Origin: Hanleya hanleyi
Lineage: Eukaryota > Mollusca > Polyplacophora > Lepidopleurida > Hanleyidae
DNA: 64,000 bases
Direction of reading: 5' to 3'
Assembly: GCA_036873755.1 (NCBI GenBank)
Contig: JAVTVY010019618.1
Span: forward strand, 19,440 to 83,439
The notes beneath the pieces are model-generated. The model was not told the origin of the DNA. It searched no databases and saw only the letters and a program-made list of their open reading frames with translations. A program made the translations under genes and the position numbers. Positions 1 through 64,000 of the stretch are shown here, piece by piece (the first letter of the stretch is position 1; the number at the start of each line of letters is the position of its first letter).

Positions 1-75
1 GTCTAAACATGATCCAAGGTCAGATGATGGACGGGATGAGAGGATACAGGTCAGTATATGCTCAAGTGCACTCAA

Positions 76-88
76 TGACCTTTGACCT
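76..88 (-). promoter_or_regulatory. DR1-type nuclear receptor site
   Basis: TGACCTTTGACCT is, on the minus strand, two AGGTCA half-sites spaced by one base. This is the DR1 consensus known for RXR, HNF4 and COUP-TF class receptors. It sits inside a tandem repeat, so it may be only a by-product of the repeat. Confidence 0.4.
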
Positions 89-387
89 CCGCCACGTGAC
101 CGCCACAATATGCACATTTTTGAGGTCAATGTGCGGACTTATGCTTGCTGTATACTATCAATATGACCTTGAACTAACACGTGATCTCCCCATGATGGAA
201 AAACCCCAAATACAAGTCAGTACATGCATCCCATAGTCCCAGGTCACGTCCGATTCACGCAGACCGGAAGTGACGTCATACCCATGCGCACTCCCCGTGA
301 TGCAAAAACCCCAGCCCTAACATGTCTAAACATGATCCAAGGTCAAAGACGAGATGAAAGGATACAGGTTAGCTCAAGTGCACTCAT

Positions 388-400
388 TGACCTTTGACCT
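388..400 (-). promoter_or_regulatory. DR1-type nuclear receptor site
   Basis: This is a second identical 13-base DR1 (TGACCTTTGACCT), in the second copy of the repeat that begins at 324. Confidence 0.4.
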
Positions 401-425
401 CTGTCACATGATATGCAAATTTCCG

Positions 426-438
426 AGGTCAAAGGTCA
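426..438 (+). promoter_or_regulatory. DR1-type nuclear receptor site
   Basis: AGGTCAAAGGTCA is a perfect DR1 on the plus strand, 25 bases beyond the preceding site and in opposite orientation to it. Confidence 0.4.
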
Positions 439-604
439 ATGGGACTCGAAATCAATGCTATATACTGCTCTCAGTACATGTACATTGAGCTGATTGCACA
501 GGTGACGCCTGAATTCATGTTCGCGGAGTTTAATATGTCCAAGTCGTAAGCGATTTAGTTTGATTTGTGATGATCTATATTCCCGGCTTTTATAACTACG
601 AGTG

Positions 605-657
605 CTCATTCACCCCCATGGCTCATTCACCCCCATGGGTTCATTCACCCCCATGGG
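605..657 (+). repeat. Three-copy 17-18 bp tandem repeat
   Basis: Three near-perfect copies of a unit containing TCATTCACCCCCATGG follow one another directly. No other function is visible. Confidence 0.85.
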
Positions 658-663
658 TTAGTT

Positions 664-983
664 TATAGGGATAGGGAGATCGCGTGCCCTTTCTATACTA
701 CTCATCGCGCACTACTCATCGCGCATGCGCAGTCGACCCATTCTACTGTAGGGTGCAAGTCTGGCCCAGGGAATATCAGGTAGCGAAAACCCTAGGTCTC
801 TCGCCCCACCCTATCCCGCGCCACACCTATAGGGATAGGGAGATCGCGTGCCCTTTCTGTACTACTACTCATCGCGCATGCGCAGTGGACCCATTCTACT
901 GTAGGGTGCAAGCCTGGCCCATGGAATCTCAGGTAGCGAAAACCCCAGGTTACTCGCCCCACCCTATCTCGCGCCACACCTAT
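664..983 (+). repeat. Tandem duplication of a 164-bp unit with NRF1-like sites
   Basis: Two head-to-tail copies (664-827 and 828-983) share the order GGGATAGGGAGATCGCGTGC, GCGCATGCGC, CCATTCTACTGTAGGGTGCA, CTCGCCCCACCCTATC. Each copy holds a perfect GCGCATGCGC palindrome (721-730 and 874-883), the core of the NRF1 binding site. The second copy has small indels. No coding potential is recognised. Confidence 0.85.
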
Positions 984-1153
984 GCGATCCGCTGTGAGTG
1001 AGTAAAGCGGAGGAGGAGGAGTAGGATACGCCACGGATTATACTACGGAGCTGGTTGGGACTATTGGGCACAAAAGATGGAGACTGCGCCGAGTCAGATC
1101 CATGTTCCAGCATCTCTGCCACTGTAATCTGGAGAAATCTCGAATCAGTTTTC

Positions 1154-3582
1154 TCATTTCTGACCATGAATGAGGAGGTGACCTGCTAACTCATTGGCAG
1201 CCACACCAGCATATCCACCCACCCATGAAGCAGAAACAGGAACATGTCGATTGGCCAAGTGCTCAAATGGCTGTCTGATGTCCAACATCAAACTGGAAAA
1301 GGTCTGTCTTGTATCATTAGGTAGCCAAGGCATTTTGGCAGTCACTGAAAATATGAACCTGATCAACTCGATGACTTCTGGAGTAAGTTCATGAGAAATG
1401 GACAGCCAGGGATATAGTAAACAGTTCTGCATGAAAGTTGCTACTGGACTTTGATATAGATCTACTCTATATCAAAGAGCCATCTACTCTGAATGAGAGG
1501 TTGCGAATTGATACCTCTGATATAAATGACTGATGCTGATCCACATGGTCCTGGATTTACAAACGCATAGCGATCAGTGTTGGTAGTCTTAGATAATTCA
1601 TCATTCAGATTTTGTTTGGCCAGCTATCTGATCCACAGTTCTGCTCTTGCTATTTACTCAACCCAGTCCTGGAAAGTTGTGAAATCCGAAGATTAGGAGG
1701 TGTTAGTGATGAGTGACACACAGTCTATTCCGGCTCTGTCTGGACTGCGTTGAAGCATACCAATCTTATGTAGTGGGATGAGTATTCTATGGTCCAGAAA
1801 CTGCTGATCATGACTCAGTCGGTCAAAAAGTGAGTGAATAGAGTGCTGTGAAGGTTTACGCCTTATCTGACATACTCATTGACCAAGTTGTCTTCAAGCT
1901 GCAGGTGCAGAGAAGGAATATGGCACAGTACTTCCAGGGCAGAGTTGGAGCTGGCAGTTAAGCAGCCTGTTGCTCTCATCAGCGCAATACGTTAAATCTG
2001 CTCCACTTTACGAAGGCAATCCGCAGAAACGCAACACCACACAGGAAAACCAAACTGAAGATGCGGGAGGACACGTGATTGGTACAGTTTTAAGCCAATC
2101 TCAGTACTGCCTCCCCTAACGTCTGCCAGAAAGGCACTAATTCGACCTAATGCAGAGCGACCTTTTTGCGTAGTGTACTCCGCATGTCGTTTGAAAGACA
2201 GATTTTCATCAATGATCACACGCAAAACCTTAATTGTCACTTGTTTGGGATATCTACCATTCAAGTTAACAGTTACAGACTGATGACCGTTATGGGTAAG
2301 CGCCATGACTTCAGTTTTGAGAATACTGATTGAAATCTGCCATCGTTTCGTCCAGTGGGTCAGTGCAATCAACTCCAGTTCCAGTTCCTTGCTGGCAACT
2401 TGTATGTCGAGGGCTGTGATCCATGCCGTCAGATCATTAGCGTAACATATTCTGCGAGTTATTATGTAAGACATCTCAGATGTGAAGACTATGAAGGGAA
2501 GTGATGCTACAACGGAGCCAAGCGGGGCACGCCGATATGAGTATCTATATCCATGGGCCATCATAGCCGTTCATACGATTGCGTGTCTGTCGTCTCATGT
2601 CCAGCTACTCATATCGTAGTTAGTTATATCGTCGCTATATGGCCGGAATGGCGCTGAACGCGACGATAAACCCTAACTCATTCACTCACTCCTTTAAGAA
2701 GTCCAAATACACAATTATCCTCCCTCGTAGGCTTGCATCAAAGAGCTTGTAGATGACACCCGCACGCCAGATTGAATCAAAATCACTGTCCATGTTAATG
2801 AAAGCAGCAACAGAAGACTTGCCCAGCTTAAAATCCTCCGGAATACTCAGTGTAAAATACAACATGCTCTGGGTAATATTTTCATTTTCCCGATACGCCG
2901 TTTGAAAGGGATACAGGAGAAAATTTTCCTCCAGTAGTTAGAGAGTCTTCTGTTGATGACACGTTCCATGCATTTTCTCATGACGCTGGTAAGACTAATT
3001 CCTCTGTAAGCTTTTTCAATATGAGTCAGTTTCACAGGGTTTCGGTATGTATATTCTGTTCCCTTGTTTCCATACCGATGGCACAGAGCCACAGGACCAG
3101 CAGGAATTAAAAACATGCATTATTGGATTAACAATACAATAGCTGGGCCAGATTTCACAAGCATGATCGGTAAAATGGCATCCGGACCAGGAGCCGAAAG
3201 AATTTTCATATCCTTCAAGGCAACAGTAACCTCATCAGTTGTTAAAACCATGTTAAACCAGTCACCTGTCTCAAGAGGCAGCCTTTCTTGTGCACGGATA
3301 TCTAGCACTTTTCCATCCACAACCTGTTGCCAATCATCATCAAAGTCATCCCACAGAGCGTTCAAAATGTACAGTCTGAAGTCTCGGAGAAATATGAATG
3401 TCATCAAAGACATCTGATCCATCCCAAGTTCTAATGGGCTGAATAACACTTGCTTTTGTTCCCTTAAGGATGTCCGCTGGTGGTAAATCAAATGAATTAA
3501 CTTTTTGAATAAAGTGTGTTGTTGCATTCATAATTGTGTAATATGAAGAAAAACAAAGAAAAAAATATAGGTTGGTGTGCAT
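1154..3582 (-). pseudogene. LINE retrotransposon fragment: reverse transcriptase plus RNase H
   Basis: Read on the minus strand, this is the 3' part of a non-LTR retrotransposon pol gene, spread over several frames. The order is: a fingers segment with SAPGPDA and IMLVKSGP (about 3240-3130); a palm segment with YRGISLTSVMRKCMERVINRR (about 3010-2940, motif quoted in part as GISLTSV and CMERVINRR); an AFINMDSDFDSIWRAG-like segment (about 2800-2700); a catalytic YANDLTAW in place of YADDL (about 2450); a thumb with NLSFKRH; a connector with RATGCL (about 1980-1870); and an RNase H C-terminal motif, WVGGYAGVAANELAGH, near 1200. The RNase H points to the I/Nimb or a related LINE group. Frame changes, stops and the N for D change in the catalytic motif show it is dead. 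A SINE-like insertion splits it at 2596-2692. The 5' end is missing. Confidence 0.85.
2596..2692 (+). mobile_element. SINE-like insertion ending in a CACT-repeat tail
   Basis: The segment matches a second copy at 26634-26738 over its whole length (CATGTCCAGCTA, then CATATC, TAGTTAGTTATATCGTCGC, then CTGAACGCGACG, TAAACCCTAACTCA). It interrupts the reverse-transcriptase frame of the surrounding LINE, so it arrived later. The tail resembles the 3' end of the LINE fragments at 4730 and 10403. The 5' boundary is uncertain. Confidence 0.7.
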
Positions 3583-4038
3583 TTTTTAGCTGTAGGCAAC
3601 GTTAAGTGGACTGACCCATGCTCAATTTGATAACCCGGAAAACATAGGGAATAGCCCTAGTTTTGAAGCATATTCATGAACAATTCATGTAAATAGTATT
3701 TAACATTTTCTTATATTCTAACTGTTTGCAGATAATCGCAATGTCTATCAAAATTTATCAAATTGGATGGATGTTGCTGTGCAAAATTCTCGACTAGAAG
3801 GCTTTTAAAGGAAATACCTATCTCTTAACCTAGGAAAGGAAGATAACCCAATAGGAAAAACAGGCAAAATGGCTGTCAAAGCCAAAAACCACCAGCGGAC
3901 ATCCTTAAGAACATTGTTGGCAGTGTGCCACATACCAGATGGGCTTACCAGATGAAATGTCAAATTTCCATCATAGCTCTCTAGATTTGTATCTAATACC
4001 GCTTATGCTGGTGCTAGGGGCCTTGTGGTAATGTCATT
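3583..4038. other. No gene seen
   Basis: AT-rich DNA without a convincing reading frame. It contains ATTTCCATCATAGCTCTC near 3965, which recurs just before the second copy of the direct repeat at 4487. Confidence 0.5.
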
Positions 4039-4662
4039 CAAGTTGCCACATGAACAGGTACAATAAAAGCGTACCTGAGATACAACACATATCACGAATC
4101 GTTTGATTTATGGTATGTGCTTTAGAATAGGTTAATCAGAAGACTATACTGTGAAGTCATGTGGCTCTGTCAGTATGTCGGCCACTTTCCACTTCCCTTA
4201 TATGCGTTGTAATTTTTACCTGTATATGGCGAGATTATGCTGGTGGACGTTTCGTCCCCGAGGCCCGCCCCCTGTACAGACCTTTTGGTCTTTGATATAT
4301 GTTGGCATTGTGGGAAGTTGATGCTGGGTCGACATCGGGCCTTACAGACTAGTCTTTTGTGTTAAATGCCGTCATTTTTATCTGACGACGACACAGCTCA
4401 CCAATCCCCAGTGTACGAGTTGTCACAGCGACACAGCTCACCAATTACCAATATACGAGTTGTCAAAGCATTTCCATCATAGCTCTCAAGTTGCCACACG
4501 AACAGGTACAATAAAAGCGTACCTGAGATACAACACATATCACGAATCGTTAGATTTTGGTATGTGCTTTAGAATAGGTTAATCAGAAGACTATACTGTG
4601 AAGTCATGTGGCTCTGTCAGTATGTCGGCACCTCTTCCCACTTCCCTTATATGCGTTGTAAT
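4039..4662 (+). repeat. Two 176-bp direct repeats separated by 271 bp
   Basis: Copies at 4039-4215 and 4487-4662 are nearly identical, from AAGTTGCCACA through CAATAAAAGCGTACCTGAGA and AGAAGACTATACTGTGAAGT to TATGCGTTGTAAT. The spacer holds two copies of GACACAGCTCACCAATTACC-like text (about 4388 and 4430). Part of the unit (the region around CAATAAAAGCG and the following GAGATAC) is shared with 43445-43640 and, inverted, with 38320-38500, so it belongs to a dispersed family. The arrangement recalls partly tandem Penelope-type ends, but no protein match is seen here. Confidence 0.75.
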
Positions 4663-4729
4663 TACTCAGTTATGATCAGTGATCTTGTCGATTTTTATCA
4701 TATAGTTTGACAAAGGCATCGACTGCAGC

Positions 4730-5040
4730 TTTGTAGAGAGAGAGAGAGGATTAAGATTTAATGTCGCGTTCGGCAATATTTCAGCTATATAGCGACGATC
4801 AAACAAAATTTCAAGTACTCGAGTCACTAACATAGTAATCCAACGTATTAAAACATACACACATTAAAACTTATGCAACAGCCCGATTTCTCTCAAATAA
4901 CCCAGGATGCAATCCTCCCTCACCCGACTAAAAAGATCTTCCAAAGTAGTCGCTCGATAAAAAGCATCTCTTACAGTCTTAAAATCTATGCATTCGATAA
5001 GAATATGTTTCACCGTGAGATCATGGCATGGAACACACCT
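4730..5040 (-). pseudogene. LINE 3' end fragment
   Basis: On the minus strand it encodes the C-terminal tail of a LINE polyprotein (RCVPCHDLTVKHILIEC, then FYRATTLEDLFSRV and YLREIGLL), followed by a 3' region containing GTCGCTATATAGCTGAAATA and GCGACATTAAA before a GA-repeat tail. The 10403-10968 copy is close in both protein and 3' region. Upstream it is joined directly to the endonuclease-RT linker of the neighbouring fragment. The whole RT and RNase H part is missing, which is a large internal deletion or a junction of two copies. Confidence 0.8.
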
Positions 5041-6246
5041 TGAGGTTTTCCAGTTGTATGGGTCACGGCGTTGGTAGTATCTGCGTTCTGCCTGTCTGAA
5101 GGCTTTTGATTGCGAAGCGAGCTCTAGTGTCATGAATGGCTTGGAGTGATGACACACCTTTTTCTTAGGAATAATCTCCTCAGTTACGTCAAGAAGAGAT
5201 GTGGTCAATGAAGCAGCCAGAGTATTTGGATCCGTCAGTATTTGGCAGGTCCCATCTTATTTGAATATCCTTCTGTTGTTCCACAACATCAATAATATCT
5301 GCCCTATGATCAGAACACAAATATGCATTTCTGTCAACACACCATCGCACTTGGCCAGGAAGATGTCGGCTAAGTGTCACGCCCGGTGAGCTATTGTTCC
5401 AATGAAAAACTCGTGTATATTCCTAAGTATTCAAAATATTAAAGCCATGGTGAATACACACATCCTCAATGAGGGATCCTTTAATTCATGATTCACCTAG
5501 ACCCCGGGTTAAGCCATGGTGAATACACACATCCTCAATGAGGGATCCTTTAATTCATGAATTCACCTAGACCCCGGGTTAAACAATTTTGTTCCCAAGT
5601 GGGTCTTCGAGCATTTAGCTCACCAGTGATGATGATAGGCTGTATCGGCAGGTTGTCAATGAGACATTCAATGTGTCTCCTTTCACGTCTATTTGGAGGA
5701 ATATACACAGACGCCACTATTGTTCGTTTACCACGAATCAGTTTCAATACGAACAGCCTCAAAATCATCAGTTTCCCGCTCCTGTCTGCGAACGAATTTA
5801 ATGTTTGGTCCAGCAATAACTGCAACACCACCTCCTCTAGTCTTATGGGCCCTATCTTTCCATTCTGGAAACATTCCAAGAGATCGTTAACATTACCTTC
5901 CTCATCTTTATGCCACGTCTCTGACAAACAGATGATTCTTCTTTAATATGTAGTCCTGCAACAGATAAGTGTTGAGGCTACACGTGTTTAGTTGCATGAT
6001 TCTCATCTCAAGACGTGATCGGAGTCTGAACAAAACAGCTCTTTAGTGTGGACACTCCCTACAGTCTGCACAGTGTGGCCCGTTGCAGTCAACACATCTT
6101 AGAGATTTTGTACAGAAGGTGTGCTGATGTCCGCCGCCGCAAATAAGACAAGTGAGAGAGTTAGTACATGCTGCAGCTACATGGTCAAAAAATTGACATT
6201 CAAAACATCTAACAATCTTGATTGCACTTTTCGCTTCTTCGTGTCT
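5041..6246 (-). pseudogene. LINE fragment: zinc-knuckle ORF1 end plus APE endonuclease
   Basis: Minus-strand reading begins with the end of ORF1, near 6225-6065: a CCHC knuckle (RCFECQFFDHVAAAC), a second one (CLICGGGHQHTFC) and a third cysteine/histidine cluster (CVDCNGPHCADC), then a stop. An APE-type endonuclease follows (about 5990-5290): MRIMQLNT, SETWHKDEEGN, SVYIPPN, ITGELNARRPTWEQN (D changed to E in the expected GDLNAR), and YLCSDHRADIIDV near the C-terminus. The linker to the RT (AFRQAERRYYQRRDPYN) ends at about 5041. Several frame changes and a 69-bp tandem duplication break the endonuclease. The gag-like knuckles plus APE layout fits the I/Jockey group of LINEs. Confidence 0.85.
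5442..5580 (+). repeat. 69/70-bp tandem duplication inside the LINE endonuclease
   Basis: AAGCCATGGTGAATACACAC to ACCCCGGGTT occurs at 5442-5510 and again at 5511-5580, differing by a one-base indel (CATGATTC versus CATGAATTC). The near identity marks a recent event. The shift breaks the old endonuclease frame. Confidence 0.95.
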
Positions 6247-6249
6247 GTG

Positions 6250-7660
6250 GATGTCGGTCCAAATTCTTCACAAGCGATAACTTCCAAATGCTTCGTCGGA
6301 TTCCGCCGAAATTTGGCATATGCATTCCTTGCGACAAGACGTTGGTTAGTATTGCAGTTCAGCAAAGTCTGCCTGAAGATGGCGCCACTATGGTTCTTTC
6401 CGTTTTTCCGTATTGCAAGCGATAACTTTGAAACGCTTTGTCGGATTCCTCCGAAATACCCTACCTTTCCGGGTAATAGATTGAAAAATGCTCATTGGAT
6501 TCTTCTCAAATTTGGTATGCATATACCATGCCATGTGAGATGTCGTTCGGAATTGAGTGTCGCCCACTTGCGCGTACAGATAGCATCACCGGGTGGCAAC
6601 TTCTAAATTTGGTTTCCGGCCAATAACTCGAGAAATGCTAAACGAATTCTTCCCAAATTTGGTATGGGTATACCTTGCCATGAGATGTTGTTTGGGATTG
6701 CGTTTCACCCACTTCTGCTTACAGGAGGTGCCACTTGGTGGCAAAATCTGAAATTTGGTATGCATATACCATGCCATGTGAGATGTCGCTTGGAATTGAG
6801 TTTCGCCCACTTGCGCGTACAGATGGCACCACCGGGTGGCAACTTCTAAATTTGGTTTCCGGCCAATAACTTGAGAACTGCTCATCGGATTCTTCTCATA
6901 TTTAGCATTCATGTACCATGCCAGGAGATGTTGCTTGAGGTTGCCCTTCGCTCACTTGCACTTACAGGTGGCGCCACCTGGTAGCAAAATCTCAAGTTTG
7001 TTTCCGGGTAATAACTCGGGAATCGCTCATGGATTCTTCCTAAAATTGGTATGAATACTCCATGACATAAGATGTCGCTTGAGATTGCGTTTCGCCCACT
7101 TGCACTTACAGGTGGTGCCACCTGGTGTCAAAATCTAAATTTGGTTTCCGGGCAATGACTTGAGGACCCTCCTGGGATTCTCCTCAAATTTAGTATGCAG
7201 ATACCATGCCACGAAATGTCCCTTGGGATTGTATTTCACTTGCTTCTTCCTACAGGTGGCGCCACCTGGTGGAAAAATCTGAAATTTATTTCCGGGCAAT
7301 AATTTGACAACTGCTCATCCAATTCTTCTCAAATTTAGTATCCATATGCCATAAAATGTCGCTTGGGATTGTGTTTCGCACATTTGCGCCTACAGGTGGC
7401 GCCACCTGGTGGCAAAATCTAAATTTGGTTTCTGGGTGATAACTCGAGGACCACTCTTCAGATTCTTCCAAAAGTCCGTATGCCGATACCATGCCATTAA
7501 ATGTCGATTGGGAATGCTTTTCACCCAATTGTACCTACAGCTGGTGACACCTGTTGGCAAAGTATCAATTTGATTTCCGGGCAATAGGTTAAGGACGCCT
7601 TCAGATTCACGTCAAATTTGGTTTGCAGATAATATGCCATGAGATGTTACATAATTACAT
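6250..7660 (+). repeat. 145-bp satellite, about ten diverged copies
   Basis: Recognisable units start with a TCAAATTTGGTATGCATA-like stretch at about 6509, 6655, 6748, 6896, 7039, 7184, 7330, 7469 and 7613. Spacings are 139-148 bp, apart from one 93-bp deleted unit; older copies extend back to about 6250. Each unit carries ATACCATGCCA, GAGATGTCGCTTGGGATTG, TTTCGCCCACTT, and ACAGGTGGCGCCACCTGGTG followed by AAATTTGGTTTCCGGGCAATAACT. The palindromic GGTGGCGCCACC core is the best conserved part. All apparent reading frames across it are repeat artefacts. Related diverged copies occur at 20040-20460. Confidence 0.85.
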
Positions 7661-7862
7661 GTTACATAATTTCCGTGCTTCACTGCGTGGAAACTATATT
7701 ACAGCAATCAACATTCAGTCAGTCGTTTAGAGTTGATCTCAAAACTTGGGGCGGAAAGACCCTTCCGCTTTCTATGCCTATGAAGTAGCAGTTGCCTCCC
7801 TTATGTATATCCCCTGAGAACCAACAATGCTCAAAAATATCTCTGCCATTTCGGCGGGGGAC
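7661..7862. other. No gene seen
   Basis: Unique-looking DNA between the satellite and the next LINE fragment, with no reading frame or motif I can support. Confidence 0.4.
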
Positions 7863-8507
7863 CTAGCATCCTCTCGCTGCTAGTTGATCTTTACAAGGAA
7901 GATGGACACAGATATCTCCTGCTGGGAGAGCATATGTATGTTTGACGCGCATGGTTGGTTTACACCGTTTTACCTTTTTCAGAATGGCCCGTCCAGTCTG
8001 GTATAACTTGGGATTGTCTATTTTATCTATAATAACAACAAAGTCCTCTTGCACATCCGTTGGTGACAATGATGGAGCACGACAACGATGGAACACTGGG
8101 TTGAGGAACAGCAGGGTAAGAATCAGAGGAACTGTCATCAATGACAATGTTTTCAAGAATATCTATCATTTTCAGTCACATCTAGCGTATTTTTTAGGCT
8201 GCTTTTAAAAACACTCGATGACAAAAGTGAGAGTTTTGCTGCTTTAAGCTGACACAAGTTACAGCGATATGGAATTTTAGGGTTTTTTTTTGTCACTGAA
8301 CCACTCAAACGCGAGGAGGCTAATGCCGATGCATTGAACGTGAAGCCACTGATCACAAAAACTACAACATATCCAATCCCCAGACAGATGTTCCCCACAC
8401 AAGCATGAGTTTTTGGGGCAATCACTCTGGTTTTTGCCTAACATGTTGTTGTTATTCTTTATTGTATCGTTATTGATATTGTTGTTTATTGCTTCCTGTA
8501 TGTCCAC
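7863..8507 (-). pseudogene. Retrotransposon ORF1-like fragment with PHD finger
   Basis: The minus-strand frame from about 8507 gives an Asn-rich lead and then a C4HC3 PHD finger: CLCGEHLSGDWICCSFCDQW, LHVQC, and after a frame change in a run of A residues (about 8281-8290) YRCNLCQ. Downstream, in another frame, is PTDVQEDFVVIIDKIDNP, then FYQTGR-like text (KLYQTGRAILKKVKR) and TYALPAGDICVHLP. The second block resembles the C-terminal domain found after PHD fingers in ORF1 of some invertebrate LINEs; this is from memory. At least two frame shifts show decay. A degenerate host PHD gene is the alternative, but the following block argues for a retroelement. Confidence 0.65.
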
Positions 8508-10402
8508 ACATTCAGCAAATACAATGTGAGCTGCCTTGACATCCTCAATATTTTTCTCAGATCGATTTGATTTTTGGCAATATTTGTAAACTCAACTTCT
8601 TTGCCCTCCGCACTGTATATCTGTGATGAATATTGCCATTAAAAATATCCATATGCCAGTACATTGCCAGTACTGTTGTTTCAACAATTTGATATCAGGC
8701 AAAATTGTTGACAGTTGTTGTTGTTGACAGTTAACCACACTGTCACAGGCTAGTATTTACAATATTTACAAAGTACATATATTCATGCAATCAATGGTGT
8801 TCGTGATGTAAACCGAATAACTTTCCTGCGAATGTAGAACAGCACACTCTTGAGTACAGGAGAGGTTTACCGCCCAACTGTTGTCAACGTTCAACCAACG
8901 TATGGAAAACACAATTTCCCGTCATCTTGCAAAAACGTCTCAGCACAGTTTCTCCAAAAGTTTCAAAATTGAGAACTTGATCGAATTGTTACATCTGCCT
9001 CACAATCACGATAGGTTGCCCCCAGGAACGATTATGGCATTTTCAAACGAGCGCGACAGATCAATTAAGAGTCAAGATTCAATTAAATCCGGGCCCACAA
9101 AATTCAACCACCAACCGGAAGTAATCACGTCCATCCAGACACCGCTGAAAATATCATTAGTCGCCCGAACTTGCCGACAATACCGCTGCAAAACGCTACC
9201 AAGGTCCGATCCTTCAATCATTATCCCAGTGCAGGGGCTTGCCCGACAGTTCACCGATCACCCCTCTGGTTATACCCTCTGATCGCACGAGTATAACCGC
9301 CTGTCCGTGGATAATCCCGTCTTATCAGATTTCATTTACCGTTCAGCGTCTGCTCGAGAAAAAGTGTCTTTTTTCTAGCCTATAGTACTGGCCCCTTCTA
9401 CGGAGGGCCAATGATCGGCTGATGCAGCAACAACAACATTTTCCCAGTTAGACGGCAGATTTTGAAATCGAAAACGAGGCCGCGCTATGTCATCGGTCAA
9501 CTGAGACAGTCACGTGGTTGTGTATGACGATTGGGGTGGCTCCTATAAATAGCGATCCAATGAATATGCTCGTATTAGTTTAAAATGGCGGGGTCGAATG
9601 ACCAATAACTGAAGTGGAGACAGCTGGAACAGTACGCTGACACTGTCTGTTAATATCTTGATTTAACACACAGTCAGTCTATGTCTTTTTCGTTCAATAC
9701 AGTCGATTTTTGTATCCATCAGACAAACGCACCCATAACGTCATGTCGCCCGGATGAAAAGTCTCATTTTCCCGTAGCGCCAGCTGCATGTAACCTACAC
9801 AATTATACAATTTAGAAACGATAACTCAATCATGATCACAAGCAGATATTGGGAGGAATCCCCTGCTCCTAGTTTCACTTTCGTTACCGCTGCATACAGC
9901 TCGCACCAGGCTGGACATAATTACTGAAAGTTGATTCAAGTCATGTATTGCCTGGCACAGTTGCTTGGACTGTGGAATATTGGATGGTAGATGTCTACGT
10001 ATATTTTCAATAAATTATGAAAATTAATATAAAAAATAAATAAATAAATGTTTTTCTGTTTCATCTTGACTCAAATAAGGGCATTCCTTTTGATGTCAGG
10101 CCGAGTTTTAATTTTATCTGACCTGACCTCTATGCCATGTTTTTTCAAACCTCTATCTTCACGTCTGACCACAGTTGCCTGGCCTGTGGGATATTGGATG
10201 GCAGATGTCCATGTATATTTTCAAAAAATTATGATTATTGTTTTTCAAATAGATTTGTTTTTATATTCGATCTCTAGCCCGAGATACAGATTCGTCTATT
10301 ACATTCAAATACGACAGTCTGGCAGACGGGGTCATTTCCATTAGAAATATTGTGTTTTTGATCTCAACCGAATATATCGGAAGCCATGGGAAGCTACCAT
10401 CA
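8508..10402. other. No gene supported; weak promoter-like patch
   Basis: A 133-codon plus-strand frame at 8881-9282 matches nothing I recognise. A TATAAATAG box lies at 9544-9552, followed about 30 bases on by ATGCTCGTATTAG and then an AAAATGGCGGGG start-like context at about 9582. There is no supported exon to go with it. Two partly similar stretches with TTGGATG(G)CAGATGTC(C/T) lie near 9980 and 10195. Confidence 0.35.
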
Positions 10403-10968
10403 AGGAGAGAGAGAATTAAGGTTTAATGTCGCTTTCAGCAATATTTCAGCTATATAGCGACAATCAAACAAAATTCTAAGTATTCAAGTTAATAACTCAG
10501 TAAACTAATGCATTAAAAACATGAAAATACATTAAAATTTATACAACAAACCGATCTCTCTCAAATAATCTAAAATACAATCTTCTTTTACTCGACTGAA
10601 AAGATCTTCCAAAGTAGCTGCTCGATAAAAGTTATCTCTTACAATCAGTCGATAAGAATATGTTTCACCGTGAGATCTTCGTAGCATGGAACACACCTTG
10701 GGACTGGCTCTTTTTTTTTCAAAAAATGCTCGTGAGTTGGTCGTGTATGGCCGATTCTACATCGTCTAATCATGGCTTGATTGAAACGTTTCTGGCTGTT
10801 CAGATGAGTATACCCTACAGTTTTTTTGAACTCGTGAAGTTTGTTATTATCCATAGCATCCCACAAAGATTGAAACAACTTTCTCACATAAGCACAGATA
10901 GATGGTCTGAAATCACTGTATGGGATTCCAACAGGATCAACCTCGTCATCTAGGGCTGCCTTAGCCAT
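10403..10968 (-). pseudogene. 5'-truncated LINE copy (C-terminal tail and 3' end)
   Basis: The minus strand reads VDPVGIPYSDFRPSIC, then KRFNQAMIRRCRIGHTRPTH, FLKKKEPVPRCVPC and DLTVKHILI. After a short gap it continues in another frame with NFYRAATLEDLFSRVKEDC and YLREIGLLYKF, then a stop at about 10532. The 3' region contains GATTGTCGCTATATAGCTGA, then AAGCGACATTAAACC, and ends in a GA-repeat tail near 10403. The tail domain (the CxxC...H pattern after RNase H) is typical of RNase H-bearing LINEs. Truncation at the 5' end is as expected for target-primed insertion. It shares its 3' end with 4730-5040 and with the SINE-like tails elsewhere. Confidence 0.85.
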
Positions 10969-11010
10969 TAATTATCAGCTTCAGTATTACGTTTGATGTC
11001 AACGTGACTA

Positions 11011-11372
11011 GGTTTACATGTCGGTCTGAATAGTGGTCTGGCCTATCTGAATAGCGGTCTAGCTTGCAAGTGCCAATAATATAAACACTTCGTAAATAGG
11101 TTTATTAAGAGAGAATGTCATGGGCTGCAAGCTGAAATCTTCAGTTTCTATATCGGACGCCAGGGGGCGCTACTATCAATGGCCGTTTACATGTCGGTCT
11201 GAATAGCGGTCTGCCCTATCTGACTAGCGGTCTAGCTAGCCAGAGCCAATAATATAAACACTTCGATCTTTTAAATAGGAACTTGTAATAGGTTTATTGA
11301 AAGAGTATGTCATGGGCTAGACCGCTATATGGAGTCTTCAGTTCCCAAATCGGACTCCAGGGGGGCGCTACT
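11011..11372 (+). repeat. Left satellite arm, two 173-bp units
   Basis: Two tandem units start at about 11013 and 11186 (TTTACATGTCGGTCTGAATA, then GGTCTAGCT, CAATAATATAAACACTTCG, GTCATGGGCT, and CCAGGGGGCGCTACTAT). The same unit is present in opposite orientation at 15297-15560, so the two arms bracket the DNA element at 11615-15292. Each unit ends in a CTCF-like CCAGGGGGCGC core (an extra G in the second). Confidence 0.8.
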
Positions 11373-11623
11373 ATGAATGAATATGAATATTTGGTCCATA
11401 TTATCATATTTAAACCAACTATTAATAGTTGAAAAATCCGCTTCATGTTATAAATATGGGGGAGAGATCATTAGAACAGATCAAAGATAACGCGGTTGCC
11501 CAAGTGCTGTGCACCTGTCCCCGCCTCCTCGGAAAGACAGCATTGTTCAAGAATAAACGTGGAAAGATCGGATTAACATTGAAGTGAATGATGTGGATCT
11601 GGGGCCGCTATTCACCCTTACCA

Positions 11624-12090
11624 AAAATTCTTGTAAGATCTTACAAGAAAGTGTCCTGTAAGATCTTGTAGGACAGTCTTGTAAGATTTTGGCACTTTTC
11701 TTGTAAGACTGTCCTACAGGATCTTACAAGATCCTACAAGACTGTCCTACAGGATCTTACAAGATCCTACAAGACTGTCCTACAGGATCTTACAAGACTG
11801 TCCTACAGGATCTTACAAGACTGTCCTACAGGATCTTACAAGATCCTACAAGACTGTCCTACAGGATCTTACAGATCGTCCTTCAGGATCTTACAAGATC
11901 CTACAAGACTGTCCTACAGGATCTTACAAGATCGTCCTTCAGGATCCTACAAGATCTTACAAGACTGTCATACAGGATCTTACAAGACTGTCCTGCAGGA
12001 TCTTACAAGATCCTACAAGACTGTCCTACAGGATCTTACAAGACCGTCCTTCAGGATCCTACAGGGTTGTCCTACAGGGCTGTCATTTGT
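11624..12090 (+). repeat. Subterminal array of 33-bp and 23-bp modules
   Basis: About a dozen modules alternate AAGATCCTAC, AAGACTGTCC and TACAGGATCTT. The full unit is 33 bp, and a 10-bp part is dropped in several units to give 23 bp. The modules are nested palindromes (AAGATC...GATCTT), so single strands could fold extensively. A shorter inverted counterpart lies at about 15095-15285. Confidence 0.9.
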
Positions 12091-13036
12091 GTCAATTAAC
12101 GCAGATAGAATAATGCTGGATGGTTGTGCAGGGTTGTCCAATATACTGCAGGTTTACGATGAAACGTTTCATGTCGAATGAGATAGTCAACATAACAAAT
12201 TATATGCATTCATTTCATATATTTTATTGTATAAAACAGAAACGTATAGACAGCTATACACACAAAACAGAAACGTATATACAGCTATACACACAAGGGA
12301 TTATTATGTTGTCATGTCATACATTTTATTATATAAAATAGAAACATTTATAGGGAACTGCAACCAGCACATGCACGTGGCATCCATGTTTTTCTCAACA
12401 GATCAAGTGTCTTTTATAACTTTTTATCTCCCCATTCAATTTTGATTTCATCGTGTCCAAAATCACCTTGCTGGTAAAATATGAAAAGTCATCAAATTAG
12501 CAAAGAAATTGTTATCAAGTTATCAATGTGTCAAGTTATCCTGAAACTATTCAGAGGTTATCCTCATAATTTAAATGGGTAGAATGGTATAAAATTGTTG
12601 TGACATTAGCGAAAAAGTATGATTAGAATAATCTTAAAAATATTACACTACATTCAACTGGCGTATTGCTGATATTAGTGAATGTGACGATAACCAGGAT
12701 GATTTGCATTGAAATATCATAGAAATGTGATGTTATTGTTATTGGTGTGCCCTCTGCAAAAACCAAACATGTGCCGCTCACTGAATAAAGATTATTTGGG
12801 TCCAGTAGCACCAAAGTCATTCGAGTCATTTGTTATTAATGTAAAATACACATTCTTGAATGCATGTTATGAGTATTATAAAGCAATATAAATTATGATA
12901 CTTAAGCAGTATTCATGGATTTGAAGCAAAATATTTTGAAGTGGGATCCAGAATTATGGATCAACACTAAATGAAAACGCAATCACAATTGAAAAAATAT
13001 TGAGAATGTACACTAATATGATTTTAACAATGTTCG

Positions 13037-13189
13037 TCATCCAGTTATATTGGTCATGTAATATTGCCTGATGCTATTTCCTCTTTGGCGAAGAAGTAAT
13101 TCAACAATAGGCACTGCATGATTTCCATGATCACATGTCTGCTCCGAGTCGATGAAATGTGCGCCTCGAACATGTCCGATTGGTTGCAT
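13037..13189 (-). pseudogene. Exon-like open patch inside the DNA element
   Basis: Minus-strand sequence TTTTTTCTCCTCAG makes a good 3' splice site. It is followed at once by ATG and 50 codons to a TGA at 13037. The peptide ends in LLLRQRGNSIRQYYMTNI. A basic GxxxRxx(I/Y) tail of this kind is seen at the C-terminus of PIF/Harbinger transposases, but the match is too short to trust. No upstream transposase exon with a DDE pattern was found between 13200 and 15000. It may be chance. Confidence 0.25.
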
Positions 13190-15296
13190 CTGAGGAGAAA
13201 AAAATTGTTTAAAACGTTTTAAATGAAATGAATGAATGAAATGTTCTCATTTTTCAAGATGTGGGTACAGATGTACAATTGAATTATGCAGCAATCCTTA
13301 GCCTTGGTCAAGAATAGTGCAATAAATATACAATTAAAATATAGCTTGTTATCATGGTTACGGTGATAGGAAATCTAATCATAATTTATCCTGCTTTTCC
13401 TGGTCACATTTTTATCATAGCAAATATCGGTTATGCCAACAGTGTATTTGTTATTAATTTATTTAAATAAATATTCCTTTGCGATTTCATCAGAACTTTG
13501 GTATGGAAATATTCTCAAATCTTCTGGAAATATAAGCAGGAAACGATAAACATTTCAAAACAACAAGTGAGGATGTCAACTGATTTATTGAGAGCTAACA
13601 TCCCCCCCCCCACCAAACTTCCTAGCAAGTTAAATCCTACTGTTTGACATGAACAGGAAATACACAAGCAGTGGTGTGATATAACCTATATATCTCACCC
13701 TCCGGGGGATTTCCTCCAGGGTTGCATGGCCAATCTTCACATGAGGTCCCCAAGCCTGGGCTTTTGCAGCTGACAATGCAACAATGGCAAATCACACTGC
13801 CTTGATGAACCTGGGTAGATCTGAAAGGAATTTTGAGACAGATCGAGTTATGGATATTTCTTTGTGAATTCCAGGCTAAATGAGTCATTAATTTTGACTG
13901 CAAATATAAGGTGAAGTGCTGCAGTAGTTACTGAGAAGAGTATCAATTGTTAAATAGTTAAAGCTCATAGAGGGTCCACATTACAACATTCTGAGTTTAA
14001 CTAGAAATTAGAATTGTTTTGCTAATTAAGTTATAACATTATAATTATATTTATAACTTACTTACCGTCACTACATGTAGCTTCACTCATCACCATCTGC
14101 AATACAGTTCTTTAAACCTCAATAGTTCCAGCTTAACATGAACAAATCAACTTTCTTTTTGCACTCTATCCTCCATGTTTTTCTGCTGTTGTTGTTCTCA
14201 TATGACAGCATGGTGGCGACACTAGTGGCCAATTAAAATATACCGGTACAGGGGAGATAACTCTCCTCGAATTGTTGAATTAATGCCAGCAAGTAAATTG
14301 CTAATGTAATAGACTACCAGGAAAATAGAATAATATTATCTGTATATAATTGGTGATAATGAAGAGGGTAGAGTATTCATTAATGGACATTTTTTTCTTG
14401 AAAATCATGTTAGAACTGATGTATTCTCTAAAATTATTTTCTTCATTATGTCCAATTTTATTATAAAATCTTTGGATTGGACTGATTATTAATTAATTAT
14501 TTATTAAACTTATTAATTTTATTATAAAATCTAAATTCAGCAAGATTTCTTACACAAATATGATACTATTTTGATAACACTATGTAGAGATTGATATTAT
14601 TGATATCTTTATTTTATTCGAATGAAAACCCATATGTCACTAATATGATCTCTGAAGTCTTACGTAAAGTTTGTGTATTTTTCAATTCAAGCTGTTGTTG
14701 TTGTTGTTATTCAATGAAGAATTCGTCGTATTTTGTCGCTGTATCCAAACACCAAAATAGTTATATTGATAACTTGTATCATCGTTTAGATAACATATTG
14801 AAAAACAAATGTAGTACTTTGACAGAATTTCCCAATCAGGTTTGAAGGTAAACTATTATCAGATAGATTTTTTTTAATTTTCAAGAACAATTTTCTTACG
14901 TGAGTGAAACAGATGAGGTTCTCCCTATGATTGATTCAGTAGAGAAGTACAATTTTGGTATATATCATGATAATACGCCTGCCATTTTTAAAAGAGAAAG
15001 TGCTAACCATATCTTCAACTGGAGATCCAATGTTGTGGATATTCTGTAAAACTGTCTTGTAAAAATACTTTCCAAAAGCAAACAAATTTTTTCCTACAGG
15101 CAAACTTATTCTTACAAGATCATGTAGGACAGCTGTCCTGCAGGATCTTACAAGATCTTGTAGGACAGCCAGCTTTGTCCTTCAGGATCTTGTAAGATCG
15201 TGTAGGACAAAAAAACTGTCTTGTAAGATCTTACAAGATCTTGTAAGAAAATTTCAAATCCTACAAGATCTTACAAGATTTTTTGGTAAGGGCATG

Positions 15297-15560
15297 TAGG
15301 CCATACCGCTATTCAGAGCGACAATGTAAACGGCCATCCGTAGTAACTGACGACCGATATGGGAACTGAAGACTGCATCTTGTAGCCCATGACATACTCA
15401 TTCAATATACCAATACACAAGTTCGAAGTGTTTATATTATCGATTCTGGCAAGTTAGACCGCTATTCAGATAGGCCAGGCCGCTGTTCAGACCGACATAT
15501 AAACGATCATTCATAGTAGAGCCACCTGGTGTCCGAAACACGAAATGAAGACTCCATCGT
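15297..15560 (-). repeat. Right satellite arm, inverted relative to 11011-11372
   Basis: Reverse-complemented, this reads as one full and one partial unit of the left-arm satellite (ATATGTCGGTCTGAACAGCG, GCCTATCTGAATAGCGGTCT, AATATAAACACTTCG, GTCATGGGCTAC). The ACACCAGGTGGC stretch at about 15510 corresponds to the CTCF-like core of the left units. Confidence 0.8.
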
Positions 15561-18500
15561 GCAACTGGATTTTTACCTCCGTCGATCAGACGGAGGTCTA
15601 GGAGAGTAACGTGAAATCTACCGCCAAATAATTGTCATATGGGGAACCCATCACTCATGGGATTTCCAATAGGGATTGCTATGGTTCCCGACGAAATTTT
15701 GAAGCCAACTTGTTGGACACTATTGAAATAATGGGGTTCCCCACTGCAATGCATTGCAATGGGCCTTGCTTCTGTAGTCGGGTTTCACCTCCCATCCACC
15801 GGGATATTTAACATGGCGGCCCTCCAGCTTGTAGAGATGGACAATGCGATTTTTTGCCATTTTTCTGGTAACTTTATTGTCGCCATTTGATGTCATTACA
15901 ACTCAATGATTCATAGTACACCACCCGTCATTTCTGTATATCGTAAAGTATTTGTCGGCTGATGACTTATGTCGAAGCCAACCAAATAGTCTAAGCTGTT
16001 GTTGTTGCATATCAAACTGACTGACTGACTGGAAGACATCAGCACAATCGACGATGCCCTGATTTTTCTGATACTTTTATTCTTTCAGTTGATGATATCC
16101 ACCAGCCTGGTTGTTTAAAAACAGTTATTCTAGATTTTGCTGATAAATTATATTTCCGGGGTGGGGTGGGGCGGGGGGGCTATTTATCTTGGCATTTGGC
16201 AGTTGAATAATGATTTGATTTCGCAGAAGCACCAAATTGATCTACCTGCGTGAGTCTGTAAACTTATTTAATAAAGCTGATAAATAATATACATATACTT
16301 TTCTTTTCATTTATCCTAACAGTTTAGTGACATCCACATTGTGTGCTGACACTTGTTGATGAAGAATAATTTGCTTGTTAAAACCTGATAATATTCTGAA
16401 AACTTATTCTGAATTGTAGCTGAAACAAAGGAGTGTCTACATTCCACATGTAGGCCTACATTATTGAGATTTTTGACTGATAGCATGGATGGAACCTTTC
16501 CCAATTTTTTTTTTTTTTTTTTTTTTTAGTTTTAAGCCTTGGACATACCACTGGGCATTTATTTGCCATACGATCACATTTCACATGCTTTGTTCAGCCC
16601 CGTGATCTGGAACCAAACAGACATTATCACTAGATGAAATAAGGAGATCATGATATACATTTCAGGTTTTACCGATGCCAAATGACTTGAACAGAAGACA
16701 ATTAGACAAAAAGAAAATCAATAAATATATCAATAAATAATAAATTACATAGAAAATTGTCTTGTCTTTGCAAGGGGGACATCAGACAACACAGACCATT
16801 CATTCAAATTTCGCCTTCCATTGGGGAGACAGAAATATTCCTCAAACACAGTATAAATATTCTCTTTTGTGATCTAATTTTCGTTTGTCAAAATATTGCT
16901 CCATAGAGAAGTTACTGATATAAACAATCCTGTTCTAGAATATGATATACTGGATTATTATCATGCTCATGCCACTAACATGAACTCCAATCCAACCAGT
17001 GGTCAAGGTCCATCATCGTTCTTCACAATTCATATTATTGATCACTCATAGATTGGATTAAGTTCTCATAGTACTCAGTTCTCATTTCATACATTTGCAA
17101 ATTCTTGTAACATGGTCAGGTTCCAGTTCTATTAAGTACACGTATGAAAGGTGCGAACTGGTATGATGGATTTCATCTTGCTGTGTATGACGGAAGAATG
17201 AAATATAATGAAGGCCATCAACATTTTCAATGAAGTGGGTTTTGATAATAAATATGTATACAATTGATTCCAACTTGCAGTTCATGGATTCAGCACTTCT
17301 GATATCAGATGCAACAGGAGACTGTTACACAATGGATGTACTGGATGATTGGTTCAGCTGTGTCAGAAAGGTGTGGAATGACAGAGGTGGTGAAAATCAG
17401 AGCCAGTGATTGGCCACAACCCCCCCTCCCCCTCCCCCCACATTGGATATCAGCTGATTCCTCAGGAAATAAACATTACGCATGTAATGACCACCGGCAG
17501 AGTGATACATGTGTCAATCGGTCAGACCTTTTCAATGATGCCCAGTTCTAACTTAAAACAACCATGCCGGAATTCATTCCTTCTCTCAGAATAATTGGAT
17601 CTAACTTTTACAAAACCTGCAGCTCCCAATAGCTCCTGGATCTAGACCACATAAATGACCAGATTCATGAAAGTTGAAGTCCTGCAGCATGCTCCACAAA
17701 TATCACCAAAGGTCATAAAACTTTCTGGTCTGCATCAGTGTGGATCTTCCCTTTTTTTTTTTTTTTTTTAAATTTTTTTTTTACAAAATTATCTCCCTTG
17801 ACCAGGTGAGGACTTGAATGTGTCTGAAATGATTTAGCTTCTAGAAAAAAGACTTCATTTCCTGAGTAGAGGTAAAAACCGAACATATTTTGATTATTTT
17901 ATTCAAATTTCAATTCCACTTCTGGTATATGTACATGTATAAAATACATACAGAATGAACTGCATACAGAATAACACAAAGAACAGGTATATGTATCTCA
18001 TTACATTCTTAACCAAAGATCAATACCTGGGTGATATTACAACAATACCATGGTGTTATATATTGTTATGATTGGCTTAACTTTAGCTGCTGAAGATATT
18101 TCTAATTTGAGGGTAATGAGCAATCATACTAAATTTATTTTCATAACTTCATTTATTTTCACAATAAGCAACATAATCGAGATTAGCAAGTGAAGTTTTA
18201 CAACATAATATAATACGCATCATGGGTCTCCTTCAGTTTAGTGTAGACATATATACCCTTGAATATCTGTTACCAAGATTCAGTCATAATATTGTCTGTA
18301 TTATATTGATGTCGACAAGGAATATACATAATTATTTGATAGTATTATTAATTGTATGTTGTTTATGATTAACATGAACTTTTATTCGCTGGAATCCAGC
18401 CATTTGTTCCATATGGGCAATATTCTCATCAGCCATCACCATTCAATATGAATGTGATACAGGTACAAGTCCATGGTAATTGATACATTATGGTGAAGGT

Positions 18501-20039
18501 GACCTGTAACACCAGTATACAAAATTATTCCGAGCTCATTGAATCATCATCACATGATGGTGAGACAGATACGAACGGAGTGTCGGTAAAATCACATGTG
18601 TTTTGTAGAGGATTCTGTCAATGAGGATGCTATACTGTACACATACAAAATATGAAGTGTTGATGTGTAGGGCCTATAGCACAAAATCACGAGCAAGTTG
18701 ATAAAACTAGGCTCACAGGGTCTCATTTCTGCCGCTAACGTGTTGATTTGGGTGGGGGCGTCCTCTCAGGGGGAGGTGTGGGTGAGAAGGGGCCTAATGT
18801 CTCAAGCAGTATTCCAGGTTTTCAATCAATATACTCTCTTCCATACCTCAATATTTCAAGCACGTGAAATCAAACAAAAATTATTTGCGGAGAATGTGAC
18901 TTCCACATCCCTAGCTGGACATGCTAGTGGGGAACCCTCAATCTCAGGTTAATTACCATGGTGAAGTTAACGTCCAACAAATGCAAAATTGAGCTTGGCA
19001 TCCGGCCCTATGTTATTCAGTGATGTATTCCCCTACGGACCCTGTTGCCTCGACGGAGGTCTTTGCGCTCATCCAGCGCTTGTTACCCCTGTCCAAGCGC
19101 AGAAATAGACACAAATTACGATTGTTCTACAAAATAGTAAACATGAACATCCCGATTTGTTTGTCCTCTCTTATTCCCCCTTGATATTCTGCTATGACGG
19201 GTTATATCAACTACAGACTAGCAATGCTATTACAGTCCCGCATACCTCATTTCTTCGGTTATTCGCATGTGAAATACTCTGTAGGTAAATATTCGTGTAT
19301 CACCTCCATATTCTTCTTTTTGTCGCATATTGTCACGAGACGATAGGTTGGAGCTTTCGCTTTATTACATTGGTAATAGTAAAGCTCAGATTATATATGT
19401 ACGGTTGAGATTTCACTTAGCGCACATATATACTCAATACATCTCTGAAAGATCATTCTGTGCCTGTGAGTATTTCTTTCTCTTCTATCTCATTTATGCC
19501 ACTGCTAGAAGTCAAATACTTGGGAATAAACTATCGCGATGTTGAGACCGTTTTATTTGATAACCAATTCTAGATATAGAAGAAAACACAACTATTTGTG
19601 TCCATAACGTCATCTGGCAGTCTGAAAGATTCCTGGAGTAATTTTGAACTATACTGATGTCTGAACCGCAAAATAGTACGCCATATTCAATCTCTCCTGC
19701 CATTACTTGCTAGAAGATATCATGGTTATATTATCATAAAATGAATACACGATGAATTAAACGAACGGAAGTACAAGTTTATTGCAAAAGTACATTAAAT
19801 TTGTCATATTGTATTTAATAAGTATTATTGTGTACATATAGGCATATCTAAAATAATCACTGGTGCATATTAAATTCAAGTATTTAGCTATTTTCCCCGC
19901 CAGTATAAGTAGGTACAGTCGATGGAATATAATCGAGGAATCATGCCATTTACACAAAGAGGTTCGTAAACATTTCATTATTTCTAAAGACAATAATCCC
20001 AAGCAATATATTGTGGCAAGGTATCAAAATACCCCAAAA
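15561..20039. other. No gene seen
   Basis: About 4.5 kb without a reading frame that shows protein-like composition or a known motif. Visible items are a short hairpin (ACCTCCGTC...GACGGAGGT, 15577-15600), T-runs at 16505-16528 and 17752-17782, and a C-rich stretch at about 17420-17440. An ACATGGCGGCC patch near 15812 is YY1-like. Undetected short exons are possible. Confidence 0.45.
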
Positions 20040-20460
20040 TTCGTTAAGTCATTCTAATTGCACTGCGTGGAAACAAAATCCCAAGTTGTCTTCCAGGCGG
20101 TACTACCTAGATGTATGGTTGTAGCCTATGTGGACGGAACACAACTTGTGGTAAGATACCCATACACCAAACTTGAAAAGAAGCCATCCAGGCGTTCTAA
20201 GTATAGACTGCGGAAACGGAATATCAAGTTGGTTCCAGGTGGTGCCACCTACACAGTATGAGCATATCTGGATGAAACGCGATTCCTGGTGACGAAACTT
20301 GTGACATGACATTCTCATACCAAATTTTGAAAGAATGTCTTAAGTCGACTCTAATTTTATTGTCCGGAAACAAAATTTCCAGCTCCCCCCCCCCCTCAGG
20401 TGGAAATATGTAGATGAAGCAACAAGCGACATATTGTGGCAAGGTATCCACATACTACTT
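20040..20460. repeat. Diverged repeat related to the 6.2-7.7 kb satellite
   Basis: About three rough units contain ACAAAATCCCAAGTTGTCTTCC, then CAAGTTGGTTCCAGGTGGTGCC, then AATTTCCAGCTCC, each near text resembling GTGGTAAGATACCCATAC or CATTCTCATACCAAATTTTG. The GGTGGTGCCACCT core and the GGTATNNNCATACC elements resemble the 145-bp satellite, possibly in opposite orientation. Homology is judged by eye only. Confidence 0.45.
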
Positions 20461-20754
20461 GTTTTATGAAGAATCCGTTAAATCATTTTAATTTCATTAA
20501 AATGAAATGAAATGACCTTCTTGACATACTTAAACAAGAATTTTATTTGACGTTCGCTATATAGCTTAAATATTTCTTTGGAGAAATGTATGCATGTACG
20601 GTACGGCTAATCCACCAAGTTATTTATATGACCATAGTACAGATATGAATGAATTAATGATTGAGTAGTAATGAGCAATGACTGTAAACCAATCACTCAA
20701 TGTGCTATACCTGCAAATGGGAATAATAAAGCACATCAGAATTTGAAAAACGTG

Positions 20755-20977
20755 ATTGCCGGACAGTAGTAGGCATTTAGAGCATCGACAGATCATCGTT
20801 GAAGACATCTCTGTGCAGACGGCTGCCCAAGCACGACGTTGGGTTGGCATTGCTTTTGAGATTGAGAGCCGAAAAACCACTGGAAATCTAACAGAATTTC
20901 TCCAATTGAGACGCTGTGTTTCTCAGGACTTGCATTTCCAAACATTTTATTTGAAGTTGTCTTCTCCTTTCAGATGA
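20755..20977 (-). pseudogene. Older partial copy of the RdRP last exon
   Basis: Minus-strand text matches the RdRP last exon over the SSVSIGEILIGFLKFFGSQS region (here HSVSIGEILLDFQWFFGSQS) and the following MVFGQSLAL region, with clear divergence. It lies in the same orientation as the gene. A SINE-like tail at 21070-21135 separates it from the next partial copy. Confidence 0.8.
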
Positions 20978-21069
20978 TATTTCAGTGAGACAGATAAAAT
21001 GGCAGCATTAAATCTCCTCTATTACAAGTAGGTACCCTCGCACCCTGCCCTCCCTTCCCTTCCCCGTCG

Positions 21070-21135
21070 TGATGTAGCTGAAAAATGTTGAAAACGACGT
21101 TAAACCCTATTCACTTACTCACTCATTCACTCCCT
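21070..21135 (+). mobile_element. SINE-like tail
   Basis: GATGTAGCTGAAAAATGTTG followed by AAAACGACGTTAAACCCTA and (TCACT)-type repeats resembles the tails at 2622-2692 and 26665-26738. It lies between two partial RdRP copies and appears to have split one duplicated unit. Confidence 0.55.
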
Positions 21136-21136
21136 T

Positions 21137-21810
21137 TCAGATCGTAGAGTCCAGCATTGCCCATGAGCTCCAAATGATCGGGTCCGAGATAAACCCCTTT
21201 CTAAAAGCAAACTGTAAAATAAGAAGAACGAGCTTCTGAAATATCAGCAGAAGTGACCCTAGTGCTAACGACTGCCCAAACACCATGTAGGATTTGCCTT
21301 GCTTTAGAGATTGAGAACCGAAAAACTTCAGGAACCCTATAATGATTTCTCCAATTGAGACACTGCTTTTCTCAGATCTAACATTATCAAACAATGTATT
21401 TGACATGGTCTTCTCCGCTTGTGATTGTGGAGTCTCGCATTGCCCCTGAGCTTCCAATATGCGGGTCTGAGATAAACCCATTGCTAAAAGCAAATTGTAA
21501 AATAAGCATTACGAGTTCCTGAAATGTCAGCATGTTCTGCTTTTTGGCCTTTGAGACAAGACCCTCGCCCTCTGCCCGCCTCAGGATAAACACAACTAAT
21601 GGGATCAAGCCCCGATTCAGAATGTATGATCAAGCATTCGGAATTACGCAACACAAGTCCCTTCGCTACGTTCTCTCATCTCTATGTATACGTAATGCAT
21701 TGCTTTCCTTATTTTATCAAGAGGCATACATTACTTCAGGGAAGCTTACAGCTCTCTTGTCTTCAGTACTGTATGATACCACATACCAAGAAACATATTA
21801 GATGCTATGC
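21137..21810 (-). pseudogene. Recent partial tandem copies of the RdRP last exon
   Basis: Minus-strand order: a diverged segment matching the exon around 23300-23050 (21810-21610); then NMLTFQELVMLILQFAFSNG and FISDPHIGSSGAM (21545-21430); AEKTMSNTLFDNVRSEKSSV and GFLKFFGSQSLKQGKSYMVF (21415-21255); then again FQKLVLLILQFAFRKG and FISDPIIWSSWAM (21245-21140). In the gene the order is the FQELV block followed by the AEKTM block, once. Here the unit starts a second time, with its second half at 20755-20977. Frame changes prevent use as a protein. The high similarity to the gene shows that parts of the duplication are young. Confidence 0.9.
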
Positions 21811-22361
21811 AGTCTGTTTTTAGTCCAACTACCTTTGGTTTGGGCTTGAGGCCGTTTAAAACTTTCGCGGTAATGTCCTGTTGCAATCCCTTTCACTAGC
21901 GTGTTGCAAGTCGTTTCTCTCGCGCAACATAATCGCTTGCGTCTATTTCTCTTCCATGTCTGCTTGGAAGGTATAGTGTAAACAGCGTCATACGTGGTTA
22001 CGTGGTTATTGAGAGATGCATTTTTGTGGGCAACGAATGCCTGTTGAATATCGTATCTTAAGCCTATAATTGATAATTCTGGCAAGTGACGTGGTCAAAG
22101 ATGAATCAAACCGGCGTTAATTTTGATTACTGTTCATAAAACAATTGAACTTCATGCTGACAGGGGAATTTGCGTCGGACTGAATGCTGTCAGATATATT
22201 CTAGTCTCTGCGAAAACGTTTGATTATGAACTATTGATGGTGTATTCCCTTGTGGTTAATACGGCAAGATTGTCTCTGGAGCAAATACATCTTTTCCTGA
22301 AAAAAAGCTCCCTGTGATGAACTTAGAGACGTCGGCCTCTGTTTTTCCCTGTCTTACTTCT
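21811..22361. other. 3' flank of the RdRP gene
   Basis: No separate gene is visible. A +1 open frame runs from the RdRP stop region to about 22256 (containing EEVRQGKTEADVSKFITG). The C-terminus could therefore have been longer before a frame shift, or this is chance. No AATAAA signal in the right orientation was found close to the stop. Confidence 0.4.
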
Positions 22362-24185
22362 TCAGCGTAAAATATCCTGAAGAATATTCGGAGTAGCCAG
22401 TAGGTCCTCAAGATCCAACATCGTGGTGCAATTTCCAGCCGCCCAAAGTCGCCCAGAGGGATATTTCCCAGCACTGTCTCTGCGGATGGTGACTCCCGTT
22501 AAATTGTCTCCGAACATTTCCAGCAGAACGCCCTCTAAATATGAACAAAAACGCCGAATGCTTATCCACTCGTTGTTTGGAATGACTACACTTATCTCCT
22601 CAAGTTGTGATTCCAGAGATCCAGTAATCAGTTCCTGGACATCACCAGTGACTGCCAGACAGTGGTAAGCATTTAGAGCAACGGAGGATAATCGTTGAAG
22701 GGACCTCAGTGCTAACGACTGCCCAAACACCATGTAGGATTTGCCTTGTTTGAGAGATTGAGAGCCGAAAAACTTCAGGAATCCTATCAGGATTTCTCCA
22801 ATTGAGACACTGCTTTTCTCAGATCTAACATTTTCAAACAATGTATTTGACATGGTCTTCTCCGCTAAGATCGTGGAGATCAGCATCGCCCCTGAGCTTC
22901 CAATATGCGGGTCAGAGATAAACCCCTTGCTAAAAGCAAATTGTAAAATAAGCATTACGAGTTCCTGAAATGTCAGCATGTTCTGCTTTCGGGCCATTGA
23001 AACAAGACCCTCGCCCTCTGCCCATCTAAGGAGGAACTGAACTAATGGGATCAAGCCGTTATTCTGGTATAGGGAATTCAAGATCACACATTCTTGACGT
23101 GTGCGAGTTTCTGACTTGAATATGAATTGTCCAACACAGGTATCGGAGCTACGTTTTCTCATCTCTATGTATCCGTCATGCATTGCTTTCGCTATTTTAT
23201 CAATAGGCCTACTTGGCTTCAGGTGTTGACCAGTCGGCAATGAATATACCGAACTACCGTTAACATGGCCTAGTACATCAGAGACAATCCAAGGAAAGCT
23301 TAAAGCTCTCGTGTCTTCTGCACTGTATGACACCACGTACCAAGCAGACGCCTTGGCTATAACTTCTTCTGGCAGAGTTTTCGTGTTTAATTTCTCCTCT
23401 CCTCCAAACTCAACGAAAAACATCGAACGAAACCGCTTCCATATTTCTTGCATCTGTAACTTCACGAGATGAATAGTTTCGAACTTTTCATCTCGCTGAT
23501 TGATTCTCAAATGTAGACTTCTGATACACCCTGAGACAAGTTCTGCTTCTGATTTGATCCCGTATCGCCCCATCAATTGCCGGATGGTGTTGCTGTATCG
23601 TTCGTGGGTCTTTCGAGCTTCCGGCAAATAGAGCTCATGTCGTCTGTGGATAAGGTTTTCATTGATGGACAATAAGTTTATACTCCTTGAATTCTCTTTA
23701 TCTTCAAAACGCAAAAGGTTATCAAGTCTACGGCTGACATCATACATTTCGCCAAGTGCTCTCTTTGATTTGTAAACTGTGTTTTGTCCCTGCTTGCCCA
23801 TGAAATTTGGGTACACCTGGGGTCGTTCATCATCATCTATTTCTGGGCAGTTTCCGGTTTTTGGAAAATCAACAGCCTCGGAATGTTTCTCTGCCAGAAT
23901 TTGACAAACAGGAGAAAAAATGCCTTCTTCTTCGCTGTCGGCAAATGCTTTGTGTGCATTGGAAATCTGACCCAGTCGATCGTTTTGTATATATTCAGTG
24001 ACAAACGTGATGATGTCGTTAAACTCGACCTGTCTGCCAAGGCTCTCTTTCACCGGAGGCAAGTAATTCATTGCTTCCGCATTACATACTGGGAAATAAC
24101 GCAAGAAATCTGGAAGCCAAGTGACAAAGTATTCGTCCCCGTCAAGGTCCGATCCTGCCATTTCATTCGGATGCGGCCTTGGTCC
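22362..24185 (-). CDS. RdRP coding exon 5 with catalytic DLDGD
   Basis: The acceptor TTTTCATAG precedes GGACCAAGG. The exon begins GPRPHPNEMAGSDLDGDE and stays open for 607 codons to a TGA at 22362. The aspartates of DLDGD bind the catalytic metal in this family. The long tail contains a coiled, leucine-rich region (LTFQELVMLILQFAF) and ends NILQDILR. Parts of this exon are duplicated downstream at 20755-21810. Confidence 0.93.
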   Translation of the reverse strand, partial: GPRPHPNEMAGSDLDGDEYFVTWLPDFLRYFPVCNAEAMNYLPPVKESLGRQVEFNDIITFVTEYIQNDRLGQISNAHKAFADSEEEGIFSPVCQILAEKHSEAVDFPKTGNCPEIDDDERPQVYPNFMGKQGQNTVYKSKRALGEMYDVSRRLDNLLRFEDKENSRSINLLSINENLIHRRHELYLPEARKTHERYSNTIRQLMGRYGIKSEAELVSGCIRSLHLRINQRDEKFETIHLVKLQMQEIWKRFRSMFFVEFGGEEKLNTKTLPEEVIAKASAWYVVSYSAEDTRALSFPWIVSDVLGHVNGSSVYSLPTGQHLKPSRPIDKIAKAMHDGYIEMRKRSSDTCVGQFIFKSETRTRQECVILNSLYQNNGLIPLVQFLLRWAEGEGLVSMARKQNMLTFQELVMLILQFAFSKGFISDPHIGSSGAMLISTILAEKTMSNTLFENVRSEKSSVSIGEILIGFLKFFGSQSLKQGKSYMVFGQSLALRSLQRLSSVALNAYHCLAVTGDVQELITGSLESQLEEISVVIPNNEWISIRRFCSYLEGVLLEMFGDNLTGVTIRRDSAGKYPSGRLWAAGNCTTMLDLEDLLATPNILQDILR

Positions 24186-27100
24186 CTATGAAAAGGAATG
24201 ACAATAAAATCGGTTGGTCCCGATTAAAGAGAATTAAAATTAATTTCATATGAAGAAATAAATGTTCTCGAAGGTTGTCTTCAAAAGTCACAAATATGAC
24301 TATTTTGAAAAAATATAATGATAGATGTAACGTTGAATCCATAAAAGATGAAACCCATAGCTAAACCTTCGGAGAATGGTTATCATACCTCAGACGGGAA
24401 GACGATACAGTCGACCATGTGGTGCAGTTTTGGGACGTCTATAGCTTCGAACCTCCGGACATCTCCCTGATGCACAGCCGGGAACTTTGTCACAATAACG
24501 TATCCTTTCACAACTTCACACGAAGCACCAGGGTCTCTCATGCTCTTTGAATACTGAACGAATACCTCATTATGTTGAAGCGATTTTGTTTCGTCCATCG
24601 CCCCAAACATATTTCTGCCGTGGGTGGAAGGGATTTCGATCCTGGCCTTGTCCCGCATGTCTCCTGAAGTTATAGTGACAAAAACAGGTACACAGTATGC
24701 ATATATCGACTAATCAATTACCTGGCTACTCCAGGCAGTTGTGTAACATGAATGGACTAGAAGCTTGGTCAGATCCAGTATTTAGTAGCCAGTCGTCGTT
24801 CATAAATTGGTGAAATATGTGAGAGGTGGGAAAAGTTGACGTCTGGCGAATAAAACTCAACCATATGACTCAGACACATCGATAAAAACTCATCCATAAT
24901 CAGAATATCATATTCATGCTATAATATTAGTACCAAAACCCATAGGCATAAGATAAAACGTATATACCGGTGTATATATAAACACAAGCTAGATTCTTGC
25001 TAGAGGAAAGCGGTCAAAAGTTTCCACTGATGCCAGCAAAACGTGATTCTCCTATTGTCAATTCCACATCATTGAATATTGTTTTTTTCAAATGACATTC
25101 CTACAGTTCCTGATCATTTTTTAATAGTGATTTATATGAGAACCCTGGCGATATTGTAGTATACGATGTTCAAACAGTCACTAACTCTGGGTTAAGCAGA
25201 ATTAGGCACAACTACGAAGCGTATCGCCAGAGATCCTGCACGCTACATTAGTATCACTAGTATCATAAAACTTTAGAACCTTGGAGTGAAGACACTTGAT
25301 ATAATAACCGTGTCAAACCAGTTTCTGCAATACTGGTTTGTCACGTTGATTTAAATCGTCACGTTTATACAGGATCTAGCAAATGTCACAAAGCGAGATA
25401 AGTATATCTGACTATCCGGAAAGAGAGGGTAAACAATGTCGAAATTGTAAGCGCCTCTGTTGTCGGCGCGAGAATAAACACTTTTTAACCCTCGGCCTAT
25501 CAGGATGCGGGTTCCTGTCGTCGGCACGTACGTCCAGTCGTCCGGTCGCCCGGTCAGTCGTCCGTCCGGTCGTCAATATTTCTTGTGAACGCTCCAGAAG
25601 CCAACCATTGCTTCTAGAGACTTTAATTTTGGTATACATGATTGCTGGGTGGTCAGCCACAAGTCTATGAATTTGGATTGAGTCAGTGAATATGATTTAA
25701 CGTCGCTTTCAACACTATGTCGGTCATATCACGACGTTTGGTTTCCATTCCTTTTCACACCCGGAAACCACACGGATAGTGTCCTATTCCTTTTAAAACC
25801 ATGGATCCCGTGGAAGGGGTGCATTGCGATGATTTTTTTGGTTTCCTTAGCAATGTCACTTAAAATGTCCATATGACGACGTGAACAAGACAAAAGCCTA
25901 ACCGTTACAGCTAGAGATTTCAAATTTGAGCATTGTTGGGTGGTCAACCACAAGCCTGTCGAATTTGGGTATATTACGATGGTTTTTGTGGTTTCCATGG
26001 CAACGTCACTCAATGTCCGTATGACGACGTGAACACGATAAACGCCCAACTGTTGCAGCTAGTGATTTCAAATTTGCTTTGTTGCATTGTTGGGTGGTCA
26101 ACCACAAGCCTCTCGAATTCGGGTACATTGCGATGTTTTTTGTGGTTTCCAGTGCAACGTCATAGAAAACGTCCATATATGACATTGTGAACGCGATAGA
26201 AGCTAAACTGTTCCAGCTAGAGACTTCAAATCTGGTATACCGAATTGATGGGTGCTCATTCACAAGCCTGTTGAATTAGACTACATCGCAATGATTTTTG
26301 TGGTTTTCATAGCAACATCACGCAAAATGTCAATATTACGACGTGAATCGACGTGAGCCAAACCGTTGCTTCTAGCGACAAATTTGATATACGCGATTGC
26401 TGCAACTTCACGCAAAATGTTCATATGACGATGTGAACAAGATAGAAGCCAAACTGTTGCAGTTAGAGACTTCTTCAAGATCTTCATGGTGCTAATATGA
26501 AGAGTCACAATCAAAGCGTGACTGAGATACATCAGCCCCCACGTGGGTGAGCAGCATGAGTTTTGTACCATGTCTGTTGCCACGAGGAGAAGATTAATTT
26601 CTTCTACATGATGACTGTATATGGATAGTCACACATGTCCAGCTAATCATATCATAGTTAGTTATATCGTCGCTATATGGCCGAAATAGCGCTGAACGCG
26701 ACGTAAACCCTAACTCACTCACTCACTCACTCATTCTCTAGATGACTGCTTGACAACGAATATTATGGATTAGGAATACTGATCAGCGATACGGATTTGA
26801 TATTTTTGGAACATCATGATGTCTTGGCGAAATCATTGAAAACTGGTGATCGCTTCTCTTTTGCAGGAAACTAGCCTATGTTTATGTATACTATGATTGT
26901 CATTTTGAATTTGGTGCTAATACTGTTATATGGAATATGGAATAGGTCTTTGGATTATGGACGCGGATATTCTTTAATGGACGACGGCTGAATTATGAAT
27001 GACGGACCAGACGCTTGTAATTCAAATTTGGTACACAGGATTGGTTGGTCAACCACAAGCCTATTGAATATGGGTATATGTGATGATTTTTGTGGTTTCC

Positions 27101-30100
27101 ATGGCAATGTCACGCAAAATGACCTATGATGATGTGAACGCGATAGAAGCCAAACCGTTTGGTACGCATAATGGTTGGGTGGTCATACACTAGTTAGCCT
27201 ATCAAATTTGGGTAGGAGAGTGAGGACACATGGGACAGGGGAGACTTGGGACACCCTTTATTTGGTACCCTTGTGAAAGCCAATGAAGACTGAGCTTACA
27301 TGTGCTGTTTGGTTTTGATACCGCCCCCCACATTTACCATTCTGGTGTTTCCAGGAATCATTGAAGTGTGTAACTCTTTCTTTTTGTGTTTTTGGAGGTC
27401 ACGCCCATTTGTTTATACGGTGCAATATTAGGTATATGATGCCGATATTTTGGCACAGGATTGTCTGTTATATAGATCACACATGACACTGACAGAATTT
27501 GTGAGGACATGAACAGTTGAGCGAAAAATCACCATTTTGCTAAGTTGGGTCCCCTGGGGAGAGTTGGGACATAATGTCTCCCCTACGGTGTCCCATCTCT
27601 CCCTGCACTTTTGAATAATATTGCGATGTGTATGGTATTATTTTCTGTCGGCAAAGTGATAATTTTTTAGCAAGTTCGCATTTTCATGTTAAGTCATTAT
27701 TTTCTTCAAATAAAAAAGTTAGGGTATTGATTGCATTCAAGTCGTTACATCGGTTGTCCCATAATTCCAACTCCTTGTCCCATGTCTCCCGACACTGTCC
27801 CAAGTCACCCCCAAAATACACTGAAATGAAATCGTCTCCTCATTATAACACACTCGGTTTGATGTCTTACACACTGTGTCATTGCATGGGTATTCTTCCC
27901 AGGTTGGTGCATGGCACGCATTGATTTGTACAACTAAATACTTTGGACCGGATGTGAAATAATGTGACGTCACAGAAATAGTGTCCCAGGTCTCCCCACT
28001 CTTCCCTACATCGCGATGAGTTTCGTGGTTTTCATGGCAACGTCTCACAAATTGTCCATATGAGGTTGTGATTGCGATAGAATCCAAACCATTCCAGCCA
28101 CAGACTTCAAATTTCGCACACGGGATTTTTGGGTACTCAACCACAAGACAATTGAATTTGGATACATTGCAATGATTTTTGTAGTTTCCTTGGCAACGTC
28201 ACGTAAAATGTCCACATGATGATGTAAACGGGATGGAAGCCAAACCATTCTAGCTAGAGACTTTGAATTTAATCAAAGTATCACATCTCATCCAATGCAT
28301 CCAACATCCCACACTGAATTCCAACATAGCTTAATCTTTAACAAGTCACTGTTAAAGCATCTTCTGCATTCAGCCAAATCTTCCAGGTTTTTACACATGC
28401 ATTTTCCATTCATTGTCTACCAATATATAGTGATATATATATTTAGGTGCTATCTCATGTTTACTTTCATATCAGGAGTCTTGGGTCTAAACATGATTTT
28501 CCTTTTAGCTTATCGCTGGCTTCCTTCAAATATTAACGTCCAAGTCTCCCCCGAATGACGTTTCTTCATCACGCGTTTTTAACAGAGCAACTATAGGGCC
28601 GCAATGTAGATATCAACCATAATGTGTAACTCAGGATAAATAAAGTTTCTATCTATCTACTGACGTTGCTGAAAGCTACAAATAGATGGGCAATTCCAGA
28701 GGTGTATCAACGCTTCTTAAATCTTTCAATCAGACAGTAAGTAACGCAATACCATTCAACTCTAACCAGTCCATTATCATAAATTATCCTCTTCAACAAA
28801 TATAATGACACAACTAAGCACAGATGACTTGACAACAATTTTTGGGCGTTTTCGTTCGTAGTAGACTGCAAGCTCGTTCAATCGGACCTGAAGACAAACT
28901 GATCGGTATGTTTGCGTTTTCAAAACAATTGCTGTCTTCTTGATATACACGTATGCCTGACCATTTCTTGCTTAAAGTTTTCACAATAATTATACGATAA
29001 TAACAGCTTACTCATGTGCATTCCCATTACAGCATGAAGCATTTGACTGAAAAATGGATCAGTCGTCAGTTGAATTCCACTGTCCACCAGTTTCCCGTAC
29101 TTTATACCAATGCTTGCTCGTTTTCCCAACGCATCTGCGGCTTTTCGTTCGTGGATGAACATATCCACGAGCTCTTCGATCATGTCTTCCTGAAGACGAA
29201 GAAACACGGAGTTGGGCACGCCAAGTTGGTCCATCAGCATGACGGCTTGGTGATTCAGGTATAACTGACCTTTGGAGCAAAACACAACACAAGAATTTAC
29301 ATACTTCATCAAGTTAAAACAAGTTGAACATATATACCCGGCAATCTGCCTTATCCTGTTCTTCACATAAAGTTTCGAATGGTGAGAAAAATGTATATTC
29401 AATGAAGCATGGAATTTGTTTGACAATAAACAGATACCATATATGCTGAACAACGGTTAACGATCAAGATAAATTGTCGGGAGTATTTTCACCACAGAAC
29501 CACATGTGTCTCTCGTTTAGTAATACGTCACCAAAAACATTCCTTGACATTATCGGGGTAGTAAGTAAATATCAGACATTGTGAAGCCGGACCGTTGATG
29601 CGTCGAAACACATTCATATTATTCAGCAAGAGAAGATTACGTCTTTGTGAAATGTCATCATTTGCCATACATACCATTGAAGAATAAGGATAAGGAGACT
29701 TCCAACTTACACGGCTGAGAAACTTTCACTATCTCAAGACGCTGGTGGTCACTTTCGAATTTTCGCATACTCTTTCTAATGATGAGGGAGTCCCCGTCCA
29801 AAGTAGGGTAAAGTGACACAGTCCCCTTACATCCGCCATATCTGATCTGATACACTGAGTGTACTCGCGTTCGACCGGTTTCTTTGGATATCTATGGAGA
29901 ACATCTCTAATCAATCACATTTTGACTTTTCACATATTAAGATATTTAATCTTGTATGTAGCAACTGTCATTTGATGACAACATCTTACATAAAATGATA
30001 TAGTAGCTCTTAGTGACTCATCCCCGTGGGTATGTTGTGGTTTTTAAGTTAAGATCCAACTAAGTTATGCCTCGAACAAGAAATTGTTGACGAACGAACG

Positions 30101-32704
30101 ACCGGACGAAAGGCAGGCGGGACGAACGGTGTGCGAGGATAAGATTTTTCTCTGAACGGATTGTCCCCCTGTATGTTTCAACCCACACCCACTCACCCTA
30201 AATCTAACCATAATCCAAGCCATATATGCTTCTATGCTCTAATTCAGGAACGGGAGTCAGATTACCCTGAACTTGAGCTCAGCTGTCCCCAACATTTGAT
30301 ATGGAAGAGGGACAGGAGATAGGGTGACCGATGAACCTTTTTATACTGGACGTCAAGACTTACATGGCGACGACGATAGACTGAGAGGTAAAAGAAATTA
30401 TATGGGTACCTGATCCATGGGTGATCTCCTGCTTCAAATAGACCTCAATATTCCTTCGAAGTAGGTTCTCATTTGCAAATTGTCCGGTAATGAGTGAGTG
30501 AGTCAGTGAGTTAGTCAGTCACTCCATGCGAATCTTTCGTTGGCAAAATAAGGAGAACCTTGATTTTTGACACGAAGGTGCATTGTTACCAGCAAGTTCT
30601 GAGCTGACCTACTTTTGATGAAAATCTCTGGTGATTATTGATGAAAATCACTGGTGATTCTGACTTGGGCTGTGCCAATCTTAATATAGGCAGGATTTCA
30701 ACTTGGGCGGGGGAGGGGGTCCAAGAGTTCAGTGCGAGTCGCAGTCCTAATGCCTACCCTACTTCGTAGGTCCTGTGACCGTTAGTCACACTGCTCATGT
30801 TTTCAAAAGAACGGTGTTTATTTCGTGATTTCGTGAATGGTTGCCGAGGCATGGCAGGCCAAAGTTACATTTATGATAAAACAATTCCTGTATGTAATAG
30901 GTGGAACGTTAGATATTTTAACCACTGTAATGAGTTTTGTGAAATTTTGCATACGGGTATTTTTGACAATTATACATCCATTGAATGCAACACAGCTGTC
31001 ATTCTTCTACAAATAAGCCCAAATAGCAGTTACAATCCCAATCATGTTTGAACAGTTTTATTTTTCTACATAGGGCAATATTAGTGATGATGAGGAAATA
31101 GAAATATAGGAATCTTAACAAGTTTTAAAAATACTCCTTTCTCATACCTTCAGGGATTACAGCTCATAACCATGGATTGAATTTCATATCAGTTTCATAT
31201 ATTTCAAGAAGTTTTGTCACATTTATTGATGTACTACAGGACTCACCTTTTTGGCCAGAGATAAGGATATCCTGCCCGTTCCATCGGAGAATGTATAACC
31301 ATTCTTCTTTACATCCTTATCGTCAGTTGTCACTTTCTTTCCATCTGCCTCAACTGTAATGCTATCTTCTGAAGTCGAGAAACACTGTCCCATCCTGGAC
31401 ACGTATGTCGCCGCACAGCCGATCCGACTCAAGTCCCCCATCCAATCCCTTATGTCTTCCGCCTCGTATCCTTCGTCGTCTTCAGCATAAAACCAGACCC
31501 CGTGGTCCCGAAGTTGGCTGTTCGAGCAAGCCAGGAATTCAAAATGCCTATCACATGCAAAGATGCCATCTTCAAGGCGGCGTTCTATTGTTCTTCGATA
31601 GAAGTCATCCTCTGCACGAACGTTTGACAGTCTCTGCATGTCGTCATCTCGGAAAGACACTCTCAGACAGAAATCTGGGTCGTATTTACGGAGGATCCGG
31701 TTATCAAACATGATATGTGGAGGGTAGAAAATACATCTGGTTGGGGTGGCCACAAGTCGTCGTACTTTTTTGAGCTTGGGAAGTAGTATATCGCACGTTT
31801 TATAATCATCAGACATGAACAACTTGAGGGCTTGTCTCAGATTGATGAACCTGCGTGTCTCTACCACGTCAGCTATTTGGTACAAAGACTCCTCCAGCTG
31901 GGTTGGTTCTTTCTGAGAATACGACGCCATGTCCTCCAAGAAGGAGTTGTCCCGAGCTATAGTCTCTGACACCAGCAAGCCTTTTGAGATAAGGACTTGA
32001 AAAGCCCAGCGTTCCGCAAAACTGCTAAGATACATATGTGAAAGTTTAGAGATTTGGCTATCTTTGGTTGTCTTCTCAAAATGCACTGCAACATTTGTAA
32101 AGTTCACCCGAAATCCCAAAGACTGGAGTCTGCTCAGGATGCCATCCACTCCGGGGAATTGCGACTGTGGATCCGTTGCTCTTATTCTCAGTCTCATGCA
32201 GTTGGAACCGCCAAGTATATCAGCTGAACAGGTCATGAATTCAATCATTCTCTTGAAAGGAAACCGATAGTTATCGCCATCAATGTTACTGATATCCGGG
32301 TGAACTATATGCCTAAGCCTTAATGGCAAAGCTTCGCTAACTCTTGGTGCCAACAAAAGCAGAAAGTAGATGTCAACAGACGCTTGATTTTTACTAACTA
32401 TAATATCTGTGGCAATGTCTCTATTCCAGAGCAACTCGAACTTACCAACATTACCTGCAAATTCAAAAAATATGTAGAACTTTTTGCTGTCATACTCAAA
32501 CCGAGCCTTGCATCTACCTGTATCGAAAATCGGAAGCCTTCCACTGGATTTGCTGTTGTAATAACCGTAGAAGGAGTTTGGGTGAAGAAAGGAGCCCAAT
32601 GAGAAATCTTCAATTGGAATGTCACTATGGAGGGCTATTCTCTGAGTAGACGTGTATATGGCGGTATCATGGGTACTCAGCCAAAATGGAAGATTTGTTG
32701 TCAT
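22362..32704 (-). CDS. Cellular RNA-dependent RNA polymerase (RNAi type), five coding exons
   Basis: Cellular RdRPs make double-stranded RNA from RNA templates in small-RNA pathways of plants, fungi, nematodes and some other animals. Proposed exons are 32704-31247, 29891-29711, 29269-29012, 24663-24389 and 24185-22362. The joined length is 3,996 nt, an open frame of 1,331 residues plus stop, and every junction keeps phase with GT...AG borders. The RdRP domain runs from SDGTGRISLSLAKK (about 473-486) through YQIRYGGCKGTV (500-511), LYLNHQAVML, ARIEIPSTHGRNMFG and QGDVRRFEAIDVP to the DLDGD catalytic motif (737-741). About 590 residues follow the motif. Family members are usually 1,100-1,700 residues, so the length fits. 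The start is the ATG at 32704, next to an in-frame TGA; a longer original N-terminus is likely. A viral polymerase is excluded by the DxDGD type and the introns. Confidence 0.9.
24389..24663 (-). CDS. RdRP coding exon 4
   Basis: The acceptor ATAACTTCAG precedes GAGACATG. The peptide contains KARIEIPSTHGRNMFGAMDE, EVFVQYS, GYVIVTKFPAVHQGDVR and HHMVDCIVFP, all classic RdRP blocks just before the catalytic motif. The donor TCTGAG|GTATGA ends at phase 0. The preceding intron (24664-29011) is 4.35 kb and full of repeats. Confidence 0.92.
24664..25189. other. Intron sequence with a dispersed-repeat trace
   Basis: Part of RdRP intron 3. A stretch near 24820-24890 (GAGGTGGGAAAAGTTGACGT, then CTGGCGAATAAAACTCAACC) resembles 38330-38385 and, inverted, 43560-43625. 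Confidence 0.5.
25190..25480 (-). mobile_element. Penelope-like element 3' fragment
   Basis: The minus strand matches the RT thumb region of the Penelope-like copies. It runs from TACAATTTCGACATTGTTTA (equivalent of YNFDIVN) through GTGACATTTGCTAGATCC and GTGACGATTTAAATCAACGT to the 3' text near GCTTAACCCAGAG. It is short and frame-broken. It lies in RdRP intron 3, in the same orientation as the gene. Confidence 0.75.
25590..26475 (+). repeat. Satellite of about 155-170 bp in RdRP intron 3, first part
   Basis: Diverged units contain TTGGGTGGTCAACCACAAGC, then GGGTA(C/T)ATT(G/A)CGATG, GTGGTTTCCATGGCAACGTC, CATATGACGACGTGAAC and AAACTGTTGCAGCTAGAGAC. Landmarks lie at about 25648, 25937, 26093 and 26250. 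The array continues at 27020-27212 and 28009-28270, after insertions. Its many small reading frames are artefacts. Confidence 0.8.
25676..25740 (-). mobile_element. SINE-like tail, minus orientation
   Basis: TGAGTCAGTGAATATGATTT followed by AACGTCGCTTTCAACA and CGGTCATATCACGACG is the reverse complement of the SINE-like tail family. The same form occurs at 33143-33205. Confidence 0.5.
26471..27018 (+). mobile_element. Penelope-like 3' end inserted in the satellite and split by a SINE
   Basis: TTCAAGATCTTCATGGTGCT to GTGACTGAGATAC (26474-26540) and ATTCTCTAGATGAC to ACGCTTGTA (26734-27018) are together the 3' untranslated end seen at 53155-53498 and 58735-59034. The satellite monomer is cut at its GAGACTTC/TTCAAATTTGG position and resumes at 27020, so the insertion came after the array formed. 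Orientation is opposite to the fragment at 25190. Confidence 0.75.
26541..26738 (+). mobile_element. SINE-like element, possibly full length (about 198 bp)
   Basis: It interrupts the Penelope 3' end between GAGATACATC and ATTCTCTAG, so both borders can be read from the empty-site version at 53205-53225. The head begins CCCCCACGTGGGTGAGCAGC. The body has TAGTTAGTTATATCGTCGCT and CTGAACGCGACGTAAACCCT, and the tail is (CACT)n. No clear tRNA B box is visible in the head, so its promoter class is unknown. Confidence 0.7.
27019..27212 (+). repeat. Intron satellite, continued
   Basis: Units resume with TTCAAATTTGGTACAC, TTGGTCAACCACAAGCC and GTGGTTTCCATGGCAATGTC. The last unit is cut at TTTGGGTA by the MITE-like insertion. 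Confidence 0.75.
27213..28008. mobile_element. 0.8-kb MITE-like element with TA target duplication
   Basis: The flanking satellite monomer normally reads TTTGGGTACATTGCGATG. Here TTTGGGTA is followed by about 792 bp and then TACATCGCGATGAG, so the host unit resumes after a duplicated TA. The ends are imperfect inverted repeats: left GGAGAGTGAGGACACATGGG; right, reverse-complemented, GGGAAGAGTGGGGAGACCTG. Further copies of the (T)GGGACA/TGTCCCA motif lie inside. TA duplication fits the Tc1/mariner/pogo group. No transposase is present. Confidence 0.75.
28009..28270 (+). repeat. Intron satellite, last part
   Basis: It continues the interrupted monomer (GTGGTTTTCATGGCAACGTC) and holds one more unit with GTAGTTTCCTTGGCAACGTC, ending near 28270. 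Confidence 0.75.
28271..29011. other. Rest of RdRP intron 3
   Basis: No gene is seen. AATAAAGTTTCTATCTATCTA at about 28637-28658 resembles the short-repeat 3' tail of a LINE; a similar AAATAAATATCTATCTCT lies at about 50056. The source element is not identifiable. Confidence 0.4.
29012..29269 (-). CDS. RdRP coding exon 3
   Basis: The acceptor GCTCCAAAG precedes GTCAG. The split codon with the previous exon gives Cys. The peptide contains LYLNHQAVMLMDQLGVPNSV and FLRLQEDM, the usual (Y/L)LN-Q-I-LL---GV motif. The donor CATGA|GTAAGC leaves phase 1. Confidence 0.9.
29711..29891 (-). CDS. RdRP coding exon 2
   Basis: The acceptor TTCTCCATAG precedes ATATCC (phase 0). The peptide includes VYQIRYGGCKGT, LIIRKSMRKFES and LEIVKVSQP, which correspond to the conserved (F/Y)Q(I/V)R(Y/F)GG-KG and KF blocks of the family. 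The donor CCGT|GTAAGT leaves phase 1. Confidence 0.9.
29892..31246. other. RdRP intron 1
   Basis: A 1,355-bp intron between AAG|GTGAGT and the acceptor at 29892. A GAACGAACGACCGGACGAAA tract (about 30090-30130) and GTGAGTGAGTGAGTCAGTGA near 30490 are simple repeats. No extra exon was recognised, and the phases of the neighbouring exons need none. Confidence 0.5.
31247..32704 (-). CDS. RdRP coding exon 1 (residues 1-486)
   Basis: The exon opens with MTTNLPFWLSTHDTAIYTST and ends at SLAKK with the donor AAG|GTGAGT (intron begins at 31246), phase 0. It covers the N-terminal region common to cellular RdRPs, including HPDISNIDGDN, ARDNSFLEDMASYSQ and RVSFRDDDMQRL (the conserved V(R/S)F-D/E-D stretch), and then the start of the catalytic domain. 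Confidence 0.9.
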
Positions 32705-33029
32705 TCATTTTGTAGCCACATCAGTTAACCATAGTGTATGCCATGCTCTGTCAGCGATGCTGTCAACGGTAACTTCAATGTCAGATGAAACATCAGACGG
32801 TATATTGGTCACTCTATGCAATTTCACATCCTTGTACCGTAAAAGTTCACAGAGATATGATTCACCGAACAGTCTCTCTACTATGCTACTTGGATCTCTT
32901 TCTATTGTCTTCTGATTGTGCAAGGAATCATCATGAAACACCCTCATGAACAACTTCAGCGATTTGCTGGCCATCACCTATTTCGTCCAATAGTTCAATG
33001 ACAGAATCGAAGCAAACTAGACAGCACCT
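32705..33029 (-). pseudogene. Probable former RdRP N-terminal coding segment
   Basis: The acceptor TATTTGTTTCAG precedes AGGTGCTGT at 33029, and the sequence runs without interruption into coding exon 1. The first frame reads CFDSVIELLDEIGDGQQIAE and then stops near 32932. From there a second frame, the one used by exon 1, is open: HDDSLHNQKTIERDPSSIVE, ESYLCELLRYKDV, HTLWLTDVATK. It ends in TGA at 32707-32705, immediately before the ATG of exon 1. The composition looks coding. So either the N-terminus has decayed, an unseen splice removes the defects, or the sequence carries errors. Confidence 0.55.
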
Positions 33030-33142
33030 CTGAAACAAATACATATTATATTAGGTATTGTCTTGTAATTCCTAGTAAGCGAGTCACGTGATTGGAAGTT
33101 TTCCCATTTTGTATCGGATAGTCATGAGTAGAAACACTAAAG

Positions 33143-33205
33143 GGTGAGTGAATATGATTTAACCTCGATTTCAACAATATTTCAGTCATATCGCAACAAA
33201 ACAAC
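33143..33205 (-). mobile_element. SINE-like tail, minus orientation
   Basis: GTGAGTGAATATGATTTAAC followed by CTCGATTTCAACAATATTTC and AGTCATATCGCAAC is the reverse complement of the tail family. It lies just upstream of the RdRP segment. Confidence 0.5.
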
Positions 33206-35988
33206 TAAGCACCACCCAGTCAAGTTGCGCTCCTATTGCTTCAAAGAAGCAAATCTCTGAAGCAACTTGGAACCAGACACCTGCCATCCACCCTATAAAA
33301 CACTGATGACAGACATAAGACACAGGCCGGACGCTTACATTGGTGCAATATAAAACAAGTGCAATTACAGAGCTAGACACCACATTATCAAGTTCCTGTT
33401 GCTTCTCAGCAAAATGCATTGAAGCAACAGGAACACATGACACAAATGTTCCCCTGCAGTGGAAACGTCAGGCGAAATTCCACCGCGCTGGTGATCTATC
33501 GGTATTCATTTCAACAACATTCATTTCCGTTGTGTTTTTTTTTGCTTGTCTGTGAATTATCCACGATCGCTTTCATCGAACGAAACAAGACGGTGGAAAC
33601 ACTGAACTGGAATCTTTCTAAATTACCCAAGACGCGTACCTCGCCTCCAAACTTACGGACATATGAGAAATAGCAGGTAGTAGCCATCTTCTTGTTAGGT
33701 GTTCCTGGTGATCACTATTTCCCGCGAACCAGAAACTCAGAGGTCCTTCCAATGCAATGTATCAGTTATTTAATTTACTTCTTGAACCATCAATTCAGAG
33801 TACTTATGTCAACCCATGTAATCTTGGAATGACTGTAATCGCAGTTCTGAATAATGTTGAACACAGTTTCAAATGATAAGCACGCACAATTCTGGATGAT
33901 AAGCAGTATTGGATGATACGCATGCCGTTTTGGAGGGTCAGTAGGCTGTGGATATGAATTACAGTTTGGTCAAGTAAACCACGGCCAAAGTCAGAAAACG
34001 CTGACAGCTAAGATGGATCACCATACATGAAACGACATGACACGTAGCTCCTTTAACTACAGTTCATCTATTTTGGAGACTGACAAGGGACCACAGATCG
34101 AATCTCAACGGGGTTCCTCCAATGTGGTCGACTGCATGGCCGCCATTTGTACTCTCCCTCCTGACGTTACGAATAACGACACGTGGTCGTTACAATTACA
34201 AATTAATACAAAAGTAAAGTGTTTTAAAGAACAGGCGTAATTTATTGACATTTAGTCGTGGTAATAAATTGTTTATCTCTAACTAACAGTGAAGTTTTGG
34301 GAGGTTTGACATAGAAAAGTACATGTAGCGTCCCTTGAGCCATTGACCATCCTACATCAATCTACAATACGGTGCCATCTCATAAATATGGACACCATCA
34401 CACTGATCCCGGTAGGAATATATGTCATCGCGACATTTAAATCATCCTTGGAGCAACGTAAATCTGACTTGCCCAATCTCAGAACGATACAGTCCCTGAT
34501 ATATAATTATTTTACGATACACCACCCCATCATTAGGGCGATGCTGTGGATGCCACTTGTCACGCTTCGCCGAAATCCTAGTTCCCGGTTTCTTGTTCAT
34601 GCCACTCAAACGTGAATTAACGGATCACTCTCGTCCTAATGCCACCGACACATCACAATCCGTACCACCAAGGAATCCATTTCATATTTCTCTCGAAGTC
34701 GCACTTTGATTTTCATCTGTGCATAGCCCACACATAGGCCATAATTAACGTATACCCAAAGTTGTTACCAATCCATAACTTGGAACTGGACATACAACAA
34801 ATGTTAACAGACGGGCGGTCGGACGGAGAGAAATTGCCTTGACATATACGACATCGTCTGTAAGAAAGGAGGACAATATTGTCGTGATCCGGCACGGATC
34901 ACAGTGCACCTGTCAGCGCACGTGGGCTTAATTCTGAACAAGACTAAGAGCAGGGGTAAACATGTCACCCTCAGACTCTGAAACGGAGGAGAACAAGTCC
35001 TATACGATGTACACCATGCTGCGATTTATGTTACTGTATAATTACTCTGAACTGCGGCTTGCAAAATTACTTCTCCATATTCAAATCTCGTCATACAAAG
35101 CCCGATGCGTGCAGTGGAGATAAAATTCAATTTCCTCCATCTAAGTTACTAGCATATGTATCGGCAAAAACCCGCGTCCGATAAACCAAGATGATTTCAC
35201 AATGTGCTAAGTTACTGGCTTTTTTCTCTGTATAGCTCTGTCCAAAATCAAACGGCTTCACAGCAGTGTCACTAAGAATGGCGAAAATCGATGCTACAGG
35301 TACCGACTGGTTTTGATGGAAGCGACGCCTATGGGTAGTTCCTACTCGGCGGAGGCGAGTGTCATTCGGAACAACTCGCTGTTCCTGATATGATTTTCTC
35401 TCTGATTCACAAAAAAGAAATACAGTCTCCTGATATAGATACGGCATCATAGTATCTAGAATTAGTACATAAACATCTGATATAATCAAACAGTTTATCA
35501 GGATTTTTCAGCTTTCGACATGCGGTATTCACCTCTTGTTTTATATTGAAAACCGTTCAACATCCGTGTGGAGTACATTTACTTTATTGGTGTAGGCATA
35601 CTCTCACTTGGGGCGGGTAAAAAACGGTGTTTGACAAAAAAAACCTGTCTATATGCGAGTCATATTCCCTCTTGTGCTGGCCTTATTGGTTAAAATACAG
35701 TAAATGACACCACTTCTTCCAATGGTCGTGGTAAGAATATCCCGTACAAAATATTCAATTGTTTTCTTATTGCATAATATCATAGCTAACTTTTATTGTG
35801 TTCCGCTTACTTAGTATATGTGGATTTATTCCTGAAAATTTTTGATATTTGCGACCCTGTTCTGTACAAGACACAACCAAACGACGATCCCACGTGACCA
35901 GCCTGGACCGCTGAAAAGTGTTCGCCTCATAACACAGTTTGCGTTCTCAAAAAGAAAAAAAAAGAAGAAAAAAAAAACAAAAAAAAAC
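33206..35988. other. No gene seen; upstream flank of the RdRP gene
   Basis: No supported coding region. On the minus strand near 34145, ACAAATGGCGGCCATGC is a YY1-like start context, with TAACGTCAGG just upstream of it. It could be a promoter and first exon of the RdRP gene, but no donor in a usable phase was found. The 120-codon minus frame at 35127-35489 matches nothing known to me. Confidence 0.4.
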
Positions 35989-35991
35989 ATC

Positions 35992-36029
<38 letters not shown>
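35989..36029 (+). repeat. (CAA)n microsatellite
   Basis: About 13 perfect CAA triplets follow an A-rich stretch. The long Leu or Asn runs in overlapping frames come from this microsatellite. Confidence 0.95.
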
Positions 36030-36789
36030 AACAATTGATTGCAGTGTGGGTTGGTATATTTCACGGGAAGAGCGAGGAGTGGTAATGCACAATATCAGTA
36101 TGTAGTTTTAAATTAAGATACAGGAAGATAACCGTTCCAGGTACAAACTGAAGCTGTTTCACATGGGGCGTAATGGGACGAATCAATAGTGTATCCTAAT
36201 TAGCGTACAGACGGAGCTTGCTGATTTTTATTTCATTCAATCATCAACGTTTGACAACATAATTGAATTGGAATAATCAATATGATTACACAGACGAAAG
36301 TATATGAATTGTATATGTCTGAGACCCTGTTAGGGGAATACTAGAAGATATCCCTGAAATATATAGTTTTAACACATATATGTGTACTCTGTCTTGAAAA
36401 TGGTGTTCGTAATTCCGCCGGGTTCTGTAATTTAGCGGCTAAATTTCATTTCTTCCTGTGGTGAAATATTGATCACTGATAGGGCACGGCATCAGTTATG
36501 TTGAGGGCGTCATGATGGTGGGTCAATAATTCTCTCTCAAACGCATTCGAACTCTTTCAAACAGGTCTAAACCGGTTCCATTGTGTATGGGTATAGCTTC
36601 GCTATTCCTAAGTCAACATTTGTCTCCCTTGCCGTTCCATCAGGAGCAGTGACGTTACAGATGACATGGACATCCCTCTAGTCGTGGTCTACATCACGAG
36701 AGCTTCAATATGAGACCCTACACACTATATTTGGATGAGTTATATCCCCTCCATGGCTCAGATCCCTGCGCACCTCAAAATGTTCGCTT

Positions 36790-37125
36790 TGTAGACTACT
36801 GCCAGACTGTGCATGCGCAGAATGATGAAACCAGATTACACACCAGGCCAATCTGACGCTACCCCAAGAGAGCTTCACTTTGAAACCTCACTGGCCCAAT
36901 CGGACCAATATTGGTCCATCGCTACCCCAAAACGTCCATTCAAATAACCTTTTACGCTGCGCATGCGCAGATTGACGGTATCTCCAACCCACAACAGTGC
37001 AGCTGGACGCTCGCCTACGAATGCTTCACTGTGACACTTCACACGACCCAATCGGACCAATATTCGTCCACTTAGACCCCAAAACGTCCACCACGATCTG
37101 CCGGAGTACTGCGCATGCGTCATCA
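36790..37125 (+). repeat. 150-bp tandem repeat with NRF1-like palindromes
   Basis: About two and a half units share GAGAGCTTCACTTTGAAAC-like text, CCCAATCGGACCAATATT, CCCCAAAACGTCCA and TGCGCATGCGCA. The palindrome lies at 36958-36969 (perfect), about 36809 (one change) and about 37110 (one change). Spacing is 150 and 152 bp. Confidence 0.8.
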
Positions 37126-38174
37126 AAACTTTTCAACAAAAGTCACCCTATGACCTCGAGATGGGGATTATATCCTATAAGCTATCGCGGAATGTTCTGC
37201 AAAAAAAAAAAACAAAAAAAAAACATACGACCCTCCAATCAGAATATTCACTTCAAGTGTACGCTGCATAGACGAGTAAATTGAGGTACCTCGCTGCCTA
37301 GTCTCATTGGTTAATTGTCCCACGGCCAATCCACAGAGCCGTAAACCCCGCTGCTAATAAACATTCTCACTGGCTGTGCGCTCTGCGGATCCGTGACGTC
37401 ATCCAACTGCATTTTATCTCTATACCTTTAACATCACGCCATTTTGATCCAGCATTTTTACCGGCATTTTCCCTATGCTCATTACCAGCAATGGCTCATT
37501 TCCCCATGAAGCTATAACCTGAGACGCCGCAATTTATGAAAATAGATCGGTCCTTTCCCTACTACTAGTACATATTGCGTATTTATAGTAAATTACCGTA
37601 AAAATTACATTAAAACATATATTTTGCAATATTTACTGTACATTTTTACTTTGCCACAGTAAACTACAGTGAATCATTGTATAATTTACAGCAAAAGTTT
37701 ACAGTGCATAGTATATAGTCCATGAACCAGACAAGATATCGGTATCATCACGGCGGGCAAAGCTTCGTTTTATTTCTGATACGTTACTGACAAAAAGCGT
37801 TTCGAAGTAGGATAGATCTGTCGGAGTGGCAGCTGTAGCCAGATATTTCAGTATATATGTTTGAGCCTTTTTGCCTATTGTTGTTTAAGTGGCGATCAAT
37901 CCATTTCAATAGATATCTCTTATTTACATTATGCCAATGCATTAAAAAATGTTGTATGTTAGTATGTTATCTTCAAATTCAATGGCCATTGGTGTATTCA
38001 AACTCATAATATACTATAAAAATGACAATAATAGTTATTATTTGAAACCCAATTTCTCCATTTATGTCCTATGAATGGAGTTGAGACAGTTTTCCATAGA
38101 AATGCCACCATAGTAGCCTTAATAGATATTTTCTCAAACTGCATTTGGTCCTAATTTTACTAGTTTAATGTGTC
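37126..38174. other. No gene seen
   Basis: AT-rich DNA with an A-run at 37200-37225 and repeated short TTTACAGTA/TACTGTAA-like words near 37590-37700. No reading frame or RNA gene is supported. Confidence 0.45.
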
Positions 38175-38520
38175 ACACGTATTGGTACACAAAACACATT
38201 GTACAATAATACCGTATTAAATTACATCGATCAAACCACGGTCTTCTTTGTGCAGGCATAATGCACATCTTCAGTAATGATATTACATGTATAAGTGCGA
38301 TTGCAATGCTGAATTGGAGCGATATGCAAGGGATGGGGAAAATTGACGACGTCTGGCGACTGAAAAGCAACGATATGACTCTACAGGAAAGCATCCCTCG
38401 GCACCTCACATACAGACCCGAGAATACGGTAGATTCTCGGACGTAGCCTTAGTATCTCAGTCGCGCTTTTATTGCAGACGTTCATGTGGAGACTATGAAG
38501 TATCCACACTGCCCCTAGTA
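38175..38520 (+). repeat. Left part of a dispersed repeat, cut by the 4.1-kb element
   Basis: 38175-38312 matches 48158-48284 directly (TACCGTATTAAATTACATCG, then AACCACGGTCTTCTTTGTG). 38320-38490 matches 43445-43640 in inverted orientation. The last part (TATCTCAGTCGCGC to GCCCCTAG) resembles the Penelope 3' end (TATCTCAGTCACGC to GGCCCCTAG). The sequence is cut at GCCCCTAGTA and resumes after 42662. Confidence 0.7.
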
Positions 38521-38861
38521 CCGGTGTAGCAATAATGGTTGTCCCGCAGTATTGGTTGTCCGAAGGACAACCTGTACCTGTCAGTGGTTGTCCTGACTGA
38601 AACTGGGTGCCGGGGGACACCCAGTTTCAGGTACCAGTTGTCCACTCGATACATATTACTCTACATGTTGTAATGCATTAATATTATATTTGCACCCGGA
38701 CAACTATTCATGGGGGACAACCTCTCTTATTACAACAGTGGCAATATTAGTTGTCCCCCATGACGTGCTGTCCATCGTATTATCAGACAAACTAGGTCAC
38801 GGTATAAAGGTGACAAATTTTCAGTGGCTCGGCAGCTGTCCCAAGTAGTGCAGGGAAAAGA

Positions 38862-38922
38862 GGCGCGGTAATATGGATGAGCGGGTTCCAGTAAGTTGTG
38901 GGTTCGAATCCCATCCGCGTCA
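38862..38922 (+). other. tRNA-like fragment
   Basis: GGCGCGG at 38862-38868 can pair with CCGCGTC at 38915-38921, and a T-arm-like GTGGG TTCGAAT CCCAT lies just before the 3' strand. The middle is only 29 nt, about 12 too short for a normal D arm, anticodon arm and variable loop. It is therefore a tRNA remnant, or a tRNA-like module of the surrounding mobile element, and not a working tRNA. Confidence 0.35.
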
Positions 38923-40850
38923 CATTATTTTTTTATTATGGTAGATTATCATATTTTCCATGCTAATTTTTTCACGGATCATTTGTGGATTAATGACGCC
39001 AGGTGGACATTATATTTTGAGGCAAAATTTTTGTTACATATATTTTAATGTTCCTATTACTTAGTTCTATTTTCCAAATATATTTGACGCATTATTCGTC
39101 AGTTTCTTTCTATCACAGTCAGCAGTGTTTTTGTTGAACTGATGTACACTTTATATACAACAACATATTTCGCTATCAAAGTAATCCACCTAGGCCTGCA
39201 TAATAAGATGGAGGCAAACTAACACAATTCTAATTTTGAAAAAGACACTGTAGGTACAGAAGTTGCGGCATTTTGTATTGCACTGTGCTTGTTTCAGGTT
39301 ATTCCGAGGGTGTTGAATCCGAATCGGCTTGTTCTCAGATTAATTTTACATACTGAAACATCAGAACTGCTAATTAACCGTAATGACCAAGTCACTTGAG
39401 CATTTGGCGTCAATCTCTGCCGGGTAGGAAGGCCGTCTTCCCCCAGCCGCCCGCCCCCTTATATAATATCTTCCTAGCCTGTGCGAAACGACAATTTCTG
39501 CAAGAAATATTTAGCTTTTTAGAACGAAAGCATTAACGATGACTTGTTCAGTGTACTGCCCCCCCCCCCATTCCCTCCCCCCATTCCCTCCGCTCTTCGC
39601 TATCCCAATTATCCTGAATACCGATATGTTTAACCATTTCCGTTAGGGGGTGAAACTTGACAGGATAATGTAATACAATTAACAATGGTCACTCTAATGA
39701 CCTCACGGTGAAGTCATCTTCCCTGAAAGTAGTTTTAAATCTATTTTAGCCAATTTTCATTATAAATATTTTTCGTACTCCTTTAGCTAGGGGGTGAATA
39801 CTGTGTGATGACGTCACAGTGACGTCATTATTAAAAAAGGCATTTTTGTGTTTCATTTCTTCGCAAACACTGCATGATAAATTAGTAAATCAAATAGTTT
39901 CAGTCCACTTTTCCATGCAGTAAAGCAAACGTTTTTAAGAAAACCCACATACCCACATGGCTTCCATTTTGAATTTAACCATTATTCTCTGCACATAGAC
40001 TCAAAAAGACCCCAATATGATAAGCTACAAAGCTACGGAGTGTCAGCTCTCAAGTATTTATCGTTCCGGATAGAGGATAGAAAGTTTGGTACGAAGGCCC
40101 CGATGTCCCCCCCCCCCCCAAAAAACGGCCTTGTAGGGTTAACCCCACCGCATGGCATCATGACACAAGAATTTTTGCGGGAAAATTGCATGAACTCAAA
40201 TTCGAAAAATCTGATTGGAAAATTCGGCCCAGAAATTCAGATGCGAATTTGTGAATTTGAATGTGAATTTGATGACGTCATTGTGACGTAATCAAAGAGA
40301 CTGTTTCATATATAGTGTACGTGCTTTCATCTCCTAAGCATACGGGGTATTAAAACTATCTATACGGGTGAGTACGAAGAGAAGAGGAGAGCTATATCCC
40401 CATAAAATTGTGCTTTCGGTTATTTCCGTTCATTTTTTTCGTATTCCTAAAAGAGCATAAACGTAATTTACTTTGCCAAAACTAATTATTCTCTATCATA
40501 TGAATTAGTTTTTGATATAAAATATCGGAAAATTAAAAAAATCAGTCCAAAAAAAGAACAAGCGAAAAATGACTTCCGAAAAGATGACGTCATGATGGCG
40601 ACCATCTTGAATTGTTTAGCATTTCATCATAGAGTTTGACTCAAATATTTACAAATAAACTATAAAATAGTTTCAGCCCTCTACTCAAGATATAACGAAA
40701 ATAGATGGGGCGTTGAAATTCCCCCACCCTCCATCCTCAGGCGGCGACAACCTCCAAATCACCCAGATCAGTTAGGGTTAAAACAATCCATTTATCGGCT
40801 ACGCATACTATCATTGCCTTATTGAACCGCTTTACATGCTGAGGCCTGAT
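38923..40850. other. Interior of the 4.1-kb element; no gene seen
   Basis: AT-rich with C-runs at 39560-39590 and 40108-40120. Several TGACGTCA-type CRE palindromes (39803-39825, 40270-40285, 40585-40590) are scattered here. No frame shows protein features. Confidence 0.4.
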
Positions 40851-41012
40851 ACTGGACAACTATTCCCAGGTGACGGACAACCCTTAATACGACTTAGTTA
40901 TAATCGCGATAAAACCTAGACAACCACTTCTATCGTCGGACAACGTATCCCCGGGTGTAGTTGTCCATGGACAACCTATGATAGTATCAGTTGTCCCGAG
41001 ACAACTCACAAG

Positions 41013-42577
41013 ACAAGCCCGTAGGCTGGTTTGGCAACGGGGGGGGTTCGGTAGAGAATATTGCGGAACTCTTAATGCGAGCGCCGCAGGCGCGAAGCCC
41101 GGCTAGGGGGGTCCGGGGGCATGCCCCCCCGGATTTTTTTTGAAAATTTAGATGCCATATGGCGCGTTCTGGCGCATTTTGACAGCATATGTTCGACATC
41201 CGCCAACTGCTTTTTTCCGACTGATAAATTCAGTATATGACTATAATCGACTCGTTGTGTGAATGATAATCTTGTCGACTGGGAGATGGTTAATATTCAA
41301 CCATGGGAAACCCCCTTTGATGCAGATTATTATCATTAACTCCTCATTCCGGTGTGGTGGCTAAGAGTGGGGATAAGTGTCCCGTTTCCTATCTTTTTAT
41401 TGAGTGAAGAGTGTCCTACCTCTGGAGATATCTGGAGAAGAGTGTCCTTACACTCTTAATATGGGATATTCTTAGCCTCCACACCGGCCTGCCGATATAT
41501 TTGTGCCACTTCAGTTCACACTTGTTACGATCTGGTAAAGAGATGGATAAATCACGCCAACAATTCCGCCGATTGAGCCATCCTATTATCAAGGAACTGG
41601 TCCATGTTTATTACTGTATATTTCGCCGCTATCTGTCATAAAGAAAATATGTCAACCAGCAAAGACTTGATCACGTTAAGAATAACAATGTACAGCGCCG
41701 GCGGAAGCTCCCAAAAAGTGGGGGGGCTCGACTATCATAGCACTTTAGGCGAGGGTCCAGGGGCCGCCTAGGCCCCGGAAGCTCCGCGCTCCTAGATGGC
41801 TGTCGACGCATTCTGGCCGATTTCCGGCATACAAAACGACGTATCATCACTATATAATCAACTGCATTTTGAGATTGTTTTCGTGATTTTTTTCTCGTCA
41901 TTTAAAAGAAAAATTGAGTTGATAACTTTTGAATGTAAAAGAAGTATTTTTTCCTTTCCAAATTCGAACTATACGCAGTGATCTCGAAGAAAGTAACATT
42001 TCAGCAGAGGGTTGGAGAGCGCTGATGTGTTTGAAGAGAAATATGTGAACACAAAAAAAGAAATAATATGAACGCAATTTTGATTTCTAAATTTGATAAG
42101 CAGATAATCGTCCAATAAAGCGAATGCAATTTCTATGTAAATTAACATCTAAAACAGTTATTGGTCATTGTGAACGGAACAGAAGAATGAGCAAATCAGA
42201 GCATTTAACCCAAACAGCAACGTGCCCCTCCAGTGCAAAGTCACCGCTCCGTGAGAACCTGGCCTACAGGGCGGCGCGAAGCGCCGCGGGGGAAAAAACC
42301 AGCCTGTTTATCTGGTCACATTAGGACCAAAATCATGAAAAAGTCACCCAGCTTTTGTTGAAACTGGGGGGAAGGAGGGGGGGGCTGAGCCCCCGCCCTC
42401 TCCAACTGAATGTGTAGCAATGCCAGGGAGGTCAATCGCTCCTGGCCCATGGATGCCCGCATGAAAGCCCTTCCGTGCACTCTGAATTTTTTTTCCCCCG
42501 GCAGCGGAACTCGGTCTGCTCTGCGGGGGGGTGCGTACGCACCCCCCGAACCCCCCCAGCCTACGGGCCTGCAACAG
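41013..42577. repeat. GC-rich inner module with inverted borders
   Basis: GCCCGTAGGCTGG at about 41018-41030 recurs inverted as CCAGCCTACGGGC at 42558-42570. Next to both borders are G/C-run palindromes such as GGGGGCATGCCCCCC (41116-41130) and CGGCGCGAAGCGCCG (42272-42286). The middle has another block, GGGGCCGCCTAGGCCCC near 41760. This is a nested or subterminal module; similar G/C-run motifs are, from memory, common around marine invertebrate transposons. Confidence 0.5.
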
Positions 42578-42662
42578 TACATGTTGTCCATGGACAACCT
42601 GTCCCAGTAATGGCTGTCCGACGGACAACTACTAACCAGGACAACGTTCACCTTCACACCGG

Positions 42663-42932
42663 CTTAAGCGGAATTAGATACGCTCAAACAACTCATCTGA
42701 TGTTAAAGGATGAGCATCATGGACGTCTGAACGCACACCATAGTAACAGGTGATATTGATCGACCTTTCGTTTAGCACGTGTTCTGGTTGTAATACATTT
42801 GCATAGCTCTGAGTAGAAGGAAACTCATGTATCTTGAAGTCAAAAAAGTGACAGTAACCCATATTCGGAAGTTTTCCAAAATCTACTGACGGAAGAATGC
42901 ATACTGTACCGATAAATCATTCACCCATTACA
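42663..42932 (+). repeat. Right part of the dispersed repeat interrupted by the 4.1-kb element
   Basis: It starts TTAAGCGGAATTAGATACGC, and from about 42726 it matches 48299-48472 directly (GTGATATTGATCGACC, GCACGTGTTCTGGTTGT, ATACATTTGCATAGCTCTGA, GATAAATCATTCACCCATTA). At 48.2 kb the left and right parts lie side by side, which shows that they once formed one unit here too. Confidence 0.75.
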
Positions 42933-42974
42933 GACAAGATGGTTCCAGTCAAATTCGTATCCAGTCGCGAATCT

Positions 42975-43243
42975 CAATAAAATGTGATATCTAATGATAG
43001 TCAGGCAGATATGTGAAATGATTGTGTACTTTTTGATAAAAGCATGAAATTTGGCAGGATGATAGATAAACACATATGATTCATTTTTGGAGGGGGAGTC
43101 CGGCTTGTAAATTCGCATTTTGGCCGCCATCTTGGATTTCAAAATGGCCGCCATCAAATACCACAAAGTCGTATTTCTGCACTTCTGAGACACATAGGAG
43201 GTCAATTTAAACGGTAATACCCACATTTGCGTACTCAAGGAAG
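42975..43243 (+). repeat. Left arm of a long inverted repeat (about 270 bp)
   Basis: It matches the reverse complement of 46816-47090 over the whole length: CAGATATGTGAAATGATTGT, ATAAAAGCATGAAATTTGGC, GAGGGGGAGTCCGGCTTG, GGCCGCCATCTTGGATTTCA, CACTTCTGAGACACATAGGA and CCCACATTTGCGTACTCAAG. It carries two YY1-like cores (GCCGCCAT). Confidence 0.85.
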
Positions 43244-43444
43244 CAGATCAACACAGTTTTGTTGCATCAGAATTGATGGAATTCGAGATGGTGGCCGTTT
43301 TCTTTTCAAAATGGCTGCCGAGAATCGCTTATTTTCATTGTTATGTGACTTACGTGAACAGATGCACAAACTTCTACTTATGAGTGGCCTAAAATGTTTT
43401 TCATGTCTTTGGATACTGCATGGTTACTTGTAGACAAGTGACAC

Positions 43445-43640
43445 GTGTGGTTAAGTTTCCACATGAACATCTGCAATAAAAGCGCCGTTGAGATACTACG
43501 GCTACATCCTAGAATCCTCCGTATTCTAAAGTCTGAAAGTGAGGTACCAGGAGAAGTTATTCTGTAGACTGATATGGTTGCTTTTCAGTTGCCAAACGTC
43601 AACTTTACCCACCTTTTATATATCTCTCCAACTCATTCAC
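43445..43640 (-). repeat. Dispersed repeat, inverted relative to 38320-38490
   Basis: The reverse complement reads AAAGTTGACGTTTGGCAACT, GAAAAGCAACCATATCAGTC, GAATACGGAGGATTCTAGGA and GTATCTCAACGGCGCTTTTA, parallel to 38340-38480. The CAATAAAAGCG part is also in the direct repeats at 4039 and 4487. Confidence 0.75.
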
Positions 43641-45223
43641 ATAGCTGATATCCGGGATAGGTCACATCTTGAGTATTTACCTAATATTCTACATTTGATT
43701 GACCTGACATGTGGCATCGTATATTTCCATCGGTGATGTCTGCAATATATGAAGTTAGTGACGCTGAAGACTAATCTCCATGACAGAGTGCTGAGCATAA
43801 CTCGAATAAATAAAGCTTGTTGCATGTAAAGTTTCCCCAATATAGATTTTCTTTTCGAAATAGAATATGGTAATTTCTGAGGAGTCAAAATGGCTGCCAT
43901 TCAATTTCCGTGTTAGTTTTTCATCCCCACTCACTTGGAGAAGCCCCTCTTGAACAACGGAGAAAAAGCTACCCCATCTGTGGCGAGTCTGTGCGGTGGA
44001 TATGTCAGCATGAATCCCTTCTTTGTGAGAATTCACTTAAGACTCTCATACTTTACTGGATGATATTTCTACAAACACCCAGTCTCATTTCATCCATCGC
44101 GAAGAAACAGCAAGCTTGTTGACAAGTTGTTGATAAACCTAGCGTCTAGTCAGTCACTCAGTATTCATCCCTCGTCAATAATAGAATTTCTGCGCCCATA
44201 ATTCATATAACAGCATTAATAGCACCAAAATAAAAACAACCATACAATTCAAGCGCGAAGAGAAAATGCATTCTTCAGCGAGGTCAGTTGGGGCTTGTAC
44301 TCCGACACTTCGCGGCAGCTTGGCCTTCTCGAGTCCGCTTGTTTCATCATAAAATTTCTCTAGATATGTTTCTTTGGAAACATTAGAAATTGATTATGAT
44401 TTGGTTCCGATTTCATTAACTATTTTGGCAACATAAGCGTTTTTGGTCTTCTTGCTTTCCGGCAAATCCTCACTCTATTCGGGAAAAGGTTTCCAATATT
44501 TCTCGAAGAATTCAAAAAGCAAATCATTTTAATATGGAACACTACTTGAATTCCCCTTTTCATCTTCTCTGTATGCTTATGGTTGATCATGGATGTACAT
44601 GTACATGTATACTAGCCAGTTATCGTTGTGATGCAGGAATCTATAGCTCTTCAGGAGCTGTCTGGTTCAACACGAGTTTCCAACCAGGAGCCGGTTGTAA
44701 TGACAAAGCTTTGGAAATTAGATATGTGGTTTTGATAGATGTGTGTACTCCAGAATGAGCAAGCGATAAATAGGTCAGAAAATATCCGTTTGGGGAAGTT
44801 GCAAGTATCGTCTCGGTTTGGAATTTCTGCAGTAGTGATTTTTTTTACGAATGTACTGGTATTGATGTCTAGCTTCAACACATATATTTCCACCAACAAG
44901 GATGAAATAAAAACTACGAGACACACTGTAAGTGTCCTGTATCACTTTTGCTCAGAGCAAACAAAGCAATGTGAATTTTGTCGACTTTGTCAAAACGTAT
45001 ATAATTAGTCTCTGTGCATTCAGTGAGAGGCCACATTTTACAATTCATTAGTACACTAAAGATGTGAAGAGGCAGAGGCACTAAGATTACTGAAAAAATG
45101 AGCCTTATCCAACCTATCATCAGCGAAGTCATTTGTTTTTCGCAAACATCTCGGTGGGGTGGCATGGCCGGTTCTAAACTTATGTGAGCCTTCTTGACCA
45201 GCGCCTAGCTACCCAGCGCAAAA

Positions 45224-45288
45224 GGGCAGCAGGACTTCTTGTAAGGACAACATGACTTCCTGTAAGGGCAGCAGGACTTCCTCTAAGG
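45224..45288 (+). repeat. Three-copy 21-22 bp tandem repeat
   Basis: Units GGGCAGCAGGACTTCTTGTAA, GGACAACATGACTTCCTGTAA and GGGCAGCAGGACTTCCTCTAA follow each other. Confidence 0.85.
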
Positions 45289-46815
45289 CCAACGGCACCA
45301 CCATCACCTTTTTCATTTGTGTTCTATCGCCAATACTTGAAACTAGCATTGTGATTCGAGGATGATAAAATGCTCATTGACAAGCTAGTCAAATATGTAG
45401 TCATGCCTGTATTTGGTATATTGGAGTCCAATATTTATAGATTCGGTTTGTCGTTGAAATCCCATACCCGAATCAGCAATACAAATGATGCAAAAACCAG
45501 AACTAGTAGTTCAACCTCCAGTTTTGTATGCCAGTACTGGAACTTTGGAATTCAATCACACTTTTGGCGACTCGGCTGGCAGGATAGGCAATCAAACTGA
45601 CACTTTGCCCACAACATTATGAATAACCATCTCTATCATACAACTAAGTTCGATCATTAGAGAAATTGTGGTCAACAAATATAACATGAATTACTGATAT
45701 GAGCTTATTCCATTTCTGGAGTAACTGATAAATATGAATCTGGTAATGGAACTCCTTCAACGATGGAGTAATGGTAACACAGTCAACTGACATGCATGGC
45801 AAAGCCAGTTCATCACGGTTGAACTTTCCAAAAATTTGCGACTAAAACTCTCTAACTAGTGGCATATCCTATTGAGAAAATTCTGGACATGCTTGCATAA
45901 TACTATAGGATTGCAAAATATCACGGAAAAGCATAACCATGGGACATGGCGGGATCTCAAAAACTCCATCATAGTAATCTGATCTTGAAAGGCAAGGTTA
46001 AGGAAAGAGCTTAATCCAGACATAAGTTTCAGCCGTTTAGCTCCACGTGTAAGGAGAATATCGCCTACCAAGACCAGACACGGCTGGACCCAGGGAAGAA
46101 TAAACTGATACTGATTATGCCACATCCACTGGCTATATCTTGGAGAAGACTGAAGGGATTATCAGATTTAGTTTTTTGTTAGTATTTTAGTATCCATGTG
46201 TATGATAATGTTGGTCGTCTCCGACTGGGCATTGTTCCACACAGAAGTCCCTTAACCTGTTTCCTCGGCCAAAGCAATGTGTAAACCAGCCTTGTATCAG
46301 ATATCCATTTTAGGCTTCAATGTTCGCTGATGGCGAAAAGCTTGATATCCAAGATGGTGTACTAACAGGGATTTGTAACCATAAAAAGCTCGCCAAGGAA
46401 CGTATCTAGTCCATGTATATGTATGACCTAATCATACTCAACTGACTCAACTAAGTCCACTGTGCCGCGAGTTGTCGAAGGTTGAGCCAGGGTCGACCTC
46501 GTTGAAGAATGCTATTGTTTACGAGGTTATACTGTGTTACTGTTTGATCATACAAGTAGCAATGGAACTATTGATGTTTGTAGAGGTCTGGAAGAGCTCC
46601 CAACCGAAGGGAGTGCGTATAGAGACCCGCCGTCCCATCTGGACTTGGTTTCTTCTCCATTCTTCAGGAGAAGCTTCTCTAAGTAAGTTTGAATAGGGAA
46701 CTTATACCAAAGATGAATGACAGCCAGTTTGGTGTCCATTTTCAGAAGCCAGCGCATTCTATCAGTAGTAGGTGATGTGACTGCATGATAAACTGTAGAT
46801 GCAGCAAGGCGATCA

Positions 46816-47090
46816 ACTTCCTTGGGTACGCAAATGTGGGTATAGCCGTTGAAATTAACCTTCTATGTGTCTTAGAAGTGCCGATTTGCGAATTTGATGG
46901 TTTCTAATGGCGGCCATTTTGAAATCCAAGGTGGCGGCCAACTACGGATTTTCAAGCCGGACTCCCCCTCGAAAAATGAATAATATGTGTTTCTCTGTCA
47001 CTATGCAAAATTTCATGCTTTTATCACAAAGTGCACAATCGACCCATCTTTTGTTACATATCTGCCGGACTATGAATGAATTCTCGAATG
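46816..47090 (-). repeat. Right arm of the long inverted repeat
   Basis: Inverted partner of 42975-43243. Similarity is high but not perfect, which suggests the arms have aged independently rather than being kept identical by gene conversion. Confidence 0.85.
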
Positions 47091-48157
47091 CCAATAATAC
47101 TTCATACATTTCACGGATCATGATGGCAAATTACTGGCAAAGTACATAATCAACTCTACAGGTTGGTGAACAAAATGTGACAAAAAATATTTCTTTATAT
47201 AAAAATATTGCTTTGAAAATAAGTCGGACAAGACGCTTAAGAATGGATCAATCGGTGAGCATTGCAGGTGAGACACGCATGTTTATCTAAAGCATGGTGA
47301 TCAATTAATCAAGTAATTAACTTTCTTCAAACTTTTAAACAAACAATATTGAAGATTAAGTACGATTTAGACTGGGTTTTCCCGTTAAGTTTATAAACTA
47401 TTTTTTCACATGGTCTTCTAGTTATTTCTTGGCTTTTGAATGGAATATCGTATAGTTTGGACACATCGACGTATATTTGTAGAAATATATATATAGGCGT
47501 GCCGCATTTTTAAAGTTTGTGTTTCAAAGTTATGCATCTTTTTAGTTGAAGGGGTCGCGTTTTGGGGGATATTTTCGAATTATTGAATTTTAACTGTCGT
47601 AAAATCATTTCAAGGACGAAATAAACAATATGTGGCACACTTATTTTGATTGAAAAGTATATTATAGAAATCTGAAAGTTCAAATATTTTTGCTGAATAC
47701 TTTATGAGTTTTTAGCCAGAATGTTGAAGGTTAAATTTTCACAAACTGCTCCATTCAAGTTGAAATAATTCAGTTGTAGTGAACAGAAGAACAAAATTGC
47801 CTCTAAATTCTATTTCCCCGAATGCATGGATTTCAGATAATATATAAGTCCTTTTGAATTCAGCCAAAATTGAGAAGGTATCGAACTCCAATCACCAGGG
47901 AAAATGAAACCTTAATCAAGTTAAGCTGTAAGTTGATTATCGGGCTAGTTTCAGGAAATTGGGTTTGTAAATATACAATGTTTTTCAATACACCATACCT
48001 GCAATAGACGGTTGTGCTCCACTACCTGAAAAATTTATCTGTGTTCGAACCATACACATGTTCATGTAGAATGATCTCTTAACGCCCGAGAAGTGAACTC
48101 TATGTGGTTTCATGGTCTTACTTCTCGGAAATAGAAGTGAAAGAAAGACGTTAACCC
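47091..48157. other. No gene seen
   Basis: AT-rich, without a motif or protein-like frame. The 158-codon minus frame at 47985-48461 runs into the dispersed repeat and is not supported. Confidence 0.45.
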
Positions 48158-48472
48158 ACACGTATCGATAAACAAAACGCATCGTGTAATAATACCGTAT
48201 TAAATTACATCGACCAAACCACGGTCTTCTTTGTGTAGGTATAATGCACATCTTCAGGAATGATATTATAAGTGTGATTGAAATGACACGGAAGGCACAC
48301 CATAGTAACATGTGATATTGATCGACCCTCCTTTTGGCACGTGTTCTGGTTGTGATACATTTGCATAGCTCTGAGTCGAAAGAAATCCATATTCGGAAGT
48401 TTTCCAAATCCACAGGCAGAAGAATGCAATGAAAACCTACTCCTACCGATAAATCATTCACCCATTACATTT
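48158..48472 (+). repeat. Uninterrupted short copy of the dispersed repeat
   Basis: 48158-48284 corresponds to 38175-38312 and 48290-48472 to 42715-42932. They are joined here at GAAATGACACGGAAGGCACACC. This copy lacks the middle part (38320-38508) and the 4.1-kb insertion. Confidence 0.8.
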
Positions 48473-49118
48473 TTGCAAACTAATGATATTGAGGCATATA
48501 ATTTGCTACTTTTTCCAGTCCGTCTGCAACGTCAGACGGAAACTAGGTAATATCTCGCTACCTCTAGGGCTCAGTGATGTGAGACTTCTAGCACAACAGC
48601 CTAATCTAGTACCTTGATCTATACGACCGGCTTTAATTTGGTTTGCGGCCATATCACAGTGAAAGAGAGGTATGTAGGGCTATGCACGAGACTACATACC
48701 AGTTCGCCATTACAGAATTATTAGCATAAAATTAGGAGCGACTAGTACTAGTACTTTATAAAGTCACCAAAGTTTCCTTATAGTTAACTAAGACACACAA
48801 TACACTCCAACTCACTTTATGTCATCCGTCGTAGAAAACGCGCCCATTAGCGGCTATCACACAACCTGGGACATAATAATACCCCCTGGTTGCCTGTAGA
48901 CATGTCTTGTAATCGCAAAACCAGACCGGTTGTATCATCATACTACAGCAGACAAGTAACTCCACGTCAAGACGAATATCGATTCGGTTATACACAACCT
49001 ACATTCACACTTCACTGGCATTGAAATGCTGTGCACCGTAAGAATGAGCGTGGCTAAAGACTCGAAATAGAAATTGGGATTTCCCATGGAATGTCCATTT
49101 ATAGGCCTAGGCCATATT
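48473..49118. other. No gene seen
   Basis: No repeats or frames of note, apart from a GTCCGTCTGCAACGTCAGACGGA hairpin near 48520 that resembles the one at 15577-15600. Confidence 0.4.
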
Positions 49119-49405
49119 AACTACATCCACACGACAATAAAAATAACTACATCCACACGACAATACAAATAACTACATCCACACGACAATACAAATAACT
49201 GCATCCACACGACAATACAAATAACTACATCCACACGACAATACAAATAACTACATCCACACGACAATACAAATAACTACATCCACACGACAATACAAAT
49301 AACTACATCCACACGACAATACAAATAACTACATCCACACGACAATACAAATAACTACATCCACATGACAATACAAATAACTACATCCACACGACAATAC
49401 AAATA
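49119..49405 (+). repeat. 26-bp minisatellite, 11 copies
   Basis: The unit is AACTACATCCACACGACAAT plus ACAAAT. Only single-base changes occur between copies (AATAAAAAT in the first; CTGCATCC; CCACATGAC). The near-perfect order marks recent expansion. There are no spacers, so it is not a CRISPR-like array. Confidence 0.97.
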
Positions 49406-49779
49406 AGGAAGAAATGTTGAAAAATGACATCAGAGACAAAATTAAATGACGTATTTCTTTGAAATATATAATTTATTTCTTAATCAGCCTAATTTATTTA
49501 AATATTCAATAAAAGAAGGGTTCAGAGTTGATACATAGTGCTTAATCTCCATTTTTTTTGCATTTTTCGTGCTGTTAAGGAAGCGTCTCCACAAACATCG
49601 TCTTTCATGGGAACGATAGCGACAATTCGCATTCTCGCCATATACCTTATAGGTGTATGTAATATTTGTATTTTTATGGGTTTTTGTTTTGTTTTTGTTT
49701 TTGTTTTTTTTTGTTTTTTTTGTTTTTTGTTTTTTTTTCATGTAATATAATTGTTATACATGTAATTCTTCTCGTACTG
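49406..49779. other. No gene seen
   Basis: Contains a T-rich (TTTTG)n tract at about 49680-49738; the rest has no feature. Confidence 0.5.
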
Positions 49780-50012
49780 TGATTGTGCTCTTAATATAAT
49801 TGTGATCTTGCGCTATATATATATTTTATGTCCTTTGTACGTATTGTAATTGTGCTCTTAATATAATTATGCTCTTATGCTATATATATTTTATGTCCTT
49901 TGTATTTGTGCTCTTAATATAATTGTGCTCTTATGCTATGTATATTTTATGTCCTTTGTACGTATTGTGATTGTGCTCTTATGCTATCTATATTTTATGT
50001 CCTTTGTAATGT
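49780..50012 (+). repeat. Four-copy AT-rich tandem repeat (45-68 bp)
   Basis: TATTTTATGTCCTTTGTA ends each unit at about 49840, 49905, 49963 and 50008. The units start with GATTGTGCTCTTAATATAAT or a shortened form. Confidence 0.85.
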
Positions 50013-50889
50013 TTATATACATGTACTCGCTCCAAATGGGGCGCCTTATATGGCAAATAAATATCTATCTCTATACATTCATCAATAGGGGCGTGTTCGA
50101 TAGGCAGGTGCTCTAACTGATCCGGGTAAGCGAAAATGTCGTTCGGACTGCTTCGTGACGTCATTATCGAATTAAACCGAGTGAGATCTAAGCAACCCAC
50201 TTGCTGAGCGGAGTGCCAGAGTTAGAAATGGCGACCACAGACCGTGACATCTCTAAAGAAACGCGACCTAATGCATGGGTACACTCTGCTCGATTTTGAA
50301 TAAAAGTGTAAAAGTTTTGAATCGATAGTGAAAAATAAATATAAATTCGATTACAATTGTCCATAATTGTATGTTGCTCAAGCTTGCTGACAGGAGCGAG
50401 TATGAAATCGTTCGACTGGGCGAAGCTTCGTCAAGTGATTGGTGGCGTCTTTTACTCGACTGTAGAGTGAATTTAAAGGTATGGTCGAACTCGCCGTACG
50501 TAGGTTTTTGACGCGAGGATTTAGATCTCGGAAACGCGAGAATACGAAAACGCCAAGTTGTCAGATAGCCAACAGTGAGAAACAGGCCTAACCAAAGTTG
50601 CGTACAAATGCCTTTTTTTGCTCCGATTGATAGCTGGGCATGTGTACATTCATAATCCGACTGTCACAATGGCAACCTTTTCTAAGCCACGCCCATTCAA
50701 AGCTAATATCTCATAATTAGGCCAAAATTGGAACACAATCTAGGCTTGTCAAGTTGGGTATCACATTGAAGAGGTCACTAAAAGGTCATTTTGAGGTCAT
50801 ATACGGTCACCTTTTGCCATATAACTCTATTGTGAAGCTGGGTCAATGTTTCCCACTCCTAGAGAGAACTTGACATTGACAATAAACAC
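50013..50889. other. No gene seen
   Basis: Near 50056, AAATAAATATCTATCTCTAT looks like a LINE 3' tail with a short repeat. TGACGTCA occurs at about 50157. GTCACTAAAAGGTCATTTTG and GAGGTCATATACGGTCAC near 50775 hold loose AGGTCA half-sites. Confidence 0.4.
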
Positions 50890-51500
50890 ATATCCATACA
50901 TGTGCAGCATATGTTTGGGTATGTCCACATATAAAAAAAATTCATGTATGGGTAATGTATGAAAAATTGCCTTTCTCATACTTGCCCATACAAGATGTAA
51001 GGTAGGGTTCACACATGTTTGGCACATGTATGGGTATGTCCATATAGCAACAGATCATGTATGGGAAATGTATGGAAAGTTGATTTCCCCATACATGCTG
51101 ATACAAGATGTATGGTAGGGTCCATACATGTCAGGCATATGTATGGGTATGTCCATATATCAACAGATCATGTATGGGAAATGCATGAAAAGTTGATTTG
51201 CCCATACATGACCGTACAAGATGTATGCTAGCATACATACACGTATGCCATATGTATTGACATGCCCATATATCAAAAGAGCCTGTATGGGTAATGTATC
51301 AAAATTTGCGCTCCCCATACATGCTCATAGAATACGTATGGTAGAGTCCATACATGTGTGGCACATGTATGGGGTAGTACAATTATGAAAAGATCCTGGA
51401 TTGTGTACGGGAAATTAATTTCCCGATACATGCCCATACAAGTCTCATGCGCATCCATACATGTTTGACATATGTATGGGCACATCCATATACCCTGTAC
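50890..51500 (+). repeat. 112-bp satellite rich in CATACATG/CATGTATG palindromes
   Basis: About five and a half units, with landmarks (TGGGTATGTCCATAT or a diverged form) near 50918, 51031, 51142, 51255, 51368 and 51474. Each unit contains GATCATGTATGGGAAATGTA, TTTCCCCATACATG and AGGGTCCATACATGT. The units are internally self-complementary. Confidence 0.85.
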
Positions 51501-52164
51501 ATACCCATTGCCTCACACCAACATACGTCACATACATGCACAAAATGTAATTGAACTTGTCGCTAATATATAGCTGTGGCAGGAGGTATTCGAACATGCA
51601 AACACACTATGAAATCTTATTTACTCAAACATTTATTCAAACACATGCATACTTGTTCGATGACATTTCCGAATTGACTGGCGACTAATTGAAATTGACT
51701 GGCGCCGCCGTATACTTATAATGCTCTCACTCTATAAGACATGCATAATTTTTCATTGACACGCTTCAGGTAAGTGGATCTGTTGAGGACGTAGTTATAT
51801 GGTACAATAAGAAGCAACTACATTAATTAAATCGCCAGAGTTATGCTCATACAGCCCAATGTTTTATCCACAATGGTCTCACAGCGGGTATGCATTGTTG
51901 GATGCACTTCGGGATTCATGGTTACTGGAATCTGATGATGTCCATCATTTGAATAGAATCTTGGGTGTCTTGTACCCTTCTGTTGGGTAGCGATTGTCTG
52001 TGAGAATGATGAGAGAAAGAAAACAGAGACAGGAGACTTCAATGGTTTCTGTTGCTCTTTCTTCTGAGATGGTTGGTTCTATCTCTGCTGGTTCTACACA
52101 TTTCTGGCTTGTAATGAATCCTGAAGGTGGGAGAGATGAAAATGAAAACAACAGCAATCAAGTG
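51501..52164. other. No gene seen
   Basis: Small frames on both strands near 51827-52157 show no known motif. Confidence 0.4.
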
Positions 52165-52215
52165 AGAGTGAATGGGACTAAAAATCGCTTTCAACATTTT
52201 TCAGTCATATCACAA
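52165..52215 (-). mobile_element. SINE-like tail fragment
   Basis: GAGAGTGAATGGGACTAAAA followed by ATCGCTTTCAACATTTTTCA and GTCATATCACAA matches the minus-oriented tails at 25676 and 33143. Confidence 0.45.
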
Positions 52216-52292
52216 TGGTGTGCTTACATCAGAGAAATCATCCTCGCGAGCCAATGTATCGATCGATAGGTTACGATCATATTTAGATCTAT

Positions 52293-53498
52293 TACAAGCG
52301 TCTAGTCCGTCATTCATAATCCAGCCGTCGTCCATTAGAGAATATCCGCGTCCATAATCCAAAGACCTATTCCACTTTCCATATAACAGTATTAGCACCA
52401 AATTCAAAAAGACAATCATAGTATACATAAACATAGGATTGTTTTCAATTATGCCGGCAAGACATCATGATGTTCCAAAAATATCAAATCCGTATCGCTG
52501 ATCAGTATTCTTAATCCATAATATTCGTTATAGAGTCGTCATCTAAAAAATGATGTATCTCAGTCACGCTTTGATTGTGACTGTTCATATGAGTACCTTG
52601 AGGATCTTGAAGTACATGGGTTCATACGGCCCCTAGCCCCGGGTTAAGCGGAATTAGACACAAGTTACGAAACGTAGCGCCATAGATCTTGCACGCTACG
52701 TTCGTATTTTGCTATCAGCATGCGATATGTATCGCCAAATTTGAGAAACTTTGAGTGTAGGCGCTTGGTGGAATAGCCCTGTTTTTAAGTTTCTGCACCA
52801 ATGTTTTGTGACGTTGATTAAAATCGTCACATTTAACACAGGATCTAGCAAATGCTACTAAGCGAGATATGTATACGCCATATGCAGGTCCCACTGGAAT
52901 ATTACTGTCCAGAAAGGGGTAGTTTACGATGTCGAAATTGTAATCATCTCTTTTGTCATAAAGTCATTCATTTATGTAGAGACCTGCATTCGCCTCCAAG
53001 CGCCGCCACTCAAAGTTTCTCAAGTTTGGCGATACATATCGCATGCTGATAGCAAAATACGAACGTAGCGTGCAAGATCTATGGCGTTACGTTTCGTAAC
53101 TTGTGTCTAATTCCGCTTAACCCGGGGCTAGGGGCCGTATGAACCCATGTACTTCAAGATCCTCATGGTGCTCATATGAACAGTCACAATCAAAGCGTGA
53201 CTGAGATACACCATTCTCTAGATAACGACTTTAGAATGATTATTATGGATTAAGAATATTGATCAGCGATACGGATTTTATATTTTTGGAACATCATGAT
53301 GTCTTGTCGGCATCATTGAAAACTGTTGACCGCTTCTCTCTTGCAGGAAACTAGCCTATGTTTATGTATACTATGATTGTCTTTTTTGAATTTGGTGCTA
53401 ATACTGTTATATGGATATGGAATAGGTCTTTGGATTATGGACGCGGATATTCTTTAATGGACGACGACTGAATTATGAATGACCGACTAGACGCTTGT
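52293..53498. repeat. Large inverted repeat of two Penelope 3' ends (arms about 480-510 bp)
   Basis: The left arm (52293-52768, minus-oriented) and right arm (52990-53498, plus-oriented) are reverse complements: ACAAGCGTCTAGTC and GACTAGACGCTTGT at the outer edges, CGTGACTGAGATACA, CTTGAAGTACATGGGTTCAT, GGTTAAGCGGAATTAGACAC, CATGCGATATGTATCGCC. The roughly 220-bp spacer holds minus-oriented RT thumb sequence (ATTTGCTAGCAT-like text at 52845 and GACGATTTTAATCAACGTCA near 52815) and the TTTACGATGTCGAAATTGTA word of the YNFDIVN segment. So two 5'-truncated copies lie head to head, 3' ends outward. Transcripts through it could fold into a long hairpin. Confidence 0.9.
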
Positions 53499-54540
53499 AT
53501 TGGTTAGTTATCGATAGCAGTTCTGGATATAAATAGTTCGAGGGGTTTCAACTAAACCCAACCAATCAGTAAGCGCGCTAAAGCAGCTCATAAGGCCAAT
53601 CCGCAGCGAGGTTTGAGTTTTGACTGGTTTGAATTTCATCGCCGGCCAGACAACCTTTGAAAGCGACATCGGCTGTCAAAGCGAAAACCGCAGGCTTCAG
53701 ATACCGACGCGCTAATTAAAAACAACCGCTGGGAATGAAATGTACGACATTGTCATCCGAATGACCAAAAAGGTCCAGGAAAACCCTCTGCGAGGATTTA
53801 GGGATTACCTGGGTTTGTGCAGATGCAGAGAAATTGGTCCACCCAAGATTGCACAGCGCTGACTCTTGCGAGTTATCTGGAGAGTATGTGTTGTCTCCTC
53901 TGTCTGTACTGATCCGAACTGCCTTGATAACATTTCCAAATTAACTAATGACTTTTTGTCATACTCCACTAATGGAGATTCTTTTCACCAAAACCATTAC
54001 TGGAAGGTTCCGGTTTATTTAATTTTTCCTTCTATTTATTATGAATTAAGTTCCTCATAAATGATATGTCATTTTCACAACAATGGCGGTGATTTAATGC
54101 AGAGAACGTGAGATAACAACCCACAACCCAAGTTCTCATGTCGATTCAGGTAATTGCGAGTGTCTGCTGTTGAAAGATATTGGATTTTGGATATATTATG
54201 CAAGTGTGTGTGAATGGAATGGAATCATGTCATTCAAGTACACTCATTTTTGTTGTTAGTTAAAGTGATCGTAAACCCTCAAGTAAAGTTTCCATCAAAT
54301 GAAAGAGCATTGCAAACAGTGTCGGAAAATATTTATTGTAATTTTTTACGATTTTATTACACAGAGTAAACTGCAAATAAAGTATGGTATTCTATGGTGG
54401 TCTGTTGCAATCATATTTAGGTCCAGTGACGTCATACTGCCTTAATACTTATATTTCAAACTGTGTATGCACTTTCCAATGCTTGATTCAAGCTTAAGGT
54501 GTGTATACTTTGAGTTTCAACACAGACTCACAGTTCCAAT
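53499..54540. other. No gene seen
   Basis: No motif or coding region is supported. There is an AT-rich half (53930-54400) with several short frames. Confidence 0.4.
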
Positions 54541-54636
54541 GTGCATGTTTCACCAAAACCCGAGAAATTAAATGCAAGATTCAAATTGGCTTGACAGTTA
54601 TGAGTTACCATCTCCCGATTTTGGTGAAACATGCAC
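54541..54636. repeat. Perfect 18-bp inverted repeat at the Penelope 3' boundary
   Basis: GTGCATGTTTCACCAAAA at 54541-54558 is repeated inverted at 54619-54636, with a 60-bp loop. The right arm ends a few bases from where the Penelope-derived text starts (54641 onward). Homology beyond the perfect part continues with changes (CCCGAGA against TCGGGAGA). Confidence 0.85.
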
Positions 54637-54744
54637 ACTGAATTCGTCATCTAAAGAATGATGTATCTCAGTCACGCTTTGATTGTGACTGTTCATATGA
54701 GTACCATGAGAATCTTGAAGTACATGGGTTCATACGGCCCCCAG

Positions 54745-55335
54745 CCCCGGGTTAAGCGGAATTAGACACAAGTTACGAAACGTAACGCCATAGATCTTGC
54801 ACGCTACGCTCGTATTTTGCTATCAGCATGCGATATGTATCGCCAAATTTGAAAAACTTTGAGTGGAGGCGCTTGGTGGTGTAGCCCTGTTTTATAAGTT
54901 TCTGCAACAATGTTTTGTGACGTTGATTAAAATCGTCACATTTGACACAGGATCTAGCAAATGCTACTAGGCGTGATATGTATACGCCATATGCAGAGAT
55001 ATAGGTCTAAATACGATGTGCCTGTAGGGTTATCTGTAGTTTCCTTCAAATCCAGTGAAGGTGGATATATATCCTTCACTGCGTCATTTATATAGCGATT
55101 AACCACAGCGAGAAGATCGTCTATATAGCGTTTCGTGAATGAAGGAACGGGCTTTGAATGGATCGGTTTTTGAAAGCGCCTGCATATAGTCATATTCATA
55201 AGAGAACAGATATAGGTCAGCCAATAGGGGTGCACAATTAGTACCCATTGGAATACTTATATGCTGTTGATATATTGTGTTACCGAATTTCACATAGATA
55301 TTTTTAATGAGAAATTCAAGCAACTCTATAAACAA
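54745..55335 (-). pseudogene. Penelope-like RT catalytic and thumb regions (broken)
   Basis: The first frame gives IKNIYVKFGNTIYQQHISIP and PMGTNCAPLLADLYLFSYEY (motif B). After a frame change come TKRYIDDLLAVVNRYIN (motif C, with both aspartates) and GTSYLDLYLC. The expected DFxFxIVNFPFLDG-like block is missing here but present in other copies (YNFDIVNYLILD near 58460). The thumb then continues in another frame: FARSC, FNQRHKTLLQKLIKQGYTTK and FKFGDTYRMLIAKY, ending near 54745. Confidence 0.85.
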
Positions 55336-55402
55336 AGAAACATCCCATGAATGATATCTCTTGTATGTAGTAAAGCTAAAGAATGCTTCATGGCTTCCGA
55401 CA

Positions 55403-56924
55403 TTAATCAGTTTTCTTGAACACAGATGCTATTAATGAACTTAGATGGTCAATGAAGTCCTGATGAGGGATTGTGGTATAGAGAGTCGAGAAATCCCATG
55501 TGGATACATGTCTATACGGTATATGACCTTTAGCATCAAGTTCTTCCGTAAGACCTTTTGAGTTTTTCAATATCCACATACATTCAACGCCAGCGTTTTT
55601 AGAAATAGTGGCGCAATACCTTTCCCAAAATGCTTTTACCTCCTGAAGGGCCCTCGTCAACAGGGTTGAAAGAAGCTTGGTGGTGCAGCTTCTAGAACCA
55701 GCTATGTATCTAGCTTTGTATGGTGATTTATGCATTTTGGGAGTCCAGTATACTTTTGGTATATCGTTATGTTTGGTTGGAAGACAAATACCTCTTTCCT
55801 CGAGAAACGTTTTGTGATTGTTAAATAAATCTTCCAGAGTAAATGCAGTTTGAGAGTAAGTAGACGTATTTGATGACGATATGTTTACACTCAATTCTTC
55901 AACCAGCACCTGGAAATAGTAATATTTACATATGAATATTCTATTATTTGGAGCTTTGTCTGCTGGGACTATGACGAATTTGCTAGAACTTCTTGCGAAT
56001 TGGGGCTTCTCAGTACTTGTTTTGCTTGGGGAAGGGTACTTCTGTCAATATAGCGGATTGTTTCAACGACCTTGCTCTTGGTGAGTTCCAGCCAATCATC
56101 GAGTACTGTAGGTTCAATTTTTTCTCGCTTAGACCAATCAATAACGTACTGTTCCAAAGCAGACAGGACTATCTTCTGGTCGGCCTTCAGATTTATATTT
56201 CTCGGCTCTCTATATTTAGGTCCCTTCATCAGGAGTAATCTTAGGTCCTTATCACTAACCACATCATGGTCACCAGTCACAACATGTTTGCATGGTGTAT
56301 AGATAAAGTTCGACGATTCACAATCACAACTATAGCCCCCCGACGTGTATAAGTTCCAGTCAAACTCCTTGACAGCATTAGAGTAATTGAATATTTGGTG
56401 GCTATAGATTTAGAATACTTATATGAAATGCAAGGAGGTTCTGTGAACTTAAAATAGTTTGGTACAGTATTGCGTACCTCTGGATCATTCAGGATTCGAG
56501 GTAAATTAATAATGTCCAGTCCTTTAACTAAGTAGTTGAGTTTCAAGAAAAGCCGATCATGGGATGTTTCGATTATGTTCACTGGACGATACAACCGAAA
56601 ATACGCTATATCTTGACATACTTTAGAGATTTTGGGTGGTATTATATTTCCTGAGGATGCAGATTGTTGTATATCTCTGGCTATATGATTTAAAGCTCTC
56701 AGAGGTAACGCATACAGAACTGTACGTAAGATAAGTGTACTATTGGGTGTGTTAGTTAAACACACTAAGTAATTTAAAGTGATATGATCGTGAATCATCG
56801 CACTATTAAACTTTCTCCAGCCATGGCTGCGATGTCTCTGTTGATTTGGGTTTAAATAGCTGGGTAATATTGGATATATTTGAACGGCGGTTTGTAACAT
56901 TGCCGAACCCACTGACATTATCAT
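55403..56924 (-). pseudogene. Penelope-like linker and RT fingers/palm (broken)
   Basis: Three frames make up this part. First, a 215-codon stretch with TLILRTVLYALPLRALNHIA and YLVKGLDIINLP (56924-56395). Second, YSCDCESSNF, VVTGDHD and LLLMKGPKYREPRNIN (about 56395-55990), the typical pre-RT block. Third, KFVIVPADKAPNN, PKVYWTPKMHKSPYKARYIA, ECMWILKNSKGLTEEL and the motif A stretch STWDFSTLYTTIPHQDF (about 55985-55403). Motif A keeps its Asp. The frame ends at a stop after IASVFKKTD. Confidence 0.88.
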
Positions 56925-57504
56925 TTAAACCATACGGAAACACTGACCCAAGTTTTAGCATCCAGAATAGTTCCCGCTCTCGGATTTTTCTCTCAACTCC
57001 AAAGGGGGGATCCTTGGTAGATGGATAGACGACGTCTATGATCTGAATACTAAAGTTGTCCCAGCCATGGTCGGGTTCAGAAAAATGCTTACCTATAAGC
57101 AATTGCTTTTTCCTAACGGATTTTCTGTGACCATTCACCCTAAGATGGAGTCTTTGGGTGGTCTTGCCAACATACTGTTGACCACACTTCTTACAGGAAA
57201 CTAAATAAATACAGTTTGTAGTAGAACAACTAAGATCAACATACGAGTGTACAGAATATGAGTTACCAGTTAACGCGGAACTAAATGACGCTGACATATT
57301 AAAGAGTGGACACATGAGACATCCACGGTATCCACATATAGAAATCTTGAAATTATTACATGTAGAATTCGGTGCTAAACAATCATCAAGCGCAATGTTA
57401 CAAGGTTTGATGTCGTGACCTTGCTTTGCGGTCAGAAATATATCTGTCATTTGGATTGAAAAAGGTCTATGTGCATTTCGAACAAACATATACATGAAAA
57501 TCAT
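56806..57504 (-). CDS. GIY-YIG endonuclease part of the Penelope-like element
   Basis: An open frame of 232 codons. A Cys-rich motif, SICGYRGCLMC, lies at about 56-65. The nuclease core follows: CIYLVSC (98-104), QQYVGKTTQRLHLRVNGHRK (109-128) and a catalytic glutamate in RERELFWM (175-182), with YGLNDN (191-196) after it. Y/I-Y spacing, the Arg and His of the helix, and the Glu are all present, so the fold could be intact. In the element this enzyme should nick DNA to prime reverse transcription. The first Met is the first in the frame; the true start may be earlier. The frame ends where the element switches frame, so it probably was joined to the RT originally. Confidence 0.8.
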   Translation of the reverse strand: MIFMYMFVRNAHRPFSIQMTDIFLTAKQGHDIKPCNIALDDCLAPNSTCNNFKISICGYRGCLMCPLFNMSASFSSALTGNSYSVHSYVDLSCSTTNCIYLVSCKKCGQQYVGKTTQRLHLRVNGHRKSVRKKQLLIGKHFSEPDHGWDNFSIQIIDVVYPSTKDPPFGVERKIRERELFWMLKLGSVFPYGLNDNVSGFGNVTNRRSNISNITQLFKPKSTETSQPWLEKV

Positions 57505-58439
57505 AAATATCTTTCTATGCTAGTTTTCGGGTAATCATGATAAAGCATGGGCTGCGCTTTCACTCTCGCGGGTTCCAAATATCTTCGAGCCAAAGATCAA
57601 GGATTCGTTCCGGATAGAAGGAAATACCCCACTTCCTTATCTTTTCATATCTTCTTCGAGTAGGTCGATTTGGGTTATTGTCTCAGTCGGGCAGAATGAA
57701 GGTGGCGGCGCAGCCCCACTCCATTCACTTGTGCTCAGCAATAAATATATGACCACAAATATATTCTGACATAATATCTAAATTATTTCTCATCCAAACA
57801 TGATATTTAAATCTTTATTCTCTCTACCCTCCATATACCACCTCTTTCGTCTCTGTAAATACCAGCACGCGTGGTCTTTTAGGATCAACGTCAAAGGCAC
57901 AAAGGTGAATGCAAACTACCGTCTTGATGAAAACTTTCTATTGGCAATATGCAGCAAAATCATCAGCACTCTCTGTGCATAACGTTGTCACACTTAGACA
58001 AGTTTTTGGAAATCGAGGGGAAAAGCAGAGAGTAAATAATTTTCCGAAGTGAATGTGGTTCCAATTACCATACATTACCGACCACATTCGTATGCTGTAT
58101 GCCTTAGCCGTAGTATCTAGCGAAGGCAGAAAGTTTATTATCCACCGTTTGCAGAGTAGATTCGAATTAAAGTTAACCTATATGTTTATCCTGTAATCAG
58201 TCACTATATATATGCTTCAGTTATCGGTCCCAATGGTGCAGCATTTCTGTCAATCTATCCCAAAGTGTTTATCATGGGTTTCATATGAAGCTACATGTAT
58301 CTATCGAACCTACTCCCTCTGAAATATTTAGTATTTTTTCAAGCAATATTCTGCAATGTCTTTATATAGGTTATAATAGCCAATGATACGGATTTTACGA
58401 TAGGGCGACGGTTAGCATTAAAACATCACACGGTCTCTC
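57505..58439. other. 5' flank of the Penelope-like element; no gene seen
   Basis: It may include the 5' untranslated part of the element, but no second copy in the window allows its start to be set. No host frame is supported. Confidence 0.4.
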
Positions 58440-59034
58440 GTCGACGTTACGACAAGAGAGATGATTACAATTTCGACATCGTAAACTATCTCATTTTGGA
58501 TAGCAATAAAAGTGAGACCTGCATATGGGGTATCTCGACTAGTAGCATTTGCTAGATCCTGTTTGAAATTTGACGATTTTAATCAACGCCACAAAACATT
58601 ATTGCAGAAACTCGTAATTCAGGGCTATACCTCCGAGCGTCTCGACCTACTCGAATTTCTCAAGTTAGGCTGTACATATCGCATGCTGATGGTAAAAAAA
58701 TTGGATATGGACCGTATGAACCCATGCACACGTACTTCATGCTGTTCATATGAACACTCACAATCAAAACGTGACCGAGATTCATGAGTCTCTATATAAC
58801 GACATTACAAAATCATATAGATTAAGAACAGCTACACTGATTTGATATATTTAGAATATCATGATGTGCTGCTGGCATCATTGAAAACTGTTGACCGCTT
58901 CTTTCTTGCGGGGAAGAATGCTGTGATTTCTTGTGCTAATGCTGTTATATGAGTTACGTGTTTGGATTATTTTGAAATATGAAATTCTTTAATGGACGAC
59001 GGCTGAATATTCAATGACGGACTAGATGCTTGTA
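58440..59034 (+). mobile_element. Penelope-like element 3' part, plus orientation
   Basis: Plus-strand reading: DYNFDIVNYLILDSN and CIWGIS (58459-58540), then in another frame GVSRLVAFARSCLKFDDF, NQRHKTLLQKLVIQGYTSER and FLKLGCTYRML (58525-58695), then the 3' untranslated text to GATGCTTGTA at 59034. It is 5'-truncated, with a frame change at TCGACTAGTAGC. The 3' end matches 53200-53498 with moderate divergence. It faces away from the long copy at 54641-57504. Confidence 0.88.
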
Positions 59035-59474
59035 AATAAAACGAATCACTCTTTCTTTCTTTAAAAGAACTAGCCTGTGTTTATTGATATTGGTATGGTT
59101 GTCCGGAGGCTGGTGCTAAACAGTGCCGTATGTATAAGGTATAGACGTGGATATACCGATCTGCCATATCTCAGCATAGGAATCCATCGGTTAGCCCAAT
59201 GTATGTGTTTTTAATACTGTGAAGACAACGGTCGAACAATTACGAGCTTTTAGGTAGGATTATCTAAAATATTTACACATATATATTGCGAACACCTAAA
59301 ACACAAAATAATGTCACGAACGTACGAAAATACTTTTGTTGTTGTATGGAGACGACCCCTTAGCACATCGTCGTCAACATGTTCGATAAACTGTTGGCGC
59401 GAATGGAATTAGTTTATTCAAAGAATTCTCGTACCACACACCTGTATAACAAAATTATTAGTGATCTGATGCCT

Positions 59475-59520
59475 GGTGCAATACTGGAATCGTTTAGACT
59501 AAGGGGTGATAACTCTGAGT
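59475..59520 (+). repeat. 43-bp dispersed repeat, copy 1
   Basis: GTGCAATACTGGAATCGTTT followed by AGACTAAGGGGTGATAACTC recurs with few changes at 61632. Confidence 0.8.
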
Positions 59521-61631
59521 AGCGATTTGTACAGGAAATAAAAATACAAAATGAATGGAAAACGGACACTTGTAATTCCAATCTTGAAGAGAAGGGTTTT
59601 ATTTGTCAACCTTCGTGTTATCTATGATTTAAATAATCGACCTCATCATGTTTACAATCACGAAAAAAACATGTACCTTCTAACTTACAGTTAAAATACT
59701 AAATCAGACTTAAATCTCAACGGGATTAGAAATTACACACAACCCACCACCACCAATTTATTTGGTTAGTATATCATATATCAAAACGTTCCTGATGTGA
59801 CCAATACTTTCATTCTACTCATACAACATATATTTCCATGCCCAATATGATTAATTAAGTTTCTATAGAAAAGTTTTTACTACACAAATTGTACCATACA
59901 ACAATGTCAGAAGGATTGGATCAAATTGACAAGATATTTTTGGGGTATAGACATGACAGACCCAAAGAGTTTGGGTCAGATTACATTTTAACTCAAACAT
60001 TTTGGGTCCTTTTGACCCAACTATGTTGAGTACGTCACGTCAATTCTCCAAAATTATGACAGTGAATGGTTAAGACGTGCGTACATGTATGCACAACACG
60101 ATACAATACAAACATTTAAAAGGACACAGCAGAGATAGTAGTTAAGGGAGAGAGAAACAAAAGAATATAATACAGACAAATAAAATTACGATTGAAACAT
60201 ACAGCTAAACAAGACTGACATGTGGTACATAGTGATGTTCATGTCTTTCGGCACCAGTACTAAACTTCATCTTGGTGCTTATGGTACTAATTCAAAACAA
60301 TCATAGATGTAATTTGCCAATACTGTTGTGGTTCTGGGGTCTTTACAGGATAAAAGTTGTGTAAAAAACTAATTACTTTGACTAGTACATATTGGTGGAG
60401 ATCCAATTTCTTGTAAGGAACTATCACGTCCAGCAGTGTATTTCTTACAGAATAGAAGAAGATGCTTTCTGTCTTCCACCATATCACAGAGATTACATAA
60501 TCGATCATGTATGGGAGTATCATTGTATATTTCCCGTTCTTTTTGCAACTTATGAAATGGCCCCCTACCAAACTTTCTGTGCTATCTCCGGAACGACAAA
60601 AAATGGAGAGCTGAAACTCCGTGACTTTATCGTTTATCATACTGGGGCCATTATGAGCCTATTTGCATAACCTCCCGAACAAAGGATCATTGAAAAATTC
60701 AAGATGGCGGCCACGTAGGGTCCCGAAAAAGTGATGTTTTTGTCATATTTCTTCAAAATTTCTGCTTTTTCGCGATGAAAAGCGGGCAAAAACTATTTTA
60801 TTTCACATCACATTAATATTTACTAATTTATCATGCGGTTTTTGTGGAGAAATTGCACAAATAAAAAATTCGGAAAATCTGACTGAAAAATCAAAGCGGC
60901 CATCGTGGATTTTTTTTACATTTTCTGGTAGAGCTTGCCCCAAGGGTATAGTGTGGTAAGTTTCAGCTCCCTAGCTCAAATGGTAAGAAAAATAATTAGG
61001 GGAGCCATTTCGCCCCCAGGGCACAACAGGTCCCAAAAAGCCCAGGGCAGATAGGGTTCAGTTCAGGCTAGGAAATAAATAATGATTCCTTGACAAAATA
61101 CTCCGAGAAATATACTATAAACTTATAGTCCCTCCCCAAATTCCGAGATAGAAATTGTCTCCAAATCTCTGCCTAATCGTATAATATGCGGGGGTATTTC
61201 ACAGTTTTCCTCCATTAAAATGGATACACTTCAGTGATAGTTATAAAAGATACGTATTTTCTCCGAAGAATAGACATAAGCAAGAATGAAGTACAAACCA
61301 CAAATTAACCACGGAACCCACACAACAGAGACAATCTATATTCTTTAAAATACCTATCGGAACAGGGGCATTACCGTTGTTTACATATACAGTCATGTGT
61401 TCGTCAAAAACAATAATTATGGTCCTCAAAATAAAAGGATGAGTATCGAGTTAGCGTAGTAGATGCCCCAGTCGTTCTTACACAAGGCCTTCCCGACTGG
61501 GGTTAATCCATATGCTTTAGTCTCATAAGGAAATGATCAGTGTACCAGAATCGGTAGGTTATACCCACTACAACACGGCTCACCTCGATTTTAATTGTCT
61601 GTCAGTATACTTTTGTACGCACTGATCGAGC

Positions 61632-61676
61632 TGTGGTGCAATACCAGAACCGTTTAGAGTAAGGGGTGATAACTCT
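61632..61676 (+). repeat. 43-bp dispersed repeat, copy 2
   Basis: GTGCAATACCAGAACCGTTT followed by AGAGTAAGGGGTGATAACTC, a direct copy of the word at 59475. Confidence 0.8.
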
Positions 61677-63397
61677 GATCGTCATATGGCATCAGAACAC
61701 AATTAATTTTGTTACTTGTTATGTATTAGCATAAAAAATCACAAAAAAAAATCAGAAAACTCTCGATTGATAAATCCACTTGGTATCACAATATTCGCCT
61801 TGTGGGGCATTAACTTTTGAAGTCTTGGCAGGAGTTGACCATGGAAATTTCAAATTACCGCCATTGACAGCTGATCAGTGTTACCGAATGTCATTCAATT
61901 TGTAAACATGGAGCCTTCTCACTTTCCTCAAATTGGCACAAATCAACACCAGGAAATACAGTTTGAAGCCTCGTCTGCAATTTGAAACATCAGATGTATC
62001 AGAAATGACAGCTCATAAAATCCACAATGATCTGCTCTCAAATTTCTAAGCAATGTAGTTCGAGGGTTCCGACCCGGAAGTGATTAACTCTGGTCTGATG
62101 CCTGTCAGTAATGAAACTATTGTTGAAATAAAGATATGCTCTCATCTGAACACAGAATACCCATCCCCAAACTATCTTGAGACGGCACAGATAAAACTAT
62201 GAACAGATAGAGATTTTACAGCCTATATACCAAGGGTACCCCCTTTATAATTTCCTCTCAGTTTGCCCCATATCACTTAAGACTGAGGTACAAGTAAAAA
62301 GTAAAATATCTCACTAATCTGTACAAATTTTCCATCTGGTAAAAAGCACTAAGCAGACAATCCTTCTGCCTATAATAAGAAGTATAAAGCATTGACTAGA
62401 TATGTTAAACACTTAAATTATTTTATTATTGTTTTAATTCATATTTTATGAAAATTTTCAAATTAAAACTTAAAAATAAAGAAAAATTAAATTCATAATC
62501 TGACAAAACATAATTTGTTTACAAGCTGCTCATTTAGACTACATTTGGTAAAAGTTTCCTTCATGACAGTGGTTAATTTCCTCATGTAATCAGTGGGTCA
62601 TCCCAGTAATCTATCAAATTATGAAATTTGAGGTCTTTAAGACGACATGGCTTGTGCGCGTGATCTTTAAGATGTTGTAACGCGTAGTCGTCTCAGACAC
62701 AGGGATGGTCTTCATAAAACCTATACAATAATAGATTCCAAGGTCCGACTTCTGAGATTTCTCGAAGTCTTGACAACCTCTTTAAATGAGATAGGACACA
62801 ACGAACACGAAGTTCAATGTCTGTTGAATATTAAGCCGATTTATTGTAAATTCATTCCTCCTAACTTAGGAATGACCGGCATCATTTGGCAGGCAGACTA
62901 GCACAACTTCATCAACATCAGACCATTCTGTAAAGAGTCATTTTCGGAACTGGAGATGGCAATAACTGTTATCGGAGATATGAGCCTCTGTGAGACCTGA
63001 TGGTTTAGCCATCAGGGAGACCTGGTGTTACTAGTCTGACTGTATGTGCCGTTCATTCCGTTATATACAAAGCTAGACGTTACAATGTCAATTTAACCCG
63101 ACATAAATGTCCTTACAAATTCGGTACAATTATGACTAGCAAATCACAAAACTGTCGCATTATATAAATTCATTCGTCAAAACCAAGGTTAAATCATTAC
63201 ACTTACATAAGCGGTTTCTATGTTATCCTGTAAATTTGAACTTACATAACTGATTCTCACAAATAGTTGTGTTTGCAATAACCGACCTAAAGGGTCATGG
63301 AATAGTATTGCGGAAATAGTTTTGTCAAAACACATCACAATATCAAGGTTGCATGCACACAGATTTATATAAAATTGTTAAATGAAAAGTCGAAATT

Positions 63398-63473
63398 TAT
63401 GCATTTATATGGTGGTCAAGAATCGATATCTTACATGTCTTTTATGCATTTATATGGTGGTCAAGAATCGATA
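63398..63473 (+). repeat. Two-copy tandem repeat, period 43 bp
   Basis: TTATGCATTTATATGGTGGT and CAAGAATCGATAT occur twice, separated by CTTACATGTCTT. Confidence 0.9.
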
Positions 63474-64000
63474 TTTCACATATCATCCAACAATGGAAGA
63501 TGAAAGATACGAACGAAGATCGTTCATTCATCTCAAAGTATATACACAAAATGCGTAAGGCAGGAAGAATAATAGCAAAACGTGAAATAATAGTCCATTA
63601 TGAATAGCCAAGGTCGTTATCACAAATATCGGTCGAATACCGGAAACAATTTATTCAATTACCGTAGTCCATATTCATTGCGTTAGGTCATAAGGCCATA
63701 TTTACTATCATTTCTCAATGAAAGTACTCTAGGTATGTGAGACACGTGCCAGTCACTGAAAAGTGTGGACATGTCAAAACAATGTGCTCAAAACATAACA
63801 CAATAGCAAAACAATTGCTGAAAAATTCATCCATTAGCTTCAAATCCAAAATAGGTTATCAACACAATACATGTTCATGAAAATCAAAACAAATAACATT
63901 TATCTGTATCAAAATGTCAAAACTCCAACCTACATGCAAGATAACGTCAGAACAGTGAAACAAGAAATAAGCAAAAGAAAAATACAATAATAAGAAGACA

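Follow-up and report, generated by a model that had tools for sequence, protein, structure and literature searches.

A cellular RNA-dependent RNA polymerase gene from Hanleya hanleyi with a conserved catalytic core and an in-frame stop in its probable N-terminal domain

RNA-dependent RNA polymerases (RdRPs) have been lost many times in animals, and where they are kept their job is often unclear (PMC6396948, PMC10062562). In nematodes, RdRPs serve RNAi, but for amphioxus RdRPs the same study found no evidence of RNAi amplification, and its authors suggest a different role (PMC6396948). A tick RdRP is needed for small RNAs of about 22 nt in tick cells (PMC10062562). Earlier work has reported RdRPs from Bivalvia, Brachiopoda and non-vertebrate deuterostomes (PMC6085071), and RNAi in Lophotrochozoa is the subject of PMC11114477. 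For plant RDR2, residues 1-100 are described as a strand-helix-strand-strand-helix-strand domain with RNA binding shown (PMC8713982). We recognised no paper in the literature searched as being about the present locus, which does not in itself establish its absence from print. The presence of an RdRP in an animal is thus not new, and the locus adds one member to a known family: as judged from its motifs and alignments, the gene encodes a cellular RdRP of the metazoan type whose catalytic core is intact and for which RNA synthesis is predicted.

The gene lies on the minus strand of the window (the whole stretch of 64,000 nucleotides that was analysed). The first-pass annotation had described five minus-strand exons whose phases and GT...AG borders give a 1,331-residue frame, and each of these particulars proved exact. 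Exon 1 (31247-32704), the start of which is retained from that reading, specifies the PH-like region and the first part of the RdRP domain; exon 2 (29711-29891), exon 3 (29012-29269) and exon 4 (24389-24663) are placed by profile alignment and the joined frame; and exon 5 (22362-24185) codes for the DLDGD motif and the C-terminal part, with the terminal stop at its end. All four introns, of 1,355, 441, 4,348 and 203 bases, have GT...AG borders, and the joined exons amount to 1,331 codons plus one terminal stop, with no internal stop and no frame break, in a window that contains no N. Because all four exon junctions sit within ungapped stretches of the alignment (to a profile of 15 deuterostome relatives), the splice sites are backed independently of RNA data. 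Between 22361 and 21000, downstream of the gene, neither of the polyadenylation signals AATAAA and ATTAAA was found. A 54-base repeat occurs in two copies, 85% alike, one just upstream of the gene (33144-33197) and the other in the third intron (25682-25735); this intron, between exons 3 and 4, also contains diverged copies of a tandem unit of about 158 bases (25817-28271), some of them apart from the array.

Outside the RdRP region, we compared 110 open frames at least 75 residues long (113 listed, minus three frames of one tandem array) with Pfam. With an E-value limit of 0.01 they matched seven families, none of which marks a clear host gene. One of these frames, which a pattern search did not locate, has a PHD-finger match (E 4.8e-05). 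On the minus strand at 55406-57519 lies a run of open frames that looks like a decayed Penelope-like element. One of them (56809-57519) matches a GIY-YIG nuclease domain at 21.8 bits, slightly short of the cut-off; a search with this frame gave two distant proteins among 48 candidates, which point to no taxon of the host. Fragments of a non-LTR retroelement lie at 1995-5942, also on the minus strand, with sub-cut-off matches to an endonuclease (PF14529, 25.2 bits) and a reverse transcriptase (PF00078, 20.1 bits). Tandem arrays were found at 49118-49406 (unit of 26 bases), 11705-12078 (56), 6504-7586 (about 144) and 50893-51492 (113).

The family assignment rests first on a Pfam search of the joined translation, a check that the first-pass annotation had itself proposed: the RdRP family PF05183 was matched at 563.1 bits (E 1e-168, cut-off 23.8). 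The match covers positions 2-580 of the 582 in the profile, which means that the domain is present as a whole in the 1,331-residue chain. The main RdRP motif blocks, including DLDGD, are present as that annotation had claimed. Only two further Pfam families appeared in the translation, DUF7752 (30.1 bits against a cut-off of 29) and the metazoan RdRP PH-like domain PF25359 (23.5 bits, just below the cut-off of 27); a structure model of exon 1 gave PH-type structural matches over residues 111-299. The DLDGD metal-binding motif is aligned with DLDGD in all 28 relatives shown. The two-barrel RdRP family to which the query belongs also holds plant RDR and fungal QDE-1, and nematode EGO-1 is a member as well. 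Seven distinct sequences of solved structures match the query, Arabidopsis RDR2 being the best (E 1.4e-93). A chance similarity or a viral RdRP was considered and is ruled out by the PF05183 E-value of 1e-168 together with collinearity with animal proteins.

In a large protein database, 178 of 7,996 candidates scored were matches at E 0.001, the best 18 of which are hemichordate, amphioxus, brittle-star and crinoid proteins with 33-39% identity over 73-99% of the query. An Argopecten protein stands at row 87 among the 120 matches listed, with 42% identity over 42%; Ixodes proteins are likewise among the matches listed, tick RdRP1 and its relatives belonging, like the query, to the animal RdRP family. 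A profile search returned 41 matches among 7,990 candidates, Pecten maximus included. The deuterostome RdRPs (Ptychodera flava, Saccoglossus kowalevskii, Glandiceps, Branchiostoma, Amphiura filiformis and Anneissia japonica) share with the query the domain order PF25359-PF05183 (PF25359 being just below its cut-off in the query), in some cases with PF24934, as well as the DLDGD block. However, their N-terminal domain is uninterrupted in full-length records, unlike the probable one of the query, which stands on its own long branch (0.93).

This branch length comes from a tree of 32 rows (the query and 31 selected relatives; 1,028 columns), a phylogeny with other animal RdRPs having also been suggested at the outset. 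The query falls inside a bilaterian set of 24 rows (99/99), but it does not fall with the scallops, whose two proteins form a clade with P0034 (100/98) apart from it. The scallop proteins are P0124 of Pecten maximus and P0087 of Argopecten irradians; a tree constrained to unite the query with them is worse by 83.8 log-likelihood units (p-AU 7.2e-06), and one that adds P0034 to this group is worse by 45.3 units (p 0.009). Thus, although P0124 and P0087 belong to the PF05183 family as the query does, they are not its sister group, and the host inferred in the first-pass annotation, a probable mollusc, is not reflected in a grouping with scallop RdRPs, which the p-AU of 7.2e-06 rejects for the two mollusc proteins compared, both from scallops. 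Since the mollusc sample consists of these two proteins, the query may belong to another molluscan paralogue. In the best tree the query joins the ecdysozoans at a support of only 47/52, and a position with the deuterostomes is not rejected (p 0.39); an earlier 50-row tree placed it with deuterostomes at an SH-aLRT of 93, below the star threshold.

Selection appears to have kept the catalytic chain. The query retains 94 of 98 near-invariant residues, a term used here for positions at which 95% or more of the other sequences in the alignment agree, and one further column is a gap; retention in 28 relatives ranges from 0.90 to 1.00. Two decayed partial copies of exon 5 lie directly downstream on the same strand, copy 1 (21250-21790) with deletions, a frameshift and stops, and copy 2 (20752-21249) abutting it. 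Computed from ungapped blocks only (500 and 335 bases, with two codon pairs per copy dropped for a stop in the copy), the comparison of the gene with copy 1 gave a dS of 0.24, a dN of 0.09 and a dN/dS of 0.37 (bootstrap 0.20-0.62; 162 codon pairs), while that with copy 2 gave a dN/dS of 0.64 (0.35-1.14; 108 pairs), a range that includes 1. The residues kept and the ratio against copy 1 do not fit a long neutral decay of the core. Given that 4.45% of random substitutions yield a stop, a chain of 1,421 codons that drifted neutrally by about 0.12 per site, which is half of dS, would be expected to gather about 23 stops, whereas one is seen. Constraint must therefore have acted on the gene during most of the period after the first duplication. 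The single candidate disabling mutation, a stop that is recent or tolerated, lies in the probable N-terminal domain, and none lies in the five exons.

The stop is an in-frame TGA (32705-32707, minus strand) directly before the ATG at 32704. Upstream of it, the reading frame of exon 1 stays open for 89 codons (32708-32974, minus strand), which are probably the native 5' coding part, specifying an N-terminal RRM-like domain. The gene had been called open, which is true of the 1,331-residue frame but probably not of the gene as a whole, in which the TGA at 32707-32705 appears to interrupt the domain before the PH-like region. We consider it most likely that the native start is the ATG at 32974, which has G at both -3 and +4, rather than that at 32704, which by inspection has T at -3, a weak start context by the usual rule. 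A splice-acceptor-like sequence, TTTGTTTCAG (33030-33039, minus strand; a sequence match only), ends 55 bases before the upstream ATG and is a possible end of a 5'-UTR intron.

In the codon model of the gene, the upstream 89 codons score 3.8, as compared with a mean of 4.2 (range -6.1 to 14.1) for 63 left-out windows of the gene and a mean of -7.1 (sd 4.9) for 20,388 noncoding windows, 0.9% of which reach the score of the upstream stretch; among 1,783 overlapping noncoding windows free of stops, 5% do so. An open run of this length was found before 253 of 14,562 noncoding points. Of the two shifted frames, one scores 3.9 with 12 stops and the other -8.7 with eight. In the relatives (38 of 44 rows used), 61-129 residues precede the matching WL position. 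Similarity of the upstream residues to the N termini of 38 relatives fell short of significance (z 2.06, a value equalled or bettered by 12 of 500 shuffles), as did that to 14 deuterostome relatives (z 1.38, 35 of 500); in the controls, the wrong frames gave z values of 2.70 and -0.10 and four positive controls gave 6.3-18.4. The upstream part adds only 1.5-1.8 bits to the profile score.

The modelled fold of the upstream part suggests an RRM-like domain. Read across the stop, residues 1-101 were modelled with 44 relatives as strand-helix-strand-strand-helix-strand, a result that the relatives may have steered; modelled without relatives, the same fold was obtained at low confidence (57.2 for the best model, 34-38 for the other four). 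Foldseek, run on the N-terminal model alone, gave 0.011 as its lowest E-value and hence no match within the limit of 0.001, and the structural alignment with RDR2 begins at model residue 112, thus leaving the N-terminal domain outside the superposition on the RDR2 RRM. That RRM is intact in the plant enzymes (Arabidopsis 7roz/7eu0, maize 7w82/7w84), whereas the corresponding region of the query is interrupted. The idea that the stop replaces a conserved tryptophan was dropped as unproven, since the alignments disagree: in two of them the stop falls in a mostly tryptophan column (15 relatives with the stop as X; 39 W and 4 F among 43 relatives with the stop read as W), and in four others it falls outside this column, three of these having W in one of 44.

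Taken as a whole, these observations point to a long-selected RdRP gene with its native start at 32974, whose N-terminal RRM-like domain is now broken by an in-frame stop, a reading to which we assign a probability of roughly 0.58. An assembly error or rare allele would give the same picture as a damaging stop, and we regard it as an unlikely but serious alternative that the TGA is such an error or a minor allele, most copies being open from 32974 and specifying a full-length working RdRP. One stop in 1,421 codons and a core otherwise undamaged (94 of 98 residues; dN/dS 0.37 against copy 1) would suit this well, although the window contains no N and the gene shows no other break of frame. Slightly less probable again is a working gene whose natural start is at 32704, or whose N terminus is encoded by a further exon upstream that has escaped notice, the 89-codon stretch being untranslated or open by chance; the whole catalytic core and the lack of significant upstream similarity to relatives agree with this, but relatives have a domain in the corresponding position, the 89 codons are open and coding-like in the same frame right up to the stop, and the ATG at 32704 has the weak context noted above. 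Regular read-through or recoding, which would yield a long form that includes the RRM-like domain beside a short one that lacks it, is highly improbable, for although the sequence before and after the stop is coding-like in this frame and constraint lasted after the tandem duplication, there is no specific sign of it, with zero Rfam matches at gathering threshold in the 64-kb window; we give equally little credence to the stop being a stable, used switch in an animal lineage on a long branch beside the deuterostome and ecdysozoan enzymes.

If the gene is indeed one that selection maintained and that was recently truncated or damaged by a stop in its RRM-like domain, the full-length protein would have used its DLDGD metal site to make double-stranded RNA from single-stranded templates, with the upstream 89 codons supplying the native N-terminal domain that, by analogy with plant RDR2, would guide the template in. 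As sequenced, the gene would give either a polymerase lacking nearly all of this domain, through restart at the ATG beside the stop, or no useful product, and we infer a loss or reduction of RdRP function. A role of the locus in small-RNA pathways is a guess. With its core kept and its template-guiding domain interrupted, the gene could show the loss of an RdRP while it is still under way; alternatively, the locus could be a natural test of the need for the N-terminal domain.
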